NCBI GenBank assembly: GCA_002104905.1
Contig: MCFE01000127.1
Span: forward strand, 96,185-160,184
Reading direction: 5' to 3'
Source: Basidiobolus meristosporus CBS 931.73
Taxonomy: Eukaryota > Basidiobolomycota > Basidiobolomycetes > Basidiobolales > Basidiobolaceae
DNA: 64,000 nucleotides
Part shown: piece after piece, positions 1 through 64,000 of the stretch
How the letters are laid out: each line of letters starts with the position of its first letter
How positions within the stretch are numbered: the first letter of the stretch is position 1
Notes under the pieces: model-generated
What the model saw: only the letters and a program-made list of their open reading frames with translations
What the model was told of the DNA's origin: nothing
Database searches by the model: none
Program-made: the position numbers and the translations under genes

Positions 1-600
1 ATCACATTCAGAAATCTGCCCAGTGCCGTTTCAGCGCCTGCCCCTTCTATAGATGGTGTTCCTCAGCTAGATCTTTCGCGAGCCTGTGAAGAAGTCTACA
101 TCAGTTTGGCTATGAGTGCATCTCCATGCGTGCCACTACCAATGATAAGTATGATGAACCCATCATTGGCAAATGATCTAAACCCTGACAGCTACAGATC
201 AGTTTTACTTGGATACTGCAATGGACCAATTTGTACCAAGACCCAAGCTTCTAGTCTGGCGTCGCACATTAAATCCCAATGTAGCGAAGATTTGAAAAAG
301 CCAGCATTGGTGACAACACTATTTCTTCTAGAAAACTATGAACCATTCACAGAGATGAGCTGTGCGGAGGACTCCTTTGGTGGCAACTGTCTATTGGAAT
401 ACCATGATACATACAACACGAATCCTGCTGACTTCGCCTATGATGAACTATGCACCGAATGTAGCCAATCATTGTTTGGAATATTCAACAAGTGGAGCGA
501 CCAATACTCCACATTTTTCAACCGCACCTATTTTAACCAGCTTGGTGACACTTGCCAGTTTTCCTACAGCAAGCTTATCAAAGCCACCCGCAATCATTAA
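1..600 (+). CDS. Cysteine-rich, probably secreted protein, C-terminal part (5' end outside the window)
   Basis: The reading frame is open from base 1 and ends at TAA 598-600, so about 199 C-terminal residues are seen and the start lies to the left. The fragment has many spaced cysteines (for example in YCNGPIC, SQC, SCAED, GNC, LCTECSQ, DTCQ) and no obvious membrane anchor in the visible part. This pattern is common in extracellular fungal proteins stabilised by disulfides. I do not recognise a catalytic motif or a named family. An intron upstream of base 1 cannot be excluded. The call as an exported protein rests only on cysteine content and is tentative. Confidence 0.5.
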   Translation: MTFRNLPSAVSAPAPSIDGVPQLDLSRACEEVYISLAMSASPCVPLPMISMMNPSLANDLNPDSYRSVLLGYCNGPICTKTQASSLASHIKSQCSEDLKKPALVTTLFLLENYEPFTEMSCAEDSFGGNCLLEYHDTYNTNPADFAYDELCTECSQSLFGIFNKWSDQYSTFFNRTYFNQLGDTCQFSYSKLIKATRNH

Positions 601-782
601 TCGCGCCAACCCTCCACACTTACATCCATTCAACGTTTCTTTACTGATATGCTTCGTCACAAATATGCCAAATAAACATCCACGTGAAGTGGGTAGATTA
701 ATAATAGTGATCGAACGGTTTATTCTAGTACTCACTTCGACCAGCCCGTTAATATACAAACATCCGTAAGTGTTGTTCAAGA

Positions 783-1908
783 TTATTGTTGTTTACATTC
801 AGGAGCTTGTTGGTTAGCAGGAGCTGAGGAGTATTCTTCCTCTTCATCGTCATCATCATCGTCATCATCATCATCTTGCTCGTCGCTGTTATCTTCGTAG
901 TAGTCGTCTTCATCATCATAGTCGTCCAACCCAAATCCTTCATACTCGAGAGCCTTACCGGTGAACCAGTCAATGGCATGAGGGATGAGCTTTTCCTTAA
1001 ACTCTTCACCAAGTTCATAATCAGCCTCCAATTGCTCGCCGATATCGTTCTCCTCGTTCTCATCGAGATCCTCGGCATCTGGGACCTCGATAGGGGTGAA
1101 GAAGTTGAAGAAAGTCTCAGCGGGGACGGTTCTCTTGACTACTCTGGTCTTGTTGGTGCTCTTGTGTCTTTGCTTCTTGGTCTCAATGGTAACAGAGAGA
1201 TCCTTGCCCTCCTTCCATTCAATGACCGTGCCCTCGGCATGGTCGAAGACTAGATCGCCACTGGTAGCAGATTGTTGATAGTAGTAAGTCTTGGTCAACA
1301 CAGTGTTGTTGAAATACTCATTCTCCGAGAAATCAAACTCCAATTTGAATCCAGGGTTCTCTTCGAGGTAAGCCAGACGAATGTTGGTAAGGCTCTTGAG
1401 AGCCTCCTGATCTTGCTCAGTGATCATGTCGGCGATTTGAGCATGGTTCTTCATGGCAGACAACCAGAACTCGGGAACACCAGCGGTGCTTTGAGCTTCA
1501 TCGATGATCTCAGCTTCGCTGGATGATTCCTTGATCTCCTCAGTAAACTCTTCATCAATTTTCTTGCCAGCCTCAACTTGATCGTCTGAAGGCTCGGTTT
1601 TGCCGACAACGATGTCGTTTCTCTTTTCATAAAGGGGAGTGTAAAGACCAAGGTATTTCTTTTCCAACTCAAGGATATCTTTGTGGAACTGTGCTTCCAA
1701 TTCGGAGTGTTCAGCCTAAGGAAAGTGTGTTATGATGGAATCCAACCGGCTGCAGTAAACTAGGGAAACTCACTTGAAGTTGCTTCAAAGCAAAGATACG
1801 ACGCTTGACTGGCTCGGGGAGAGACTTAATGTAGCCTGATTGTTGGCCAACGAGTGAGCCAAGACTACCTTGGAGTTTGGCAATCAATTCAGGGCTGATC
1901 TGATCCAT
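783..1908 (-). CDS. NAP1: Nucleosome assembly protein NAP1 (histone H2A-H2B chaperone)
   Basis: Two exons, 1908-1774 and 1715-783, joined across a 58-nt GT-AG intron, encode 355 residues, the usual NAP1 size. The N-terminal part has the hallmark LPEPVKRRIFALKQLQ helix, followed by EAQFHKDILELEKKYLGLY and PLYEKRNDIVVG. The central NAP fold is followed by a strongly acidic tail with runs of Asp and Glu that in this family binds basic histones. The protein shuttles H2A-H2B and assists chromatin assembly and septin/mitotic functions in fungi. It ends CKQQ, a CAAX-type box like that of animal NAP1L1, so farnesylation is plausible. The acidic tail is encoded by imperfect trinucleotide repeats near 850-900. 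The gene runs the same way as TRZ1 upstream. Confidence 0.96.
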
Positions 1909-2484
1909 GACTTTAGAAATAAAGAGAAGTGGCGGTTCACGTTTGTATCGAACGGATCATGCTATTAATAATTTTCAAAGCAGGGGAGAGAATTGTTTTG
2001 TTGAGGGAAGGGGATACAAAAAAAAAAGTATCCACGATTAAAATGATTTCGTACAATCAGCAACACATACTGTCAGTTGGAAATTTCATTGACCAATGTC
2101 TATCTAAATCGTGATTTATACTTGTTGATTTGGTTCCTAATACTGACGGGATGACCAGATGCTTATATGCTGGGACTGTAAGATTACTGCGTCTTGAAAA
2201 GGGTGATTTCTAGAGCCCACCATTCACTCAACTAATATTGAGCATTCTGATGGCTCTACTAGCGACTTCTGCCAGTGGCATTTCCATGCGATACAAAGGC
2301 AATTATGTATAATTATATCAGTAAACTTTGCAGGCTGAGTCATCTCTTGATATCTGATTTTTATTTTATCCCAATTAATATCTTTAGAACTATATTTTTG
2401 ATTATTGCTGAATTTATTTACCAAGGTTCAACCGGGGAAGCTCTTGGGTTCTGCATCACGATTGACGCCATCATTGGCGGTAAA
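1909..2484. other. Intergenic: NAP1 promoter side and TRZ1 3' flank
   Basis: These 576 bases hold the NAP1 upstream region and the TRZ1 3' flank, both genes being read leftwards. The stretch is AT-rich, with an A-run at 2021-2029. I see no convincing open frame, RNA gene or repeat. Confidence 0.6.
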
Positions 2485-5236
2485 TCAAAGTGATTCCTCC
2501 TCGTCACTGTCCATCTCACCACTTGAGTTCCGATACAAAACTTTCAGTGGTTGAACGAATTTTGAAAGCTTGGATAATTCGGAAATGCGCACGTTCATCA
2601 AGTCAAAACTGATGCCAACCTTCGCATGAGAGTCAGTAAATACGGGAACCTGAGGATACCGTTGACTGAAGTGAGTCAGCAATAGAAAGCTAGAATTCAT
2701 TCTTCAAGGTGTGGGAATTTTGAGGTTCTGTCAGTAATTCAACAAGCGACTTTGAGGACAGAAGAATATGTACCTTGCGCTGACATCTATTGCTTCTGTT
2801 ACTGTGCTGTGACGTTTTTCAATGGCTTCTTGCTTTTTTTCATGTTCGAACGTAGCCTCATGAATAAGCAAAGTAGCATCCTTACCTAAGTGGACAAGCT
2901 TGTCACATGGGCGAGTGTCTCCAGAGTACCTAGTGAGGAATCAACATTGGCTATTGGAAATGTGCAGAAAGTGGAGAGGCTACTTACACCAACTTCCAAC
3001 CCTCGGTATGCTCCAAGCTTATTCCATAGGCCCAGGGACAATGAATTACATCAGTTGTCTTGATCTCCTTCAGGTTTAGTGCCTGCTTAAGATCCTTCAA
3101 ATGATATGGAGTGTAATTGCGCTTTTTATGATAGACAAGCTCTTCAGCATTGATAAAGCGAATGCTGCCTAATCCAATTTCTTGTACGTCGCTGTATTCA
3201 TGTAACCAAGTCTGGAATCGAAGTGGTGCTACAATGTACAATGGCTGCTTATGGGTGCTGGGTTGTAGTTCATTCCACTTATCAAGGATACGAATAACAC
3301 CAAGATGATGATCAGCATGCAAATGGGACACAAAGATAAACTTCAATGACCTGAGAAAGTCATCTACGCTTTGATTAATCATCTGATTGTGTGATTTGTT
3401 GACCCCAAGATGGCGATACAGTTGCCCGTAAGTGCCCTCGCCGGCGTCCAACAAAATTGATCCTACGTGGGGGATGATGATCGCGGTCGAGCTGACATTG
3501 CGATATTTCGATGGAAGAGATGAGCCTGTTCCCAACGTAGCTATTACCACATCTTCCTTGGAAGGTTGCGTTCTATCTATTTGTAGTTTCTTGACTGCGT
3601 TAACGTAATCCTGTCGTCTGTTCAAGAACGGTTTGAGCTCCTTGGCGCTAGGGTTGAGCGGAGGTAAGACCCCAGAAGTGTCCAACTTTTGCGTAGGTTC
3701 TGTGTGGTACACGAGTAGACTTGACGCTTCCACACAGCGCTTCGGTAGGTCGGGGATTGACGATAATTGTTTCTCAGCAACGTTGGAGAAGTATGGAATT
3801 GGGAATATCTCGCTGTCTATGTGGGATAGCTTCATCTGTGCTTTGGCGCTACCTGAGAAGGTGATAGTTTGGGCGCAATACTTGGGATGCGCAACAATAT
3901 GCTAATTGTGGAGTAAGTAAATGCAGTGTTTGCCATGCTCATGAAATAAACATACCTGGCACCCAGAGCCGAATTTTTTCATCCATTTCTGATACTGCTT
4001 ATTTTCTAATACATCATCTCCAACCAAATGGATAGCACAGTGAATGTTGAGGCTTCTACCAGAGCCTAGAAACTGTTCGAATTCGGGAGAGTTTACCAGA
4101 GAGGGGATATATGCTGTGGATGGGCAATCAACTATGATGAAATTCTACTTCAAGTTAATTGAAGACCTGAAATACCACCTGATGCCATGTATTACTTACA
4201 GTTCCGGGACGAGATGGGCCAACAACTTGCTCGGGCTTTACTACCACGCCACTGGATGTGGTAACAGACTGTCCGTTTTTCAACTTGCCTTTTAAATTGG
4301 TCAGAATACCTACTTCTGTAACGATTGAAAAAATCAACTGTACCAAAATCGGGTCCTCGTTGTACACCTAATTCTGCAGCTGCTTTAGGGTCAAATTTCC
4401 CTTGAATCGTTGGGCCTTGGCATATATAACATAGCGCGATCCGTGACCGCTCTACTCGAGGTAATCTCTCATATATCTTTCTTTCATTGGTAGGATTGGT
4501 AACCTTAGGTTTCTTACTGACCGACTCCTTTTGGACCTCCAACTGGGCCTGCTTACACATTGATATATCGATGTTTTTCTCGCCGAACATTTTCTTGAGA
4601 ACGGTTTGTCTGATACTTTCTGCATCTTCTGCCTCCCTAGCTGTGTCTGTCTCAGTTGTAGGCTTTCTTTTTCTTGATCTATCTATGCTAGCAATATTGA
4701 TGGGAGTTCCGCGGTTTGGCTGGTAATCGGGAGTAAGCTGAACTGTTGTCATAGTCAAATTTTCGTCTTTATAAGGTTCCATCGATTCATTTAAGCCAAG
4801 CTTTAGCGAAGACCTAGAGTTAAAACAGCTTAATTTTGCAATCATCAATGGAATATATTTACCTTTTACCTTTGGATGAAATGGCGGGTCGCAGCAATAA
4901 AATGTGTTAGATTGGGTCCGCCATGAAGAGTAAGCTTGGTGGTACCAGCGTCAGCTAAAGTAAGCATCATGCCTAGGAATTACATGGATTAGAATGCTGC
5001 ATCATTTGCCCAGCCAATGTTTCCAAGCTATTACCGGGAATTCCACCAGTGTTCTCCCAGTTGATTCTGGTAAAGAAAATGTTTTGAAGCTTCGCTAAAC
5101 GAACCTTCTTCTCTACACACAAACGCTGCGTCCCTTCTCCGCAATTAAACAGATAGCGCTGGGAATCGAAATGTACGACCACAGACGGGGTAACATCTAC
5201 CCCTGATGTTCCTATAATTTGAATATACGATTTCAT
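2485..5236 (-). CDS. TRZ1: Long-form tRNase Z (ELAC2/Trz1), tRNA 3'-end endonuclease
   Basis: Eight exons (5236-5035, 4972-4870, 4813-4344, 4309-4200, 4144-3956, 3901-2988, 2929-2774, 2701-2485) sum to 2361 nt, exactly 786 codons plus stop. The enzyme removes 3' trailers from nuclear and mitochondrial pre-tRNAs. It is the long double metallo-beta-lactamase form. The N-terminal half keeps the inactive-domain signature [10 protein letters not shown]. The C-terminal half has the active site: LLDAGEGT, the zinc motif [22 protein letters not shown] and the HST motif in [10 protein letters not shown]. The third intron is only 34 nt yet keeps frame. I start at the ATG at 5236; an upstream in-frame TTG is not needed. 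The gene is head-to-head with the eL39 gene. Confidence 0.95.
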
Positions 5237-5525
5237 GGCTATAGAGCTCTTTCCGTCCAAGTGCTAGCTCTGTATTCGCTTCGACCTTGACTTCTAAGCA
5301 TTTTTATTTTTTTTGTAGGAGCCACCACTGCTGTTATTTCATAGGAGAAGCAAATCAATATCAACATCACCCAAATTATGGTCAATCAACTTGTATGGTT
5401 AATTGGTCTCTTGTATGAAAAAGGGCGCATTTTAAAAAGGTCACCAAAATTCGAAATCTGATTTATCTCCCAAGAATTTTCTTCACGCAAGGTTCTTCCT
5501 CTTTGGCTGTACGTTTCTAGCGACC
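5237..5525. promoter_or_regulatory. Shared promoter region between TRZ1 (left) and RPL39 (right)
   Basis: The start codons of the two divergent genes are 289 bp apart. The region is AT-rich and includes a T-run near 5306-5313. No single TATA box or factor site can be assigned to one gene. A shared promoter is inferred from spacing alone. Confidence 0.5.
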
Positions 5526-5823
5526 ATGGTAAGCTATCCCTTTACAGTATCCATCCATCAACCATGATGCATATAAGTGGTATTCGATTGGAGTACGGTG
5601 ATTTTCCATTGAAAGAATATCCCTTACTTGCTCATGCTTTACTTGGCCTCCTCTAATTAATTATACCTAGCCTTCCCAAAAGTCTTTCAAGGTCAAGCGC
5701 ATTCTTGGCAAGAAGCAAAAGCAAAACAGACCCATCCCCCACTGGATCCGTTTGAGAACTGACAACAAGATCAGATACAATGCCAAGCGCAGACACTGGC
5801 GTCGTACCAAGTTGGGACTCTAA
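5526..5823 (+). CDS. RPL39: 60S ribosomal protein eL39
   Basis: The initiator ATG (5526-5528) is the whole coding part of exon 1. A GT-AG intron of 142 nt follows directly (5529-5670), and exon 2 (5671-5823) gives the rest, 51 residues in all, the standard eL39 length. Diagnostic segments are [40 protein letters not shown] and the C-terminal KLGL. The protein is a small basic component lining the peptide exit tunnel of the large ribosomal subunit. The frame is too short and too interrupted to stand out in a plain frame scan. An intron at the very start of the coding region is common in ribosomal protein genes of fungi. Confidence 0.97.
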
Positions 5824-6245
5824 TTTAGTTCATTTAACTATTTGGCTTCTTGGGTTGTGAACATTCTTTGCGCTTATATATATCTTAAAGAATGGGAATA
5901 ATTTGAGATTCTGGTTATCAAACACTAAGATGGTCGTCAAAACAACCATTGATGATATCTAGGGTTTTTAATGCCCAGAAATAAAGTCTTCAAACCTAAG
6001 CAAATCCACGTATACTCTTCTTCAGTAGAGCGAAATTCTGTAATAAAACGGCTGACTGTTCAATACTTGAATTTGATCTTACAAAACCAAATTTACTGGG
6101 TTAACTGGGATGTGATTTCAATCCATTGCCATCAATTAGATGGCCTAGGTATCCTATATAAAATACTCCTTTATAATGTTTGTGATAGTGTGACTATTCA
6201 AGTTTGAAATAATTCCTTGTGCTTAGCTCATTCACCCTTGAATAA
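5824..6245. other. Intergenic between RPL39 and MOR2
   Basis: About 420 AT-rich bases with the eL39 3' flank and the MOR2 upstream region. A short open frame at 5971-6207 has no recognisable features and is probably chance. Confidence 0.55.
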
Positions 6246-9200
6246 ATGGAGCGTGCTGACTTGAAGATTCTGACAGATACTAACTTAACAAATACGTCAA
6301 AACAGATAGCCCACTTCCAATCCGCTCCCGATTCACCTGCCTCGCAAGTTTCTGCTCTTTCAGAGTTAAATTCAGACAATGATTCCACTCTTGTGATAAC
6401 CACTTCACCAACTCAGGAAAATTTTCACCAAAATGGAATCTCCGTTGACCATCAAAGCAACGCTAGCACTAGCTCGAACGCTTATATGAATAGTTTTTCT
6501 TCTGCTTTTGAATCCGGAGACTCCCAGAACGAAACTGTACATAGAAAATCATTGTCTGAGAACCAACAGCCACGAACTCCGGCCGAATTTGTCCTGGAGG
6601 CGATTTTCACAGAGTTTGGTAAAACGGCGGAGCGAAAAGTCGGCGAGTTTTTACGGAATGAACAGGTGATGACCCCTTTTTGAGTGTTTTCTGGACCTTA
6701 GCTAAGACAATCCTGTAGCAAAATGAATCGGAATTCGTCAGGCTTTTGTGTAGTGGTGCCGACCAAGCTTTTGACAAACTTTTACTCTCGTTGGGGCTTG
6801 TTGCCCGATACCAACCTAGCCCTGTAATAGAGTCTCTAATACTCTGGGAGCGAAAGGTGAACGAAACGCTGGAAATACCCAGTAAAAAGCGGTCAATGTA
6901 AGTGCATGGCATCTACTTCCTCAGTAGATAAGGCATATTTCACGTCTCAACGATAGGGCGTTCTAATTTTTCAAACATATTCAAGGAGAGAGGTTACTGC
7001 AATGGCTACAGCAAATATGTTAAAGCGCCGGAAAATGGTTAGTATTACAAAGGCATGGCCGACCAATTGTACCTTGCTCTAATGTTGTGCTGATGTTATT
7101 GTAGCTTATCACGAAGTTCATATTATGTCGAGCATTGATAGAGGTGATCAAGCAGTTGAAAGCCGGGTCACTACCAAATGATCTTGGGGTTAGACTTGAA
7201 GAAGTTGTATTTCATCAACTCAAGTCGGCTGAACCGTATGTAACATTTGCTATGAATGCTAAATGGGATACTCGAGCTTACAGAATGTAATACAGTGAGG
7301 CTCTGATAAGATCCCCTGCGTACCGAGCCATAGTCAATCTATATGCAGAGTTAATAGGATGGCTTTCAAATATTCGGTAAGGATTACGTGCCTTTACATT
7401 CAACTGGCCGGCTAATGTAACGTTAACCTTATTAGGTTTACTTCTATGAGTGATCGATTTATTGCAGAGCTAGAGAAGGAGCCACAGGGCGGAAGAGAGA
7501 GCTCATACGAGTTGATTATCCGTGGTATGAGATGTCTAAAGCTCAAGGTCAGTCTTATGGCATATCTGCCTTTGGTCATATGTAGATGCTTATCTTTGTC
7601 GGCTTTACAGATATACCCCGCTGATGCTTTAGAAGAAACTGCTGATTTCCTCCAGAGTTGCGGAAAATTTTTCAAAACTACTCGTAGCATGAAAATAAAA
7701 CATGCTTATGCGCAGGTGTTCGTGGAAATGCTCGCTCCTATCGCTGCAGTAAGTAAACAAGAGCCCAAGTTTGTTTTTGGGTTAGAGGGTTAACGAATAT
7801 GTATAATAGGTTGCTTTAGCAGAGGTAAACATTCAAGCCTGGATTGAGACAATAGATTGCATATACCCAAAGGCGTTCAAGATGTGTACAAAGCTTCGTC
7901 ATTGGGATGTAAGGTTTTTAGCATAAATGCTTCCATTCACCATGTACTTAACATACTGCTTCTGTAGGTAGCTTATCCGTTGATGTCTATTCTTTTATGC
8001 GTCAGCCGGAAGGAGTTCTTTCTATCTAAGTGGTGGGCCTTTCTTGACTCTTGCATACAAAGGTTTAAGGTGAAGTTTGAATCTTCAAATTAAAGTGTAT
8101 ATTGGCATCAATTAACATTTCTACAGGATAAAGGGTCGCGGCAGATGGCATTGACCTGCATTACCCGTTTGATATGGGTTTATCTAAATCGTTGTACTGA
8201 AAGCGCAAATAATGTGTACAAAAAACTAGAATCAATTTTGAAAATCCTTTTCCCCTCCGGACGACGACAAATCAACCCTCCAGACACCTCTCTTGATGAC
8301 TTTATTCAGATCATCCATTATATATGCCTCTGGGACTCAAATAATGTGATGAAGTACATCTCGTCAATACTTATTGGCTACGATGATATCACGGCTTTAG
8401 ATCTGTCTATTGAAAACATCTACCCCGAACGAGCGGTTATTGCAATCAAGGCGTATCTTCTGTTTCTTTCAAGTTTGGAGCGATCTGAATATCGACCCCC
8501 ATTCCCCAAAGGAGATAGCGGATATGTCTCCGATTCGACCTGCTCGTCACAACCTAACACCGACGTTCTTTCAGCGCAAATTTTGAACCGAATTGGCCAG
8601 AAAGATTCGCTTGAGCAGATGAACAAAATCATGGGCAAAGTTGCTACCATCTTGGATCAATCATTTGGCGGTATGCTCTTATGTGACGAGCGCTATCTCA
8701 ATAATCGAAACACCTCCGCTACCAATGCTATTGCGGGCGCAGTAGCAAACGCTGCGAAAGAGTTAACCTACGAAGTGCAACAAACCTATGCTCACCTCTC
8801 TACGCTGACCGTATCATATATGAAAGATAAGCAGCCCTATTTTGACCTGATGAGGGCATATATCGAGGCAGCACCCAGATGTATGCCGGCTGGGATATCA
8901 CTTCAAGCATTCATCGAAATGCTTTGTCGGTATACAGTTCATGTAGATCCCAACCTTGGTCGAGCCTCCAATGAAGCCTTAATACGCATTGCTAAGCAAT
9001 GTGATGCATTGAAAGTAGTAGCAACGTTCTCCAGGTTTATAACGAAGATAGAAGATCGATTCGCGGAATTGCTAACGTGTGGGCTTTGTCAAAACAACAA
9101 GGAATCAGGTGCAATTCTATTAAATCTATATGTGCAATTACTCAAAGTTTGGCAAGGTGATATCGAACTTCTATTTGGCCAGCAGAAGGCGGAAGAAGCT

Positions 9201-12200
9201 GACAATAGCAAATACAATCAAGTGTGGAATTTGATTGCGGAGACCGAATCGAATGGGTTGTTCTACTTGTGTAGTCAATCACCACTAATTCGAAAGTACG
9301 CTATCGAGATTTTAAGACTTTCAGCTTCATTTGATAAAATGATGAGCCTGGGTGAAAACTCTGCGACTAGTGGCGATACAGATTATCTGCTTCAGAATCA
9401 GCAGGCGCAAGTTCACATCATCGATATCCTTGAAAACGAAGGCCACAATATTGTAAAAACCTTTGGGCGAGGACGAAATCTCACCAGCACTTTGCAGGTC
9501 ACTGAGCAAGTTCGTAAACAACACCAGCAAGAGTCTACGAAGAATATTTTGATATCTATCGCTTCACAAAATGCTTCCGAAGATATGGCAATATGGGCTC
9601 GGTGTTTCCCTGCATTAATTACGAAGTGCTATGACCAATGCCCTATAATTGTTGCGCTCACACAAAATATCATATGCTCTAGATTACTCTCTATGCAAAC
9701 CCTTGTGATACACACTGCCGAAGCTCACACCAAGCCGACTAATGTAAACAATTCTAGTAGACCGAGCTTACCGAGTCTTCCTAGTAGATGGACATCGAAG
9801 GCTGTGCGAGTTAATGACAAATATATTGAGCAATGGAAGATATACCTAATATTCACGTGTTTGACCATTGCCATGGCTGACGACTATACGCAAATCAATA
9901 CTATCGTCCGAAGAAAACGTTCAGCCTTCGCCAGTATCGAGAAGATTTCTTCAGCCCGTGATCTCTTCAGAATGGTACTACCATTTCTTTCATCCGACCA
10001 AACACTGATACGAGAAGCAGTTGTCACGGCATTGGGCCACATCAACGGCAATGCGTATCGCGTATTGTTAGAAGACCTCCAGCAGTTTGCAAAGAGCGTT
10101 TTCGAAGATCCAAAAAGCAAGAACAACCAGAAACCAGGCCAAAACAAGCGTAACAAACGAAACGATCGTTTGCGTACCGAAATAGCCCATGTTTATCAAC
10201 AGACTTCCCACTATCTACAAGACACCAACCATTTGCATGATGAGTTTGTCATGGACGCCATTGTCGGTTTTGTGAAAGAGTGCAAGTCATTTCTTTACGA
10301 TCCTGAAGTTCAGACTGATTGGGAATTCCAAAAACTCCGGGAGTATTTTTGCGGATTAGTGGAGAAAGTTTACAACAGTATTATACTTCTTAGCGAGTCG
10401 ACTAGGTATATTTCCTTCGAACTAAGAATCTCTTTGTTCAAAATGCTTGAGGATTGGTGCGGCCATGGCCAACATAGCTCTACTACACGAGATCGCGAGG
10501 CAAAAATGATGTTGACCGTACTGGATCAATACAAGGATTTCCGGGAGCGTGGTGCGATGACTACCATTATGGAAGAGGAGCGAAAAGGGCTAGAAAGTGC
10601 GGCACTGAAAGCGATGGCAGCTCTATGCGTCAGTAGTAAATTCACACATGTGTTTCGCACAGGATTCTAATTTTCATGTTTAGAAAGGGCCTATTACTAC
10701 CTCGATTAGCCGTACCAGATCTAAAAAAGGAGTTGCATCCTTCGATGTAGTGGCTCTGTTTCGATGGATTAATTCTGTTTTTAATAGCCCAGACGGCGGG
10801 GTTCATCATATTGCCAAGTATGTATTGATCTACTGAATGTGTGGCCATTTCTTAGTGTTAATCGGAATTTTCCTTTAGGTCAGCTTTAGAATCGCTGCTG
10901 GTTCATAATCAGAAGCATCCGCTGCTTTTAGAAGATGTCGTGCATGAATGCTACATAGGTAATCCGAACCTAAAATCTACTCAAGGTTGCTTTTCGGTTC
11001 TTGCAGACGTACTGGCACAGACAGACAGCTATCCTTATTATCCTTATAAGATTATCTGCCTTGCTCTTTTCAAAATTGCCGATCCTAATGTAGAGATCAG
11101 ACTTCATGCAATCAAACTCTTGTGTTCAGTGGAAACCCGATTTGATTTAGTTCGCTGCGCACGAGATTTTGAGAACACGATTGAAAGTCATCTGCCTACT
11201 ATCTACAAACAAGCCCAGTCAGCGCTCTCGGGGAAATTAGCGCGAGACCACCCAGAATTAACGTACGAGCTACTATCCGAATTGGTCATGCGGTTTGAGT
11301 CGGTGAATGCAAATGTGAAGAGGGATACGTTGCTCATTTTAATTCCGTGGATTCGAAATGTCACTCTTGAGTTTTTCAGTGATGGATCAATATCAGGGCT
11401 CTCGATCATGGTATTGACTAATCTGTTCTATATAACCATTAAGCATGGAGACGTATATTTCAAAGAAATAGAAACGATATGGGCGGAACTTGTCACTGGC
11501 AGTAATACACAGAATATGAAGGTGATCCTTACGTACCTATTGGACCTCGGACTAGAAAAACGAAATCCAGGCTTCGTTGTGCACGCTAAAAAGATCATCA
11601 TCTTTCTCGGTAGAACGTCAGCCGCTACTAACATGATTAATGAATTCATCGCAACTATCGTGCCAGAGACATTGATCCCGCACTTTGTCTCATCTCCCAA
11701 CCATCAAACTCGTAAGAAATCTTCTTACTTGTTTGTTGCCAATATCGATGATGTTCTGGTTCTCTATCCTAAACGTCCTGCGTTTTCCAAGGGGCAGTTG
11801 GCAATCATTCTATTAACTGATCTTGCTATCGAAGTTGAAGGCCTACTCAAGCCCCATCTACCGATTCTATTACATGCCGCTTGTGCTCACCTGAATCATT
11901 TTATTACTCTTGTGAGCGAACAAACAAGACAATTAATGATTAATCTGATTCATTCCATCATTATCGACAAGTCCAATAACCAGGCTACAATAGACAAAGC
12001 CATCAATTTCTGCCTGAAGCTGAAGACCTCCCCACTTCAAGAAAGACAAGAGCTAAAACCGGTGGATATCTCAGAAGTAGTGAGCGAGCTGACGGAAATC
12101 TTAGTTGAAGAGGATTTCCAGATTCGTCAGAAATGGGGTATGATATCGCTCAACTGGGCCACCTGTTGCCCAGTGCGCAACATCGCATGTATTTCTTTTC

Positions 12201-13591
12201 AAATCTTTAGATATTTGATGCCGTCCATGGATATGACCATGTTAGCCGACATGCTTGCCCGTCTTAGCAACACCGTTTCGGACACTTCAGACGAGATCCA
12301 AAGCTTCTGCCTTGAAATCCTCTATACTCTTCGAAAAATCGTTGACAATGCTGAGGTCTATTCCTCACCCCAATTACCGCACATATTTTGGGCCGCCATG
12401 GCGTGTCTCTGCACTATCAATGAAGACGAGTATTCTGAAGCGCTAGGGATCTTTGATCGAATGATAGAGAATATGAGCGAAAACGATCGCCACTGGACGC
12501 AATCATTAGAAAGCAGGTTCCCCGAAGAATGGGATGGTCAATTCCCAGGGTTGCAAACCCTACTGCTGAAAGGCTTAATATCGTCGAAAGTTCAGCCACA
12601 GGCTTTGTCTCTCATTAATAGACTTATCACATTCGACGACTGTTGGTTGATTGACCCATCCGAAGGAAGAATGCTATTTGCGATCTTGGCAAATTTACCC
12701 ATTATTATGGACGCACTAGACCAACACACCAACAATCCATATCTCGAAATCACAAACCTACTTGCTACGAAAGCCAACGCATGCGGGTTGGAGAGTATTG
12801 GCAGGGTCTTATTGATGTATGGACGAAAGCGGTATCGTGCTAAAGAAGATTACTTACGTCAGATGTTTGGAGTTCTGAAGGATGCATATTTCCCCAAGTA
12901 TGCCTCGGATGCGATGAAATTTCTGCTGGAGCTGCTCCCAAATCAGAATGACGCGATTAAGAGGAACACGTTGAAAATCCTCAAAGTGGCTTTTCCTTAT
13001 GTTGACTTCCTAGATCCGGTTGGAGGTACCGAGGAGGATAGCTTCGTACTTCTAGCGCCTCTGTTACGATTGCTTCAAACCGAGTTTGCGGAGGAGGCTT
13101 TTGCTGTCTTGGAAGAGGCGATGCACACCTCATCAACGGCAAGCACCTCCAAGACCAGCCAGGCGAGCAAAGTGACCACAGGGCATGTCATCTCCTCACT
13201 GCCATTCTCCTCTAACGGGCAAGAACGGTTCACCTTTGCTGTCGACCACGCTTCTGGATGGTGGATTCGATACCCGTTGTATACAGCTAAACAAACTCGA
13301 GCAAACGTGATAGCAGTGGTTCACGCCTGTGCTTTGGAATGTGTCGACAAAGTTCCGTACTTTTCCCATTTTCAGTTTTCTGTCCAAGATCACTCAGAGG
13401 ACTTTACATCCGCAAGCGCAATGATTGAGAATGCGGAACTCTCAGCAGATAACGTTGATCACGAAAAAGTTGTGCTTGGAGACGATGAACACGAACGTCA
13501 ATACCAAGCTATGATTGAAACGCTAGACGAGCTGGATATCTTCTTCGAACAAGAAATCCAGAAGGATGACGATGAAATATCACCTGATTAA
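6246..13591 (+). CDS. MOR2: Furry/Mor2/Tao3 cell-polarity scaffold
   Basis: Twelve exons (6246-6665, 6719-6897, 6986-7037, 7105-7235, 7296-7376, 7436-7547, 7611-7748, 7810-7908, 7968-8069, 8127-10649, 10684-10817, 10879-13591) sum to 6684 nt, or 2,227 residues, close to fission yeast Mor2. The serine/threonine-rich N-terminus leads into the conserved Furry start (FVLEAIFTEFGKTAERK, then GADQAFDKLLLSLGLVARYQ and the VIESLILWERK segment). The rest is all-alpha HEAT/ARM-like repeat. Furry proteins scaffold NDR-family kinase signalling (RAM/MOR pathway) for polarised growth and cell separation at the cortex. The intron between exons 10 and 11 is only 34 nt and preserves frame. The C-terminus is acidic. 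Assignment is from family motifs and size. Confidence 0.93.
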
Positions 13592-14972
13592 ACTTGAAGC
13601 CTTGTGCAGCGAGTAAAAGTATAGCGAAACGATACCCAAGCCCGCCAAATAGAGGACATTGATTTCTTTTGTATCAAACGGTTCCATCAACTAGCATTCA
13701 CGCAATTGGAGCCAGGACAATCAGTAATATAGCAGTCAAGAGAATGGTAGATAGATATAAATAAATGAAGGACCCCGATTTTTTTACGAAGATTGATTAA
13801 AATCTTTTCTAATAAACCCATGAATGAAGTGAAAACATCTCTTGTGCATACCTTTTGACAACTTCCCGGAGTCTTCCGTTGTTGATGGTGACAACGAGGA
13901 GTATGAAATACATGGACTCCACTGGGACAAGCTTGAGACTCATTAATTGGCGTATAAGCATATTATGGTGGAAAAAAGGTTGCTCCTTTGCTTCGGTAAC
14001 AATCAAATATTGGCAATATTCGGTGGTACAGAGAAGGATTTTTGATCAAGAACAACTACGGTTAATTCACATTATCGCTTTGAGCTGCTCGGGATAGTCG
14101 ATATTCTGTGATGCCCTGAGATCGATATCCACCATTATCAGTAATTAAGAGACCTCTGAGGTTGTCTTACGCCTTGGAGTCGGGCAAAGGAACGAGTTCC
14201 TAAGTCAGTGTTATTTTGCAGTCAAATCTGTTGACGGAGATGGTAGTCTTTTAGTTGTTAATGCTTTTGTTGTACTGAATATGCGATAAGTGTAAGTATT
14301 AGTAAGGTTACACTCGCGGGATGCTTTGCAAGATCCAGTTATAGGGTAAAGATAGTAGTTGAACATTTTTAATAGCAAAATAGCACAAATCACGCCCTCA
14401 ATTGGATTGACTTGGATAGCTGGTGACAAAAAATGATGCCATATTCCTCTTCGTCTCTCAGAAGAGATAAGATCAACAGCGTATTGCAAACCTTGGCACA
14501 TAAAGCATAGAACGAATCGAAGGAACGCGGGTCAACCATGCTCCTGAAATGCATAGTGGTGAATTTCTCAGTGGAAGCGTTCAAGCTGTGAGAAAGCGGT
14601 ACTTAACATCTCCAATATGTTCAAAGATATGTTTTGGATCGTGGTTCGAGGTGTACAAAAACTAGAATTACTGCAGACAAGCTTTGCTGGAATGTAGTTG
14701 AAGCGTTAATAAGTTGTGGATCGATCCCCAAGTGTGGTAGCGGAAACGCTTCGTCATTTGGTGTTTGAAGAGTCTTCGCTCGCCATGGATTTTTCGGAAT
14801 GAGAACCATGTTTGTACTATTTAACACTAAGCCTGCTGGACTGTCAAAATGCTGGATGGACACGTGCATATACACAGTTTTGATGTATTGGGATTAATTT
14901 TATTCCCAGATAAGCAACTCTTTCTACTAAACATAGAGCACTTCATACACTTGACTCTACCTTTCGCACAAA
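13592..14972. other. Intergenic, no gene recognised
   Basis: About 1.4 kb after the MOR2 stop. Several short frames occur on both strands (for example 13855-14097 plus, 14621-14875 minus). None shows a family motif or a clean splice model. I see no RNA gene or repeat. Confidence 0.5.
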
Positions 14973-15700
14973 ATGACTCAATACAAGCCGAACTATGAGA
15001 CTGTCTTTGAAGGTATCTTGCGCAACATCATGTGTTTGTCTTTAGTTTTCTCTAACTGTTCGTAGCCTGAACCTGATAACTTTATATTCTTTAGATGCGG
15101 TACACGTATTCGATACCATATTTCATCACCCCAAGGAAAATCTCGAACGAGAAACCTCTTTTATTGTAGACGAATTTGAGGTTAGTGTGAAAAGTTCGTC
15201 GGCGGGCCTTATCTTTGCTCATTTTTTTCCAACTCAAGACTATACGTCAAGATAGAGAACCCGAAAATCTAAAGAGATCTCTGGAGAGCTTGAAAGCTGC
15301 GCAAGAAGAACTCAAGAGTCTTCGAGTTGATGCCGACACTAAGCTGGAAGAGCATCGAAAGAATGGTACTCTTTTCACGTCGATTCTCGACCAAGGATTC
15401 GAACTAACTATCCAATAGTAAAAGAAATCTCTGAAAATTTGTACACCTTAAAATCCGCTGTCGATGTTGCAGAGGTAAGAAGGGCGGCATTCTCAAATAT
15501 GAGCTAGTTCTAATTTAGGCCAACTATAGAATACTCGACGGAGCAAAAGTCAGCGAGTCCAACAAAAAGAAGCATTATTGCTTGAGCTTGAGCAAAAGCG
15601 ACAACAACTGGACTTGGATTTGAAGTCGGAGTACAAGACTGTACTTGCCCAACATTCTGAACTGATTGCCCAAAGTTGGCAACAAAACATGGAATTATGA
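14973..15700 (+). CDS. Small coiled-coil protein, function unknown
   Basis: Five exons (14973-15012, 15095-15180, 15239-15365, 15419-15474, 15530-15700) with GT-AG borders sum to 480 nt and encode 159 residues. The middle and end are charged heptad-type coiled coil (LKRSLESLKAAQEELKSLR, then KEALLLELEQKRQQLDLDLK). The short N-terminal part (ETVFEDAVHVFDTIFHH) may be a small helical cap. Size and layout resemble small subunits of kinetochore or tethering complexes such as Spc24, but no globular C-terminal domain is present and I do not assign a family. The consistent splice borders and maintained frame are the main support that it is real. Confidence 0.68.
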
Positions 15701-16038
15701 TAAATTTCTTGACTTTAGTTGATATATTTCCAATATGCGAAGTTGTTGATTGTTGTATTTCTTGGCACTGACATGGATTCAGCATGAGTACTGAAACTAG
15801 CAACAGTATCTTGGTTATGTTCAATACAGATTACAATAAGAATTGCATAGTACAAACAAACATTCTTATTGGATTCCGCTTTATCTTATCAAGTTTATTT
15901 TAGCAGTTTACAGAAATTGCTTGCCTTAAGGCAGTCGGTAGGCACGTGATTAATTGATTGGCATAGAGAGGTATATCTATCGATGACTCGTTCATTATTT
16001 TCAGATATTGAACTACTGAGCTTTCAAGCAGACAAGTA
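15701..16038. other. Intergenic, GUP1 upstream region
   Basis: About 340 AT-rich bases. No gene or clear site is visible beyond general promoter-like composition before GUP1. Confidence 0.5.
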
Positions 16039-18321
16039 ATGAGTGAAAGTACTTCACTTCGACATAGAGAGCTTCAAGATGAGGTTCATATGGTCGAGGA
16101 TAGTGGCTCGTCAAGAGCTACCAAAAAGAAAATAGAATTACCACCTAGTCCCTCGCGGTGGTTTACTAAAGAATTCTACTTCTATTATTTCTTGTATATT
16201 GTATTTGCTCCTTATATTCTTAAGGTCGCTTATGACTTCAGCTCAGGTATTTTTGGTGTGCCACCTGGTTCAACATTCCCTCAACTAAACTTGCTCATCA
16301 CTATCGTGTAGAATCCCATCCTAATTATAAACTTTACTCCGACAAACTATCTGATGGTTGGTTGTTTGGTAGAAAAGTGGTATGTCAGCATCGAAAACGG
16401 CGAAAAATATTGATGATATGGCTTCTAAGACTACAACCCTTATAGGACAATAGCGATTCTCAGTTTTCGGCAATACGAGATAATTATCAATACATTGGTT
16501 TATCTATGATGCTATACCTAGTACTAAGCCAAGTCCTGGGGCGCATATACGACCAGAGAAGCGTGAAGCCTTACGACCGAGTCACTCCTCGAATTTTCTT
16601 CATCTTGGGATTCGCCCTGTTGTTTCTCGCCTTTGTATATGGCCTAAATGCCCTGAAAATCCTCAGCATCATATCTGTCAACTATTGGATAGCTAAAAGC
16701 TTCAAAAAAAGCCGACTGAACCCAGTACTTACCTGGGTTTTTAACATGGCAATTCTATTTGCAAATGAAAAATACAGCGGATACCGCTATAGTATGATTA
16801 GCAACAAGTTGGCGTTCATGGTAATTTATCATCACTGCTCCCTTAAATCTCTACAGGCCGAGGCTAAGCAAGTTGTTCACTGTCCTAGGATGAATACTCT
16901 GGGCTCGTTCAGCATTGGTATGTGCTGTTCAATATCTCCATGCTTCGAATGGTTTCATTCAACATGGATTATTATTGGAGTCTATCCGATTCGTCACGAG
17001 CTTCTCTCTTACCTTCAGTAAGCATGTTTATTTTTACTTACCATATCGCAATATGCCATCTCATTAGAAGCTACAGAAGGAGAAGACGGCCGTCGAACCT
17101 ACAAATGAGAAGGAGAGAGTCAATACTCCGTGCTCACCGTCAGATTACAATTACATTTACTATCTAGCGTATATTCTGTACACGCCATTGTTCCTAGCTG
17201 GCCCTATTATCACCTTCAACAATTTCATCTCGCAGGTAGTCTTCGATGCAATACTAATTAACAGTGAGCGTACACAAACTGATATTTTTGTGCCAACAGC
17301 TACGCTTTCCCTCCAAGGCGCTTTCCATCAGAAACACCATCATCTACGGACTTCGCGTTCTCGCCTCTATTCTGTTGATGGAAATCTTATTGCACTGCTT
17401 CTATGTGGTTTCTATCAGCAAAGCTAAAGCGTGGAGCGGATTTAGTCCTCTAGAAATGGGGATGGTTGGATACCTCAATCTAAAATTAATCTGGCTCAAG
17501 GTTGGATTGTTACGATTTCATGGCTGTCTAGATTTCATGAACCTCAAGGTTATTTCTTCAGCTATTCATCATATGGCGCCTCTTCAGATTCTGGGCAATG
17601 GCAGATGGAATCGAAACTCAAGAAAACATGCTACGCTGTATGAGCAATAATTATTCGGCGCTAGGATTCTGGAGAAGTTGGCATAGAAGTTACAACAGGT
17701 GGCTTATTAGGTAAGTTACGATGCATGATCTACAACTTGGATAGGTGTTAACAAGCAAAATCAGATATATTTATGTTCCTTTAGGAGGAACTAAGTACCA
17801 GATTTACAATATTGGCATCGTCTTCACTTTCGTCGCATTGTGGCATGATATTTCCATGAATTTACTTGCCTGGGCCTGGCTTATTACTTTGTTCATTTTG
17901 CCCGAAATTGTTTGCACTGCTCTATTTGCCAAGCCAAAGGTAGTTCCTATAGGTCCGTAATGTAATTAGTAGTTAGTTGACATTGCCTTCGAATAGTTCC
18001 AAGTCAAACCGTGGTACCGGCATTTTGCTGCTGCTGGTGCAGTCGGAAATATTTTACTTATGATGACCGCAAACCTGGTTGGCTTTGCCGTTGGATTAGA
18101 GGGGGTACAGGAGATGATAACCAGAATATTTGGAATAGATGGTAGAGTATATTCAAGCCATCCCTATCTGACCGATACATGGAGCTAACCGAGCCACCTC
18201 TTCATATACAGGCATTCTCTTCCTCAGTACGACGTTTTTGTGCATCTTTGCTACAGTTCAAATGATGTTCGAGATTCGTGAACACGAGCGTCGTAAACAC
18301 GGCCATTATCTTAATTATTAA
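16039..18321 (+). CDS. GUP1: GUP1-type membrane-bound O-acyltransferase (MBOAT)
   Basis: Ten exons (16039-16246, 16312-16379, 16446-16820, 16889-17017, 17068-17235, 17300-17500, 17562-17710, 17765-17939, 17997-18141, 18212-18321) sum to 1728 nt, 575 residues, near yeast Gup1 (about 560). Gup1 acts in the ER, remodelling GPI-anchor lipids by O-acylation, and affects wall and membrane organisation. Diagnostic pieces are [51 protein letters not shown] and [20 protein letters not shown], then YIYVPLGG. The catalytic MBOAT histidine is expected in the segment FVALWHDI. Multiple membrane segments are spread through the protein. The short charged C-terminus is typical. It lies between the small coiled-coil gene and the DPAP gene, all read rightwards. 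Confidence 0.94.
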
Positions 18322-18905
18322 GCACTCGAGATTAAAATGAAATCTTGACTAGTGAAATGTTTTCTTGTACATTTGTCATTCTGAATCTTCAGACATTAGT
18401 ACTCATCCTACGAAAATAAATGTCTTGTTATTTACTTCTGAGAGATATTAGATGCTGGTGACAGAGAACCTTAATAAAACATTACCCGCTGAACTGTATA
18501 CTTTCCAAGAATCTCGATTGTGTGCATGACTGAATTATTTCTAGCCAACTCTTTAGAATGGTTTGTGAACATTTGGATGGCCAATTTATGCATGATACTG
18601 TTTATATTTAACATATGTATTATTGTTGGTAGCATGAGTGAAACGGCTGGGTTTTAAATGCCGCAACATTTATGCAGTTTGTAAATAAAGCAACACACAC
18701 CAAAAACGGAATGCTTTCACTCATATACCTGCTCGGATGTGATCAGTATCCTTTCAACTTAGACTCGAATTTTATCACATCGGCAGTCTTTTCTTTGAAG
18801 CATTCAATTTGTATTTAGCACTAAGCGATCTGTGGTGCCATAGAGAAGGTAACAAGAGACCGCGCGACTGGTTTTATTCCAACTAATTGTTTGTGTGTGT
18901 CCAGT
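18322..18905. other. Intergenic between GUP1 and the dipeptidyl aminopeptidase gene
   Basis: About 580 AT-rich bases with the GUP1 3' flank and the upstream region of the next gene. A TG run (18890-18899) lies just before its start. No gene is seen. Confidence 0.5.
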
Positions 18906-22492
<3,587 letters not shown>

Positions 22493-22954
22493 GTCGTAAG
22501 CACTACTTTAATCTTTAATTTCCTTGGTTCAAAATAATTGGCGTGGATGGGATGAAACGTTCAAAAATGAAACAATGAGTATATACGGAGTCAAACCTAA
22601 ACGAAATGGAACAAACAAACATATTTTAAAGTGCTTTTGGGCGGTTCAGGGAAATTTACAAGCTAAACCAAATTTAAACATGAGGATAAATATGTAATAA
22701 ACAGCAGATTTCGGGCTTTTTGGATGCAAGGTGGAACGAGTATAGAATGCCCTTCTGCCTAGATAATTTAAACAGCTAGAGAGCGGTACGTGACCACTCC
22801 CGTCAAATGATGCATATATGTACATCCACTTCGTAGAATATTGGACAGAAAACAAGACAAGTAGTTTACGACGAAAGGTATACCTTTACCCCAGAGTTCC
22901 CCAGCCAAACCAAAAGGAATACCTCGGCTGCGCTCCGCCTATATATGATAGTTC
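22493..22954. other. Convergent 3' intergenic region
   Basis: About 460 bases between two convergent genes, the aminopeptidase and the DUF1295 reductase. It holds only the two 3' flanks. No terminator structure or gene is recognised. Confidence 0.5.
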
Positions 22955-23949
22955 TTATAATTGCTCCATGGAGCCGATTTTGTGGCCGACGTAAGTGGTT
23001 TTCCATGCAGGAGCGTATCGGAAAATAGGCCATTCAAAAAAGAACACCGCCTTCGACCATAATGGCAGTCTAATATACAAATCTGAAGGCATAGGGATGA
23101 GCAGAGAGGTTCTATCAAGGTAGTCCTTGTAGGCGGAGAACTCGGGGCTCTCGTAGAATTTCTGTTGAGTGGATTTTTCTCTTTGCAACACGCCGGTTAC
23201 AAAGAAAAGGCTGAAAACTACAGTTATTGGGCTAAGGATGGAGACCCAATTGGTGGCCAATCCGGCGCTGATGGTGGGCTGCAGACAAAGTAGGAACATC
23301 CCCCACCAGGTTAGGATTTCTCCGAGGTAATTCGGATACCTGGAGTAGGACCACAAGCCAGACTTGAGTATCTCAAGCTGGCCGAAGCGCTGGCTATAAT
23401 GTTGATTCCTCTGGAAATCGGCAACTAAATGAGCGTTAGTTATGACCAATCGATCAATGGATGGAATTGCGTGCCATACATACCGGCCCTGAATGTAAAC
23501 CCGACTATCCAGAGGATCAAGCCCAAGATATCGGTGACACTGCCAAAAGTGGGATTGCCACCGGCAGAAGGAGAATTCAGCATAGTGAAGGGTAGGGAAA
23601 CTGCCCAAACCCAGAAGATTTGTAGAAGAGTGAATGACAAGTGGGAGAAGCATTTCACCTCCGCCTCGTCGTCCATCTGTGCATTATGGATTACCCGGAA
23701 TATTTGATCCCCGGCGGCACGAAGGCCCCAAAAAACAACCAGAACAAATGCGATGATCTGTCTGGTGCTGTAGGTTTGGGCCAAAAGGAACGTCAACAAG
23801 GCAAGGAGGATGAAATTGACGCTCCCGGCGAACAGTTTGAATTTCTCGACCCTAGCCACGAACGCGGTGAGGGAAAAGATCAGCTGATATGCTGCAACAA
23901 CGAGTGCAGTAATAGCTAAGTAACGATCGTCCAATAGTTCAACACCCAT
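22955..23949 (-). CDS. DUF1295 multi-pass membrane protein (steroid 5-alpha-reductase-like)
   Basis: Two exons, 23949-23484 and 23424-22955, separated by a 60-nt GT-AG intron, encode 311 residues. The N-terminal half is several hydrophobic helices. The C-terminal half carries the family signature: FRAVADFQRNQHY, then LWSYSRYPNYLGEILTWWG, with the Arg-Tyr-Pro-Asn-Tyr-x-Gly-Glu core typical of DUF1295/ICMT/5-alpha-reductase enzymes that bind NADPH or an isoprenoid/steroid substrate in the membrane. The C-terminal stretch with YLDRTSLLIPMP is also typical. The substrate in fungi is not established. The protein is expected in the ER. The gene is convergent with the aminopeptidase gene. Confidence 0.9.
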
Positions 23950-25307
23950 CTTTCAGTTAGAAAAGTTAGTTTGGTACGTTTAAGATATTACAAATGAGCA
24001 GGGTGTGGTGTAGTCAGCAGAATGCCTAGTTATATACGTTTCCAAGCCGTTGCGAGCTGAACAAGGGTAAATTGATGAAAAATCCGTGATTGTCCCGAAA
24101 CATCGATCCTGCTGGATTCTTATACCCTTAATCTCCTCAAACTCTTAAATTGATCTAGGAGTTTGTGTTGTACTTGCATCCGCGTTGTCTACGCCGACAA
24201 TAATTCTTCGAAGTGACATGGAACGTTCTAATGAAGATATCATTATCACCCAAACTGAGACCGCCTTTAATTAGAGTGAGACAACGGTCGCTTGACTGAT
24301 TAGAACAAGGCGGCGCTTATTTGCATTCTCTAAGACAGGTATTTTTTATTGCCTGGTTTCGCTCAGTGGACACAAAGCTCGATGCCGAACTGATTGTGTA
24401 ACTGCATTCAAGCTGTTAAGAATGATGGCTATTTGTAATACGTATGGAGTTGTTGGTCAAGATACATAGCACCACGTGTACAGTCAGCTCGCCTTTTGCA
24501 TGATGAGTAGTCTGGATGATTGCATGGAAAATCTCAAATGGAAATGCAGCCTCCACGGACACTTGGTCAATTCCCAAATATAAATCGGTTTCACGATCTT
24601 ACACACACTTGGAATCGTTAAATCTTCATTTTGGTGTACTATTTACGAGCTCTGTCCATCCATTCTCTATGCGGTGCGTCGAAGAAATGGGTTCACGTTA
24701 CCCAACATCCGTCTGACCACTTGGCATAACTGATAAGCGCTTGTATCTGGTCCTGCTTTCCTCTGTGCCAAGATACTTCGCATGAATAAAGCTTTGGGAA
24801 TTTAGAAAAAATTGGGTATATATGCTCTGGTCTATGTTAGGACTCGTAATGTGTTCCGAATACTTTTATATACATGTCAAACTAAAACCTCATATAACTC
24901 TATGTTACGATTACCAACCGGTAGACAATACTCCAGATACTGGAATTTAGTAGAAATATATATTTATAACACCGCGTTTTTTAAGGATACTTCACAATCT
25001 AAATCTACTTGCCACCTAAAGAGTGAGTGAATTCCGAACGCAAGAATCATAAGGGATTCCAGAATTTCGCATGCACAATGATTTCTAATATTCAGCCCAA
25101 GATGGATGGATCAAATACGATACACAACATTCTCATCTGGATTGCTCAATAGCTCGAGTTGGTTTAGTTTTAGTCAACTTTACAAGTGGCCGCCACCAAC
25201 TATGCTGGTTTGAAAAGCTGCCTGAATTTGTGACGAATTTTATTTTTATAGTTAAGATAATCTTAGATACTGTTGTGTTGTGGTTAGGTTGAAAGGATAG
25301 CAGAACT
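23950..25307. other. Intergenic, no gene recognised
   Basis: About 1.36 kb, AT-rich, especially 24780-25010. Short frames are present but none resembles a known protein or has supporting splice borders. It separates the reductase gene from the PRP16 remnant. Confidence 0.5.
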
Positions 25308-28933
<3,626 letters not shown>

Positions 28934-30327
28934 TTGCATCATGAGGTTTATATATCTTGTACATTGGCGGTAGATCTAAGATAGAATCGAATCCATCCTT
29001 GAAGATATCCGGTATGATTTTGGGTTGCAGCTCAAGCTCACCACCCTCTGTTCCATAGATTTTTATCATCGGAGTGATACTTGTTCTGCGTAGTACCGGT
29101 ATATCACCACCACATACATTTCTAAATCATACTTACGGAATAAACCTGGAATTCTCTTCGATCATGGTTTTCTCACACCACAGAGTCTGCTCTTATTGGG
29201 TTGAAATTGTGTCAACTATTCTTGTAGACATAATGATGTATTAAATATATGGAAGTTGTAGAGCAATAGGTCGCACATAATACAGCAGCCATTCCAACCA
29301 TGACCAAGGAATTAGTACAGCAAGCAATAGCCTTAGTCAGGGTCCTTCTCCATGATATTTGGCCAACTTCTGGTTTTGTAAGCCAGTGCTTCACGCTTCC
29401 TATTGATTTCTAGCCTGCGCTCGTCGTTAGTTGATTTCCCTCTCTTGAACAATTCTCCACTTCGCAATCAACTGGCATTGGGGAAATCTGGCAATAACCA
29501 TTCGGAATACACAATGCGATGGGTAGCGGAGGTTGTTTTACCCCCATAATGGGTATATTGCGATATGGCCACCGGCATCCATCAAGAAGCATTGCTCCAT
29601 GGCGAAACGTTGATGAAGTTAATTGATCAATATGGGGATTGACTATCGATCCGTCAAGTTGGCTTCAGGATTTGCTGCTGGTTTATGATGGCCATGGCAA
29701 ATCTATGTTTCTCCACCATCGCGGTCACATCTCCATATTGATCTAACACTATCGTAGATGCACCAACTCCATCTACCCATGCGTCTAATATCCATTCATA
29801 CACATTGAACAGCTGTGCCCACCCATGGAATATGTGTGTAACATGGCCGCACTGAAACATGAGTATTTATCTTGGTGATTATCCTCAAATCGAAATCAAC
29901 AGCGTGAGAAGTGGCAGGGGAAATGACGAAAGGATGATTAATCCCTTCAAGGCAGCAATTAATTTTCAGCGAGGGGGATGCTGGTTGGTGAATGTCGTAC
30001 TGCGCTTATTCAATCTTGCCCCGGGATTATTCGCATCAGTTGCCATTAAGGTTTGTTGATGGAGGCGAGGCTTATGGGGAATGTCCGTATATATAATCTG
30101 TATCTGAGAACTACTGCAAAAAGATATATCTCATCTCTATCGTCCACGCACTAACCATAATGGTTGATTCTGTGCGCACAACTATTGACCAATCTTGACA
30201 ACATCTTTTCCACCCAACCATCCAATCACCATGTGCTCAAGCGGTGGTTAAAAGCCTCGTCTCGCTCGCAGACATACCTTGGGTTTGTTTATTGGCAACG
30301 ATCTGAACTGCTTCTATTCTCGAAACG
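28934..30327. other. Intergenic with a possible unrecognised minus-strand gene
   Basis: About 1.4 kb between the PRP16 remnant and the carrier gene. On the minus strand, 29600-28930 holds coding-like pieces: a charged frame near 29430-29360 reading NDERRLEINRKREALAYK, a hydrophobic stretch near 29330-29230, and a frame at 29105-28940 with IYGTEGGELELQPKIIPDIF. I could not join them into one reliable model and recognise no family. The rest is without evident features. Confidence 0.35.
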
Positions 30328-31678
30328 ATGACCAAAACTGAGGATCCTATGCGCGCTGTTAAGGACTGTGTTGCCGGTTCAGCTGGTGGTATCCTGCAAG
30401 TCTTCGCAGGCCAGGTATTTGCCGACTTGACCGAGTATATTAAGCCAACGTTTGATTAACCGGATTGGAATTCTTGTTTGTCATTCAACATCAGCCTTTT
30501 GACACAGTGAAAGTGGTTCGTACTCACTCACCTACAATCCACCTGTCGTCAAGGTCTAACCAACGAATCGAAACTCTAGAGACTTCAAACTCAACCTACC
30601 CCTGCCCCTGGAATTGCTCCATTGTACACAGGCACCTTGGACTGCGTTAGAAAGACAATTGCTCAAGAAGGCTTTGCTGGCTTTTACAAGGTGCGTGATT
30701 CAGTGTGGAGTATACAGTCTAGGGCACTTTACTGATCTTTCCTTAATCACGACAGGGTACTACTACCCCATTAGTTGGCGTTGGTGCATGCGTTTCTATC
30801 CAATTTCTCGTACTTCAAGCCATGAAGAGATTGTACACCGACATAAATGCTAAATCCGGCAAGGGCGGTGACCCCAGTATTCTCTCCCTTTCTCAGCTGT
30901 ACGTTGCTGGGGCTGCCTCTGGCGTTGCCAACTCCATTGTTTCTGGTTGGTGTGCTTGTATATTTGACTCTCCGCCATCAGTTAACCGGTATGTTTAGGA
31001 CCTGTTGAGCATATCCGTACTCGCCTGCAAGTTCAAACAGCTAGCGCCCCTGCGCTTCCAGGAGCCGCTGCCGCAAATGTTCCCTCCAAGGTGTTTTACA
31101 CCGGCCCTGTGGACTGTATCCAAAAGATTTACAAGTCCCACGGTCTAAGCGGTATATACAAGGGTCAAGTTGCCACAATGATCCGTGAGTTCCAAGGTTA
31201 TGGTGCCTACTTCCTTGCCTACGAATACTTGGTTCAGCGTGCCATCCAAAAGGAGAACAAGCGTAGAGACGAGCTTCCTACCTGGAAGGTTTGCGCTTAT
31301 GGTGCCGCTGCTGGCTACGCCATGTGGTTGACTGTTTACCCAATTGTAAGTTCCCTCAGCAGTAATTGACATGAAGCTCCTCAGTGACTTAATCTGCATT
31401 GCTTTAGGACATCATTAAATCCAAATTGCAAACCGATAGCTTCGATTCGGCTTCACAGAAGTACAAGTCCATGATTGACTGTGCTCGCAAGACATTTGCT
31501 CACGAAGGGGCTGCCGGCTTCTTCCGTGGTATTGCCCCATGCATTATCCGTGCCGCACCCGCCAACGCTGCCACCTTTGTTGGGTAAGTCGCAGTCTCGA
31601 TATTAATGTATGACTTTGTATCACCACTAACCTTACCTTCGAATTAGCTTCGAGTTTGCCATGCGTTTCTTGCAGTAG
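30328..31678 (+). CDS. Mitochondrial carrier (SLC25) of the Crc1/Ymc1/Ort1-like group
   Basis: Seven exons (30328-30414, 30495-30515, 30580-30690, 30756-30945, 30999-31345, 31408-31583, 31648-31678) sum to 963 nt, 320 residues, the normal carrier size. The three repeats each show the carrier signature: PFDTVKVRLQT in repeat one, with the motif split by the intron after exon 2; [14 protein letters not shown] in repeat two; and [12 protein letters not shown] in repeat three. Each has a matching GFxxGxxP-like or G-containing helix ([35 protein letters not shown]). It sits in the inner mitochondrial membrane. The pattern fits the carnitine/ornithine/amino-acid branch, but the substrate cannot be fixed from this alone. 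Confidence 0.93.
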
Positions 31679-33181
31679 ATCAATGCAGTTCATGTATAGA
31701 GATTGATTTTCATGGATTCATCAATTCTTAGGAAATAGATTAGGTTCCCTTGGCGTAATATATACCATCCGCATTCATTCATAATAAACCAATCCATCTA
31801 AAATCTCAAGATCTCCGCACTCAATTTGAACTAGACACCGGGTGATCTGGGTTGATTCAATCGAAAGCATGCCCTTTGTAGACCGTTGATCCGATATTGA
31901 GAGATACCTAACGAGCTTAGCCTCGTAGGAAGTGAGCTTCTCGTTCGGTTGGCATTTAAATACACCACACGCTGTTTAAAAGGTAATCTAGCCACTGTTG
32001 CCTGCAGCGGAGTACCAACCAATGCCGAACATTCAAGTGGCAAATCTAAAGTGGAAATACGTTGAGGGTAGGGAGCTTCGGTTTTGAATGGCAACGTATG
32101 TAAATGATATGGGGTGTGGCTGACTATGCCGTGTATGTACACATGGGATAATATTACTGCCTGACATCACGGAGCTATGGACATTTGATTGTGTAAAGAA
32201 GGAACTGGAATGTATTCCAGATGGACCAACTGTACTCAGTCGTAAATGACAGGATAATGCTTAGCTGTTTGCTCGAATTGTTGCTTCTACGAAGGGCAAC
32301 CATCCCGATTAGAGATAGCAATAGGTGCTGTCGATGGGTTTTGGAAGAACGCATCATATTAGCTCTAATTAAAGACAATAGCGAGCAGCTCAGTTTTCCG
32401 ATGTTAGCAATGTCATGGTCAGACATGTGAGGAGTAGCTTGAGGGCAGGCCAGGAATTAAATGATATTTACAGGCTCAGGCGTGCCATTATCAACACTTC
32501 AGTCATGGTGCTGTGAATAGACTTTGCCAGACTCGCTATCAAGGGATGGAGAGGAGTAAACCACTTTAAGCTTGGCGAGCAACCATAATACCAACGAATT
32601 TGTGAATCCAGAATCGCAGTTCATGTCACCATGAGACGGCCCTCCCTATTCAATCCCTCCCCCTCGTCGCATAACATTCACTGCACTCCCTTCAGAGAAA
32701 AACCCCACAACTCTACGATCACAACTTCAAAATGAACATAGACCTCTTAGCGCTAATGGTCTCCTACAAGGAGATTGTCGATAACTATTACACCTGCAGT
32801 AATGATACTTGTGAAGCCAGCACAAATAATATCACTAAAACTAGCCAGGGATCGTTTGCTTGGGATGACCATATGCAGGTCATCAAATATTTCTGATCCA
32901 GAGGCTACAAAGCTACCAAGCAAGTCGAAATCGAGGTCTCTTTAATCCAAGAAATAAAGAAAAAAATGCTCGGATGAAAAACTGAAATAACCATCATTGT
33001 ATCAAAGGCTTTGTCCGTTTTATATAATTGGTTGTAGAGGCAATTCTTGGGACAACAGGTACATCAGACTTGCTTGTGTTGGGCACCGAATCTATAGGAA
33101 TGCTCTTCAAGACTCGATACTTATGGGTGCTCGACATTCGGAGTGGTAGAGCAATTCCTTTCACTACAGCATTGTCTCTTT
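31679..33181. other. Intergenic between carrier gene and SFT2
   Basis: About 1.5 kb at the 3' sides of two convergent genes. Apart from a small doubtful frame at 32732-32974 (listed separately) I see no gene, RNA or repeat. Confidence 0.5.
32732..32974 (+). other. Doubtful small open frame interrupted by one stop
   Basis: An ATG at 32732 opens a frame of 54 codons to TGA at 32894-32896. After that stop the same frame stays open and lysine/glutamate-rich for another 25 codons, to TGA at about 32972-32974. It could be a recently broken small gene or chance. No family is recognised and no intron fits. Confidence 0.2.
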
Positions 33182-34118
33182 TTACATTGGAAGTAGGCTG
33201 GTGGCATTGCGAGAGAGCGAAATCAATGAGGCCGTACCACCGGGCAGGTATGAAACGAAGTACCTAAAGGGTTTTGCACATGTCAGAATGTGTGCCGATA
33301 ATAATATGCAGGGAGTGAGAATTTACCATACTAGCGCGATCAATTGGATAACGCAAAAGATGATAGTTCCGATATACTGGTGCGCCTATACATCACATGT
33401 GAATATCTATGTTGGGCGTCAGGATGATACAATTCGTCTTACCACCACGGCAAAATACAGAGTCAAAAGTAAAGAACTGCCATAGGTGAGGGTAAATGGA
33501 AGGCGCTCCTTCGAGATAATATGACGAAAGTGCGAGACTGGTCCTTTCAACAACGCGAAACTGCAAAGAATCGGAAATTTCGGTCAAGAGGGATCTTGGA
33601 GAAGGTGACCAGATATCAAATATATACCTTGTCATCATCAAAATGCTACCCATCGTGAAGGCAAGAGCAAACTTCTGTGGACGGACAACAATTATAGGTA
33701 GGGTGAAGAAAGCCTTGACGAAAGACGGTGAATACACAAGAGGTTGCAAAGCCTATATGATTTGCACCTACCAATGTGAAGCATAGCAACCCGACACCGA
33801 CGCATATAAAGAAGCCTACCCAACGCTTGAGTAGAGATTAGTTTAGTCAAGTGCTGTCTTAAGTCCGCTTCAACCATATTTCAACAGTACCTGCCAATAA
33901 GTCAGTGCAAACCAGCCTGGTTCCTGTGATTGTTGATTAACGGGAAGATAACCTTGAGCAGTGTTCTTCATGTTCGAAAACAGGGAAGTGGTAGAGTTGG
34001 TAAAACGTGACCAAGTGGAAGACTCTCCATCAGTGTTGGTGTTGTTCGTAGGATATCCAGAGGAATCAACGTTTAAAAAACGAAAAGATTCGGCAAAAGG
34101 TCGGTTTGGAGAAGTCAT
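33182..34118 (-). CDS. SFT2: SFT2 family Golgi transport membrane protein
   Basis: Six exons (34118-33891, 33825-33772, 33713-33628, 33560-33443, 33385-33327, 33263-33182) sum to 627 nt, 208 residues, the usual SFT2 length. The Ser/Thr-rich cytosolic N-terminus ends in [20 protein letters not shown]. Four membrane helices follow: [33 protein letters not shown] with the conserved RPxKFAL, then the FALLKGP and [11 protein letters not shown] loop, and finally [20 protein letters not shown] with PGGT. SFT2 proteins act in endosome-to-Golgi vesicle fusion together with t-SNAREs. No exon is longer than 230 nt, so the gene is easily missed. It is head-to-head with GPN2. Confidence 0.94.
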
Positions 34119-34403
34119 ATGTGGCTCAAAGCAATTTCGGGAGTTGGCTCTAACAACATGACATAGAGTAGATAATTCGATTTTGTATGTTCTTCCTAGG
34201 CATCATTATGCTACTCATTGGTTACATCTGATCAAGGCATACAATCTAACCATAACTATCACTTGCTTGATTTAAACATCGATTTCTGAAGTGAAGGTTG
34301 AAAGATTAGTCATCGTCCTGGTAAAGAAAATTCTAGGTAGATAAATTTTCGAACGGCATATTTCATAATAAACCAACTAAACCAAACACACCTGTCCAAC
34401 GAA
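34119..34403. promoter_or_regulatory. Shared promoter region between SFT2 (left) and GPN2 (right)
   Basis: The divergent start codons are 285 bp apart. The region is AT-rich and no unambiguous TATA box can be assigned. Bidirectional use is inferred from spacing. Confidence 0.45.
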
Positions 34404-35712
34404 ATGCCTTACGCTCAGGTAAGTTGTCGTTTGAGAGATCTGCCCGCTGGCTCTCCCTTATTCGTTCTTTAGGTTGTCATCGGCCCGCCAGGCTCAGGAA
34501 AAACCACCTACTGTCATGGTATGCAACAATTCTTGACAGCACTTGGAAGGTACATAGATTCGTTAATGCGTCTGTACCTCGACTGATAGAAGGCTTATTC
34601 TTCTTATATTGTGTGGTTTCTCAAGGAAGGTAGCAGTTGTAAACCTCGACCCCGCCAATGACTTTGTTCCCTACAAATGCGATATAAACATTGCAGATCT
34701 GATTACTTTGGAAGATGCCATGGATAACTTGAAGTTGGGACCTAATGGGGGAATGATGTACTGTATCGAATACTTGGAGAACAATCTAGATTGGTTGATT
34801 GAGGAATGTAAAAAATTCCCTGGTTAGTAAGCTTCAGTAGAAAGCCCCTGTCATAGTGCAGCCAGGAATAACGATTCATTCCATTAGATCATTACTTCAT
34901 TTTCGACTTTCCCGGGCAAGTAGAGCTTTATACCCATAATTCGGCCGTCAAGAGTATTGTGGATAAACTGCAAAAACTTGACTTCAGGGTATTTACTCCA
35001 GCAGAATATCAGCGTTCCTTTCAGAGCTAACGAGTATTCCGATTTTAGCTGGTTGCCGTTCACCTAGTGGATGCACATTATTGCACGGATCCCACCAAAT
35101 ATATCTCGGTGCTCTTACTATCGCTGAAGACGATGGTCATGCTTGAATTACCCCACATCAACGTTCTTTCCAAAATGGACCTTATCGAGACATATGGGAA
35201 ACTAGGTTTGCCTTTGGCTTCGTAGCCTTGCAGTAATTTGCAAGTGACTAACGTATTTGAATGATTAGCCTTTAGTCTTGACTACTACACTGAGGTGATG
35301 AACTTGGATTATTTGTTGGACCATCTGAATCAGGATCCCTTTGGCAAACGCTTCGCCGACCTCAACAAAGCATTATGCGAATTGGTTGAGGATTTCAACC
35401 TCGTTGGCTTCTATACATTATGCATCGAGGTATATTGCACCATCCATGTAGCCTATATACCTCTTTCTGAAATTGTGCTCACTGTATCTCTAGGACAAAG
35501 CGTCGGTAACCAACCTTTTGAGAGTAATTGATAAAGCAAATGGCTATGTATTCGGAGGCTTGGAGCAGGGTAACGAGAGTATCATGTTGACCGCTATGAG
35601 ATCTGGCACTGGGTATCAGGAGGATGTGTTCGACGTTCAGGAGAAGTACATTGATTTTAAGGACTACTACAGCGAGATGGGCTTGGATGAAACTATTCGG
35701 GAATCCAAGTAG
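34404..35712 (+). CDS. GPN2: GPN-loop GTPase 2 (RNA polymerase II assembly/nuclear import factor)
   Basis: Seven exons (34404-34418, 34473-34549, 34626-34822, 34888-34988, 35049-35205, 35269-35429, 35494-35712) sum to 927 nt, 308 residues, as expected for GPN2. Visible motifs are the P-loop [11 protein letters not shown] near residue 9, VVNLDPAND, the family-defining GPN in [11 protein letters not shown], the switch DFPGQVELY and the base-specificity NVLSKMDL. The C-terminus keeps the GPN-family [12 protein letters not shown] proteins work as dimers in the cytoplasm to assemble and import RNA polymerases II and III. The first exon is only 15 coding nt. Confidence 0.96.
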
Positions 35713-36230
35713 CCTTGTGGAGGTTCTACTCGTTGTATTGTATACTTGTTTATTGTAGCCTCATTTCACACCTATAGAATGAAATGATGCGTGCGTATTG
35801 CTTACTATAGCCCTTTACTGTATTCGTCAATCAATGTATGGATGTTCATTGCTTCAATATAAAGAGTAATTGTCGGACGGATATTCAACACGTGATATGG
35901 TGTGTGCGTGCTTTACTTCTCAGCCAACAGGGCCCAGTGCGGCCAAGCATCGAGTCTGAGGCCAACCTGTTATTAACGATTGAGCCTACAAGACAATCCT
36001 CTCCCCCCAACCTATCTGATTTCACTGTGAAGCAGCCCATTTTCTATTGGTCTCCCGCTTCACACTCGATTCCTCACAAGTGTTTAGCTAGATCGAGCTT
36101 GCGCAACAGACTGTCTAAAATTCTTTCCAGATCTGTCATCAATTTGGCATTCTCGTAATTCCCTCGTATATATATTTCTTGGCATTTCTCCTTATTCACC
36201 CTAAACCACTTCTTAACTCAACTATCACCC
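35713..36230. other. Intergenic between GPN2 and the MMTAG2-like gene
   Basis: About 520 bases. One open frame at 35838-36158 has no recognisable features and overlaps the likely promoter of the next gene. Confidence 0.5.
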
Positions 36231-37649
36231 ATGTTTCATCCTTCGCGTGGTGGTAATTATTCAGTTCATTTCAACACATTCCAAAACCACTTTCAAGCTA
36301 ACCTCGGAAATGGTCTGTCTTACTTCTAGGTGTCCGAGGTGGGCAAGATCAGTTCTCTTGGGAAGACGTAAAAGAAGACAAATATAGAGAGAACTATTTA
36401 GGCCATTCAGTCAAGGCACCGGTTGGAAGGTAATTTTTCACTTGAGCATTTGTCCTGAAAATACAGACCTCTAATCATAGATCCAATCGCCTCTCCATAG
36501 GTGGCAGAAAGGTTAGCACTTGTGATTCTCCAATCGAAGTAGATGGTATTAATTTCTTTACACTTGATTCAGGTAAAGATTTATTATGGTACGAACATAG
36601 TAAAGACGCCGCGGAGAAGCGAGCTGAAGAGCTAAGAGCTATAAAGGAAGCGGAGGCTGATGCCATGGCTGAAGCATTGTAAGTTCGCAAATAATCGTAT
36701 AGTCACGGGAAATCTCTTGGTTTGATAAGGCTAGCTTTCCTCAGCGTTTCGCTAATCCGCTCCTATCAATAGAGGCTTGCCAAAGCGCAACCGAGCCAGT
36801 AATATATCAGACAAAGAGATCCAAAATGTGTTGAAGAAAAGCCAAGATCAATCGGACGATGAGACGACCGGAAGTTTAGGACGTGGCCTAGGCTTTAAAC
36901 AATCAGGGCGGCAATCAACCAGCACGCAAGATTCAACGATTGTAAAAGAACAATTGATTCTTGGCAGCGTCCCGACATACACCAAAAATGTAATCATCTC
37001 TAAACCTAGCAGTACAGCAATGAATCAAGAGCTTTCAGACACAGAGATTGTCTCTGAGAAAAAAGAGAAGAAGCATAAGAAGAAACACAAGAAAGATAAG
37101 CATCGGAAGAAGTCTAAGCACTCCCGAGGCCGTTCAAGGTCTAGGTCGAGATCAATAACCCCAGAGAAGCGTGGGCGGAGAGATCCTTCTGAACGTTCAC
37201 ATCGGCGACACAGAAGCCAGCGCTCAAGGTCAGAAGATAGCAGTGAGAGTGATAGATCAATTTCGCGAGAACGTCGCTCTAGGTCTAGGACCCCTGTGCG
37301 TAGTAGCAAAGGTAGGTCTGAGAGACGCAATAGGTCACATTCCAGAGACAACTCTAGAGCTGCTACTCGTGAAAAGCGAGAAAGACGTCGTGAACGCGAT
37401 CGGTCTGAATCACCAAGATATAGACACAAAAGCTACACGCGTCGTAGATCCATCTCTCACAGTAGATCACGCTCTCCAAAAGAGGGCAGAAGAAGTGATA
37501 GAACCATGACGCACTCCAGTCGACCTCGATCCCCGTCAACCGACTACCACGAACGAGAGGAATATCCCAAGTCAAGGAGAAATCGGTCAGTCTCACCATA
37601 TCGTGATCATCATGATAGGCATACCACGAAACTCCCCAGCAATGAATAA
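36231..37649 (+). CDS. MMTAG2-like nuclear protein with KIR motif domain and RS-rich tail
   Basis: Five exons (36231-36252, 36330-36429, 36501-36511, 36573-36678, 36773-37649) sum to 1116 nt, 371 residues. The first 60 residues match the MMTAG2/C1orf35 domain: [20 protein letters not shown], then [20 protein letters not shown] and DLLWY. Exon 3 is an 11-nt microexon that supplies the conserved Trp-Gln-Lys. After a helical region rich in Glu and Ala, the protein becomes Lys-rich and then strongly Arg/Ser-rich (residues about 160-360), typical of nuclear RNA-processing factors. The function in fungi is not established. The neighbours CDC5 and CWC22 are spliceosome proteins, and a role in mRNA processing is a reasonable inference. 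Confidence 0.88.
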
Positions 37650-37928
37650 ACTGACCGCAATACCTTCTGAGTACCTGGGTAGCCTTCCCTCCGACAACGC
37701 TTTCGTAGTTGATAGATGTGGTGCAAGATATAAATAAATGATACGTTTTATTGAAGGAAAGACTTAGATTTCAATCATGATCCATTTCTTAATATTTGCG
37801 TAACATCAGTTCGATGGAGAGCCGATTTTTAGCGACTAATATAGACCGTTTACTTATATATATACATGGATCAGTGTAGTTGAAATTATCTATATACATG
37901 AATAGTTGGCATGATGTTGAATGGAAAC

Positions 37929-40510
37929 TCAAGCGCCTACTGAATTGTTGGCCTGGTTGTGGGCTTGTAATTGATTGATCCTCTCTTGAATATCTTGACG
38001 TTCAACACTGAGATTGGCGTATTGTTTCTGCAGTTCAGTCTCGCGATTAGTCAAATGATGGACTTGGCTTTGGATGCTGTGAATGCGCTGTGGGATGGCC
38101 ACTTTCTCCAACATATTCAAGTTCCTGAATGAGGAAAGCTCAATCGTCACCTGGTCGAGCTCTTCATAAGCTGCTGTGAGTTTCTCGACAAGAGCTTCCG
38201 ACCGAGCTTGATATCCACCGAGCACAACATTCAATTTCTTCTCTACCTTGGCCGCCCGAGCTGCTTCCTTGCCCATCTTTTTGCGGTTCTTTTCCAATAT
38301 ATCACTCATACTGGCAATCCTCTCTCCTTCCCCAATATCCTCGGATTTGACGTACTTCTCCAATGAGGGTGCATAAATATAGGATCCGCTTGTTCTCTCC
38401 CAAATTTCCGCGAATTCTTCCATGTTGATAGCACTGTTCTCATCACCACCGAGTGCCTTCTCGGATTCTTGTTTGATCAAGACTCGAGCCTCGTGCAACT
38501 CATCATCAGTGAACTGTTCGAGATTAACCTTCTTGGAAGTTTGCCCGTTGCCAAAAGGAAACTTGGCCTGATCATGAGCAAGAACAGACACTAGCTCTTC
38601 ACTGATCATATGTTGAGCTTGGCGCAGTAACTCGTCCTGTTCATCCTGGGCTGCACCCAAAATTCCCTCAGCATTGATGGACATTGGGCGCGGAAGCTGT
38701 CGCTGAATAACCTGGGTTCTACGTCTGAGCTCGGCTTGCTTTTGAGCTAAACGCAGTTCCTTTCTACGTTTGTCGGCATCTGCGGCATCCTCCTCCATGG
38801 CAGATGGAGCCAAGTCACCAGAAACGTCGTCTGTTGCCTCTTCAGGGAGACGAATCTCGAATTCATTTTTGGGTGCAGGTAGGTTGGCCAAACCAAGAGA
38901 AACTTGTTTTCTAACGGAAGCTAGGCGCATCTTTTCAGCCCTCGGAGTACCCTCGACAAAACCACCATCGCCATCAGCATTGATGCTTAACTCATCTCTG
39001 AATGGTGTTCTCAAGGGAGTGGCACCTGCTTGATTACCACGGCCTGGTGTAGTAAAGCCAGTACTAGCTCCACTTGCGCTACGAAGTGGAGTCAAGAGAG
39101 GATTGGGCGTTTGAGCTGGAGCATGTCGAGGTGTAGCTCCTTGGAACCCTGTTCCAGTTGCGCTTTGGATAAGTGGAGTGTTTTCCCCGCCCAAAAGAGG
39201 TGTTTGTGCAGATGATAAGGCACGCAAATTACGCGCCTCCATCATAACTGTGTCAGCAGCAGCTGGCGTTCTAGGGGTTCTTGCTGCCAGTCCAGATTGA
39301 ATAGTGGAGTAGGTTCCCAGCAAGCCCCTTGTAGCATCAACGCTACTTTCCTCAGCTATGCTCCTAGCGTTCTCGCCAGCAATACCGATCTTAACAATCT
39401 CCTCTAATTCGCTCTCTCCTACCTGAGGGGATGGTAGAAGAAGCTTTTTACGTCGTGTCAGCTGTTGTGCCTCATTAAGCTTGTTTAGCTGCATTGAGCT
39501 ACCCGGGACAAAGGAAGTTTCACCATTCTCCTTCCTTTGCTTCTGCTTTTTAGCGTCCTTTTTTCTTTCCTCGGCTTCAACTTCTGCCCTTCTTTTACCT
39601 TCTAACTTCTGGAGATCTAGACGTGAGCCCATGCGTTGAACAGGGCGTTCCTTCTCTTCAGTTGTGTCATAAAAACCTGGTGCCGGCTTTTTCTCCAGAG
39701 GAATATCTGCGTTGTAATCCATACCCTTTGTTTTCTTCTTAACTCGAATATCAATTCCGGCTGCTTTGAGTTCTCTACGCTTCTGGAGTGCTGCAAGACG
39801 TCTGGCCTCTTCTAACTGCTTTTCACGAGCCTTACGCTTAGCCTTCTTTCCCTGTGTGTTAGCAAGACGCGCTCTTGCTTCTGACAGCATTTCTTTCTCA
39901 TCTTCATCCATATCTACTGGATCCGGGCGAGCGGCCTTTGTTTCCGGATCTGGATCAATTTCTCCAGGTCTAAGTCTTCTAACATCGTCAGCGCTAGGAC
40001 CCGTATCACCAACACCGGTAAGCCCCAAATCAGCACCTTCCTTTTGCTCAGCCTCGTCGAGAAGTTGTTGGTATCTCTCTAGGCACTGAGAAGCCGTACG
40101 TCCAACAATGGGAGCGATTGTTCTCCATTGTGTGGGCATGAGTTTAGCAAGGTGGAGCAATTTCTCATCTTCTTCCTTGGACCATTCCGTTTTCTTGATG
40201 CTAGGATCAAGCCATTCATACCAACGAGCTTTGCACTGCTTTGGGGATTTACGCACTAACAGAGAAGAAATACGAGCCCATTGGTTTTTGCCATACTTCA
40301 TGACGGCAGCTTTGAGGATTTCATCCTTTAATAAATATCGCGTTAGTACGATTGAACATAGATCGCTGGTTAAACATTCGTCAACAACTCACCTCAGTAT
40401 TTTTCCAAACACCACCTGCGAGGAGGAGGAAAATAAAAGGTTAATCTTAAATCCAAGGGCATGCTGCTTACTGAGATCCTGGAAGGTATACCTTTAATCA
40501 ATACTCTCAT
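37929..40510 (-). CDS. CDC5: Cdc5/Cef1 spliceosome protein of the Prp19 complex
   Basis: Three exons (40510-40492, 40415-40393, 40325-37929) sum to 2439 nt, 812 residues. The first two exons are only 19 and 23 nt and rebuild the invariant N-terminus MRVLIKGGVWKNTEDEILK. Two Myb/SANT repeats follow (WARISSLLVRKSPKQCKARW, then EWSKEEDEKLLHL with WRTIAPIVGRTASQC). The middle has the long charged helix of the family and the TPR-motif region with repeated R/K-T-P dipeptides (GENTPLIQ, TPLRTPFRDELSIN). The C-terminus is coiled coil. Cdc5 is a core member of the Prp19/NTC complex that activates the spliceosome in the nucleus. It is divergent from CWC22. Confidence 0.97.
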
Positions 40511-40857
40511 CGCGGTAGAATAAGTATATTAACAAGTTCAAAGACGAGCACGCGTATGCATAATTGGTAGCATACTTTTCTAAATGATAGAAATGCATGG
40601 GTAAGGGACCCTTGATAAACTCCTTTTTTTTAAAATCTGAGGGCAGAAACCCTCAAAGCTAATTCGCATAGCACGCCAGAATTAAACGGATTATATCGCA
40701 TTTTCCAAAAACTTACTTAATTAGTTACATCAATGCTAACCACTTTTTTTGCAAAATTTGGACATCTGCTTTTGAGAAATAATCCGTAATTCACTGCGGA
40801 GTGTATTTGTCTTCTTTAAGTAGCACTGTAATAACCACTTCTAGACCTTTGCTCATT
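40511..40857. promoter_or_regulatory. Shared promoter region between CDC5 (left) and CWC22 (right)
   Basis: The start codons are 347 bp apart on opposite strands. The segment is AT-rich with runs of T at 40624-40631 and 40744-40750. A common control of the two splicing genes is inferred from the layout only. Confidence 0.45.
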
Positions 40858-43280
40858 ATGGCTTCAAACGAAAGTGAGGACGCTGCCAGCAATTCCACGC
40901 GACCTTTGTACGTACAACCATTCTATTTTTGGATTAACAACAATTTATTTACTAATCCTGTCTTTTGCAGAGATCCTGTCAGCACAGATGCTGGTCACAG
41001 AAAAAAAGAATCAGCTCCAGAAAGCCAAAAGAAAAGGTCGGCCTTGAATTTCAAACGTATTATCTGAATTTATGCTCAAAGATCCCAACCATTTTATTTA
41101 GATCACGCTCTATTTCGGAATCACGCTCCAGATCTAGATCCCGCTCTCCACCTCGTCGACGCAGAAGATCTCCTTCCACATCCAGTTCAGTGTCTCGCTC
41201 AAGCTCCGAAAGTAGATCGCGCTCTCCTCGTAGACGAAGACGTTCCGTGTCTTCTAGCTCTAGATCGCGTTCTCCCTCTCGCCGCCGCCGTAGTAGACGT
41301 TCAAGCTCTGGTTCACGGTCAAGAAACAGGACAAGGGAGTCACGTCGCAGCCGTTCTACCCGCTCACCGCAGCGCTCATCGAGACGTCGCTCGCCCTCTC
41401 TAGAGCCTCCCAGGGTCTTTGATGTCAATCCATCTAGACGTCGCGAACGAGAGCGACAACTGGCCCAACAATACAATGATGAACCGTTGACAGAAAAGAA
41501 TAGGATCGATGTGGCAGCTGAGCGTAAAGAGATGCTTTTAACGACTCGTACCGGAGGCGCGTATATCCCACCTGCTCGTTTGAGAATGATGCAGGAGAGT
41601 ATTAGTGACAAGAGTAGCAAGGAGTACCAGAGAATGGCCTGGGAAACGCTCAAAAAAGGGATCAATGGTATGATTAACAAGGTTAATACGTCTAATATCA
41701 AGAGTATTATTCCTGAGCTCTTTAGCACCAACCTCATCCGTGGTCGTGGTCTTATGTGTCGATCGATCATGAAGGCACAGGCTGCTTCATTGCCTTTCAC
41801 TCCTGTTTATGCTGCCGTCATTGCAGTCATCAACACCAAGATGCCCCAGGTTGGAGAGCTGTTACTTACTAGATTGATTATCCAATTTCGTAGAGCATTT
41901 CAGCGAAATGATAAAACGACATGTCTAGCAACCACCAGCTTCATCGCGCATCTAACCAACCAACTTGTCGCCCATGAAATTCTGGCGTTGCAGATCTTGG
42001 CACTTCTGCTTGAACGCCCCACCGACGATTCAGTTGAAATTGCTGTCGGATTTATTCGCGAGTGTGGTGCACATCTCACTGAGGTCTCACCCAAAGCCAC
42101 ACACGCTGCATTCGAACGGTTCAGAGGTATTCTACATGAAGGCCAAATAGACAAGCGTGTGCAATACATGATTGAAGTTCTCTTCCAGGTTCGCAAGGAC
42201 AAGTTTAAGGATAACCCATCGATTATGCCAGAACTTGACATTGTCGAAGAAGAGGACCAAATCACACATTATCTCTCGTTGGATGACGAGGAACTTAACC
42301 CCGAGGAGGGCTTGGGTGTATTTAAGTTCGATCCTGATTACCTAGAGAACGAAGAGAAATACCTCCAGATCAAAAAGGAGATTCTTGGGGATGATGACGA
42401 TGATGACGATGACGATGAGTCGGGTAGTGACGGAGATGACAGCGATGAAAGCGATTCTGAGCCGGAAGATTCCAAGGGGCCTGCTGATAAGATGAACATT
42501 CACGACCAGACCAATACCAATATCATCAACCTACGCCGTACCATCTATCTGACCATCATGTCCAGTGTGGAGTTCCAGGAATGCGTCCACAAGCTGATGA
42601 AGCTGAACATTCAGGATGGGCAGCAAATCGAGCTGGCCAATATGATCGTCGAGTGTTGCTCACAGGAGCGAACCTACCTGAAGTTCTATGGGCTCATAGG
42701 AGAGAGGTTCTGTAAGATGAACCGAGTTTGGGCCGAGGCATTCCAGCAATGCTTTGCTCAAACCTTTGAGATCATCCATCAGTATGAGACAAACCGACTC
42801 CGTAACGTTGCCAAGTACTTTGGCCACTTGCTCTCTTCTGATGCGATCTCCTGGGATGTCATGTCGTTCATCAAGTTAAACGAAGAAGACACAACTTCAA
42901 GCTCCCGTATTTTCATCAAGATCTTGTTCCTAGATCTCAGCGAAACACTTGGCCTGAAGAAACTGAATGAGCGACTAAAGAGCCCAGCCATGGCTGAGCA
43001 GACGGCAGGTCTATTTCCTCGAGACAATCCCAAGAATACTCGCTTTGCCATTAATTACTTTACTAGCATTAATCTTGGTGGGCTGACTGATGAACTGCGT
43101 GAGCATCTGAAGAATCTTCCCAAGCTTATGCTTGCTCAGCGTAAACTAAACAGCGACTCTTCCGACTCGGACTCTGATTCAGACTCTGACAGTGACTCCT
43201 CTTCTGGCTCGGATAGCGACAGCAGTTCCACCGGATCCTCCTCCAGTGGCTCAGACACAGACTCCTCTGATTCTGATTAA
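40858..43280 (+). CDS. CWC22: Pre-mRNA splicing factor CWC22 (MIF4G-MA3)
   Basis: Three exons (40858-40907, 40971-41036, 41102-43280) sum to 2295 nt, 764 residues. An N-terminal RS-rich region (about residues 38-140) precedes the MIF4G domain, which starts near [14 protein letters not shown] and runs through [20 protein letters not shown] and [16 protein letters not shown]. An acidic linker with an Asp run follows, then the MA3 domain ([35 protein letters not shown]). The tail is Ser/Asp-rich. Cwc22 binds eIF4A3, delivers it to mRNA for exon-junction complex assembly and is needed for splicing. The protein keeps both Arg/Ser and Ser/Asp low-complexity ends. It is divergent from CDC5. Confidence 0.97.
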
Positions 43281-44387
43281 ATCCCACTCTCATGTCGATC
43301 GCTATGCATATAGTTTGATCAGTTTTCACACCCAAAGCCTACTTGTACTATTTGTTTCGTAAATCCACGTGTTTTGTTTGAAAAAGCCAAAAATATTAAT
43401 AAACTGTCTGTTCAATCATTTTTATGGAACAATCGTTGTTATTGATTTGGCTGTTACAGATTCCCGGAGCGTTACTTGAGTGGATTTTTGATATATGCAA
43501 CCATTGAGCGTTGTTTGACAACGTATGTTCAGTGCATAGTACGCATACATGAAGTAGAGGCACTCTCAGGTGAATTAACATCCAGTAGTGGTTGAAAGGC
43601 CACATTCAAATCATATAGACCCTGCTTGTTGGTTACTGCTTCGTGCAGATATATGTGACAGGGTGAGCATGCACGCGGATTGTGGTATTTACGGTGACAT
43701 GAAGTTGGCTTCCAGTTGTTCCATATAGTCCTGGCTAATGTCTATCCGGAGGTGTCTGATGTCATATTTGCCCGAACAGGTGCTATCCGATTGCGGCGCC
43801 ATCCACAGGAGCCGCTGCCGCAATCTCAATGTGGCGATGTCAAGAAGAGGGCCAAGCTGAAAGAGCAGTCAACATCGGGTTTTAGCAAGGAAAACGGTCC
43901 CCCGCATCTCAAAACGTTCAGTTTGATTTGTTTGAGGTCCTTTTGTTGAGATACCGGTAACATGCATACACATCACTGGGATCTCCACGTATTGTTCGTG
44001 AATAATATGCTTGATTGTGACTAACCATTATGGTGCTGGACCAATTTGGAATTGTGTGCATGGATAGTATATTTGTATCGTCTCTGATACTCTCTTACAA
44101 ATTCGTAACTGATTACTATTTTGCATTTCTAATTATCCATTCCCTGTGAGCGCTGATTTATGATAGGGTCACAGGATTTGCTATTAATTCTTCAGCCCTT
44201 TCCACCTGTGGCACTAATACTTGTTCTTTGCTTATTTCTCCTACTTATTCTAACCAACCTTATAAGCACTCTACCCGCTCCTTTTCGACTTTCCCCATTC
44301 ACCGCCATTTTCGTTTGTTAGTGAGAAGACCCCACCCCTTCTGCCTATTTTAAAATCCACATAACCACTTATTTGTTAGAGCAAGTA
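43281..44387. other. Intergenic, no gene recognised
   Basis: About 1.1 kb between CWC22 and the HECT ligase gene. The frame at 43716-43949 has no family features. The last 200 bases are pyrimidine-rich, as expected for a promoter/leader region. Confidence 0.5.
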
Positions 44388-47300
44388 ATGGTTATTGAGA
44401 ACTTCAAGAGATCAGAAACGGATCACTCTAATTGCATCTTGGAACATCCACCCACCTCCACTGATGCTGTTTCCTCACCCACTTCAGAATATACTTCCAG
44501 TGAGTTCTTGAGAAAAACCCCCTCGAGCTTATCTTGTAAGAACAGATCCAGAAACGCCTTGACGAGTCCTATCCTTGCTTCCAACACGCCCTTATCCAGA
44601 AATAGTCCTTTATCCCTCGGTAGTAACACACTAAAAAAGACACAGTCACTCAAATCTCTAGCGGAAAAAGCAAAGTCGGCTTCCTTCAAGCAGGCCTTGT
44701 GTGATCCTCAACTCAACCAGAAGCTCAAAAAAGCTGTACCCAAGCAATGGGAGCGCGATCATTCCAAGGACGGGCATAGAGCGCAATATCAGAAATTGGT
44801 CAAGCGGTATGTTTTACCTCAGCAGCCCTAAATCACGTTCACTTTTGACTAATCATGCTTGCTCTTTCTTTAGATACTACTATCAGTTAACTGTAGGTTG
44901 TGATGACTCCAATTGTCGCAATCGGTTCTGCTCTTCATGTCAAGGTAAATTCTATTATATTCCTCCTCTATTTCCTCTTGTATTCATCTTTTTTATATAG
45001 CTTCGCCACACATGTCCTCAGAGTCAGCCGCCATTTTTGCAGTCCAACTCGCCTCTCGTTCGCGACATTATTTCTGCTCCTCTTGCCCTGTTGAGCCAGA
45101 GATATCCCTTCCAAATACACTTTTCACAACTTCTGATACTGATACTGGCGCAGGCGTCGTCAAAGACGAGCCTGAACAATCCAGCACCCCTAAAATAGAA
45201 GCCAAACCTTTCTTATTTTCTCTGTTTTCTTCGGCACCATTTCTCTCCATGTTTTCTACACCGTCCAGTAAGAACGGCACAAACCAATTGCCCCGACCAC
45301 CATCGGGCTCTCCAGCAACCATCCTAACTTCTGGACAAAATTCCATTTCTAATACTCCCAACCAATTGGATTCCTCGAGTATATCTCGACGTTTACGAAG
45401 ACAAAATATTCCCTCTTCGGGGGATGGCAAGATTACCAACAACGAGCTATCAGCGCCAGCATTGCTTTTGAGGAATACTTCAACATACAGCCAGGAAGAT
45501 ACAGAGGAGAGTAATGAATCGCAAGGAGCTCGTAAAGAGCGGAATTATCTCGGGTTTCCCAAGCTTCTCAGCCACTCATGTGAGTTTATCGGCATCTTAT
45601 TGACACATGTAGCCATGTTGACCAATTTTTCAACCATACATCTAGTTGATATCATACCCTTTCGACATTCCAATACAGACGGAGGTACCAGTGGGCAAGT
45701 CACGGAGGAGGATGACCCAAGCTCCGACTGGAGATCCATATTAAGCAACGAGAGTGATGATATCGAACCTCAGCTTAGTCTCAGTTACCTGACATTGCCA
45801 TTGCTGCAGCGTACAGTTGCCACGTACTCATCAGAGCAGAGTGATTTCTCACCGGTGAATAAAGAACCCGATGATGACTGGCTCGAACTTAAGGGAAAGG
45901 AGCGGGAGATGGGAGAGATGTTGCCACGTTCGCCCAAATCCATAATGTCATATCGACATTACCGTTCGCTCTCTCGACGCAATGTGGTGATGGGATCCAT
46001 TGATTCTAAATTTCTGATCAATACTATTCGAACTGTATTCTCCTCCACAGAAACTCTCAATGTGAGCTTTCTAGCTGAGTCGCCTGAGCAAGAACACATG
46101 TCTGGTCTGGATCTCGATTCCATTCGAAATTCCTACAACCTAATACTGCACCAAAAGCCTAAACAATTGTTTATTGACACCTTGGCTGCTGCCACTGAGA
46201 TTGTTCTTGCTGAGCTCGAAATCAATTCAAAGCGACTGTCGAAAGCGGAAGGATTAAGAGTATTACTCATTCTATTGGAGAACCCGTTGATGAAGGATTC
46301 TTTCTACTCAGAGTCGCTGTTACGCAGGTTAACTCAGGTCCTCAGCCAAGTGTCTGGATCCGCTCGGAGCGTGCTCTTACAGTGGTTTTCAACATATGAC
46401 GGCCATGGTTTCTTGGATATAGTCAATATGTTCCACGATTACCTAGCTAATCACTTTCAGCCTAGCCCAAGGCCAGACGACCCCGTTGCCTGTGCAACCA
46501 AAGTACTGGGTCTACTCTACGATGCCAATGAGACTTCTCGCCCTGAACATCTGGTACCACCAAGTGCTTTTTACAATACAGTTCTGTCAAGCACCATGAA
46601 TATCAAAGATGAATATCGACTGTGGAAAAAGTTGATTGAGCGGGATGGCAAAGTAACGCTTGGTTCCTCGATTCGAAAACCCCCGAAATTCTCGTATTTC
46701 AACTATCCATTCTTATTCGATCCCAGCGCCAAAAGCCTGATATTCCACGTGGATGCCGTTTGCCAAATGTCCAAGAAGTATGAAGACGCATGTGTACATC
46801 ACGCCCTCGTTTTGCATGCTCAACGCTTTATGCAAGATTCTCAAAAGGCCACCAGGATCGAGGAGAGCCTACGTCGACTTACATGCCCGTACTTCGTTCT
46901 AGAGATTCGTCGAGATTTCTTTATCGAAGATACTTTGACCCAGATCGAGGCTAAGGCGAGGAATCTCAAGAAGCCCCTCAAGATAAGATTTGTCAATGGT
47001 GGTGAAGAGGGAATCGATCAAGGTGGTGTCCAGAAAGAGTTTTTCCAAATGCTAGTCGCCAAGCTGCTTGACCCTGTCTTTGGGATGTTCGTATATGATG
47101 AGAAGACTCGCTATTCTTGGATCAACGGTGCGTCTAAAGAGGGTGAGAAGTACTTTGAACTTGTCGGAGTGATCCTTGGCTTGGCGTTATACAATGGTGT
47201 GATTATTGGGGCAAACTTCCCCAAGTTGATTTACAAAAAAATCCTGGGCAAACCGGTTGTGCTAGATGACATTAAGGAGGGATTCCCGGAGCTTGGTAGA

Positions 47301-47945
47301 GGATTGGAGCAAATGCTAGAATGGGAAGACGGAGATGTTTATGATGTATTCATGCGGGAATTTGAGATTGCTTACGACGAATCCGGGGCTATGACCACGT
47401 ATCCGCTGATCCCAGATGGATCAAATATTCCTGTCACCAATCAAAACCGCGAAGAGTATGTCCAACTCTATATTGATCACTTTGCCAATAAGTATGTATC
47501 AAAGCAATTTTCTGCGTTGAGAGATGGATTCCTGAGGGTATGTGGCGGAACAGCAATATCGATGCTGAGACCGGAGGAATTGGAGCTCCTTCTGTGCGGA
47601 AATTCGGAGTTCAATCTGGATGAGTTGGAGCGTGGCGCTCAGTATGATGATGGATACAGTCCTGAACACTACGTGATTCGCAACTTCTGGAGTATCGTTC
47701 ATGAGTTATCCCATGACCAGCAAAAGAAGTTGCTGATCTTTGTTACCGCCAGTGATCGCGTCCCCGTTAAGGGGCTTGGGACTGTTACGTTTGTGATACA
47801 AAGAAACGGACCGGACTCGGAGCGTTTACCAACTGCACTTACTTGTTTCGGACGACTGCTGCTACCTGAATACTCAAACCGGCAGAAGTTGAAAAAATGC
47901 CTGCTGACAGCAATTGAGAATGCACGTGGCTTTGGTCTTGTGTAA
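44388..47945 (+). CDS. UBE3A/Hul4-type HECT E3 ubiquitin ligase with AZUL zinc finger
   Basis: Three exons (44388-44806, 44874-44944, 45001-47945) sum to 3435 nt, 1,144 residues. Near residue 140 an AZUL zinc-binding domain is split over the three exons: RYYYQLTVGCDDSNCRNRFC, SSC, then HYFCSSC, matching the Cys pattern of human UBE3A. A Ser-rich spacer leads to the helical region and the C-terminal HECT domain (about residues 790-1144), with IRFVNGGEEGIDQGGVQKEF, NGVIIGANFPKLIYKK and the catalytic cysteine in PTALTCFGRLLLPEY. HECT ligases accept ubiquitin on that Cys and pass it to substrates. Ascomycete Hul4 lacks a clear AZUL domain, so this gene is closer in layout to animal UBE3A. The start is the ATG at 44388. 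Confidence 0.95.
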
Positions 47946-49170
47946 ACTTGAGCTACACCAATCCCCACACCAATAGGGCATCTTACCATGTTTAGCATTT
48001 CCCGTCATTTGCATCCGTAGAACACTCGTTTGAACCCACGTATTAATCCTTTCCCGCCACCGCCATGTATTTTACCTATGTTAATCCCAATATCCGCCCA
48101 CCTCCTGTCCAGGTGCTCTTCTCACATTGTCCTTCTGGAATATGTATTCGTAGTTTGCCACGTACACTTGACCTTGTTCCACTTTGTATACATCGATATC
48201 TCATCTGGCTGATTGCCGACCAATAATGATTCCTCTCCATGCTCAAGTTCCCCCTTTAAGGCATAAAATCTAGCCTCCGAATAAATAGGCAATTTTGAAG
48301 CAAGCCCGGGCGTCTCGGAGTCCCATCCGATCTAATGACTTAGAGGCCGCGCGCAAAACTCTAAACGGATTAGGCTAAGAAACCTTCAAAATGTGTGCCA
48401 AGATGGAAAGCATCATTTGAAGAACGGCCTCCAGAATCACGGTTAGAAATGCTTGATGATACGGGTTGCTGCGGGGCATACAGATACCCGAATGATACGT
48501 TAGGGACATATTTGATCGCAGACTCTAAACGACTAGTATACCCGTCGGCCACGGTATAAGGATATCGATATAAGTCTTTGAGTGCCCATCGCCTTGTCCT
48601 ACTCCCGGCAGAATGTACCCACGGCATAGTTGAACCAATCCAGCATTAACTTTCTCGGGACATGCTCCGATTCAATAATACTCTGGAATTTCTCGCAGGC
48701 TATTTTTGGTGGACCAATGTATTCTCGTATCGAGGAAAAAACTAGAAATCACGTCGTGGGGGGGGGCGACGATATTCGCCGAAAGTTGTGAGAAAAAAAC
48801 GCTTCACCGCTGCCACGATCCCTGGGGAATTGGGAAGAGATCTTAATTGCTGAAAATCCGTGGATTCTTAAACGGTGGTGGTTTTGGTCCAGTCGCGTGC
48901 GGAGTAATATCGCATTCCTGAATCAACTGGGATTTCCTTTATAGTTTAAGTGCAATCGACCGTTTGATTTGACCTCCAATTAAGTCCACTTACCAACAAA
49001 CCGGTTATGAGTATTACGAGCCTCGATCATATGGCCCAATGAATGCTCCATCATTTGAGAATGGAACCTTCCACAGCAGCTACACTTGTTGCTCACAGAT
49101 CTCGTTTTCATCGAGTTTCTTTAACAGGCAAAGAGCGGATGACTGGCAGAAGCTTCGGGGGGAATTCCAA
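47946..49170. other. Intergenic with possible minus-strand coding fragments
   Basis: About 1.2 kb. On the minus strand, 48725-48600 reads as a coding-like frame containing PPKIACEKFQSIIESEH and LMLDWFNYAVGTFC, and 48627-48370 in another frame contains ESAIKYVPNVSFGYLY. I could not join them with a convincing splice and recognise no family. A G-run of nine lies at about 48758-48766. Confidence 0.35.
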
Positions 49171-49177
49171 TATAAAA
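49171..49177 (+). promoter_or_regulatory. TATA box of the small 83-residue gene
   Basis: TATAAAA lies 50 bp upstream of the ATG at 49227. It is the clearest TATA-type element in the housekeeping part of the window and supports the small gene that follows. Confidence 0.55.
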
Positions 49178-49226
49178 GGTGGCCTTGGCGGGGAACCATC
49201 AAGAGCTTGCCTCAACTACGTTAACA

Positions 49227-49478
49227 ATGTCTGATATTCAAAAGATCATCCGTTTCCGTCGCCAGAACAAGACCAATCACTCATCGCATAGTCAGCCCAC
49301 AGCAAGTCCAATCCTCCATGCATCATCGTCAGTCAAACAGATTGCAGAGGAGACCGATGGGTTGGAAAGCTTCATCTCGGCCAGCTCCCTCAAGTTGTAT
49401 TCGCAAGAAGAGAGGTCCGACTTCGTTCGTTTGGCCGAAATGCTGGATCAAAGTTACCAGCAATTCTTGAAGACTTAG
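49227..49478 (+). CDS. Small hydrophilic protein, function unknown
   Basis: A single-exon frame of 83 codons starts at ATG 49227 and ends with TAG at 49476-49478. The N-terminus is basic (MSDIQKIIRFRRQNKTNHS), the middle is Ser/His-rich, and the end is an amphipathic helix (EERSDFVRLAEMLDQSYQQF). There is no signal peptide, membrane segment or known motif. The TATA box 50 bp upstream and even codon use argue that it is real. I do not recognise a homologue. Confidence 0.55.
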   Translation: MSDIQKIIRFRRQNKTNHSSHSQPTASPILHASSSVKQIAEETDGLESFISASSLKLYSQEERSDFVRLAEMLDQSYQQFLKT

Positions 49479-50833
49479 ATGATCTGGCAAGGGAATTAGA
49501 ATCCGTAATTGTCCCGTGACTAGCCATACATATATATATATACAAATAGACCAATCTTTAGACACCCCACTCCATGCATCTCATAAAGATATGCTTAACT
49601 CAATACAGTGTACATATTATGACTATTAATTGCCATTACCTGGCTCTTCTTTATGCCAAGCCACAATAAACCGATCATGAATATGGTCACATCCATCCAC
49701 GCCACGACTTGTTTGTAAGCTTCAATCTGGTGTTCTATTGTGGGGAAGATGGTCAATCTGACCTTATCTGGTCAGCGTTGCCTAGGCCGTTCTCATCTAA
49801 GGACAGTCTTACCAGTGACTGTGGGTATGGATGTCGCTGTGTGGTGTGAGATTGGAACGTTTCTCCCATGCCGCGTGGGACAGATCAGTTGCCGTTGCCG
49901 ACCACTCACTTGGTGCAAGGTGTGTATCGTGGAAATCAGGGGCCGTCCCAACTCATGTTTCCATCGATTAACGTGGTTGAGTTACACATGTGAGGAGCGG
50001 GTGCTACCCCAGAAAACCTGCTAATCCTATCAATATTCCTGCACCAGTCGATGTATCCCGATCATATTCCACCAATCAGGCCAATGGTAGCTCTATTGTT
50101 GTGACTGATCCTTTCTGCCAACCCACGCAGGCCAAGCGGATTTATCTCCAAAGCTAGGTCTGGCGGATTGTTGCTCTTTGTGATTAAATGGCCCTTTGAT
50201 TCACACTGGCATGATAGTGCATGGAAAACAACAAACTTGGCAACGGATCTGCTTACAGCCAACATAACTCAGACCGGAGTCATATGATCCGGAGGATTAG
50301 GGTAACAAACGCACTAGTAAATGTGTTTCAATGAATCATGTCAATCGGATCACCGTATGCGTCTCAATAGTTCGTGACAATCAATTTGCTGTGCATAAGC
50401 AGGCTAGACAATCGACTATTGAACACGGTCATCATGCGTGTAAAGTGTCCGTAAAAATTGGGTCTAGTCAGTAAGATATGTATGCCATTCGATTGAAAGC
50501 CATGCGCCTTATTGTACAATCTCACCTATACAGTATTGTATTGCACCAAGCCAATGATTGACATATGCAAGAGCACAAAGACACAATCTCGAAAGAAATA
50601 TCAACAATCCGAGAGTGAGAGTGGGCTCTTTCGAATGAATTTCATCCATTACATGATAACGTGGATGTACATCTAGATGCAGGCGAAGATTTGACATTTT
50701 AAGCATGCTTTTGTTCACGCTAACCTGGAGTAAGCTCTATATATAACTCGCCGCTGGATGAATCTTCACCACACCATTCATTTTGTTTCTACATTTTGTC
50801 CTCAATAGAATTTACAACAATACCATTACACAA
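49479..50833. other. Intergenic upstream of the Myb gene
   Basis: About 1.35 kb. Short frames on both strands lack features. A TATA-like ATATATAA near 50738 lies about 95 bp before the Myb start and may serve it. Confidence 0.45.
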
Positions 50834-52394
50834 ATGACTTCTACGTCAACTAGACAATATAGATCATCCCCCTATTCGATCTCTAGAAGCTCTAAGGATG
50901 TCCTGGTGAACTTTGAGGTTGGTCAGCATCGACCCCTGTCGACTCGAGTGAATTTGTTCTAAAGTTTTTTGGTTAGTGGAAAAATAGTCAGGAAGAGTAT
51001 TACTCAATTTTGGATAAATCGGACCCTCTTCCAGAATGGAAACAGGGGAGATCCAAGTGTATCAAAGGTCCTTGGACCCCGGAGGTAACGTTTCCATCAC
51101 GGGATTTTCCTCTCCTAAATCCAGCATGGGCTCACACAAATCCTGTTTATCTAGGAGGACAAGAAGCTTGTTGAGTTAGTACGAGAGCTAGGTGCCGAGA
51201 AGTGGGTCCTGATAGCCAGTCGACTGAGTTCCAGGACTGGAAAGCAATGCCGTGAAAGGTACGTCCAGCTTTGATATTCTTGGCTTTCAACATCACTAAT
51301 TCGCTTCCTTAGATGGCACAACCATTTAGACCCACGAAGTATGTAAGCAGAGTTTGCGGTCTCCATTGAGCGGATTCTTACATCTTTTTCACCAGTTGAT
51401 AAATCGCCATTCACTCCCGAGGAGGAGGATTTGATATTTAGACTTTACGCTCAAATGGGCAGTAAATGGGCGGAGATGTCAAAATTGATGCCTGGCCGGT
51501 ATGTATTAGGTTTACAGAGTGGGAAGAGCTGTGGGTTAACTTTGGGTTTGCAGACCTGATAACGCCATCAAGAATTACTTCAACACCACTATGCAACGTA
51601 AGAAAAGAAGAATGAAGGGTCAGCCGGCCTGTTTATCAGGGACTTCGAAGCCAGATGACGGTAAGAATATAATGTCTGTTACTCTACAGTCGACCGTTCT
51701 GACTCTTCGTTACGATAGCCCAACAGCCTGGAGAGGCCAAAATAACTTTGCCACCTTTCCGGACATCAGAGTCTCACAAAGACATGTCGCTTAGCCTATC
51801 TACATTAGGGTCCGGCTTTATTGAGCAGCGGCTCTACAATCTCCGACACGATGATTCCCAGAACCACGAGAGTAATAGCCTGATCACATGGATTCAGTTG
51901 AATAATTTACTGACAACACTTGCATTAGGTCCAAAACTGGCTCAGCCTATGCTTCCTCCACTCCGTTTCGACCCCACGATGACGGGTAGAATTCTCACTC
52001 CACCGCAAACCCCAGAGAACTTTGAGTTGCCGCTTCCGCTATTGTAAGTCCACACATCCCCGGCTCTTAGTAATAGATAGTAATACTATTTCTCTCAAGC
52101 AAACCGACCAATTCCTACGAATACACTCGACCGGTAATTCTCATCCGCATCTGCATTGGCTTATATCGATACTAATCCATTCTTTAGCTCCTTCCAAGTT
52201 TGACATCCTCATATCTTGGTCTTAAGATCAACAGCCCATGTATGTCCAGCTCCCAGGAGTCGCCCAGTAGCTCCTCCAGCTCGATTGGATTTCCAGATTT
52301 GAATGACAGAAGTTCGGATGAGAGTGACGACGAGGATAAGGCTGAAGAATATCGCGAAGATCCAATGCGGATTGATAACATTTGCTCAAGTTAG
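50834..52394 (+). CDS. R2R3 Myb-type transcription factor
   Basis: Nine exons (50834-50917, 50977-51084, 51155-51258, 51313-51338, 51396-51498, 51554-51660, 51719-52043, 52100-52133, 52188-52394) sum to 1098 nt, 365 residues. Two Myb repeats are evident. R2 runs from KCIKGPWTPEEDKKLVELV to SRTGKQCRERWHNHLDPR. R3 runs from IDKSPFTPEEEDLIFRLYAQ to MPGRPDNAIKNYFNTTMQRK. They keep the three regularly spaced Trp, or the common Phe substitution in R3. The rest is Ser/Pro-rich with PPQTPENFELP and an acidic, Ser-rich C-terminus that may activate transcription. R2R3 Mybs in fungi often control development or conidiation, but the target genes here are unknown. Two exons are only 26 and 34 nt. Confidence 0.92.
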
Positions 52395-53834
52395 AGTGCT
52401 CGTTCACAAATATCTTGGCGATATGGAACATTACTTCGCTTGTCTGGAGTTGTGTTCTACATGCCCACCGCATACTATCTTTATTCATAGAAAATAATGC
52501 TTCTCATACCCCCCTAAAAATGCTGATGATGTGGTCATCTCATCATATTTCCTGCAACACAAACCAACAATTTGCCATCTCACATTCAATATTCTCTATA
52601 TATCTATATATCTATGTATCATTAAACAAACATTCGCATCTCTCTAAGAGCTAGCCCGAGACAGTTGGACAGCGGCATATGCGCCAAACTAGGAGCGTGG
52701 TCATTGAGCATTTTGCAAGTTTGCCTTACGATGTGCCTCCACAAATGTTGAGAAGTTCTATCATATTAATATCAACAGCCAAAAACAAACGGTTGATACC
52801 ACACGTTGCCCAAGACATCAAATATCGATCGGAATTCTCGCTTGTGCATAGGCGACAAGAAATGACATCCTGATGTATTCACCGTGCCTGGCACACCGTA
52901 ATTTTTTATCAACTTGGCCTATTATCATAATAACTACGAGAAAGTTGCTGAATCAGCTATTCACTACCCAACTGCTTGTTTGCTCACTGAAGTATATATC
53001 TGGTACTATTGATTGCAAACATTGGTGCTATTCCTAAGCTCTTCACGTCGGCCAGAAATAACTTTATTGCCTATAGTGGATTCTTATCTATATATTCAAA
53101 TCTCCAGTTTGTGAGCAATTACTGCGAAACAATTTCAGCTGATAGCTGGCTTCAGCAGGGTTTCATAGCCTAGGTTATCAGTTGATACTTAGGCTCCACC
53201 GCGGAAGGTAGATCATGCACTGTACTGGGGGAACTTGCAATTCAAAGAAAATAAACAATAGCGGAATCGGTGTTGCACTTGAAATCAAGATAATCTGCAC
53301 AGGTGGCCTACAATGGGACTATACCTGTGCACAGCTGTTGTGAAATAAAAGCCCTTGTCGTTTTGATGTTTTCAATGAGTGATACTATTGTTCTAATATG
53401 CTGGTCTTGTGAAGTAACAAATCACTTTGATGAAGCATCACAAGCCATCAATTCGATATATACCATTGCAGTACTTGTCGTAAGAGCTCTGGATATATTA
53501 TTAGTGATGTGGGGATCAAGTAGATTATGTGGCTTTCATTCAATGCTTTATTCCAAGTAAAAGCATCATCTATACTTTCACATGGTCTTGCCCATTGAAA
53601 CATATTTAATATGCTTGAGAGGGCCCTATGAGTATTTGTGCAAAGTTAGGGAGCCTTTGGATAGCCCTGAGATTCTTCATAACCCAAGAACCTGATATAT
53701 TGGAAAAATTAAAACCCTAACCAAAAATTGGGCAAGATTCTGAGACTCATAGGATAGGACTTCAATGACTAAGAGATGGAATACACAGCTGTGAACTTGA
53801 AGATCACATCAATATTGAGCTTCAGTACCTAGTG
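52395..53834. other. Transition from gene region to subtelomere
   Basis: About 1.4 kb, AT-rich, without a recognised gene; the frame at 53303-53560 has no family features. One inverted telomere-like unit, CCCTAA at 53715-53720, lies near the distal end. It may mark the start of subtelomeric sequence or be chance. Confidence 0.45.
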
Positions 53835-53928
53835 GCTAGGGGGATGACAGTCACCAGGTGGTGAAATCTTTGAGGGGGGGAGACATCACCATTGGGTATA
53901 ATCTTTGTTGTTAATCATTGTGAAAATA
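53835..53928 (-). repeat. Two degenerate 3' ends of the telomeric retroelements
   Basis: Two short, worn copies of the shared element tail follow each other. The first (53835-53872) reads CTAGGGGGATGACAG, then the hairpin TCACC-AGGT-GGTGA at 53851-53864 and AAATCTTT. The second (53873-53911) has a G-run, AGACATCACC, a decayed right arm and ATAATCTTT. They lie on the centromere side of all better copies, so they are the oldest layer. Confidence 0.7.
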
Positions 53929-54548
53929 AGGGAGAGAAAGTCACCAAGGTAGGTGAAATCTTTATTTGATTTCAGACAAGTCTAACTACAAATAAAGAAG
54001 CCAGCTGGGAATAGAAGAATTCCCAAAGTAAACACTAAGTTAAATAAGAATAAATCTAAGCTAAAGTTAAAGCAGTATCCCAGAGTACACTGGAGTTCAG
54101 GTTCACAGGGGAGTGAAGTATATAAGCTTGAGAGATATAATAATCTTTTAAGAAGTGGGTAATAGCAGGTGAAGGGGAGTTTTTGATAAGTGAAGTGAAT
54201 CTTGAGAGCAGAGATTCCTCTAATGAGAAGGTCTTGTAAACCAGAGAATCAGAAAACTCTTTAAAGGAATGGTCAGTAGGTTCCCAGAAAAACTGGTCAG
54301 AGACATTTTGAGAGAATTGCAGAGCAATACTTTTGTCAAGTACTACCTCCAGAGTGTGATTGTTGATAAATCTCATGTTAACAATCTTGGATAAATTGTA
54401 ACCTTGTTGCTTGAGATACATCCTATGCTCAGATATAGGAATAAACTCCACATTGGCAAAGTAGCAGACAGCCCAGTCAGTAGCAGGAGGCAAATTGGAA
54501 GTGGCAGGAAACTTTCTTTTAGTCTTGGGAGGAGCAGCAGGATGTCTT
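53929..54548 (-). mobile_element. Family B retroelement copy B1 (ORF1 only, 5'-truncated)
   Basis: The element's 3' end is at the left (AAGGGAGAGAAAG followed by hairpin TCACC-AAGGTA-GGTGA at 53941-53956 and TTTATT, the reverse of AATAAA). It then follows copy B3 base for base with scattered differences. It stops at GATGTCTT (54541-54548), where a TTAGGG unit takes over, sharing the last TT. Only the C-terminal two-thirds of ORF1 remains. Confidence 0.85.
54056..54548 (-). pseudogene. ORF1 (gag-like) remnant of B1
   Basis: About 164 codons of the ORF1 protein, from the RHPAAPPKTKRKFPATS region to the common end LWDTALTLA and a TAG stop. It lacks the coiled-coil N-terminus because the copy is cut by telomere repeats. 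The remaining frame is open, and the apparent upstream residues are translated telomere sequence and element A tail. Confidence 0.85.
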
Positions 54549-54558
54549 AGGGTTAGGG
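54547..54558 (+). repeat. Internal telomere repeats between B1 and A1
   Basis: Two exact TTAGGG units join the truncated 5' end of B1 to the 3' end of A1. They have the same orientation as the chromosome-end repeat. Confidence 0.9.
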
Positions 54559-54957
54559 GGGAGACAGTCACCAACAGGTGAAATCTTTATTTCAGTTGAA
54601 ACAAAGAAGCCAGCGCTACTGTTGTAGCTTTGATACAAGAGTGTGTAGCTGAGAGGAATTTGTAGGTAAGTTAATAAGAAGTGATGATAGTTCTTCAGTG
54701 CTCAAGACACTGTTCAGTGGGAAGGGGGGTAGCAAGAGAGGTAAGAATGACTTGTGAACAACATTAATGAGGGGAATGTGATAAGGATTGATATTCATCA
54801 TAAAGGGAGTGTGCTGCTGCAGATATTGCTGCCAAAGGTCTGTCAAGTACTTCAGGTAGGCCAGCTTGGGTTTTTCTGACTGCAGAATATAATGAGCAAA
54901 CTTCTTGACTTCAGGATCTCCAAGTATAGTTCTCCAGCAGGAGCCAGGTGTAGTGTG
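54559..54957 (-). mobile_element. Family A retroelement copy A1 (3' end only)
   Basis: The 3' end begins with a G-run and AGACAG, then hairpin TCACC-AACA-GGTGA (54568-54581) and TTTATT. It holds the last ~115 codons of ORF2 (open from 54616 upstream on the minus strand), ending SKLQQ then TAG. It stops inside ORF2 near 54957, where copy B2 begins with only a G-run and no whole TTAGGG unit. Confidence 0.85.
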
Positions 54958-55166
54958 GGGGAGGGAAAGTCACCAAGGTAGGTGAAATCTTTATTTGATT
55001 TTGGACAAGTCTAACTACAAATAAAGAAGCCAACTGAGAATAGAAGATTCCCAAAGTAAACACTAAGTTGAATATGAATAAATCTAAGCTAAAGTTAAAG
55101 CAGTATCCCAGAGTACACTGGAGTTCAGGTTCATGGGGGAGTGAAGTAGATAAGCTTGAGAGATAT
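54958..55166 (-). mobile_element. Family B retroelement copy B2 (interrupted by an LTR element)
   Basis: The tail GGGAGGGAAAG and hairpin TCACC-AAGGTA-GGTGA (54970-54985) are followed by about 200 bp matching B3. The match stops at AGATAT (55161-55166), where B1 and B3 continue AATAATC but here an LTR begins. The rest of B2 is absent. Confidence 0.85.
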
Positions 55167-55613
55167 TGTTGTGCATCAACATTTAAAACTTAGCCAATTT
55201 TACTCCGTTTGAAAATCTAGTACCCTAACTGATTTTCCCTAACCCAAACATAACAAATCCCAGTTACAGTTTATTTTATCCCACCTCAGAATCTATTTTT
55301 AGCTATCACACCTGATCTATTTTCAAATGGTCATTACGTTATCAACCTATCTGCCAAGCCTTCCCAGGTGATTAGTCATCTGAGATCTATCCAACCACTG
55401 TGCAGTTGCCAAGACATCAGTTGATTGATGATGTAATTTTCATTTATCTTATGCACCTATGAACACCCAAATTGATTTCAATCAATCCAGTCCCTTGGTG
55501 CTGACTAATTCAACTTGATCAGAAAAGTATAAATAAAGTCTACTGAACCTTTTGGTTTAGTGTGTGTCTCAACGAAATTAAGATTCTGTCTCAGCAAAAA
55601 TAAGAATCCAACA
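55167..55613 (+). repeat. 5' long terminal repeat of the LTR retrotransposon
   Basis: About 447 bp bounded by TGTTG and CAACA, a perfect 5-bp terminal inverted repeat of the usual TG...CA type. A TATA box TATAAATAAA lies at 55528-55537, leaving a short R-U5 part. The right border is inferred from the inverted repeat, as the second LTR is missing. I see no standard initiator-tRNA primer site directly after it. Confidence 0.6.
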
Positions 55614-56295
55614 ATTCCGTTCTAGTTTCTATCCAAGCCTAGTATATCTAGCACTCCAAAGAACACCAAGCCTAGCCTGCCTAGCAAACAAATATCATTG
55701 CCTTTATAGCCAACCCAGCTATATCCAAGACCAATATTAGATCAGAATCTTTCTGCTAATATTTCCGCCCCTCTCTGACAATTCTAAGATTCTGCACTTA
55801 ATTGTCTCTTTGGTTCAGTTAAACCATTCAAGAGTTTTATTACACTTTCTCTTGGATACAACATTTTTTTTGTTGAATTCCATTACATTCAGCCAATTAG
55901 AAGATGTCCTCAGCAGCAAGCAATCCAAACCTTTCCATGTTGGAAGAAGCCAGAAGAAATCAGGAAGAACTTACTGAACAGCTTGAAAACATCATGCTTG
56001 AAAGAAATACCATGATGATTGAGCACTCAAAGCTTGCCAAAACAAGATCTGATAATCACCGTAGAGATGAACTCCTTGAAGTTATATCCGGTTACCAAGA
56101 TGAAATTGGAATAATTAAGGAAGCACTGGAGATTATTGCCATAGTAATTGACAGCATTGAAAATCCACCAAGCCTTGCTCTGCATCAGTCACCAAGAAGT
56201 CATGCCTTTGAATCCTCCAGATCTACATCTCCTTCTAGACCTGCCCCGGTGGTTGTCCCAAGATCCTTGCCTGTTTATGCTGAAGGCACCAATGC
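55167..56295 (+). mobile_element. LTR retrotransposon fragment (5' LTR, leader, start of gag)
   Basis: The segment begins with TGTTG and carries an LTR-like unit, a pyrimidine-rich leader and a gag-like frame. It is inserted in element B2 and oriented opposite to the A/B elements. It is cut off within gag at 56295, where two TTAGGG units and copy A2 start. No pol region or 3' LTR is present in the window. The superfamily is not assignable. Confidence 0.72.
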
Positions 56296-56299
56296 TTAG
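55904..56299 (+). CDS. Truncated gag-like protein whose stop codon comes from a telomere repeat
   Basis: The frame starts at ATG 55904 and gives 131 residues. The N-terminus is a charged coiled coil (MLEEARRNQEELTEQLENIM), like the start of many gag proteins, followed by a Ser/Pro-rich stretch. The natural frame is broken at base 56295: the stop TAG (56297-56299) is part of the TTAGGG unit at 56296-56301. No zinc knuckle or protease remains. Confidence 0.65.
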   Translation: MSSAASNPNLSMLEEARRNQEELTEQLENIMLERNTMMIEHSKLAKTRSDNHRRDELLEVISGYQDEIGIIKEALEIIAIVIDSIENPPSLALHQSPRSHAFESSRSTSPSRPAPVVVPRSLPVYAEGTNA

Positions 56300-56307
56300 G
56301 GTTAGGG
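56296..56307 (+). repeat. Internal telomere repeats between the LTR element and A2
   Basis: Two exact TTAGGG units follow the broken gag gene directly. They mark a former chromosome end that was healed with telomere repeats before A2 was added. Confidence 0.9.
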
Positions 56308-56317
56308 GGGGAGACAG

Positions 56318-56331
56318 TCACCAACAGGTGA
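56318..56331 (-). promoter_or_regulatory. 3'-terminal hairpin of A2
   Basis: TCACC-AACA-GGTGA: a 5-bp stem with a 4-nt loop, some 10 nt from the element's 3' border. The stem is the same in A1, A3, the B copies and fragment C1, while the loop varies. It probably marks the RNA tail for the reverse transcriptase. Confidence 0.65.
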
Positions 56332-56365
56332 AATCTTTATTTCAGCTGAAACAAAGAAGCCAGCG

Positions 56366-59134
56366 CTACTGTTGTAGCTTTGATACAAGAGTGTGTAGCT
56401 GAGGGGAATTTGTAGGTAAGTTAATAAGAAGTGATGATAGTTCTTCAGTGCTCAAGACACTGTTCAGTGGGAAGGGGGGTAGCAAGAGAGGTAAGAATGA
56501 CTTGTGAACAACATTAATGAGGGGAATGTGATAAGGATTGATATTCATCATAAAGGGAGTGTGCTGCCGCAGATATTGCTGCCAAAGGTCTGTCAAGTAC
56601 TTCAGGTAGGCCAGCTTGGGTTTTTCTGACTGCAGAATATAGTGAGCAAACTTCTTGACTTCAGGATCTCCAAGTATAGTTCTCCAGCAGGAGTCAGGTG
56701 TTGTGTGGTGTGTTCTTTTCCAGGCCTTAATCAGTGGGTTGTTGCAGTTGTGAAGTCTGAGGTATAATCTGGTTCTAAGGTAGAGAAGTCTGATCTTATA
56801 GGGCATAAACCCAAAAGCACCAAGAATAGCATGTCTGTAGGGGCATTCAGGCAAATGAGGCACCAAGGAGGTAATGCACCATACTGCAAACTTGTCAAGC
56901 TTAGTGCAGTCTCTAGAAGTAAGAGAGAGAAGTGGTAAGCCAAATTCCAGGACAGGGAAGACAAACTGCTTGAGTAGAAGGAGGCAGCTGGGAGCTGAAG
57001 TTGTAGGAGGAGTAACAGCCAGTAGCTTTTGGAGTGCCTGTCTTGCCAGGATAATTCTCTTCTTCAGGTGTGCTCCAGAGTCTAGTCCAGTAGGAAGGAA
57101 AGGAAAGCCAAGATATGTAGCAGAAACCTGAGCAGGTAGAGTGGAGTTCTCCAAGTTGATGGGAGAGCCCAAAGGTACTGTCTTTGCAATGGAAAGCTGG
57201 AGATTATTCTTCTGCAGATACTGGTGGATGGTCTGGGAGTCTTGTTGCACATTGGAGGAGGATATTCTGATGTCATCAGCAAAGAGAGTAACCAGGCAGT
57301 CAGCTGAGAGTCTTGGGAAATCATTCAGAAAGATGGCAAACAGTATAGGACCAAGCACAGAGCCTTGAACCACTCCATTAGGAACTGGGAACACAGCTGA
57401 TTGCTCACTTAGGTGCAGAATTCTTGCTTGTGGATCCAGAAACAGAGACCTGACAAGGAGGGTGAGAGAGGTACTGGAGAAGCATTGCAACTTGGACCAA
57501 AGCAGATTTCTGTCAACTGAATCAAAGGCCTTAGTAATATCAAACAGAACAGAGGGATACTTGCACTGGAGAGAGTGATCTTGGCTAAGTATGACTGCAT
57601 ATTCCAAGGAGAGGCCAGGAACAAAGCCAAACTGTGCAGGATGAAACTTGGGAGAGTCAGAGTAGAGCTCCTGAGCAAGCAGAAGCTCAAACACCTTTCT
57701 GCAGGTGGGCAGCAGAGATATTGGCCTGTAGGAGCTAGGATCCAGGTGCTTTCCTTTACCCTTGTACAGTGGCAGAACATTTGCAAAGGACCATTCCTCA
57801 GGAGTAGAAAGCTGGGCTGAGCATTGCTGAAACAGTGGAAGCAGAAGTGCAGACATGGCCTTGGTACTAGTCTTCAGAAGCTCATAGGATATTGTGTCCA
57901 CACCTGGAGCAGTAGAGTTGGGAAGCCTCTTGAGCACATTATGGATTCTCCTTTGATCAAGTGCAAGTGGGATGGGCAGAGTCTTGAAGTCAGGATGAAA
58001 GCCAGGAGTTGAGTACTGCTTTGTAGAGAAGAAGATGTTAGCCAGCTGTTCTGTTGAAGGTAACTTCCTGGAAGAGGGCCTCATTGCCCTGTAGAGTCTT
58101 GATACTGTTCTTGTTATAGAGTTGGAAGATTGCAGAGGCAAGGAACTCATAATATGATCCCAGAGCTGAGTATGCAGAGTGTGGTGAATTGCCTTGGAGT
58201 GGTGTATTGCTGTCAGGAGGAGTTTCTCTGTTTTTGGGTTAGGGAAGCTCAGGTAGCTTTGTTGCAGGGCTGAAACAATGGATTCCCATTTTCTTGAGGT
58301 AACAGCAGTAGTCTTGCATGGCAGTGAGAGGGAGGCAGACACCAGAATCAGATGCTTCACAAAGAGCCAGGCAAAGTTGAGATCATCTGGCAGAGAAAGT
58401 AGCAAACTGGCAAGCTTCAAGTAGTTCCCAAAGTCTTTCTTCTGATTCTTGGTAGCTTTGTGGGTGAGCACAGTAAGTTTTGGCAGCTTCTTCTTCACAA
58501 CTGGTTGCATAGAAAGGGACCAGGCTGGGTGGTCAGAGGCTCTCAAGGATCCTAGCTCAGCTCCAGAGAATTGCTTAACTTCATTCACAAAGTAGAGGGC
58601 AGCAGCAGAAGGGCAGATCCAGTCAACACATCTTTTCTCAGATTGAGCACCTAGTGCTAGCAGGTGGCTTTCTCTCAGGAAGTTCAGTAGGAATGTAGAC
58701 CTTGGCTTCATTCTTGCAGTCAGAGTAGTCTTGTTCTCAGGATGGGGAATGTTGAGATCTCCAAGCAAGATAACAGGTGTTGATATAGATTGTTGGTATT
58801 GCTGAACCTTCTGGCATATAACTTGCACTTCCTGAAGGGCTAGACTTGGAGGCAGATAGCAGAGCACCAGACTGATAGTTGGCAACTGGAGAGCAGCACA
58901 GTAAGGGGAGTAAAGAGGAACACAGAGCTGAGGAGTATTGATGGTAGAAGAGATGAAGCAGATAGAGGAGGTATTCTTTGTTCTAGGAGTAGAAAAGCAA
59001 TATAGATTAGTCAAAAGTATAGAGGGTAGCTGGACATCAATCAAACACAGGAGGGAAAATCTTGAAAGAAGTCTCTCTAGAGTTGGTCTTGATGGCTGTA
59101 TGCTGTTGCAGTTAAGCAACAGAACTTCAGGTAG
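56366..59134 (-). CDS. ORF2 of A2: endonuclease-like plus reverse transcriptase protein
   Basis: About 922 residues if counted from the codon after the ORF1 UGA stop. Numbering from the first TTG codon (59119): an APE-type endonuclease region (LNCNS at 2-6, CYLPPS at 87-92, GDLN at 120-123, CVDW at 164-167, SDH at 195-197), then the reverse transcriptase (LYKGKGKHLDPSSYRPISLL near 451-470, FDITKAFDSVDR near 526-537, GVVQGSVLGPILF near 582-594, FADD at 613-616), then a long C-terminal region without a visible zinc knuckle. The catalytic Glu expected in the LLLQE motif is not seen (LIDVQLP). No AUG occurs until residue 137, so ORF2 is probably made by readthrough from ORF1. Family placement within LINE clades (Tad/CR1/Jockey-like) is open. 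Confidence 0.92.
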   Translation of the reverse strand, partial: LPEVLLLNCNSIQPSRPTLERLLSRFSLLCLIDVQLPSILLTNLYCFSTPRTKNTSSICFISSTINTPQLCVPLYSPYCAALQLPTISLVLCYLPPSLALQEVQVICQKVQQYQQSISTPVILLGDLNIPHPENKTTLTARMKPRSTFLLNFLRESHLLALGAQSEKRCVDWICPSAAALYFVNEVKQFSGAELGSLRASDHPAWSLSMQPVVKKKLPKLTVLTHKATKNQKKDFGNYLKLASLLLSLPDDLNFAWLFVKHLILVSASLSLPCKTTAVTSRKWESIVSALQQSYLSFPNPKTEKLLLTAIHHSKAIHHTLHTQLWDHIMSSLPLQSSNSITRTVSRLYRAMRPSSRKLPSTEQLANIFFSTKQYSTPGFHPDFKTLPIPLALDQRRIHNVLKRLPNSTAPGVDTISYELLKTSTKAMSALLLPLFQQCSAQLSTPEEWSFANVLPLYKGKGKHLDPSSYRPISLLPTCRKVFELLLAQELYSDSPKFHPAQFGFVPGLSLEYAVILSQDHSLQCKYPSVLFDITKAFDSVDRNLLWSKLQCFSSTSLTLLVRSLFLDPQARILHLSEQSAVFPVPNGVVQGSVLGPILFAIFLNDFPRLSADCLVTLFADDIRISSSNVQQDSQTIHQYLQKNNLQLSIAKTVPLGSPINLENSTLPAQVSATYLGFPFLPTGLDSGAHLKKRIILARQALQKLLAVTPPTTSAPSCLLLLKQFVFPVLEFGLPLLSLTSRDCTKLDKFAVWCITSLVPHLPECPYRHAILGAFGFMPYKIRLLYLRTRLYLRLHNCNNPLIKAWKRTHHTTPDSCWRTILGDPEVKKFAHYILQSEKPKLAYLKYLTDLWQQYLRQHTPFMMNINPYHIPLINVVHKSFLPLLLPPFPLNSVLSTEELSSLLINLPTNSPQLHTLVSKLQQ

Positions 59135-59509
59135 TCAGGCAGAGGTTGTAGCTTCTTCAGAGGCAGCATTAACAATGTGACCTGCAGAGTCCCAGAGCTC
59201 TTCAAATGGTGCATCACTTAAGTCAGCAAGGAGGGAAATGGCATGATTCTTGAGGAAGTATGCCACATCATAGGAGGGGGCTTGTCTCTTGATGGCAGCA
59301 AAGAAAGACAGAATGGCAACATGGGCTGGAGGCTTGTTGAACAGTAGAGAGTCAGAGGATTCAGATTCTTCAGGCACTATCTTGAAGTCAGTTTTCAGCC
59401 AGTTAAGGTTCTTCTCCACAAAGGCAACAAATGGGTCAGCAATGTTTTGGTCTAGGATAACCTCCAGAATCTTCCTTTTCTCCAGGCAGGTTGACAATTC
59501 TTGAGAGCT
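59135..59509 (-). pseudogene. ORF1 C-terminal part of A2, with frame damage
   Basis: Ends with ATTSA and the UGA at 59135-59137. It is homologous to the end of the B-family ORF1 protein (EVILDQNIADPF against EVVLDKSIAKEF; VAYFLKNHAISLL against VTHFLKDYYISQA). Compared with A3, this copy lacks one C in the CTTCCTTTTC run near 59471 and one C near 59487, shifting the frame at its 5' end. The N-terminal part is missing by truncation. Confidence 0.8.
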
Positions 59510-59512
59510 GGG

Positions 59513-59524
59513 TTAGGGTTAGGG
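59513..59524 (+). repeat. Internal telomere repeats between A2 and B3
   Basis: Two TTAGGG units, preceded by GGG, separate the truncated 5' end of A2 from the 3' end of B3. Confidence 0.9.
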
Positions 59525-59647
59525 GAGGGAAAGTCACCAAGGTAGGTGAAATCTTTATTTGATTGCAGACAAGTCTAACTACAAATAAAGAAGCCAGCTG
59601 GGAATAGAAGATTCCCAAAGTAAACACTAAGTTGAATATGAATAAAT

Positions 59648-60376
59648 CTAAGCTAAAGTTAAGGCAGTATCCCAGAGTACACTGGAGTTCAGGTTCATGG
59701 GGGAGTGAAGTAGATAAGCTTGAGAGATATAATAATCTTTGAGGAAGTGGGTAACAGCAGGTGAAGGGGAGTTTTTGATAAGTGAAGTGAATCTTGAGAG
59801 CAGAGATTCCTCTAATGAGAAGGTCTTGTAAACTGGAGAATCAGGAAACTCTTTAAAGGCATGGTCAGTAGGTTCCCAGTAAAACTTGTCAGAGACATTT
59901 TGAGAGAACTCTTTAGCAATACTTTTGTCAAGTACTACCTCCAGAGTGTGATTGTTGATATATCTCATGTTAACAATCTTGGATAAATTGTAACCTTGTT
60001 GCTTGAGATACATCCTATGCTCAGATATAGGAATGAACTCCACATTGGCAAAGTAGCAGACAGCCCAGTCAGTAGCAGGAGGCAAATCAGAAGTAGCAGG
60101 AAACTTTCTTTTAGTCTTGGGAGGAGCAGCAGGATGTCTTGAGGAAGCAGGAACAGGCTTTTTGACAGCTTCAGAGTAGGAAGAGTGAGCAGGAGCAGAT
60201 GATTCTTGGGGAGTCTTGTTGACAGGAACAGCTGGCAGAGAGACAATAGATTCTTGCAGTTCAGAGAAGGCAGAAAACAGCTTTTGAACTTGTTTCTTGA
60301 GTAAAGCATTTTCAGCTTCAACAAGTGCAAGCCTTTCCTCAAGAAAGGAAATCTGAAGGGAATGGAGTGAAGGCAT
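59648..60376 (-). CDS. ORF1 (gag-like RNA-binding) protein of B3
   Basis: From the ATG at 60376 the frame gives 242 residues; it stays open further upstream without an ATG. The N-terminus is a leucine-heptad coiled coil (SFLEERLALVEAENALLKKQ), then a Ser/Pro-rich linker with PPKTKRKFPATS basic residues. A C-terminal domain of about 120 residues follows (WAVCYFANVEFIPISEHRMY, NLSKIVNMRYINNHTLEVVL, ending LWDTALTLA). The coiled coil plus globular nucleic-acid-binding layout matches LINE ORF1 proteins, which trimerise and chaperone the RNA. An RRM-like fold for the C-terminal domain is a guess. The domain is homologous to the ORF1 end kept in A2 and A3. Confidence 0.82.
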   Translation of the reverse strand: MPSLHSLQISFLEERLALVEAENALLKKQVQKLFSAFSELQESIVSLPAVPVNKTPQESSAPAHSSYSEAVKKPVPASSRHPAAPPKTKRKFPATSDLPPATDWAVCYFANVEFIPISEHRMYLKQQGYNLSKIVNMRYINNHTLEVVLDKSIAKEFSQNVSDKFYWEPTDHAFKEFPDSPVYKTFSLEESLLSRFTSLIKNSPSPAVTHFLKDYYISQAYLLHSPMNLNSSVLWDTALTLA

Positions 60377-60469
60377 AAGAAATAAGAAGAAGAGGGTAAG
60401 ATGGGGTGGGTGGGAGGGAAAATTAGCAGGGAGAAGAGAAGGAAGGAGCAAAAATTCCAGAAGTCAGAA

Positions 60470-60475
60470 TTTATA
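60470..60475 (-). promoter_or_regulatory. TATA-like box in the B3 leader
   Basis: CTATAAATT on the minus strand, about 95 nt upstream of the ORF1 ATG. It could drive element transcription from near the 5' end. Assignment is by sequence only. Confidence 0.35.
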
Positions 60476-60530
60476 GATGGATGGACAAGGGTAGATGGAT
60501 GGATTATTCCTGGGTTAGGAAAATTAGCAG

Positions 60531-60542
60531 TAGGGTTAGGGG
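60531..60542 (+). repeat. Internal telomere repeats between B3 and fragment C1
   Basis: TAGGGTTAGGGG: one full TTAGGG unit and a partial one, between the 5' side of B3 and the short fragment C1. Confidence 0.8.
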
Positions 60543-60597
60543 AGGAAAGTCACCAAGTGGTGAAATCTTTATTTACTTATGACAAGTATCTAAAGAA
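60543..60597 (-). mobile_element. Very short element fragment C1 (3' tail only, about 55 bp)
   Basis: AGGAAAG, hairpin TCACC-AAGT-GGTGA (60550-60563), AAATCTTTATTT, then GACAAGTATCTAAAGAA and a new telomere repeat. The end resembles the B tail (GACAAGTCTAAC), but the hairpin loop differs from both A and B, so it is a B-related variant. It was cut after about 55 nt, an extreme 5' truncation. Confidence 0.75.
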
Positions 60598-60600
60598 GGG

Positions 60601-60606
60601 TTAGGG
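60601..60606 (+). repeat. Internal telomere repeat between C1 and A3
   Basis: One TTAGGG unit preceded by GGG joins C1 to the tail of A3. Confidence 0.85.
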
Positions 60607-60615
60607 GGGAGACAG

Positions 60616-60629
60616 TCACCAACAGGTGA
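60616..60629 (-). promoter_or_regulatory. 3'-terminal hairpin of A3
   Basis: TCACC-AACA-GGTGA, identical in A1, A2 and A3, placed between the AATAAA signal and the C-run that meets the telomere unit. Confidence 0.65.
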
Positions 60630-60663
60630 AATCTTTATTTCAGTTGAAACAAAGAAGCCAGCG

Positions 60664-63432
60664 CTACTGTTGTAGCTTTGATACAAGAGTGTGTAGCTGA
60701 GGGGAATTTGTAGGTAAGTTAATAAGAAGTGATGATAGTTCTTCAGTGCTCAAGACACTGTTCAGTGGGAAGGGGGGTAGCAAGAGAGGTAAGAATGACT
60801 TGTGAACAACATTAATGAGGGGAATGTGATAAGGATTGATATTCATCATAAAGGGAGTGTGCTGCTGCAGATATTGCTGCCAAAGGTCTGTCAAGTACTT
60901 CAGGTAGGCCAGCTTGGGTTTTTCTGACTGCAGAATAAATTCTGCAAACTTCTTGACTTCAGGATCTCCAAGTATAGTTCTCCAGCAGGAGCCAGGTGTT
61001 GTGTGGTGTGTTCTCTTCCAGGCCTTAATCAGTGGGTTGTTGCAGTGGTGAAGTCTGAGATATAATCTGGTTCTAAGGTAGAGAAGTCTGATCTTATAGG
61101 GCATAAACCCAAAAGCACCAAGAATAGCATGTCTGTAGGGGCATTCTGGCAAATGAGGCACCAAGGAGGTAATGCACCATACTGCAAACTTGTCAAGCTT
61201 AGTGCAGTCTCTAGAAGTAAGAGAGAGAAGTGGTAAGCCAAATTCCAGTACAGGGAAGACAAACTGCTTGAGTAGAAGAAGGCAGCTGGGAGCTGAAGTT
61301 GTAGGAGGAGTAACAGCCAGTAGCTTGTGGAGTGCCTGTCTTGCCAGGATAATTCTCTTCTTCAGGTGTGCTCCAGAGTCTAGTCCAGTAGGAAGGAAAG
61401 GAAAGCCAAGATATGTAGCAGAAACCTGAGCAGGTAGAGTGGAGTTCTCTAAGGTGATGGGAGAGCCCAAAGGTACTGTCTTTGCAATGGAAAGCTGGAG
61501 ATTATTCTTCTGCAGATACTGGTGGATGGTCTGGGAGTCTTGTTGCACATTGGAGGAGGATATTCTGATGTCATCAGCAAAGAGAGTAACCAGGCAGTCA
61601 GCTGAGAGTCTTGGGAAATCATTCAGGAAGATGGCAAACAGTATAGGACCAAGCACAGAGCCTTGAACCACTCCATTAGGAACTGAGAACACAGCTGATT
61701 GCTCACTTGGGTGCAGAATTCTTGCTTGTGGATCCAGAAACAGAGACCTGACAAGGAGGGTGAGAGAGGTACTGGAGAAGCATTGCAACTTGGACCAAAG
61801 CAGATTTCTGTCAACTGAATCAAAGGCCTTAGTAATATCAAACAGAACTGAGGGATACTTGCACTGGAGAGAGTGATCTTGGCTAAGTATGACTGCATAT
61901 TCCAAGGAGAGGCCAGGAACAAAGCCAAACTGTGCAGGATGAAACTTGAGGGAGTCAGAGTAGAGCTCCTGAGCAAGCAGAAGCTCAAACACCTTTCTGC
62001 AGGTGGGCAGCAGAGATATTGGCCTGTAGGAGCTAGGATCCAGGTGCTTTCCTTTACCCTTGTACAGTGGCAGAACATTTGCAAAGGACCATTCCTCAGG
62101 AGTAGAAAGCTGGGCTGAGCATTGCTGAAACAGTGGAAGCAGAAGTGCAGACATGGCCTTGGTACTAGTCTTCAGAAGCTCATAGGAGATTGTGTCCACA
62201 CCTGGAGCAGTAGAGTTGGGAAGCCTCTTGAGCACATTATGGATTCTCCTTTGATCAAGTGCAAGTGGGATGGGCAGAGTCTGGAAGTCAGGATGAAAGC
62301 CAGGAGTTGAGTACTGCTTTGTAGAGAAGAAGATGTTAGCCAGCTGTTCTGTTGAAGGTAACTTCCTGGAAGAGGGCCTCATTGCCCTGTAGAGTCTTGA
62401 TACTGTTCTTGTTATAGAGTTGGAAGATTGCAGAGGCAAGGAACTCATAATATGATCCCAGAGCTGAGTATGCAGAGTGTGGTGAATTGCCTTGGAGTGG
62501 TGTATTGCTGTCAGGAGGAGTTTCTCTGTTTTTGGGTTAGGGAAACTCAGGTAGCTTTGTTGCAGGGCTGAAACAATGGATTCCCATTTTCTTGAGGTAA
62601 CAGCAGTAGTCTTGCATGGCAGTGAGAGGGAGGCAGACACCAGAATCAGATGCTTCACAAAGAGCCAGGCATAGTTGAGATCATCTGGCAGAGAAAGTAG
62701 CAAACTGGCAAGCTTCAAGTAGTTCCCAAAGTCTTTCTTCTGATTCTTGGTAGCTTTGTGGGTGAGCACAGTAAGTTTTGGCAGCTTCTTCTTCACAACT
62801 GGTTGCATAGAAAGGGACCAGGCTGGGTGGTCAGAGGCTCTCAAGGATCCTAGCTCAGCTCCAGAGAATTGCTTAACTTCATCCACAAAGTAGAGGGCAG
62901 CAGCAGAAGGGCAGATCCAGTTAACACATCTTTTCTCAGATTGAGCACCTAGTGCTAGCAGATGGCTTTCTCTCAGGAAGTTCAGTAGGAATGTAGACCT
63001 TGGCTTCATTCTTGCAGTCAGAGTAGTCTTGTTCTCAGGATGGGGAATGTTGAGATCTCCAAGCAAGATAATAGGTGTTGATATAGATTGCTGGTATTGC
63101 TGAACTTTCTGGCATATAACTTGCACTTCCTGAAGGGCAAGACTTGGAGGCAGATAGCAGAGCACCAGACTGATAGTTGGCAACTGGAGAGCAGCACAGT
63201 AAGGGGAGTAAAGAGGAACACAGAGCTGAGGAGTATTGATGGTAGAAGAGATGAAGCAGATAGAGGAGGTATTCTTTGTTCTAGGAGTAGAAAAGCAATA
63301 TAGATTAGTCAAAAGTATAGAGGGTAGCTGAACATCAATCAAACACAGGAGGGAAAATCTTGAAAGAAGTCTCTCTAGAGTTGGTCTTGATGGCTGTATG
63401 CTGTTGCAGTTAAGCAACAGAACTTCAGGTAG
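60664..63432 (-). CDS. ORF2 of A3: endonuclease-like plus reverse transcriptase protein
   Basis: Same length as in A2, with only scattered amino-acid changes and no stop or frameshift. All reverse transcriptase motifs are present, including SYRPISLL, FDITKAFDSVD, GVVQGSVLGP and FADD. In the endonuclease part GDLN and SDH are kept. The Glu of the QE motif is absent as in A2, and the motif CVDW of A2 is CVNW here, losing the Asp usually found at that site. The lack of an AUG before residue 137 and the UGA-CUA junction are the same as in A2. Intact reverse transcriptase in both copies suggests recent activity. Confidence 0.92.
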   Translation of the reverse strand, partial: LPEVLLLNCNSIQPSRPTLERLLSRFSLLCLIDVQLPSILLTNLYCFSTPRTKNTSSICFISSTINTPQLCVPLYSPYCAALQLPTISLVLCYLPPSLALQEVQVICQKVQQYQQSISTPIILLGDLNIPHPENKTTLTARMKPRSTFLLNFLRESHLLALGAQSEKRCVNWICPSAAALYFVDEVKQFSGAELGSLRASDHPAWSLSMQPVVKKKLPKLTVLTHKATKNQKKDFGNYLKLASLLLSLPDDLNYAWLFVKHLILVSASLSLPCKTTAVTSRKWESIVSALQQSYLSFPNPKTEKLLLTAIHHSKAIHHTLHTQLWDHIMSSLPLQSSNSITRTVSRLYRAMRPSSRKLPSTEQLANIFFSTKQYSTPGFHPDFQTLPIPLALDQRRIHNVLKRLPNSTAPGVDTISYELLKTSTKAMSALLLPLFQQCSAQLSTPEEWSFANVLPLYKGKGKHLDPSSYRPISLLPTCRKVFELLLAQELYSDSLKFHPAQFGFVPGLSLEYAVILSQDHSLQCKYPSVLFDITKAFDSVDRNLLWSKLQCFSSTSLTLLVRSLFLDPQARILHPSEQSAVFSVPNGVVQGSVLGPILFAIFLNDFPRLSADCLVTLFADDIRISSSNVQQDSQTIHQYLQKNNLQLSIAKTVPLGSPITLENSTLPAQVSATYLGFPFLPTGLDSGAHLKKRIILARQALHKLLAVTPPTTSAPSCLLLLKQFVFPVLEFGLPLLSLTSRDCTKLDKFAVWCITSLVPHLPECPYRHAILGAFGFMPYKIRLLYLRTRLYLRLHHCNNPLIKAWKRTHHTTPGSCWRTILGDPEVKKFAEFILQSEKPKLAYLKYLTDLWQQYLQQHTPFMMNINPYHIPLINVVHKSFLPLLLPPFPLNSVLSTEELSSLLINLPTNSPQLHTLVSKLQQ

Positions 63433-63864
63433 TCAGGCAGAGGTTGTAGCTTCTTCAGAGGCAGCATTGACAATGTGACCTGCAGAGTCCCAGAGCTCTT
63501 CAAATGGTGCATCACTTAAGTCAGCAAGGAGGGAAATGGCATGGTTCTTGAGGAAGTATGCCACATCATAGGAGGGGGCTTGTCTCTTGATGGCAGCAAA
63601 GAAAGACAGAATGGCAACATGGGCTGGAGGCTTGTTGAACAGTAGAGAGTCAGAGGATTCAGATTCTTCAGGCACTATCTTGAAGTCAGTTTTCAGCCAG
63701 TTAAGGTTCTTCTCCACAAAGGCAACAAATGGGTCAGCAATGTTTTGGTCTAGGATAACCTCCAGAATCTTCCCTTTTCTCCAGGCCAGGTTGACAATTC
63801 TTGAGAGCTGAATATTGCATGCCTTGAGTGCTTCTGATGTGGAATGGGTCAGGATGCTTCAGTA
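63433..63864 (-). CDS. ORF1 C-terminal part of A3 (5' end missing)
   Basis: The frame is open on the minus strand from close to the element's 5' edge to the UGA at 63433-63435, about 140 codons. Its first part, IQLSRIVNLAWRKGKILEVI, lines up with NLSKIVNMRYINNHTLEVVL of the B3 ORF1 protein. This shows that family A once carried the same kind of ORF1, and that A3, not A2, has the original frame. The N-terminal coiled coil is lost by truncation at the telomere. Confidence 0.8.
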
Positions 63865-64000
63865 TTAGGGTTAGGGTTAGGTTAGGGTTAGGGTTAGGGT
63901 TAGGGTTAGGGTTAGGTTAGGGTTAGGGTTAGGGTTAGGGTTAGGGTTAGGGTTAGGGTTAGGGTTAGGGTTAGGGTTAGGGTTAGGGTTAGGGTTAGGG
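63865..64000 (+). repeat. Terminal telomere repeat (TTAGGG)n
   Basis: 136 bases made of 21 TTAGGG units and two five-base TTAGG variants, running to the last base of the window. The G-rich strand reads 5' to 3' toward the right, so this is the right-hand chromosome end or very near it. Confidence 0.98.

What the first reader, a model, noticed from the sequence alone, without database searches (positions are those of the whole stretch)
53835..64000. Layered subtelomere of telomere-attached non-LTR retrotransposons, all with 3' ends toward the centromere
Seven element copies or fragments (B1, A1, B2, A2, B3, C1, A3), plus two worn tails, lie in one orientation. In most cases the 3' end of the element is joined to TTAGGG units on its centromere side, and the truncated 5' end is followed by new TTAGGG units on its telomere side. 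There is no poly(A) and no obvious target-site duplication. This is the layout expected if the 3'-OH of the G-rich chromosome end primes reverse transcription of the element RNA and telomerase later caps the product. It resembles Drosophila HeT-A/TART in polarity, but with TTAGGG repeats retained. Targeted insertion at a nick inside the repeat (as for SART/TRAS) followed by end loss is the main alternative.
Basis: partly seen in the sequence, partly recalled or inferred. Interest (0 to 1): 0.92.

Follow-up and report, generated by a model that had tools for sequence, protein, structure and literature searches.

The report
Chromosome-end retrotransposon layers in Basidiobolus
The chromosome ends of this fungus carry layers of one-way-facing mobile elements that appear to be copied directly onto exposed chromosome ends and then sealed by ordinary telomere repeats.

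Summary
The window is the right end of a Basidiobolus meristosporus CBS 931.73 contig; 53.8-64.0 kb is a one-way stack of non-LTR elements ending in TTAGGG. Four tail-sharing families were found: A (LINE, ORF1-UGA-ORF2), B and D (ORF1 only), and C, a tRNA-type SINE (here a 66-bp piece).

Genome-wide the tail hits 1441 forward and 128 reverse (LTR control 193/133). Of the 100 listed tails, the 40 on long contigs all lie within about 22 kb of an end and face inward. One inverted block is an exception.

The TTAGGG tract at the 3' border is short: 111 of 116 borders have at most 12 nt counted strictly, 94 of 116 allowing imperfect units (longest mostly under 36 nt). Terminal arrays have 136-243 nt. 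This disfavours insertion at random inside a full telomere and favours priming by an exposed chromosome 3' end. Whether the short tract is copied from the element RNA, made by telomerase, or left by an eroded telomere is open. A telomerase domain is encoded. I judge it a new variant (AP-type LINE plus SINE) of a known kind (MoTeR, FoTeR, Athena, HeT-A).

The parts
53834..53871 (-). worn 3' tail (stem-loop tail of the A/B/C kind), innermost
   Evidence: 84-91% to A and C tails over 32-38 nt; listed as a tail without TTAGGG border
53873..53911 (-). second worn tail
   Evidence: read by eye (gagacATCACC...ATAATCTTT); no BLAST hit of its own
53927..54548 (-). B1, 5'-truncated B element
   Evidence: 95.3% to B3 over 622 nt
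54547..54558 (+). TTAGGGTTAGGG at the B1/A1 border
   Evidence: 2-nt overlap with the B sequence
54549..54957 (-). A1, 5'-truncated A element
   Evidence: 98.5% to A3 over 410 nt
54958..55166 (-). B2, 3' part of a B element joined directly to the truncated A1 without TTAG
   Evidence: 97.1% to B3 over 209 nt; junction
55167..56295 (+). LTR and start of an LTR retrotransposon inserted in B2 and cut off on the telomere side
   Evidence: both orientations in other arrays; 193/133 copies of its first 20 bases genome-wide
56296..56307 (+). TTAGGGTTAGGG joining the broken LTR element to A2
56298..59510 (-). A2, A element truncated inside ORF1; ORF2 922 aa open
   Evidence: 98.8% to A3 over 3215 nt; ORF 56366-59134
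59513..59524 (+). TTAGGGTTAGGG at the A2/B3 border
59515..60535 (-). B3, near-complete B element with ORF1-like reading frame
   Evidence: ORF 59648-60463
60531..60596 (-). C1, 66-nt 3' piece of the SINE C
   Evidence: matches the 3' ends of C copies in other contigs
60597..63864 (-). A3, A element truncated in ORF1
60664..63432 (-). A ORF2: AP-like endonuclease and reverse transcriptase, 922 aa
   Evidence: RVT_1 E=2.6e-25; Exo_endo_phos_2 20.8 bits, below its cut-off; fold matches LINE-1 ORF2p and APE1
63433..63435 (-). in-frame UGA (followed by CUA) between ORF1 and ORF2
   Evidence: TGA in 100 of 100 copies shown of 133 matched
63436..63858 (-). 3' part of A ORF1
   Evidence: 94% to the full ORF1 in L041
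63865..64000 (+). terminal TTAGGG array to the contig end
   Evidence: TRF score 258

Best explanation
A is a LINE with an AP-like endonuclease that lives at chromosome ends. An exposed chromosome 3' end (the G strand) that lacks a normal telomere, ending in a few telomere-like bases or a very short TTAGGG tract, pairs with the C-rich end beside the element RNA's 3' stem-loop tail. The reverse transcriptase then copies the element outward. Copying often stops early (5' truncation), and telomerase later caps the new end with about 23-40 TTAGGG units. If that cap is lost, the next element is added outside it, so layers build up. B, D (ORF1 only) and the SINE C carry the same 3' tail and presumably ride on A's ORF2. 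SHOWN: orientation, position at ends, shared tail, tract lengths, junction overlap, young intact copies, telomerase domain. INFERRED: end priming, trans-mobilisation, order of events, UGA read-through. OPEN: whether the short tract is copied from the element RNA, made by a brief telomerase action, or left from an eroded telomere.
For: Tail pattern 1441 forward / 128 reverse, read-backwards control 0. Of the 100 places listed, 40 lie on 11 contigs of 169-345 kb; all 40 are within 22.2 kb of an end with 3' end inward. The LTR element of the same arrays is dispersed, 193/133. C box-B pattern 11/243. Border tract of 116 distinct tails: no full adjoining TTAGGG 20, one unit 80, two 12, more 4. Strict in-phase length at most 12 nt in 111 of 116; with imperfect units allowed 94 of 116 at most 12, 106 at most 24. 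95 clusters after removing near-duplicates: 90 (strict) or 77 (tolerant) at most 12 nt. Nine finished arrays 136-243 nt. Overlap of at least 2 nt between truncated A and tract in 18 of 30 junctions against 19% simulated. 18 of 26 terminal caps examined sit directly on A/B/C/D (17 by script plus the window's A3). ORF2: the 49 best-scored of 1388 candidates are 98-100% identical, 46 without stops. UGA kept in 100 of 100 shown. TERT RNA-binding domain on C880 in two pieces over the cut-off, one with a TAG inside that may be an intron. GC skew on the telomeric G strand +0.18 to +0.40 in A-D against -0.07 to +0.05 in the rest of the window.
Against: ORF2 keeps an endonuclease fold; the position of the catalytic Glu (recalled) is Asp in A, P0001 and P0003, the only three of the six close sequences that cover it, so nicking is not excluded. 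About a fifth of the borders (22 of 116) have longer, often imperfect tracts of 13-35 nt (one scored 59 nt, probably spurious), which fits insertion near the base of a longer array as well. An inverted block of three tails lies at 56.3-61.0 kb of the 69.6-kb contig C726. Short interstitial tracts could be what survives: in Magnaporthe, tracts above 3 units break (PMC7367193 passages). Telomerase itself could give the same junction overlap. No RNA or activity data.
Confidence: 0.67

Rival explanations
1. SART/TRAS- or MoTeR-like target-primed insertion: the element's endonuclease nicks the telomeric repeat, the element goes in near the base of the array, and long interstitial tracts are lost, leaving mostly insertions with 0-2 units inside.
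For: Endonuclease fold present. MoTeR arrays have the same polarity, and stable ones have at most two units between elements (PMC7367193 passages). 22 of 116 borders have 13 nt or more when imperfect units are allowed.
Against: If insertion were random along arrays of 195 nt, 94 of 116 borders at or below 12 nt (tolerant count) has binomial probability 1e-91, and 4e-45 even for 60-nt arrays. 20 of 116 borders have no full adjoining unit, and B2 sits on a non-telomeric end. SART1 needs at least three repeats and leaves poly(A) (PMC7265360 passages). By reasoning, breakage at a long tract removes the distal element rather than shortening the tract.
Confidence: 0.23
2. The layers spread mainly by recombination or break-induced replication between chromosome ends, not by new reverse transcription.
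For: 116 borders collapse to 95 clusters, one of 18, all complete C ends. The C726 inverted block shows rearrangement.
Against: 95 different flanks at the borders; truncation points spread over A from 32 to 3223 of the reference; copied blocks would carry the same borders.
Confidence: 0.07
3. Assembly artefact (chimeric joins of telomeric reads).
For: A draft assembly of 1311 contigs (read type not known from a call); the C726 inversion may be a chimera.
Against: 1569 tails by pattern, those listed on long contigs all near ends; contig C424 (312,558 bp) carries both telomeres with inward-facing elements; the array in the window is continuous with host sequence.
Confidence: 0.02

Closest known systems
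MoTeR1/MoTeR2 of Magnaporthe (Pyricularia) oryzae (passages of PMC7367193 and PMC8381367)
   Same: Fungus with TTAGGG telomeres and telomerase; 5' ends toward the chromosome end; head-to-tail mixed arrays with TTAGGG between; a partner without RT shares an end; LTR elements invade the arrays.
   Different: MoTeR groups with the restriction-like-endonuclease CRE/SLACS elements (PMC12857005, section 18); here the endonuclease is AP-like and a SINE is present; tracts of three or more perfect units are rare here (4 of 116), while MoTeR tracts run from half a unit to more than 20.
FoTeR of Fusarium oxysporum (abstract and sections 3, 18, 19 of PMC12857005)
   Same: Only at chromosome ends; telomeric repeats on the 3' side; truncated copies keep them.
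   Different: 3-7 repeats on the 3' side and a REL endonuclease; here mostly 0-2 repeats and an AP-like endonuclease.
Athena Penelope-like elements of bdelloid rotifers (passages of PMC5537684)
   Different: Penelope-type RT without endonuclease; here a LINE RT with an endonuclease fold.
HeT-A/TART/TAHRE of Drosophila (passages of PMC5537684, PMC4700185, PMC7265360; oligo(A) joins recalled)
   Same: Polarity and end attachment (recalled in detail), strand bias, several partner elements.
   Different: Drosophila has no telomerase and no short repeats; here a TERT domain and TTAGGG are kept and no poly(A) is seen at the joins.
SART1/TRAS1 of Bombyx (passages of PMC7265360)
   Same: LINEs with an endonuclease domain, specific for telomeric repeats.
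   Different: SART1 inserts at a fixed place inside at least three repeats, with poly(A).
Zepp of Chlorella, GilM/GilT of Giardia (mentions in PMC10088271 and PMC5537684; originals not held)
   Same: Telomere-associated LINEs with telomerase repeats; Gil elements in one-way head-to-tail arrays.
   Different: Not compared in sequence here; recalled to have A-rich 3' ends.

Membership tests
APE-type LINE (non-LTR retrotransposon) | LINE reverse transcriptase | tested here: met
   RVT_1 2.6e-25; best fold match LINE-1 ORF2p, E 1.4e-25
APE-type LINE (non-LTR retrotransposon) | AP-like endonuclease with all catalytic residues (residues recalled) | tested here: inconclusive
   fold matches APE1; GDxN and SDH kept, Glu position is Asp; Pfam endonuclease models below cut-off
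APE-type LINE (non-LTR retrotransposon) | two ORFs, no LTRs, 5' truncation | tested here: met
tRNA-derived SINE (element C) | pol III A and B boxes at the 5' end (consensus recalled) | tested here: met
   TAGCCTTGTGG (one mismatch to the recalled A box) and GGTTCAAATCC in C copies; ARAGORN gave no tRNA and Rfam no relevant match in the loci scanned
tRNA-derived SINE (element C) | 3' end shared with a LINE | tested here: met
   stem-loop tail shared with A, B, D
tRNA-derived SINE (element C) | transcribed by RNA polymerase III | not testable with these tools
   no RNA data
MoTeR/FoTeR (CRE clade) | restriction-like endonuclease | tested here: not met
   N-terminal AP-like endonuclease; no restriction-like endonuclease model in Pfam at E <= 0.1
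MoTeR/FoTeR (CRE clade) | 5' ends toward the chromosome end, TTAGGG at the 3' border | tested here: met
SART/TRAS | poly(A) at the join and insertion within several repeats | tested here: not met
   no poly(A); 0-2 adjoining perfect units in 112 of 116
SART/TRAS | R1 clade | not tested
   no RT tree with named reference elements was built
Drosophila HeT-A/TART/TAHRE | replaces telomerase | tested here: not met
   TERT domain over the cut-off and long TTAGGG caps
Athena | Penelope-type, endonuclease-free RT | tested here: not met
   LINE-type RT with endonuclease fold
Athena | short telomeric stretch at the 3' end of end-attached copies | tested here: met

The most novel reading that the evidence does not exclude
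The element RNAs carry their own telomerase-like template: a 3' end of about two repeats (CCCUAACCCUAA) beside the stem-loop lets a LINE reverse transcriptase heal broken or uncapped chromosome ends by aligning a few bases, so that one LINE, two ORF1-only partners and a SINE form a self-contained second end-repair system working beside telomerase.
Probability: 0.25. Interest if true: 0.88.

Novelty: new variant of a known kind. Interest (0 to 1): 0.7.

Why it matters
It puts a LINE with an AP-like endonuclease, ORF1-only partners and a SINE at telomerase-kept chromosome ends in the fungal phylum Basidiobolomycota. The two fungal cases met in the papers seen (MoTeR, FoTeR) are of the CRE type. 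The many young junctions are a natural record of which DNA ends a LINE reverse transcriptase extends. That makes the link between LINE end-priming and telomerase testable with one RNA 3'-end map.

Tried and rejected
Telomerase-RNA origin of C: considered because of CCCTAACCC near its 5' end; Rfam gave no such match and the A/B boxes point to a tRNA-type SINE. Loss of the endonuclease: not supported, since the fold is there and the one key position seen to differ is Glu to Asp. Variant units as proof of an element-borne template: TTAGGGTAGGG stands beside 13 C-type and 8 A-type tails and TAGGG is 0 of 419 in cap units; this fits RNA-borne or RT-made changes but also age and sequencing indels, so it is not used as proof. 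A sharp 12-nt limit: on strict in-phase lengths (115 borders) a flat-then-cliff model beats a geometric one, logL -276.7 against -303.9, but when imperfect units are allowed 22 of 116 borders exceed 12 nt, so the limit is softer than I first wrote. Covariation of the tail stem was not tested, as the stem hardly varies among families; folding z-scores are -3.9 (A), -1.8 (B), -1.5 (C). Clade placement by tree was not done. Dropped rows: one A junction (window 54968, no TTAG tract) was left out of the overlap count of 30, whose values were copied by hand into; 3 of 29 loci had no terminal cap, and the script missed the window's own cap element because it started that cap at 63882; the cap loci L044-L063 came from a pattern that asks for a base other than G before the array; tails with less than 100 nt upstream were not counted; other tail variants, such as one in L033, are missed by the pattern.

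Full report
WHERE. The window is G000:C302:96185-160184 of an 89.0-Mb genome in 1311 contigs. A Cdc5 protein of the window matches Basidiobolus meristosporus CBS 931.73 at 100% on a 160,184-bp contig, so the window's last base is the contig end. The species belongs to the phylum Basidiobolomycota. A second Cdc5 at 90% identity in the same strain hints at a duplicated or hybrid genome.

OBSERVATION. Self-comparison confirms the copies B1, A1, B2, A2, B3, C1, A3 in one orientation, one worn tail by BLAST and one by eye, and the terminal TTAGGG array. Of the window's 8 tails found by pattern, 5 have a full TTAGGG on the centromere side. The stretch 55167-56295 is the LTR and start of an LTR retrotransposon on the + strand; a solo copy in L043 shows LTR ends TGTTG...CAACA and a 5-bp target duplication. 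In the window it is broken and joined to TTAGGGTTAGGG and A2. This gives an order of events: B2, LTR insertion, end loss, A2.

FAMILIES. A: the copy in L041 shows ORF1 (zinc-ribbon-like cysteines by eye; weak coiled-coil-like Pfam matches), an in-frame UGA CUA, and ORF2 of 922 aa with no early ATG. In 100 of 100 copies shown, of 133 matched, the codon is TGA; the pattern itself fixes the CTA that follows. UGA CUA is a read-through context tested in fungi (passages of PMC4207609); read-through here is inferred. ORF2 has RVT_1 and a sub-threshold AP-endonuclease match. The model (mean pLDDT 76.8) matches LINE-1 ORF2p best, and APE1 structures are also among the matches. The position of the catalytic Glu (recalled) is Asp in A, P0001 and P0003; P0002, P0004 and P0005 do not cover it. 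B and D encode an ORF1 relative only. C is about 520 bp with A- and B-box-like motifs. All four end in a CACC-loop-GGTG stem-loop followed by a C-run on the sense strand; AATAAA lies just upstream, but no poly(A) is found at the joins.

DISTRIBUTION. The tail pattern hits 1441 forward and 128 reverse. TTAGGG-array starts not preceded by G hit 119 forward and 5 reverse, so most telomeric contigs read left to right. Only the first 100 tails are listed. Of these, 40 are on 11 contigs of 169-345 kb; all 40 lie within 22.2 kb of an end and point inward. The other 60 are on contigs of 17.7-20 kb, where position says little. As a control, the LTR element's first 20 bases hit 193/133, with many places inside long contigs. 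The C box-B pattern hits 11/243. ORF2: 49 of 1388 candidates were scored; all 49 are 98-100% identical, 46 without stops, 47 on the minus strand. Of the two on the plus strand, C1257 starts 63 bp from the left contig end, which fits. C726 is a true exception: an inverted block with three tails at 56.3-61.0 kb abuts a normal array. C424 (312,558 bp) has both telomeres with inward-facing elements.

BORDERS. 116 distinct tails with at least 100 nt upstream were read: 20 without a full adjoining TTAGGG, 80 with one, 12 with two, 2 with three, 1 with four, 1 with five. Strict in-phase lengths are 0 (1), 4 (10), 5 (9), 6 (22), 7 (9), 8 (12), 9 (9), 10 (17), 11 (11), 12 (11), then 15, 22, 23, 28, 30 once each. 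When mismatches and gaps are allowed, 94 of 116 are at most 12 nt, 101 at most 18, 106 at most 24; the rest reach 35 nt, one scoring 59 nt and probably spurious. Collapsing near-duplicates leaves 95 clusters, of which 90 (strict) or 77 (tolerant, first member) are at most 12 nt. Genome-wide, the two-unit pattern gives 325 matches against 1569 tails; among its first 100 places 10 tails are listed twice because they have three units. Terminal arrays are far longer: 136 nt in the window and 140-243 nt in eight others read to the end. Random insertion into such arrays is rejected by the binomial (1e-91 for 94 of 116 at 195 nt; 4e-45 even at 60 nt). Where the flank is a truncated A, at least 2 nt can be read in both sequences in 18 of 30 junctions, against 19% for random breaks.

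MECHANISM. The simplest reading is end-primed reverse transcription from an exposed chromosome 3' end that has lost its telomere or nearly so. Three sources of the short tract remain. It may be copied from the 3' end of the element RNA. It may be a brief telomerase addition before the element lands. Or it may be the stump of an eroded cap. TAGGG variants beside tails (21 matches) and none in 419 cap units lean to the first but are not decisive, and the longer imperfect tracts in 22 of 116 borders fit the third better. Caps fall directly on A/B/C/D in 18 of 26 ends examined. A TERT RNA-binding domain is encoded in two pieces, one with an in-frame TAG that may be an intron.

FIT TO TELOMERES. 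On the strand that runs 5' to 3' toward the chromosome end, A-D have GC skew +0.18 to +0.40 while the rest of the window is near zero. GGGTTAGG is embedded in A (twice inside, once at the border), once per 101-bp unit of B's 5' repeat, and once in C (none in D); shuffles give 0.12 or less, and CCTAACC is absent from that strand. A's 5' region carries TTAGGGTTAGGG in the three copies seen (L026, L041, L058).

PRIOR WORK. Among the papers listed by searches I saw none on telomeric retrotransposons of Basidiobolus or on a telomere-restricted SINE. The listings are capped and the library holds open-licence papers only, so this is no proof of absence. The layout and polarity are those of MoTeR and FoTeR, and the short repeat stretch is that described for Athena. 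The enzyme type and the SINE partner differ.

Noticed in passing
window 55167-56295: LTR and start of an LTR retrotransposon whose first 20 bases occur 326 times in the genome in both orientations.
   Followed up: partly
L126 (contig C726:55001-63000), 1351-6110: Inverted block of A, C, LTR piece and A facing the wrong way, next to copia-like pol sequence (by eye); a rearrangement or an assembly chimera.
   Followed up: partly
L058 216-430, L026 1290-1490: The 5' region of A holds TTAGGGTTAGGG and, on the sense strand, TACTAAC (in L026) plus a pyrimidine run and TAGG that looks like the 3' end of an intron.
   Followed up: no
L057 end (contig C249:12682): A terminal TTAGGG array starts inside a tRNA-like sequence (by eye).
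   Followed up: no
window 37932-40301: The host has a second Cdc5 at 90% identity, hinting at a duplicated or hybrid genome.
   Followed up: no
L042 8259-8573: The B element carries about three tandem copies of a 101-bp 5' unit, each with GGGTTAGG.
   Followed up: partly
L056/L128 (contig C224:55266): An internal stretch of four TTAGGG units in a 261-kb contig; its surroundings were seen only about 1 kb to the left and 2 kb to the right.
   Followed up: partly
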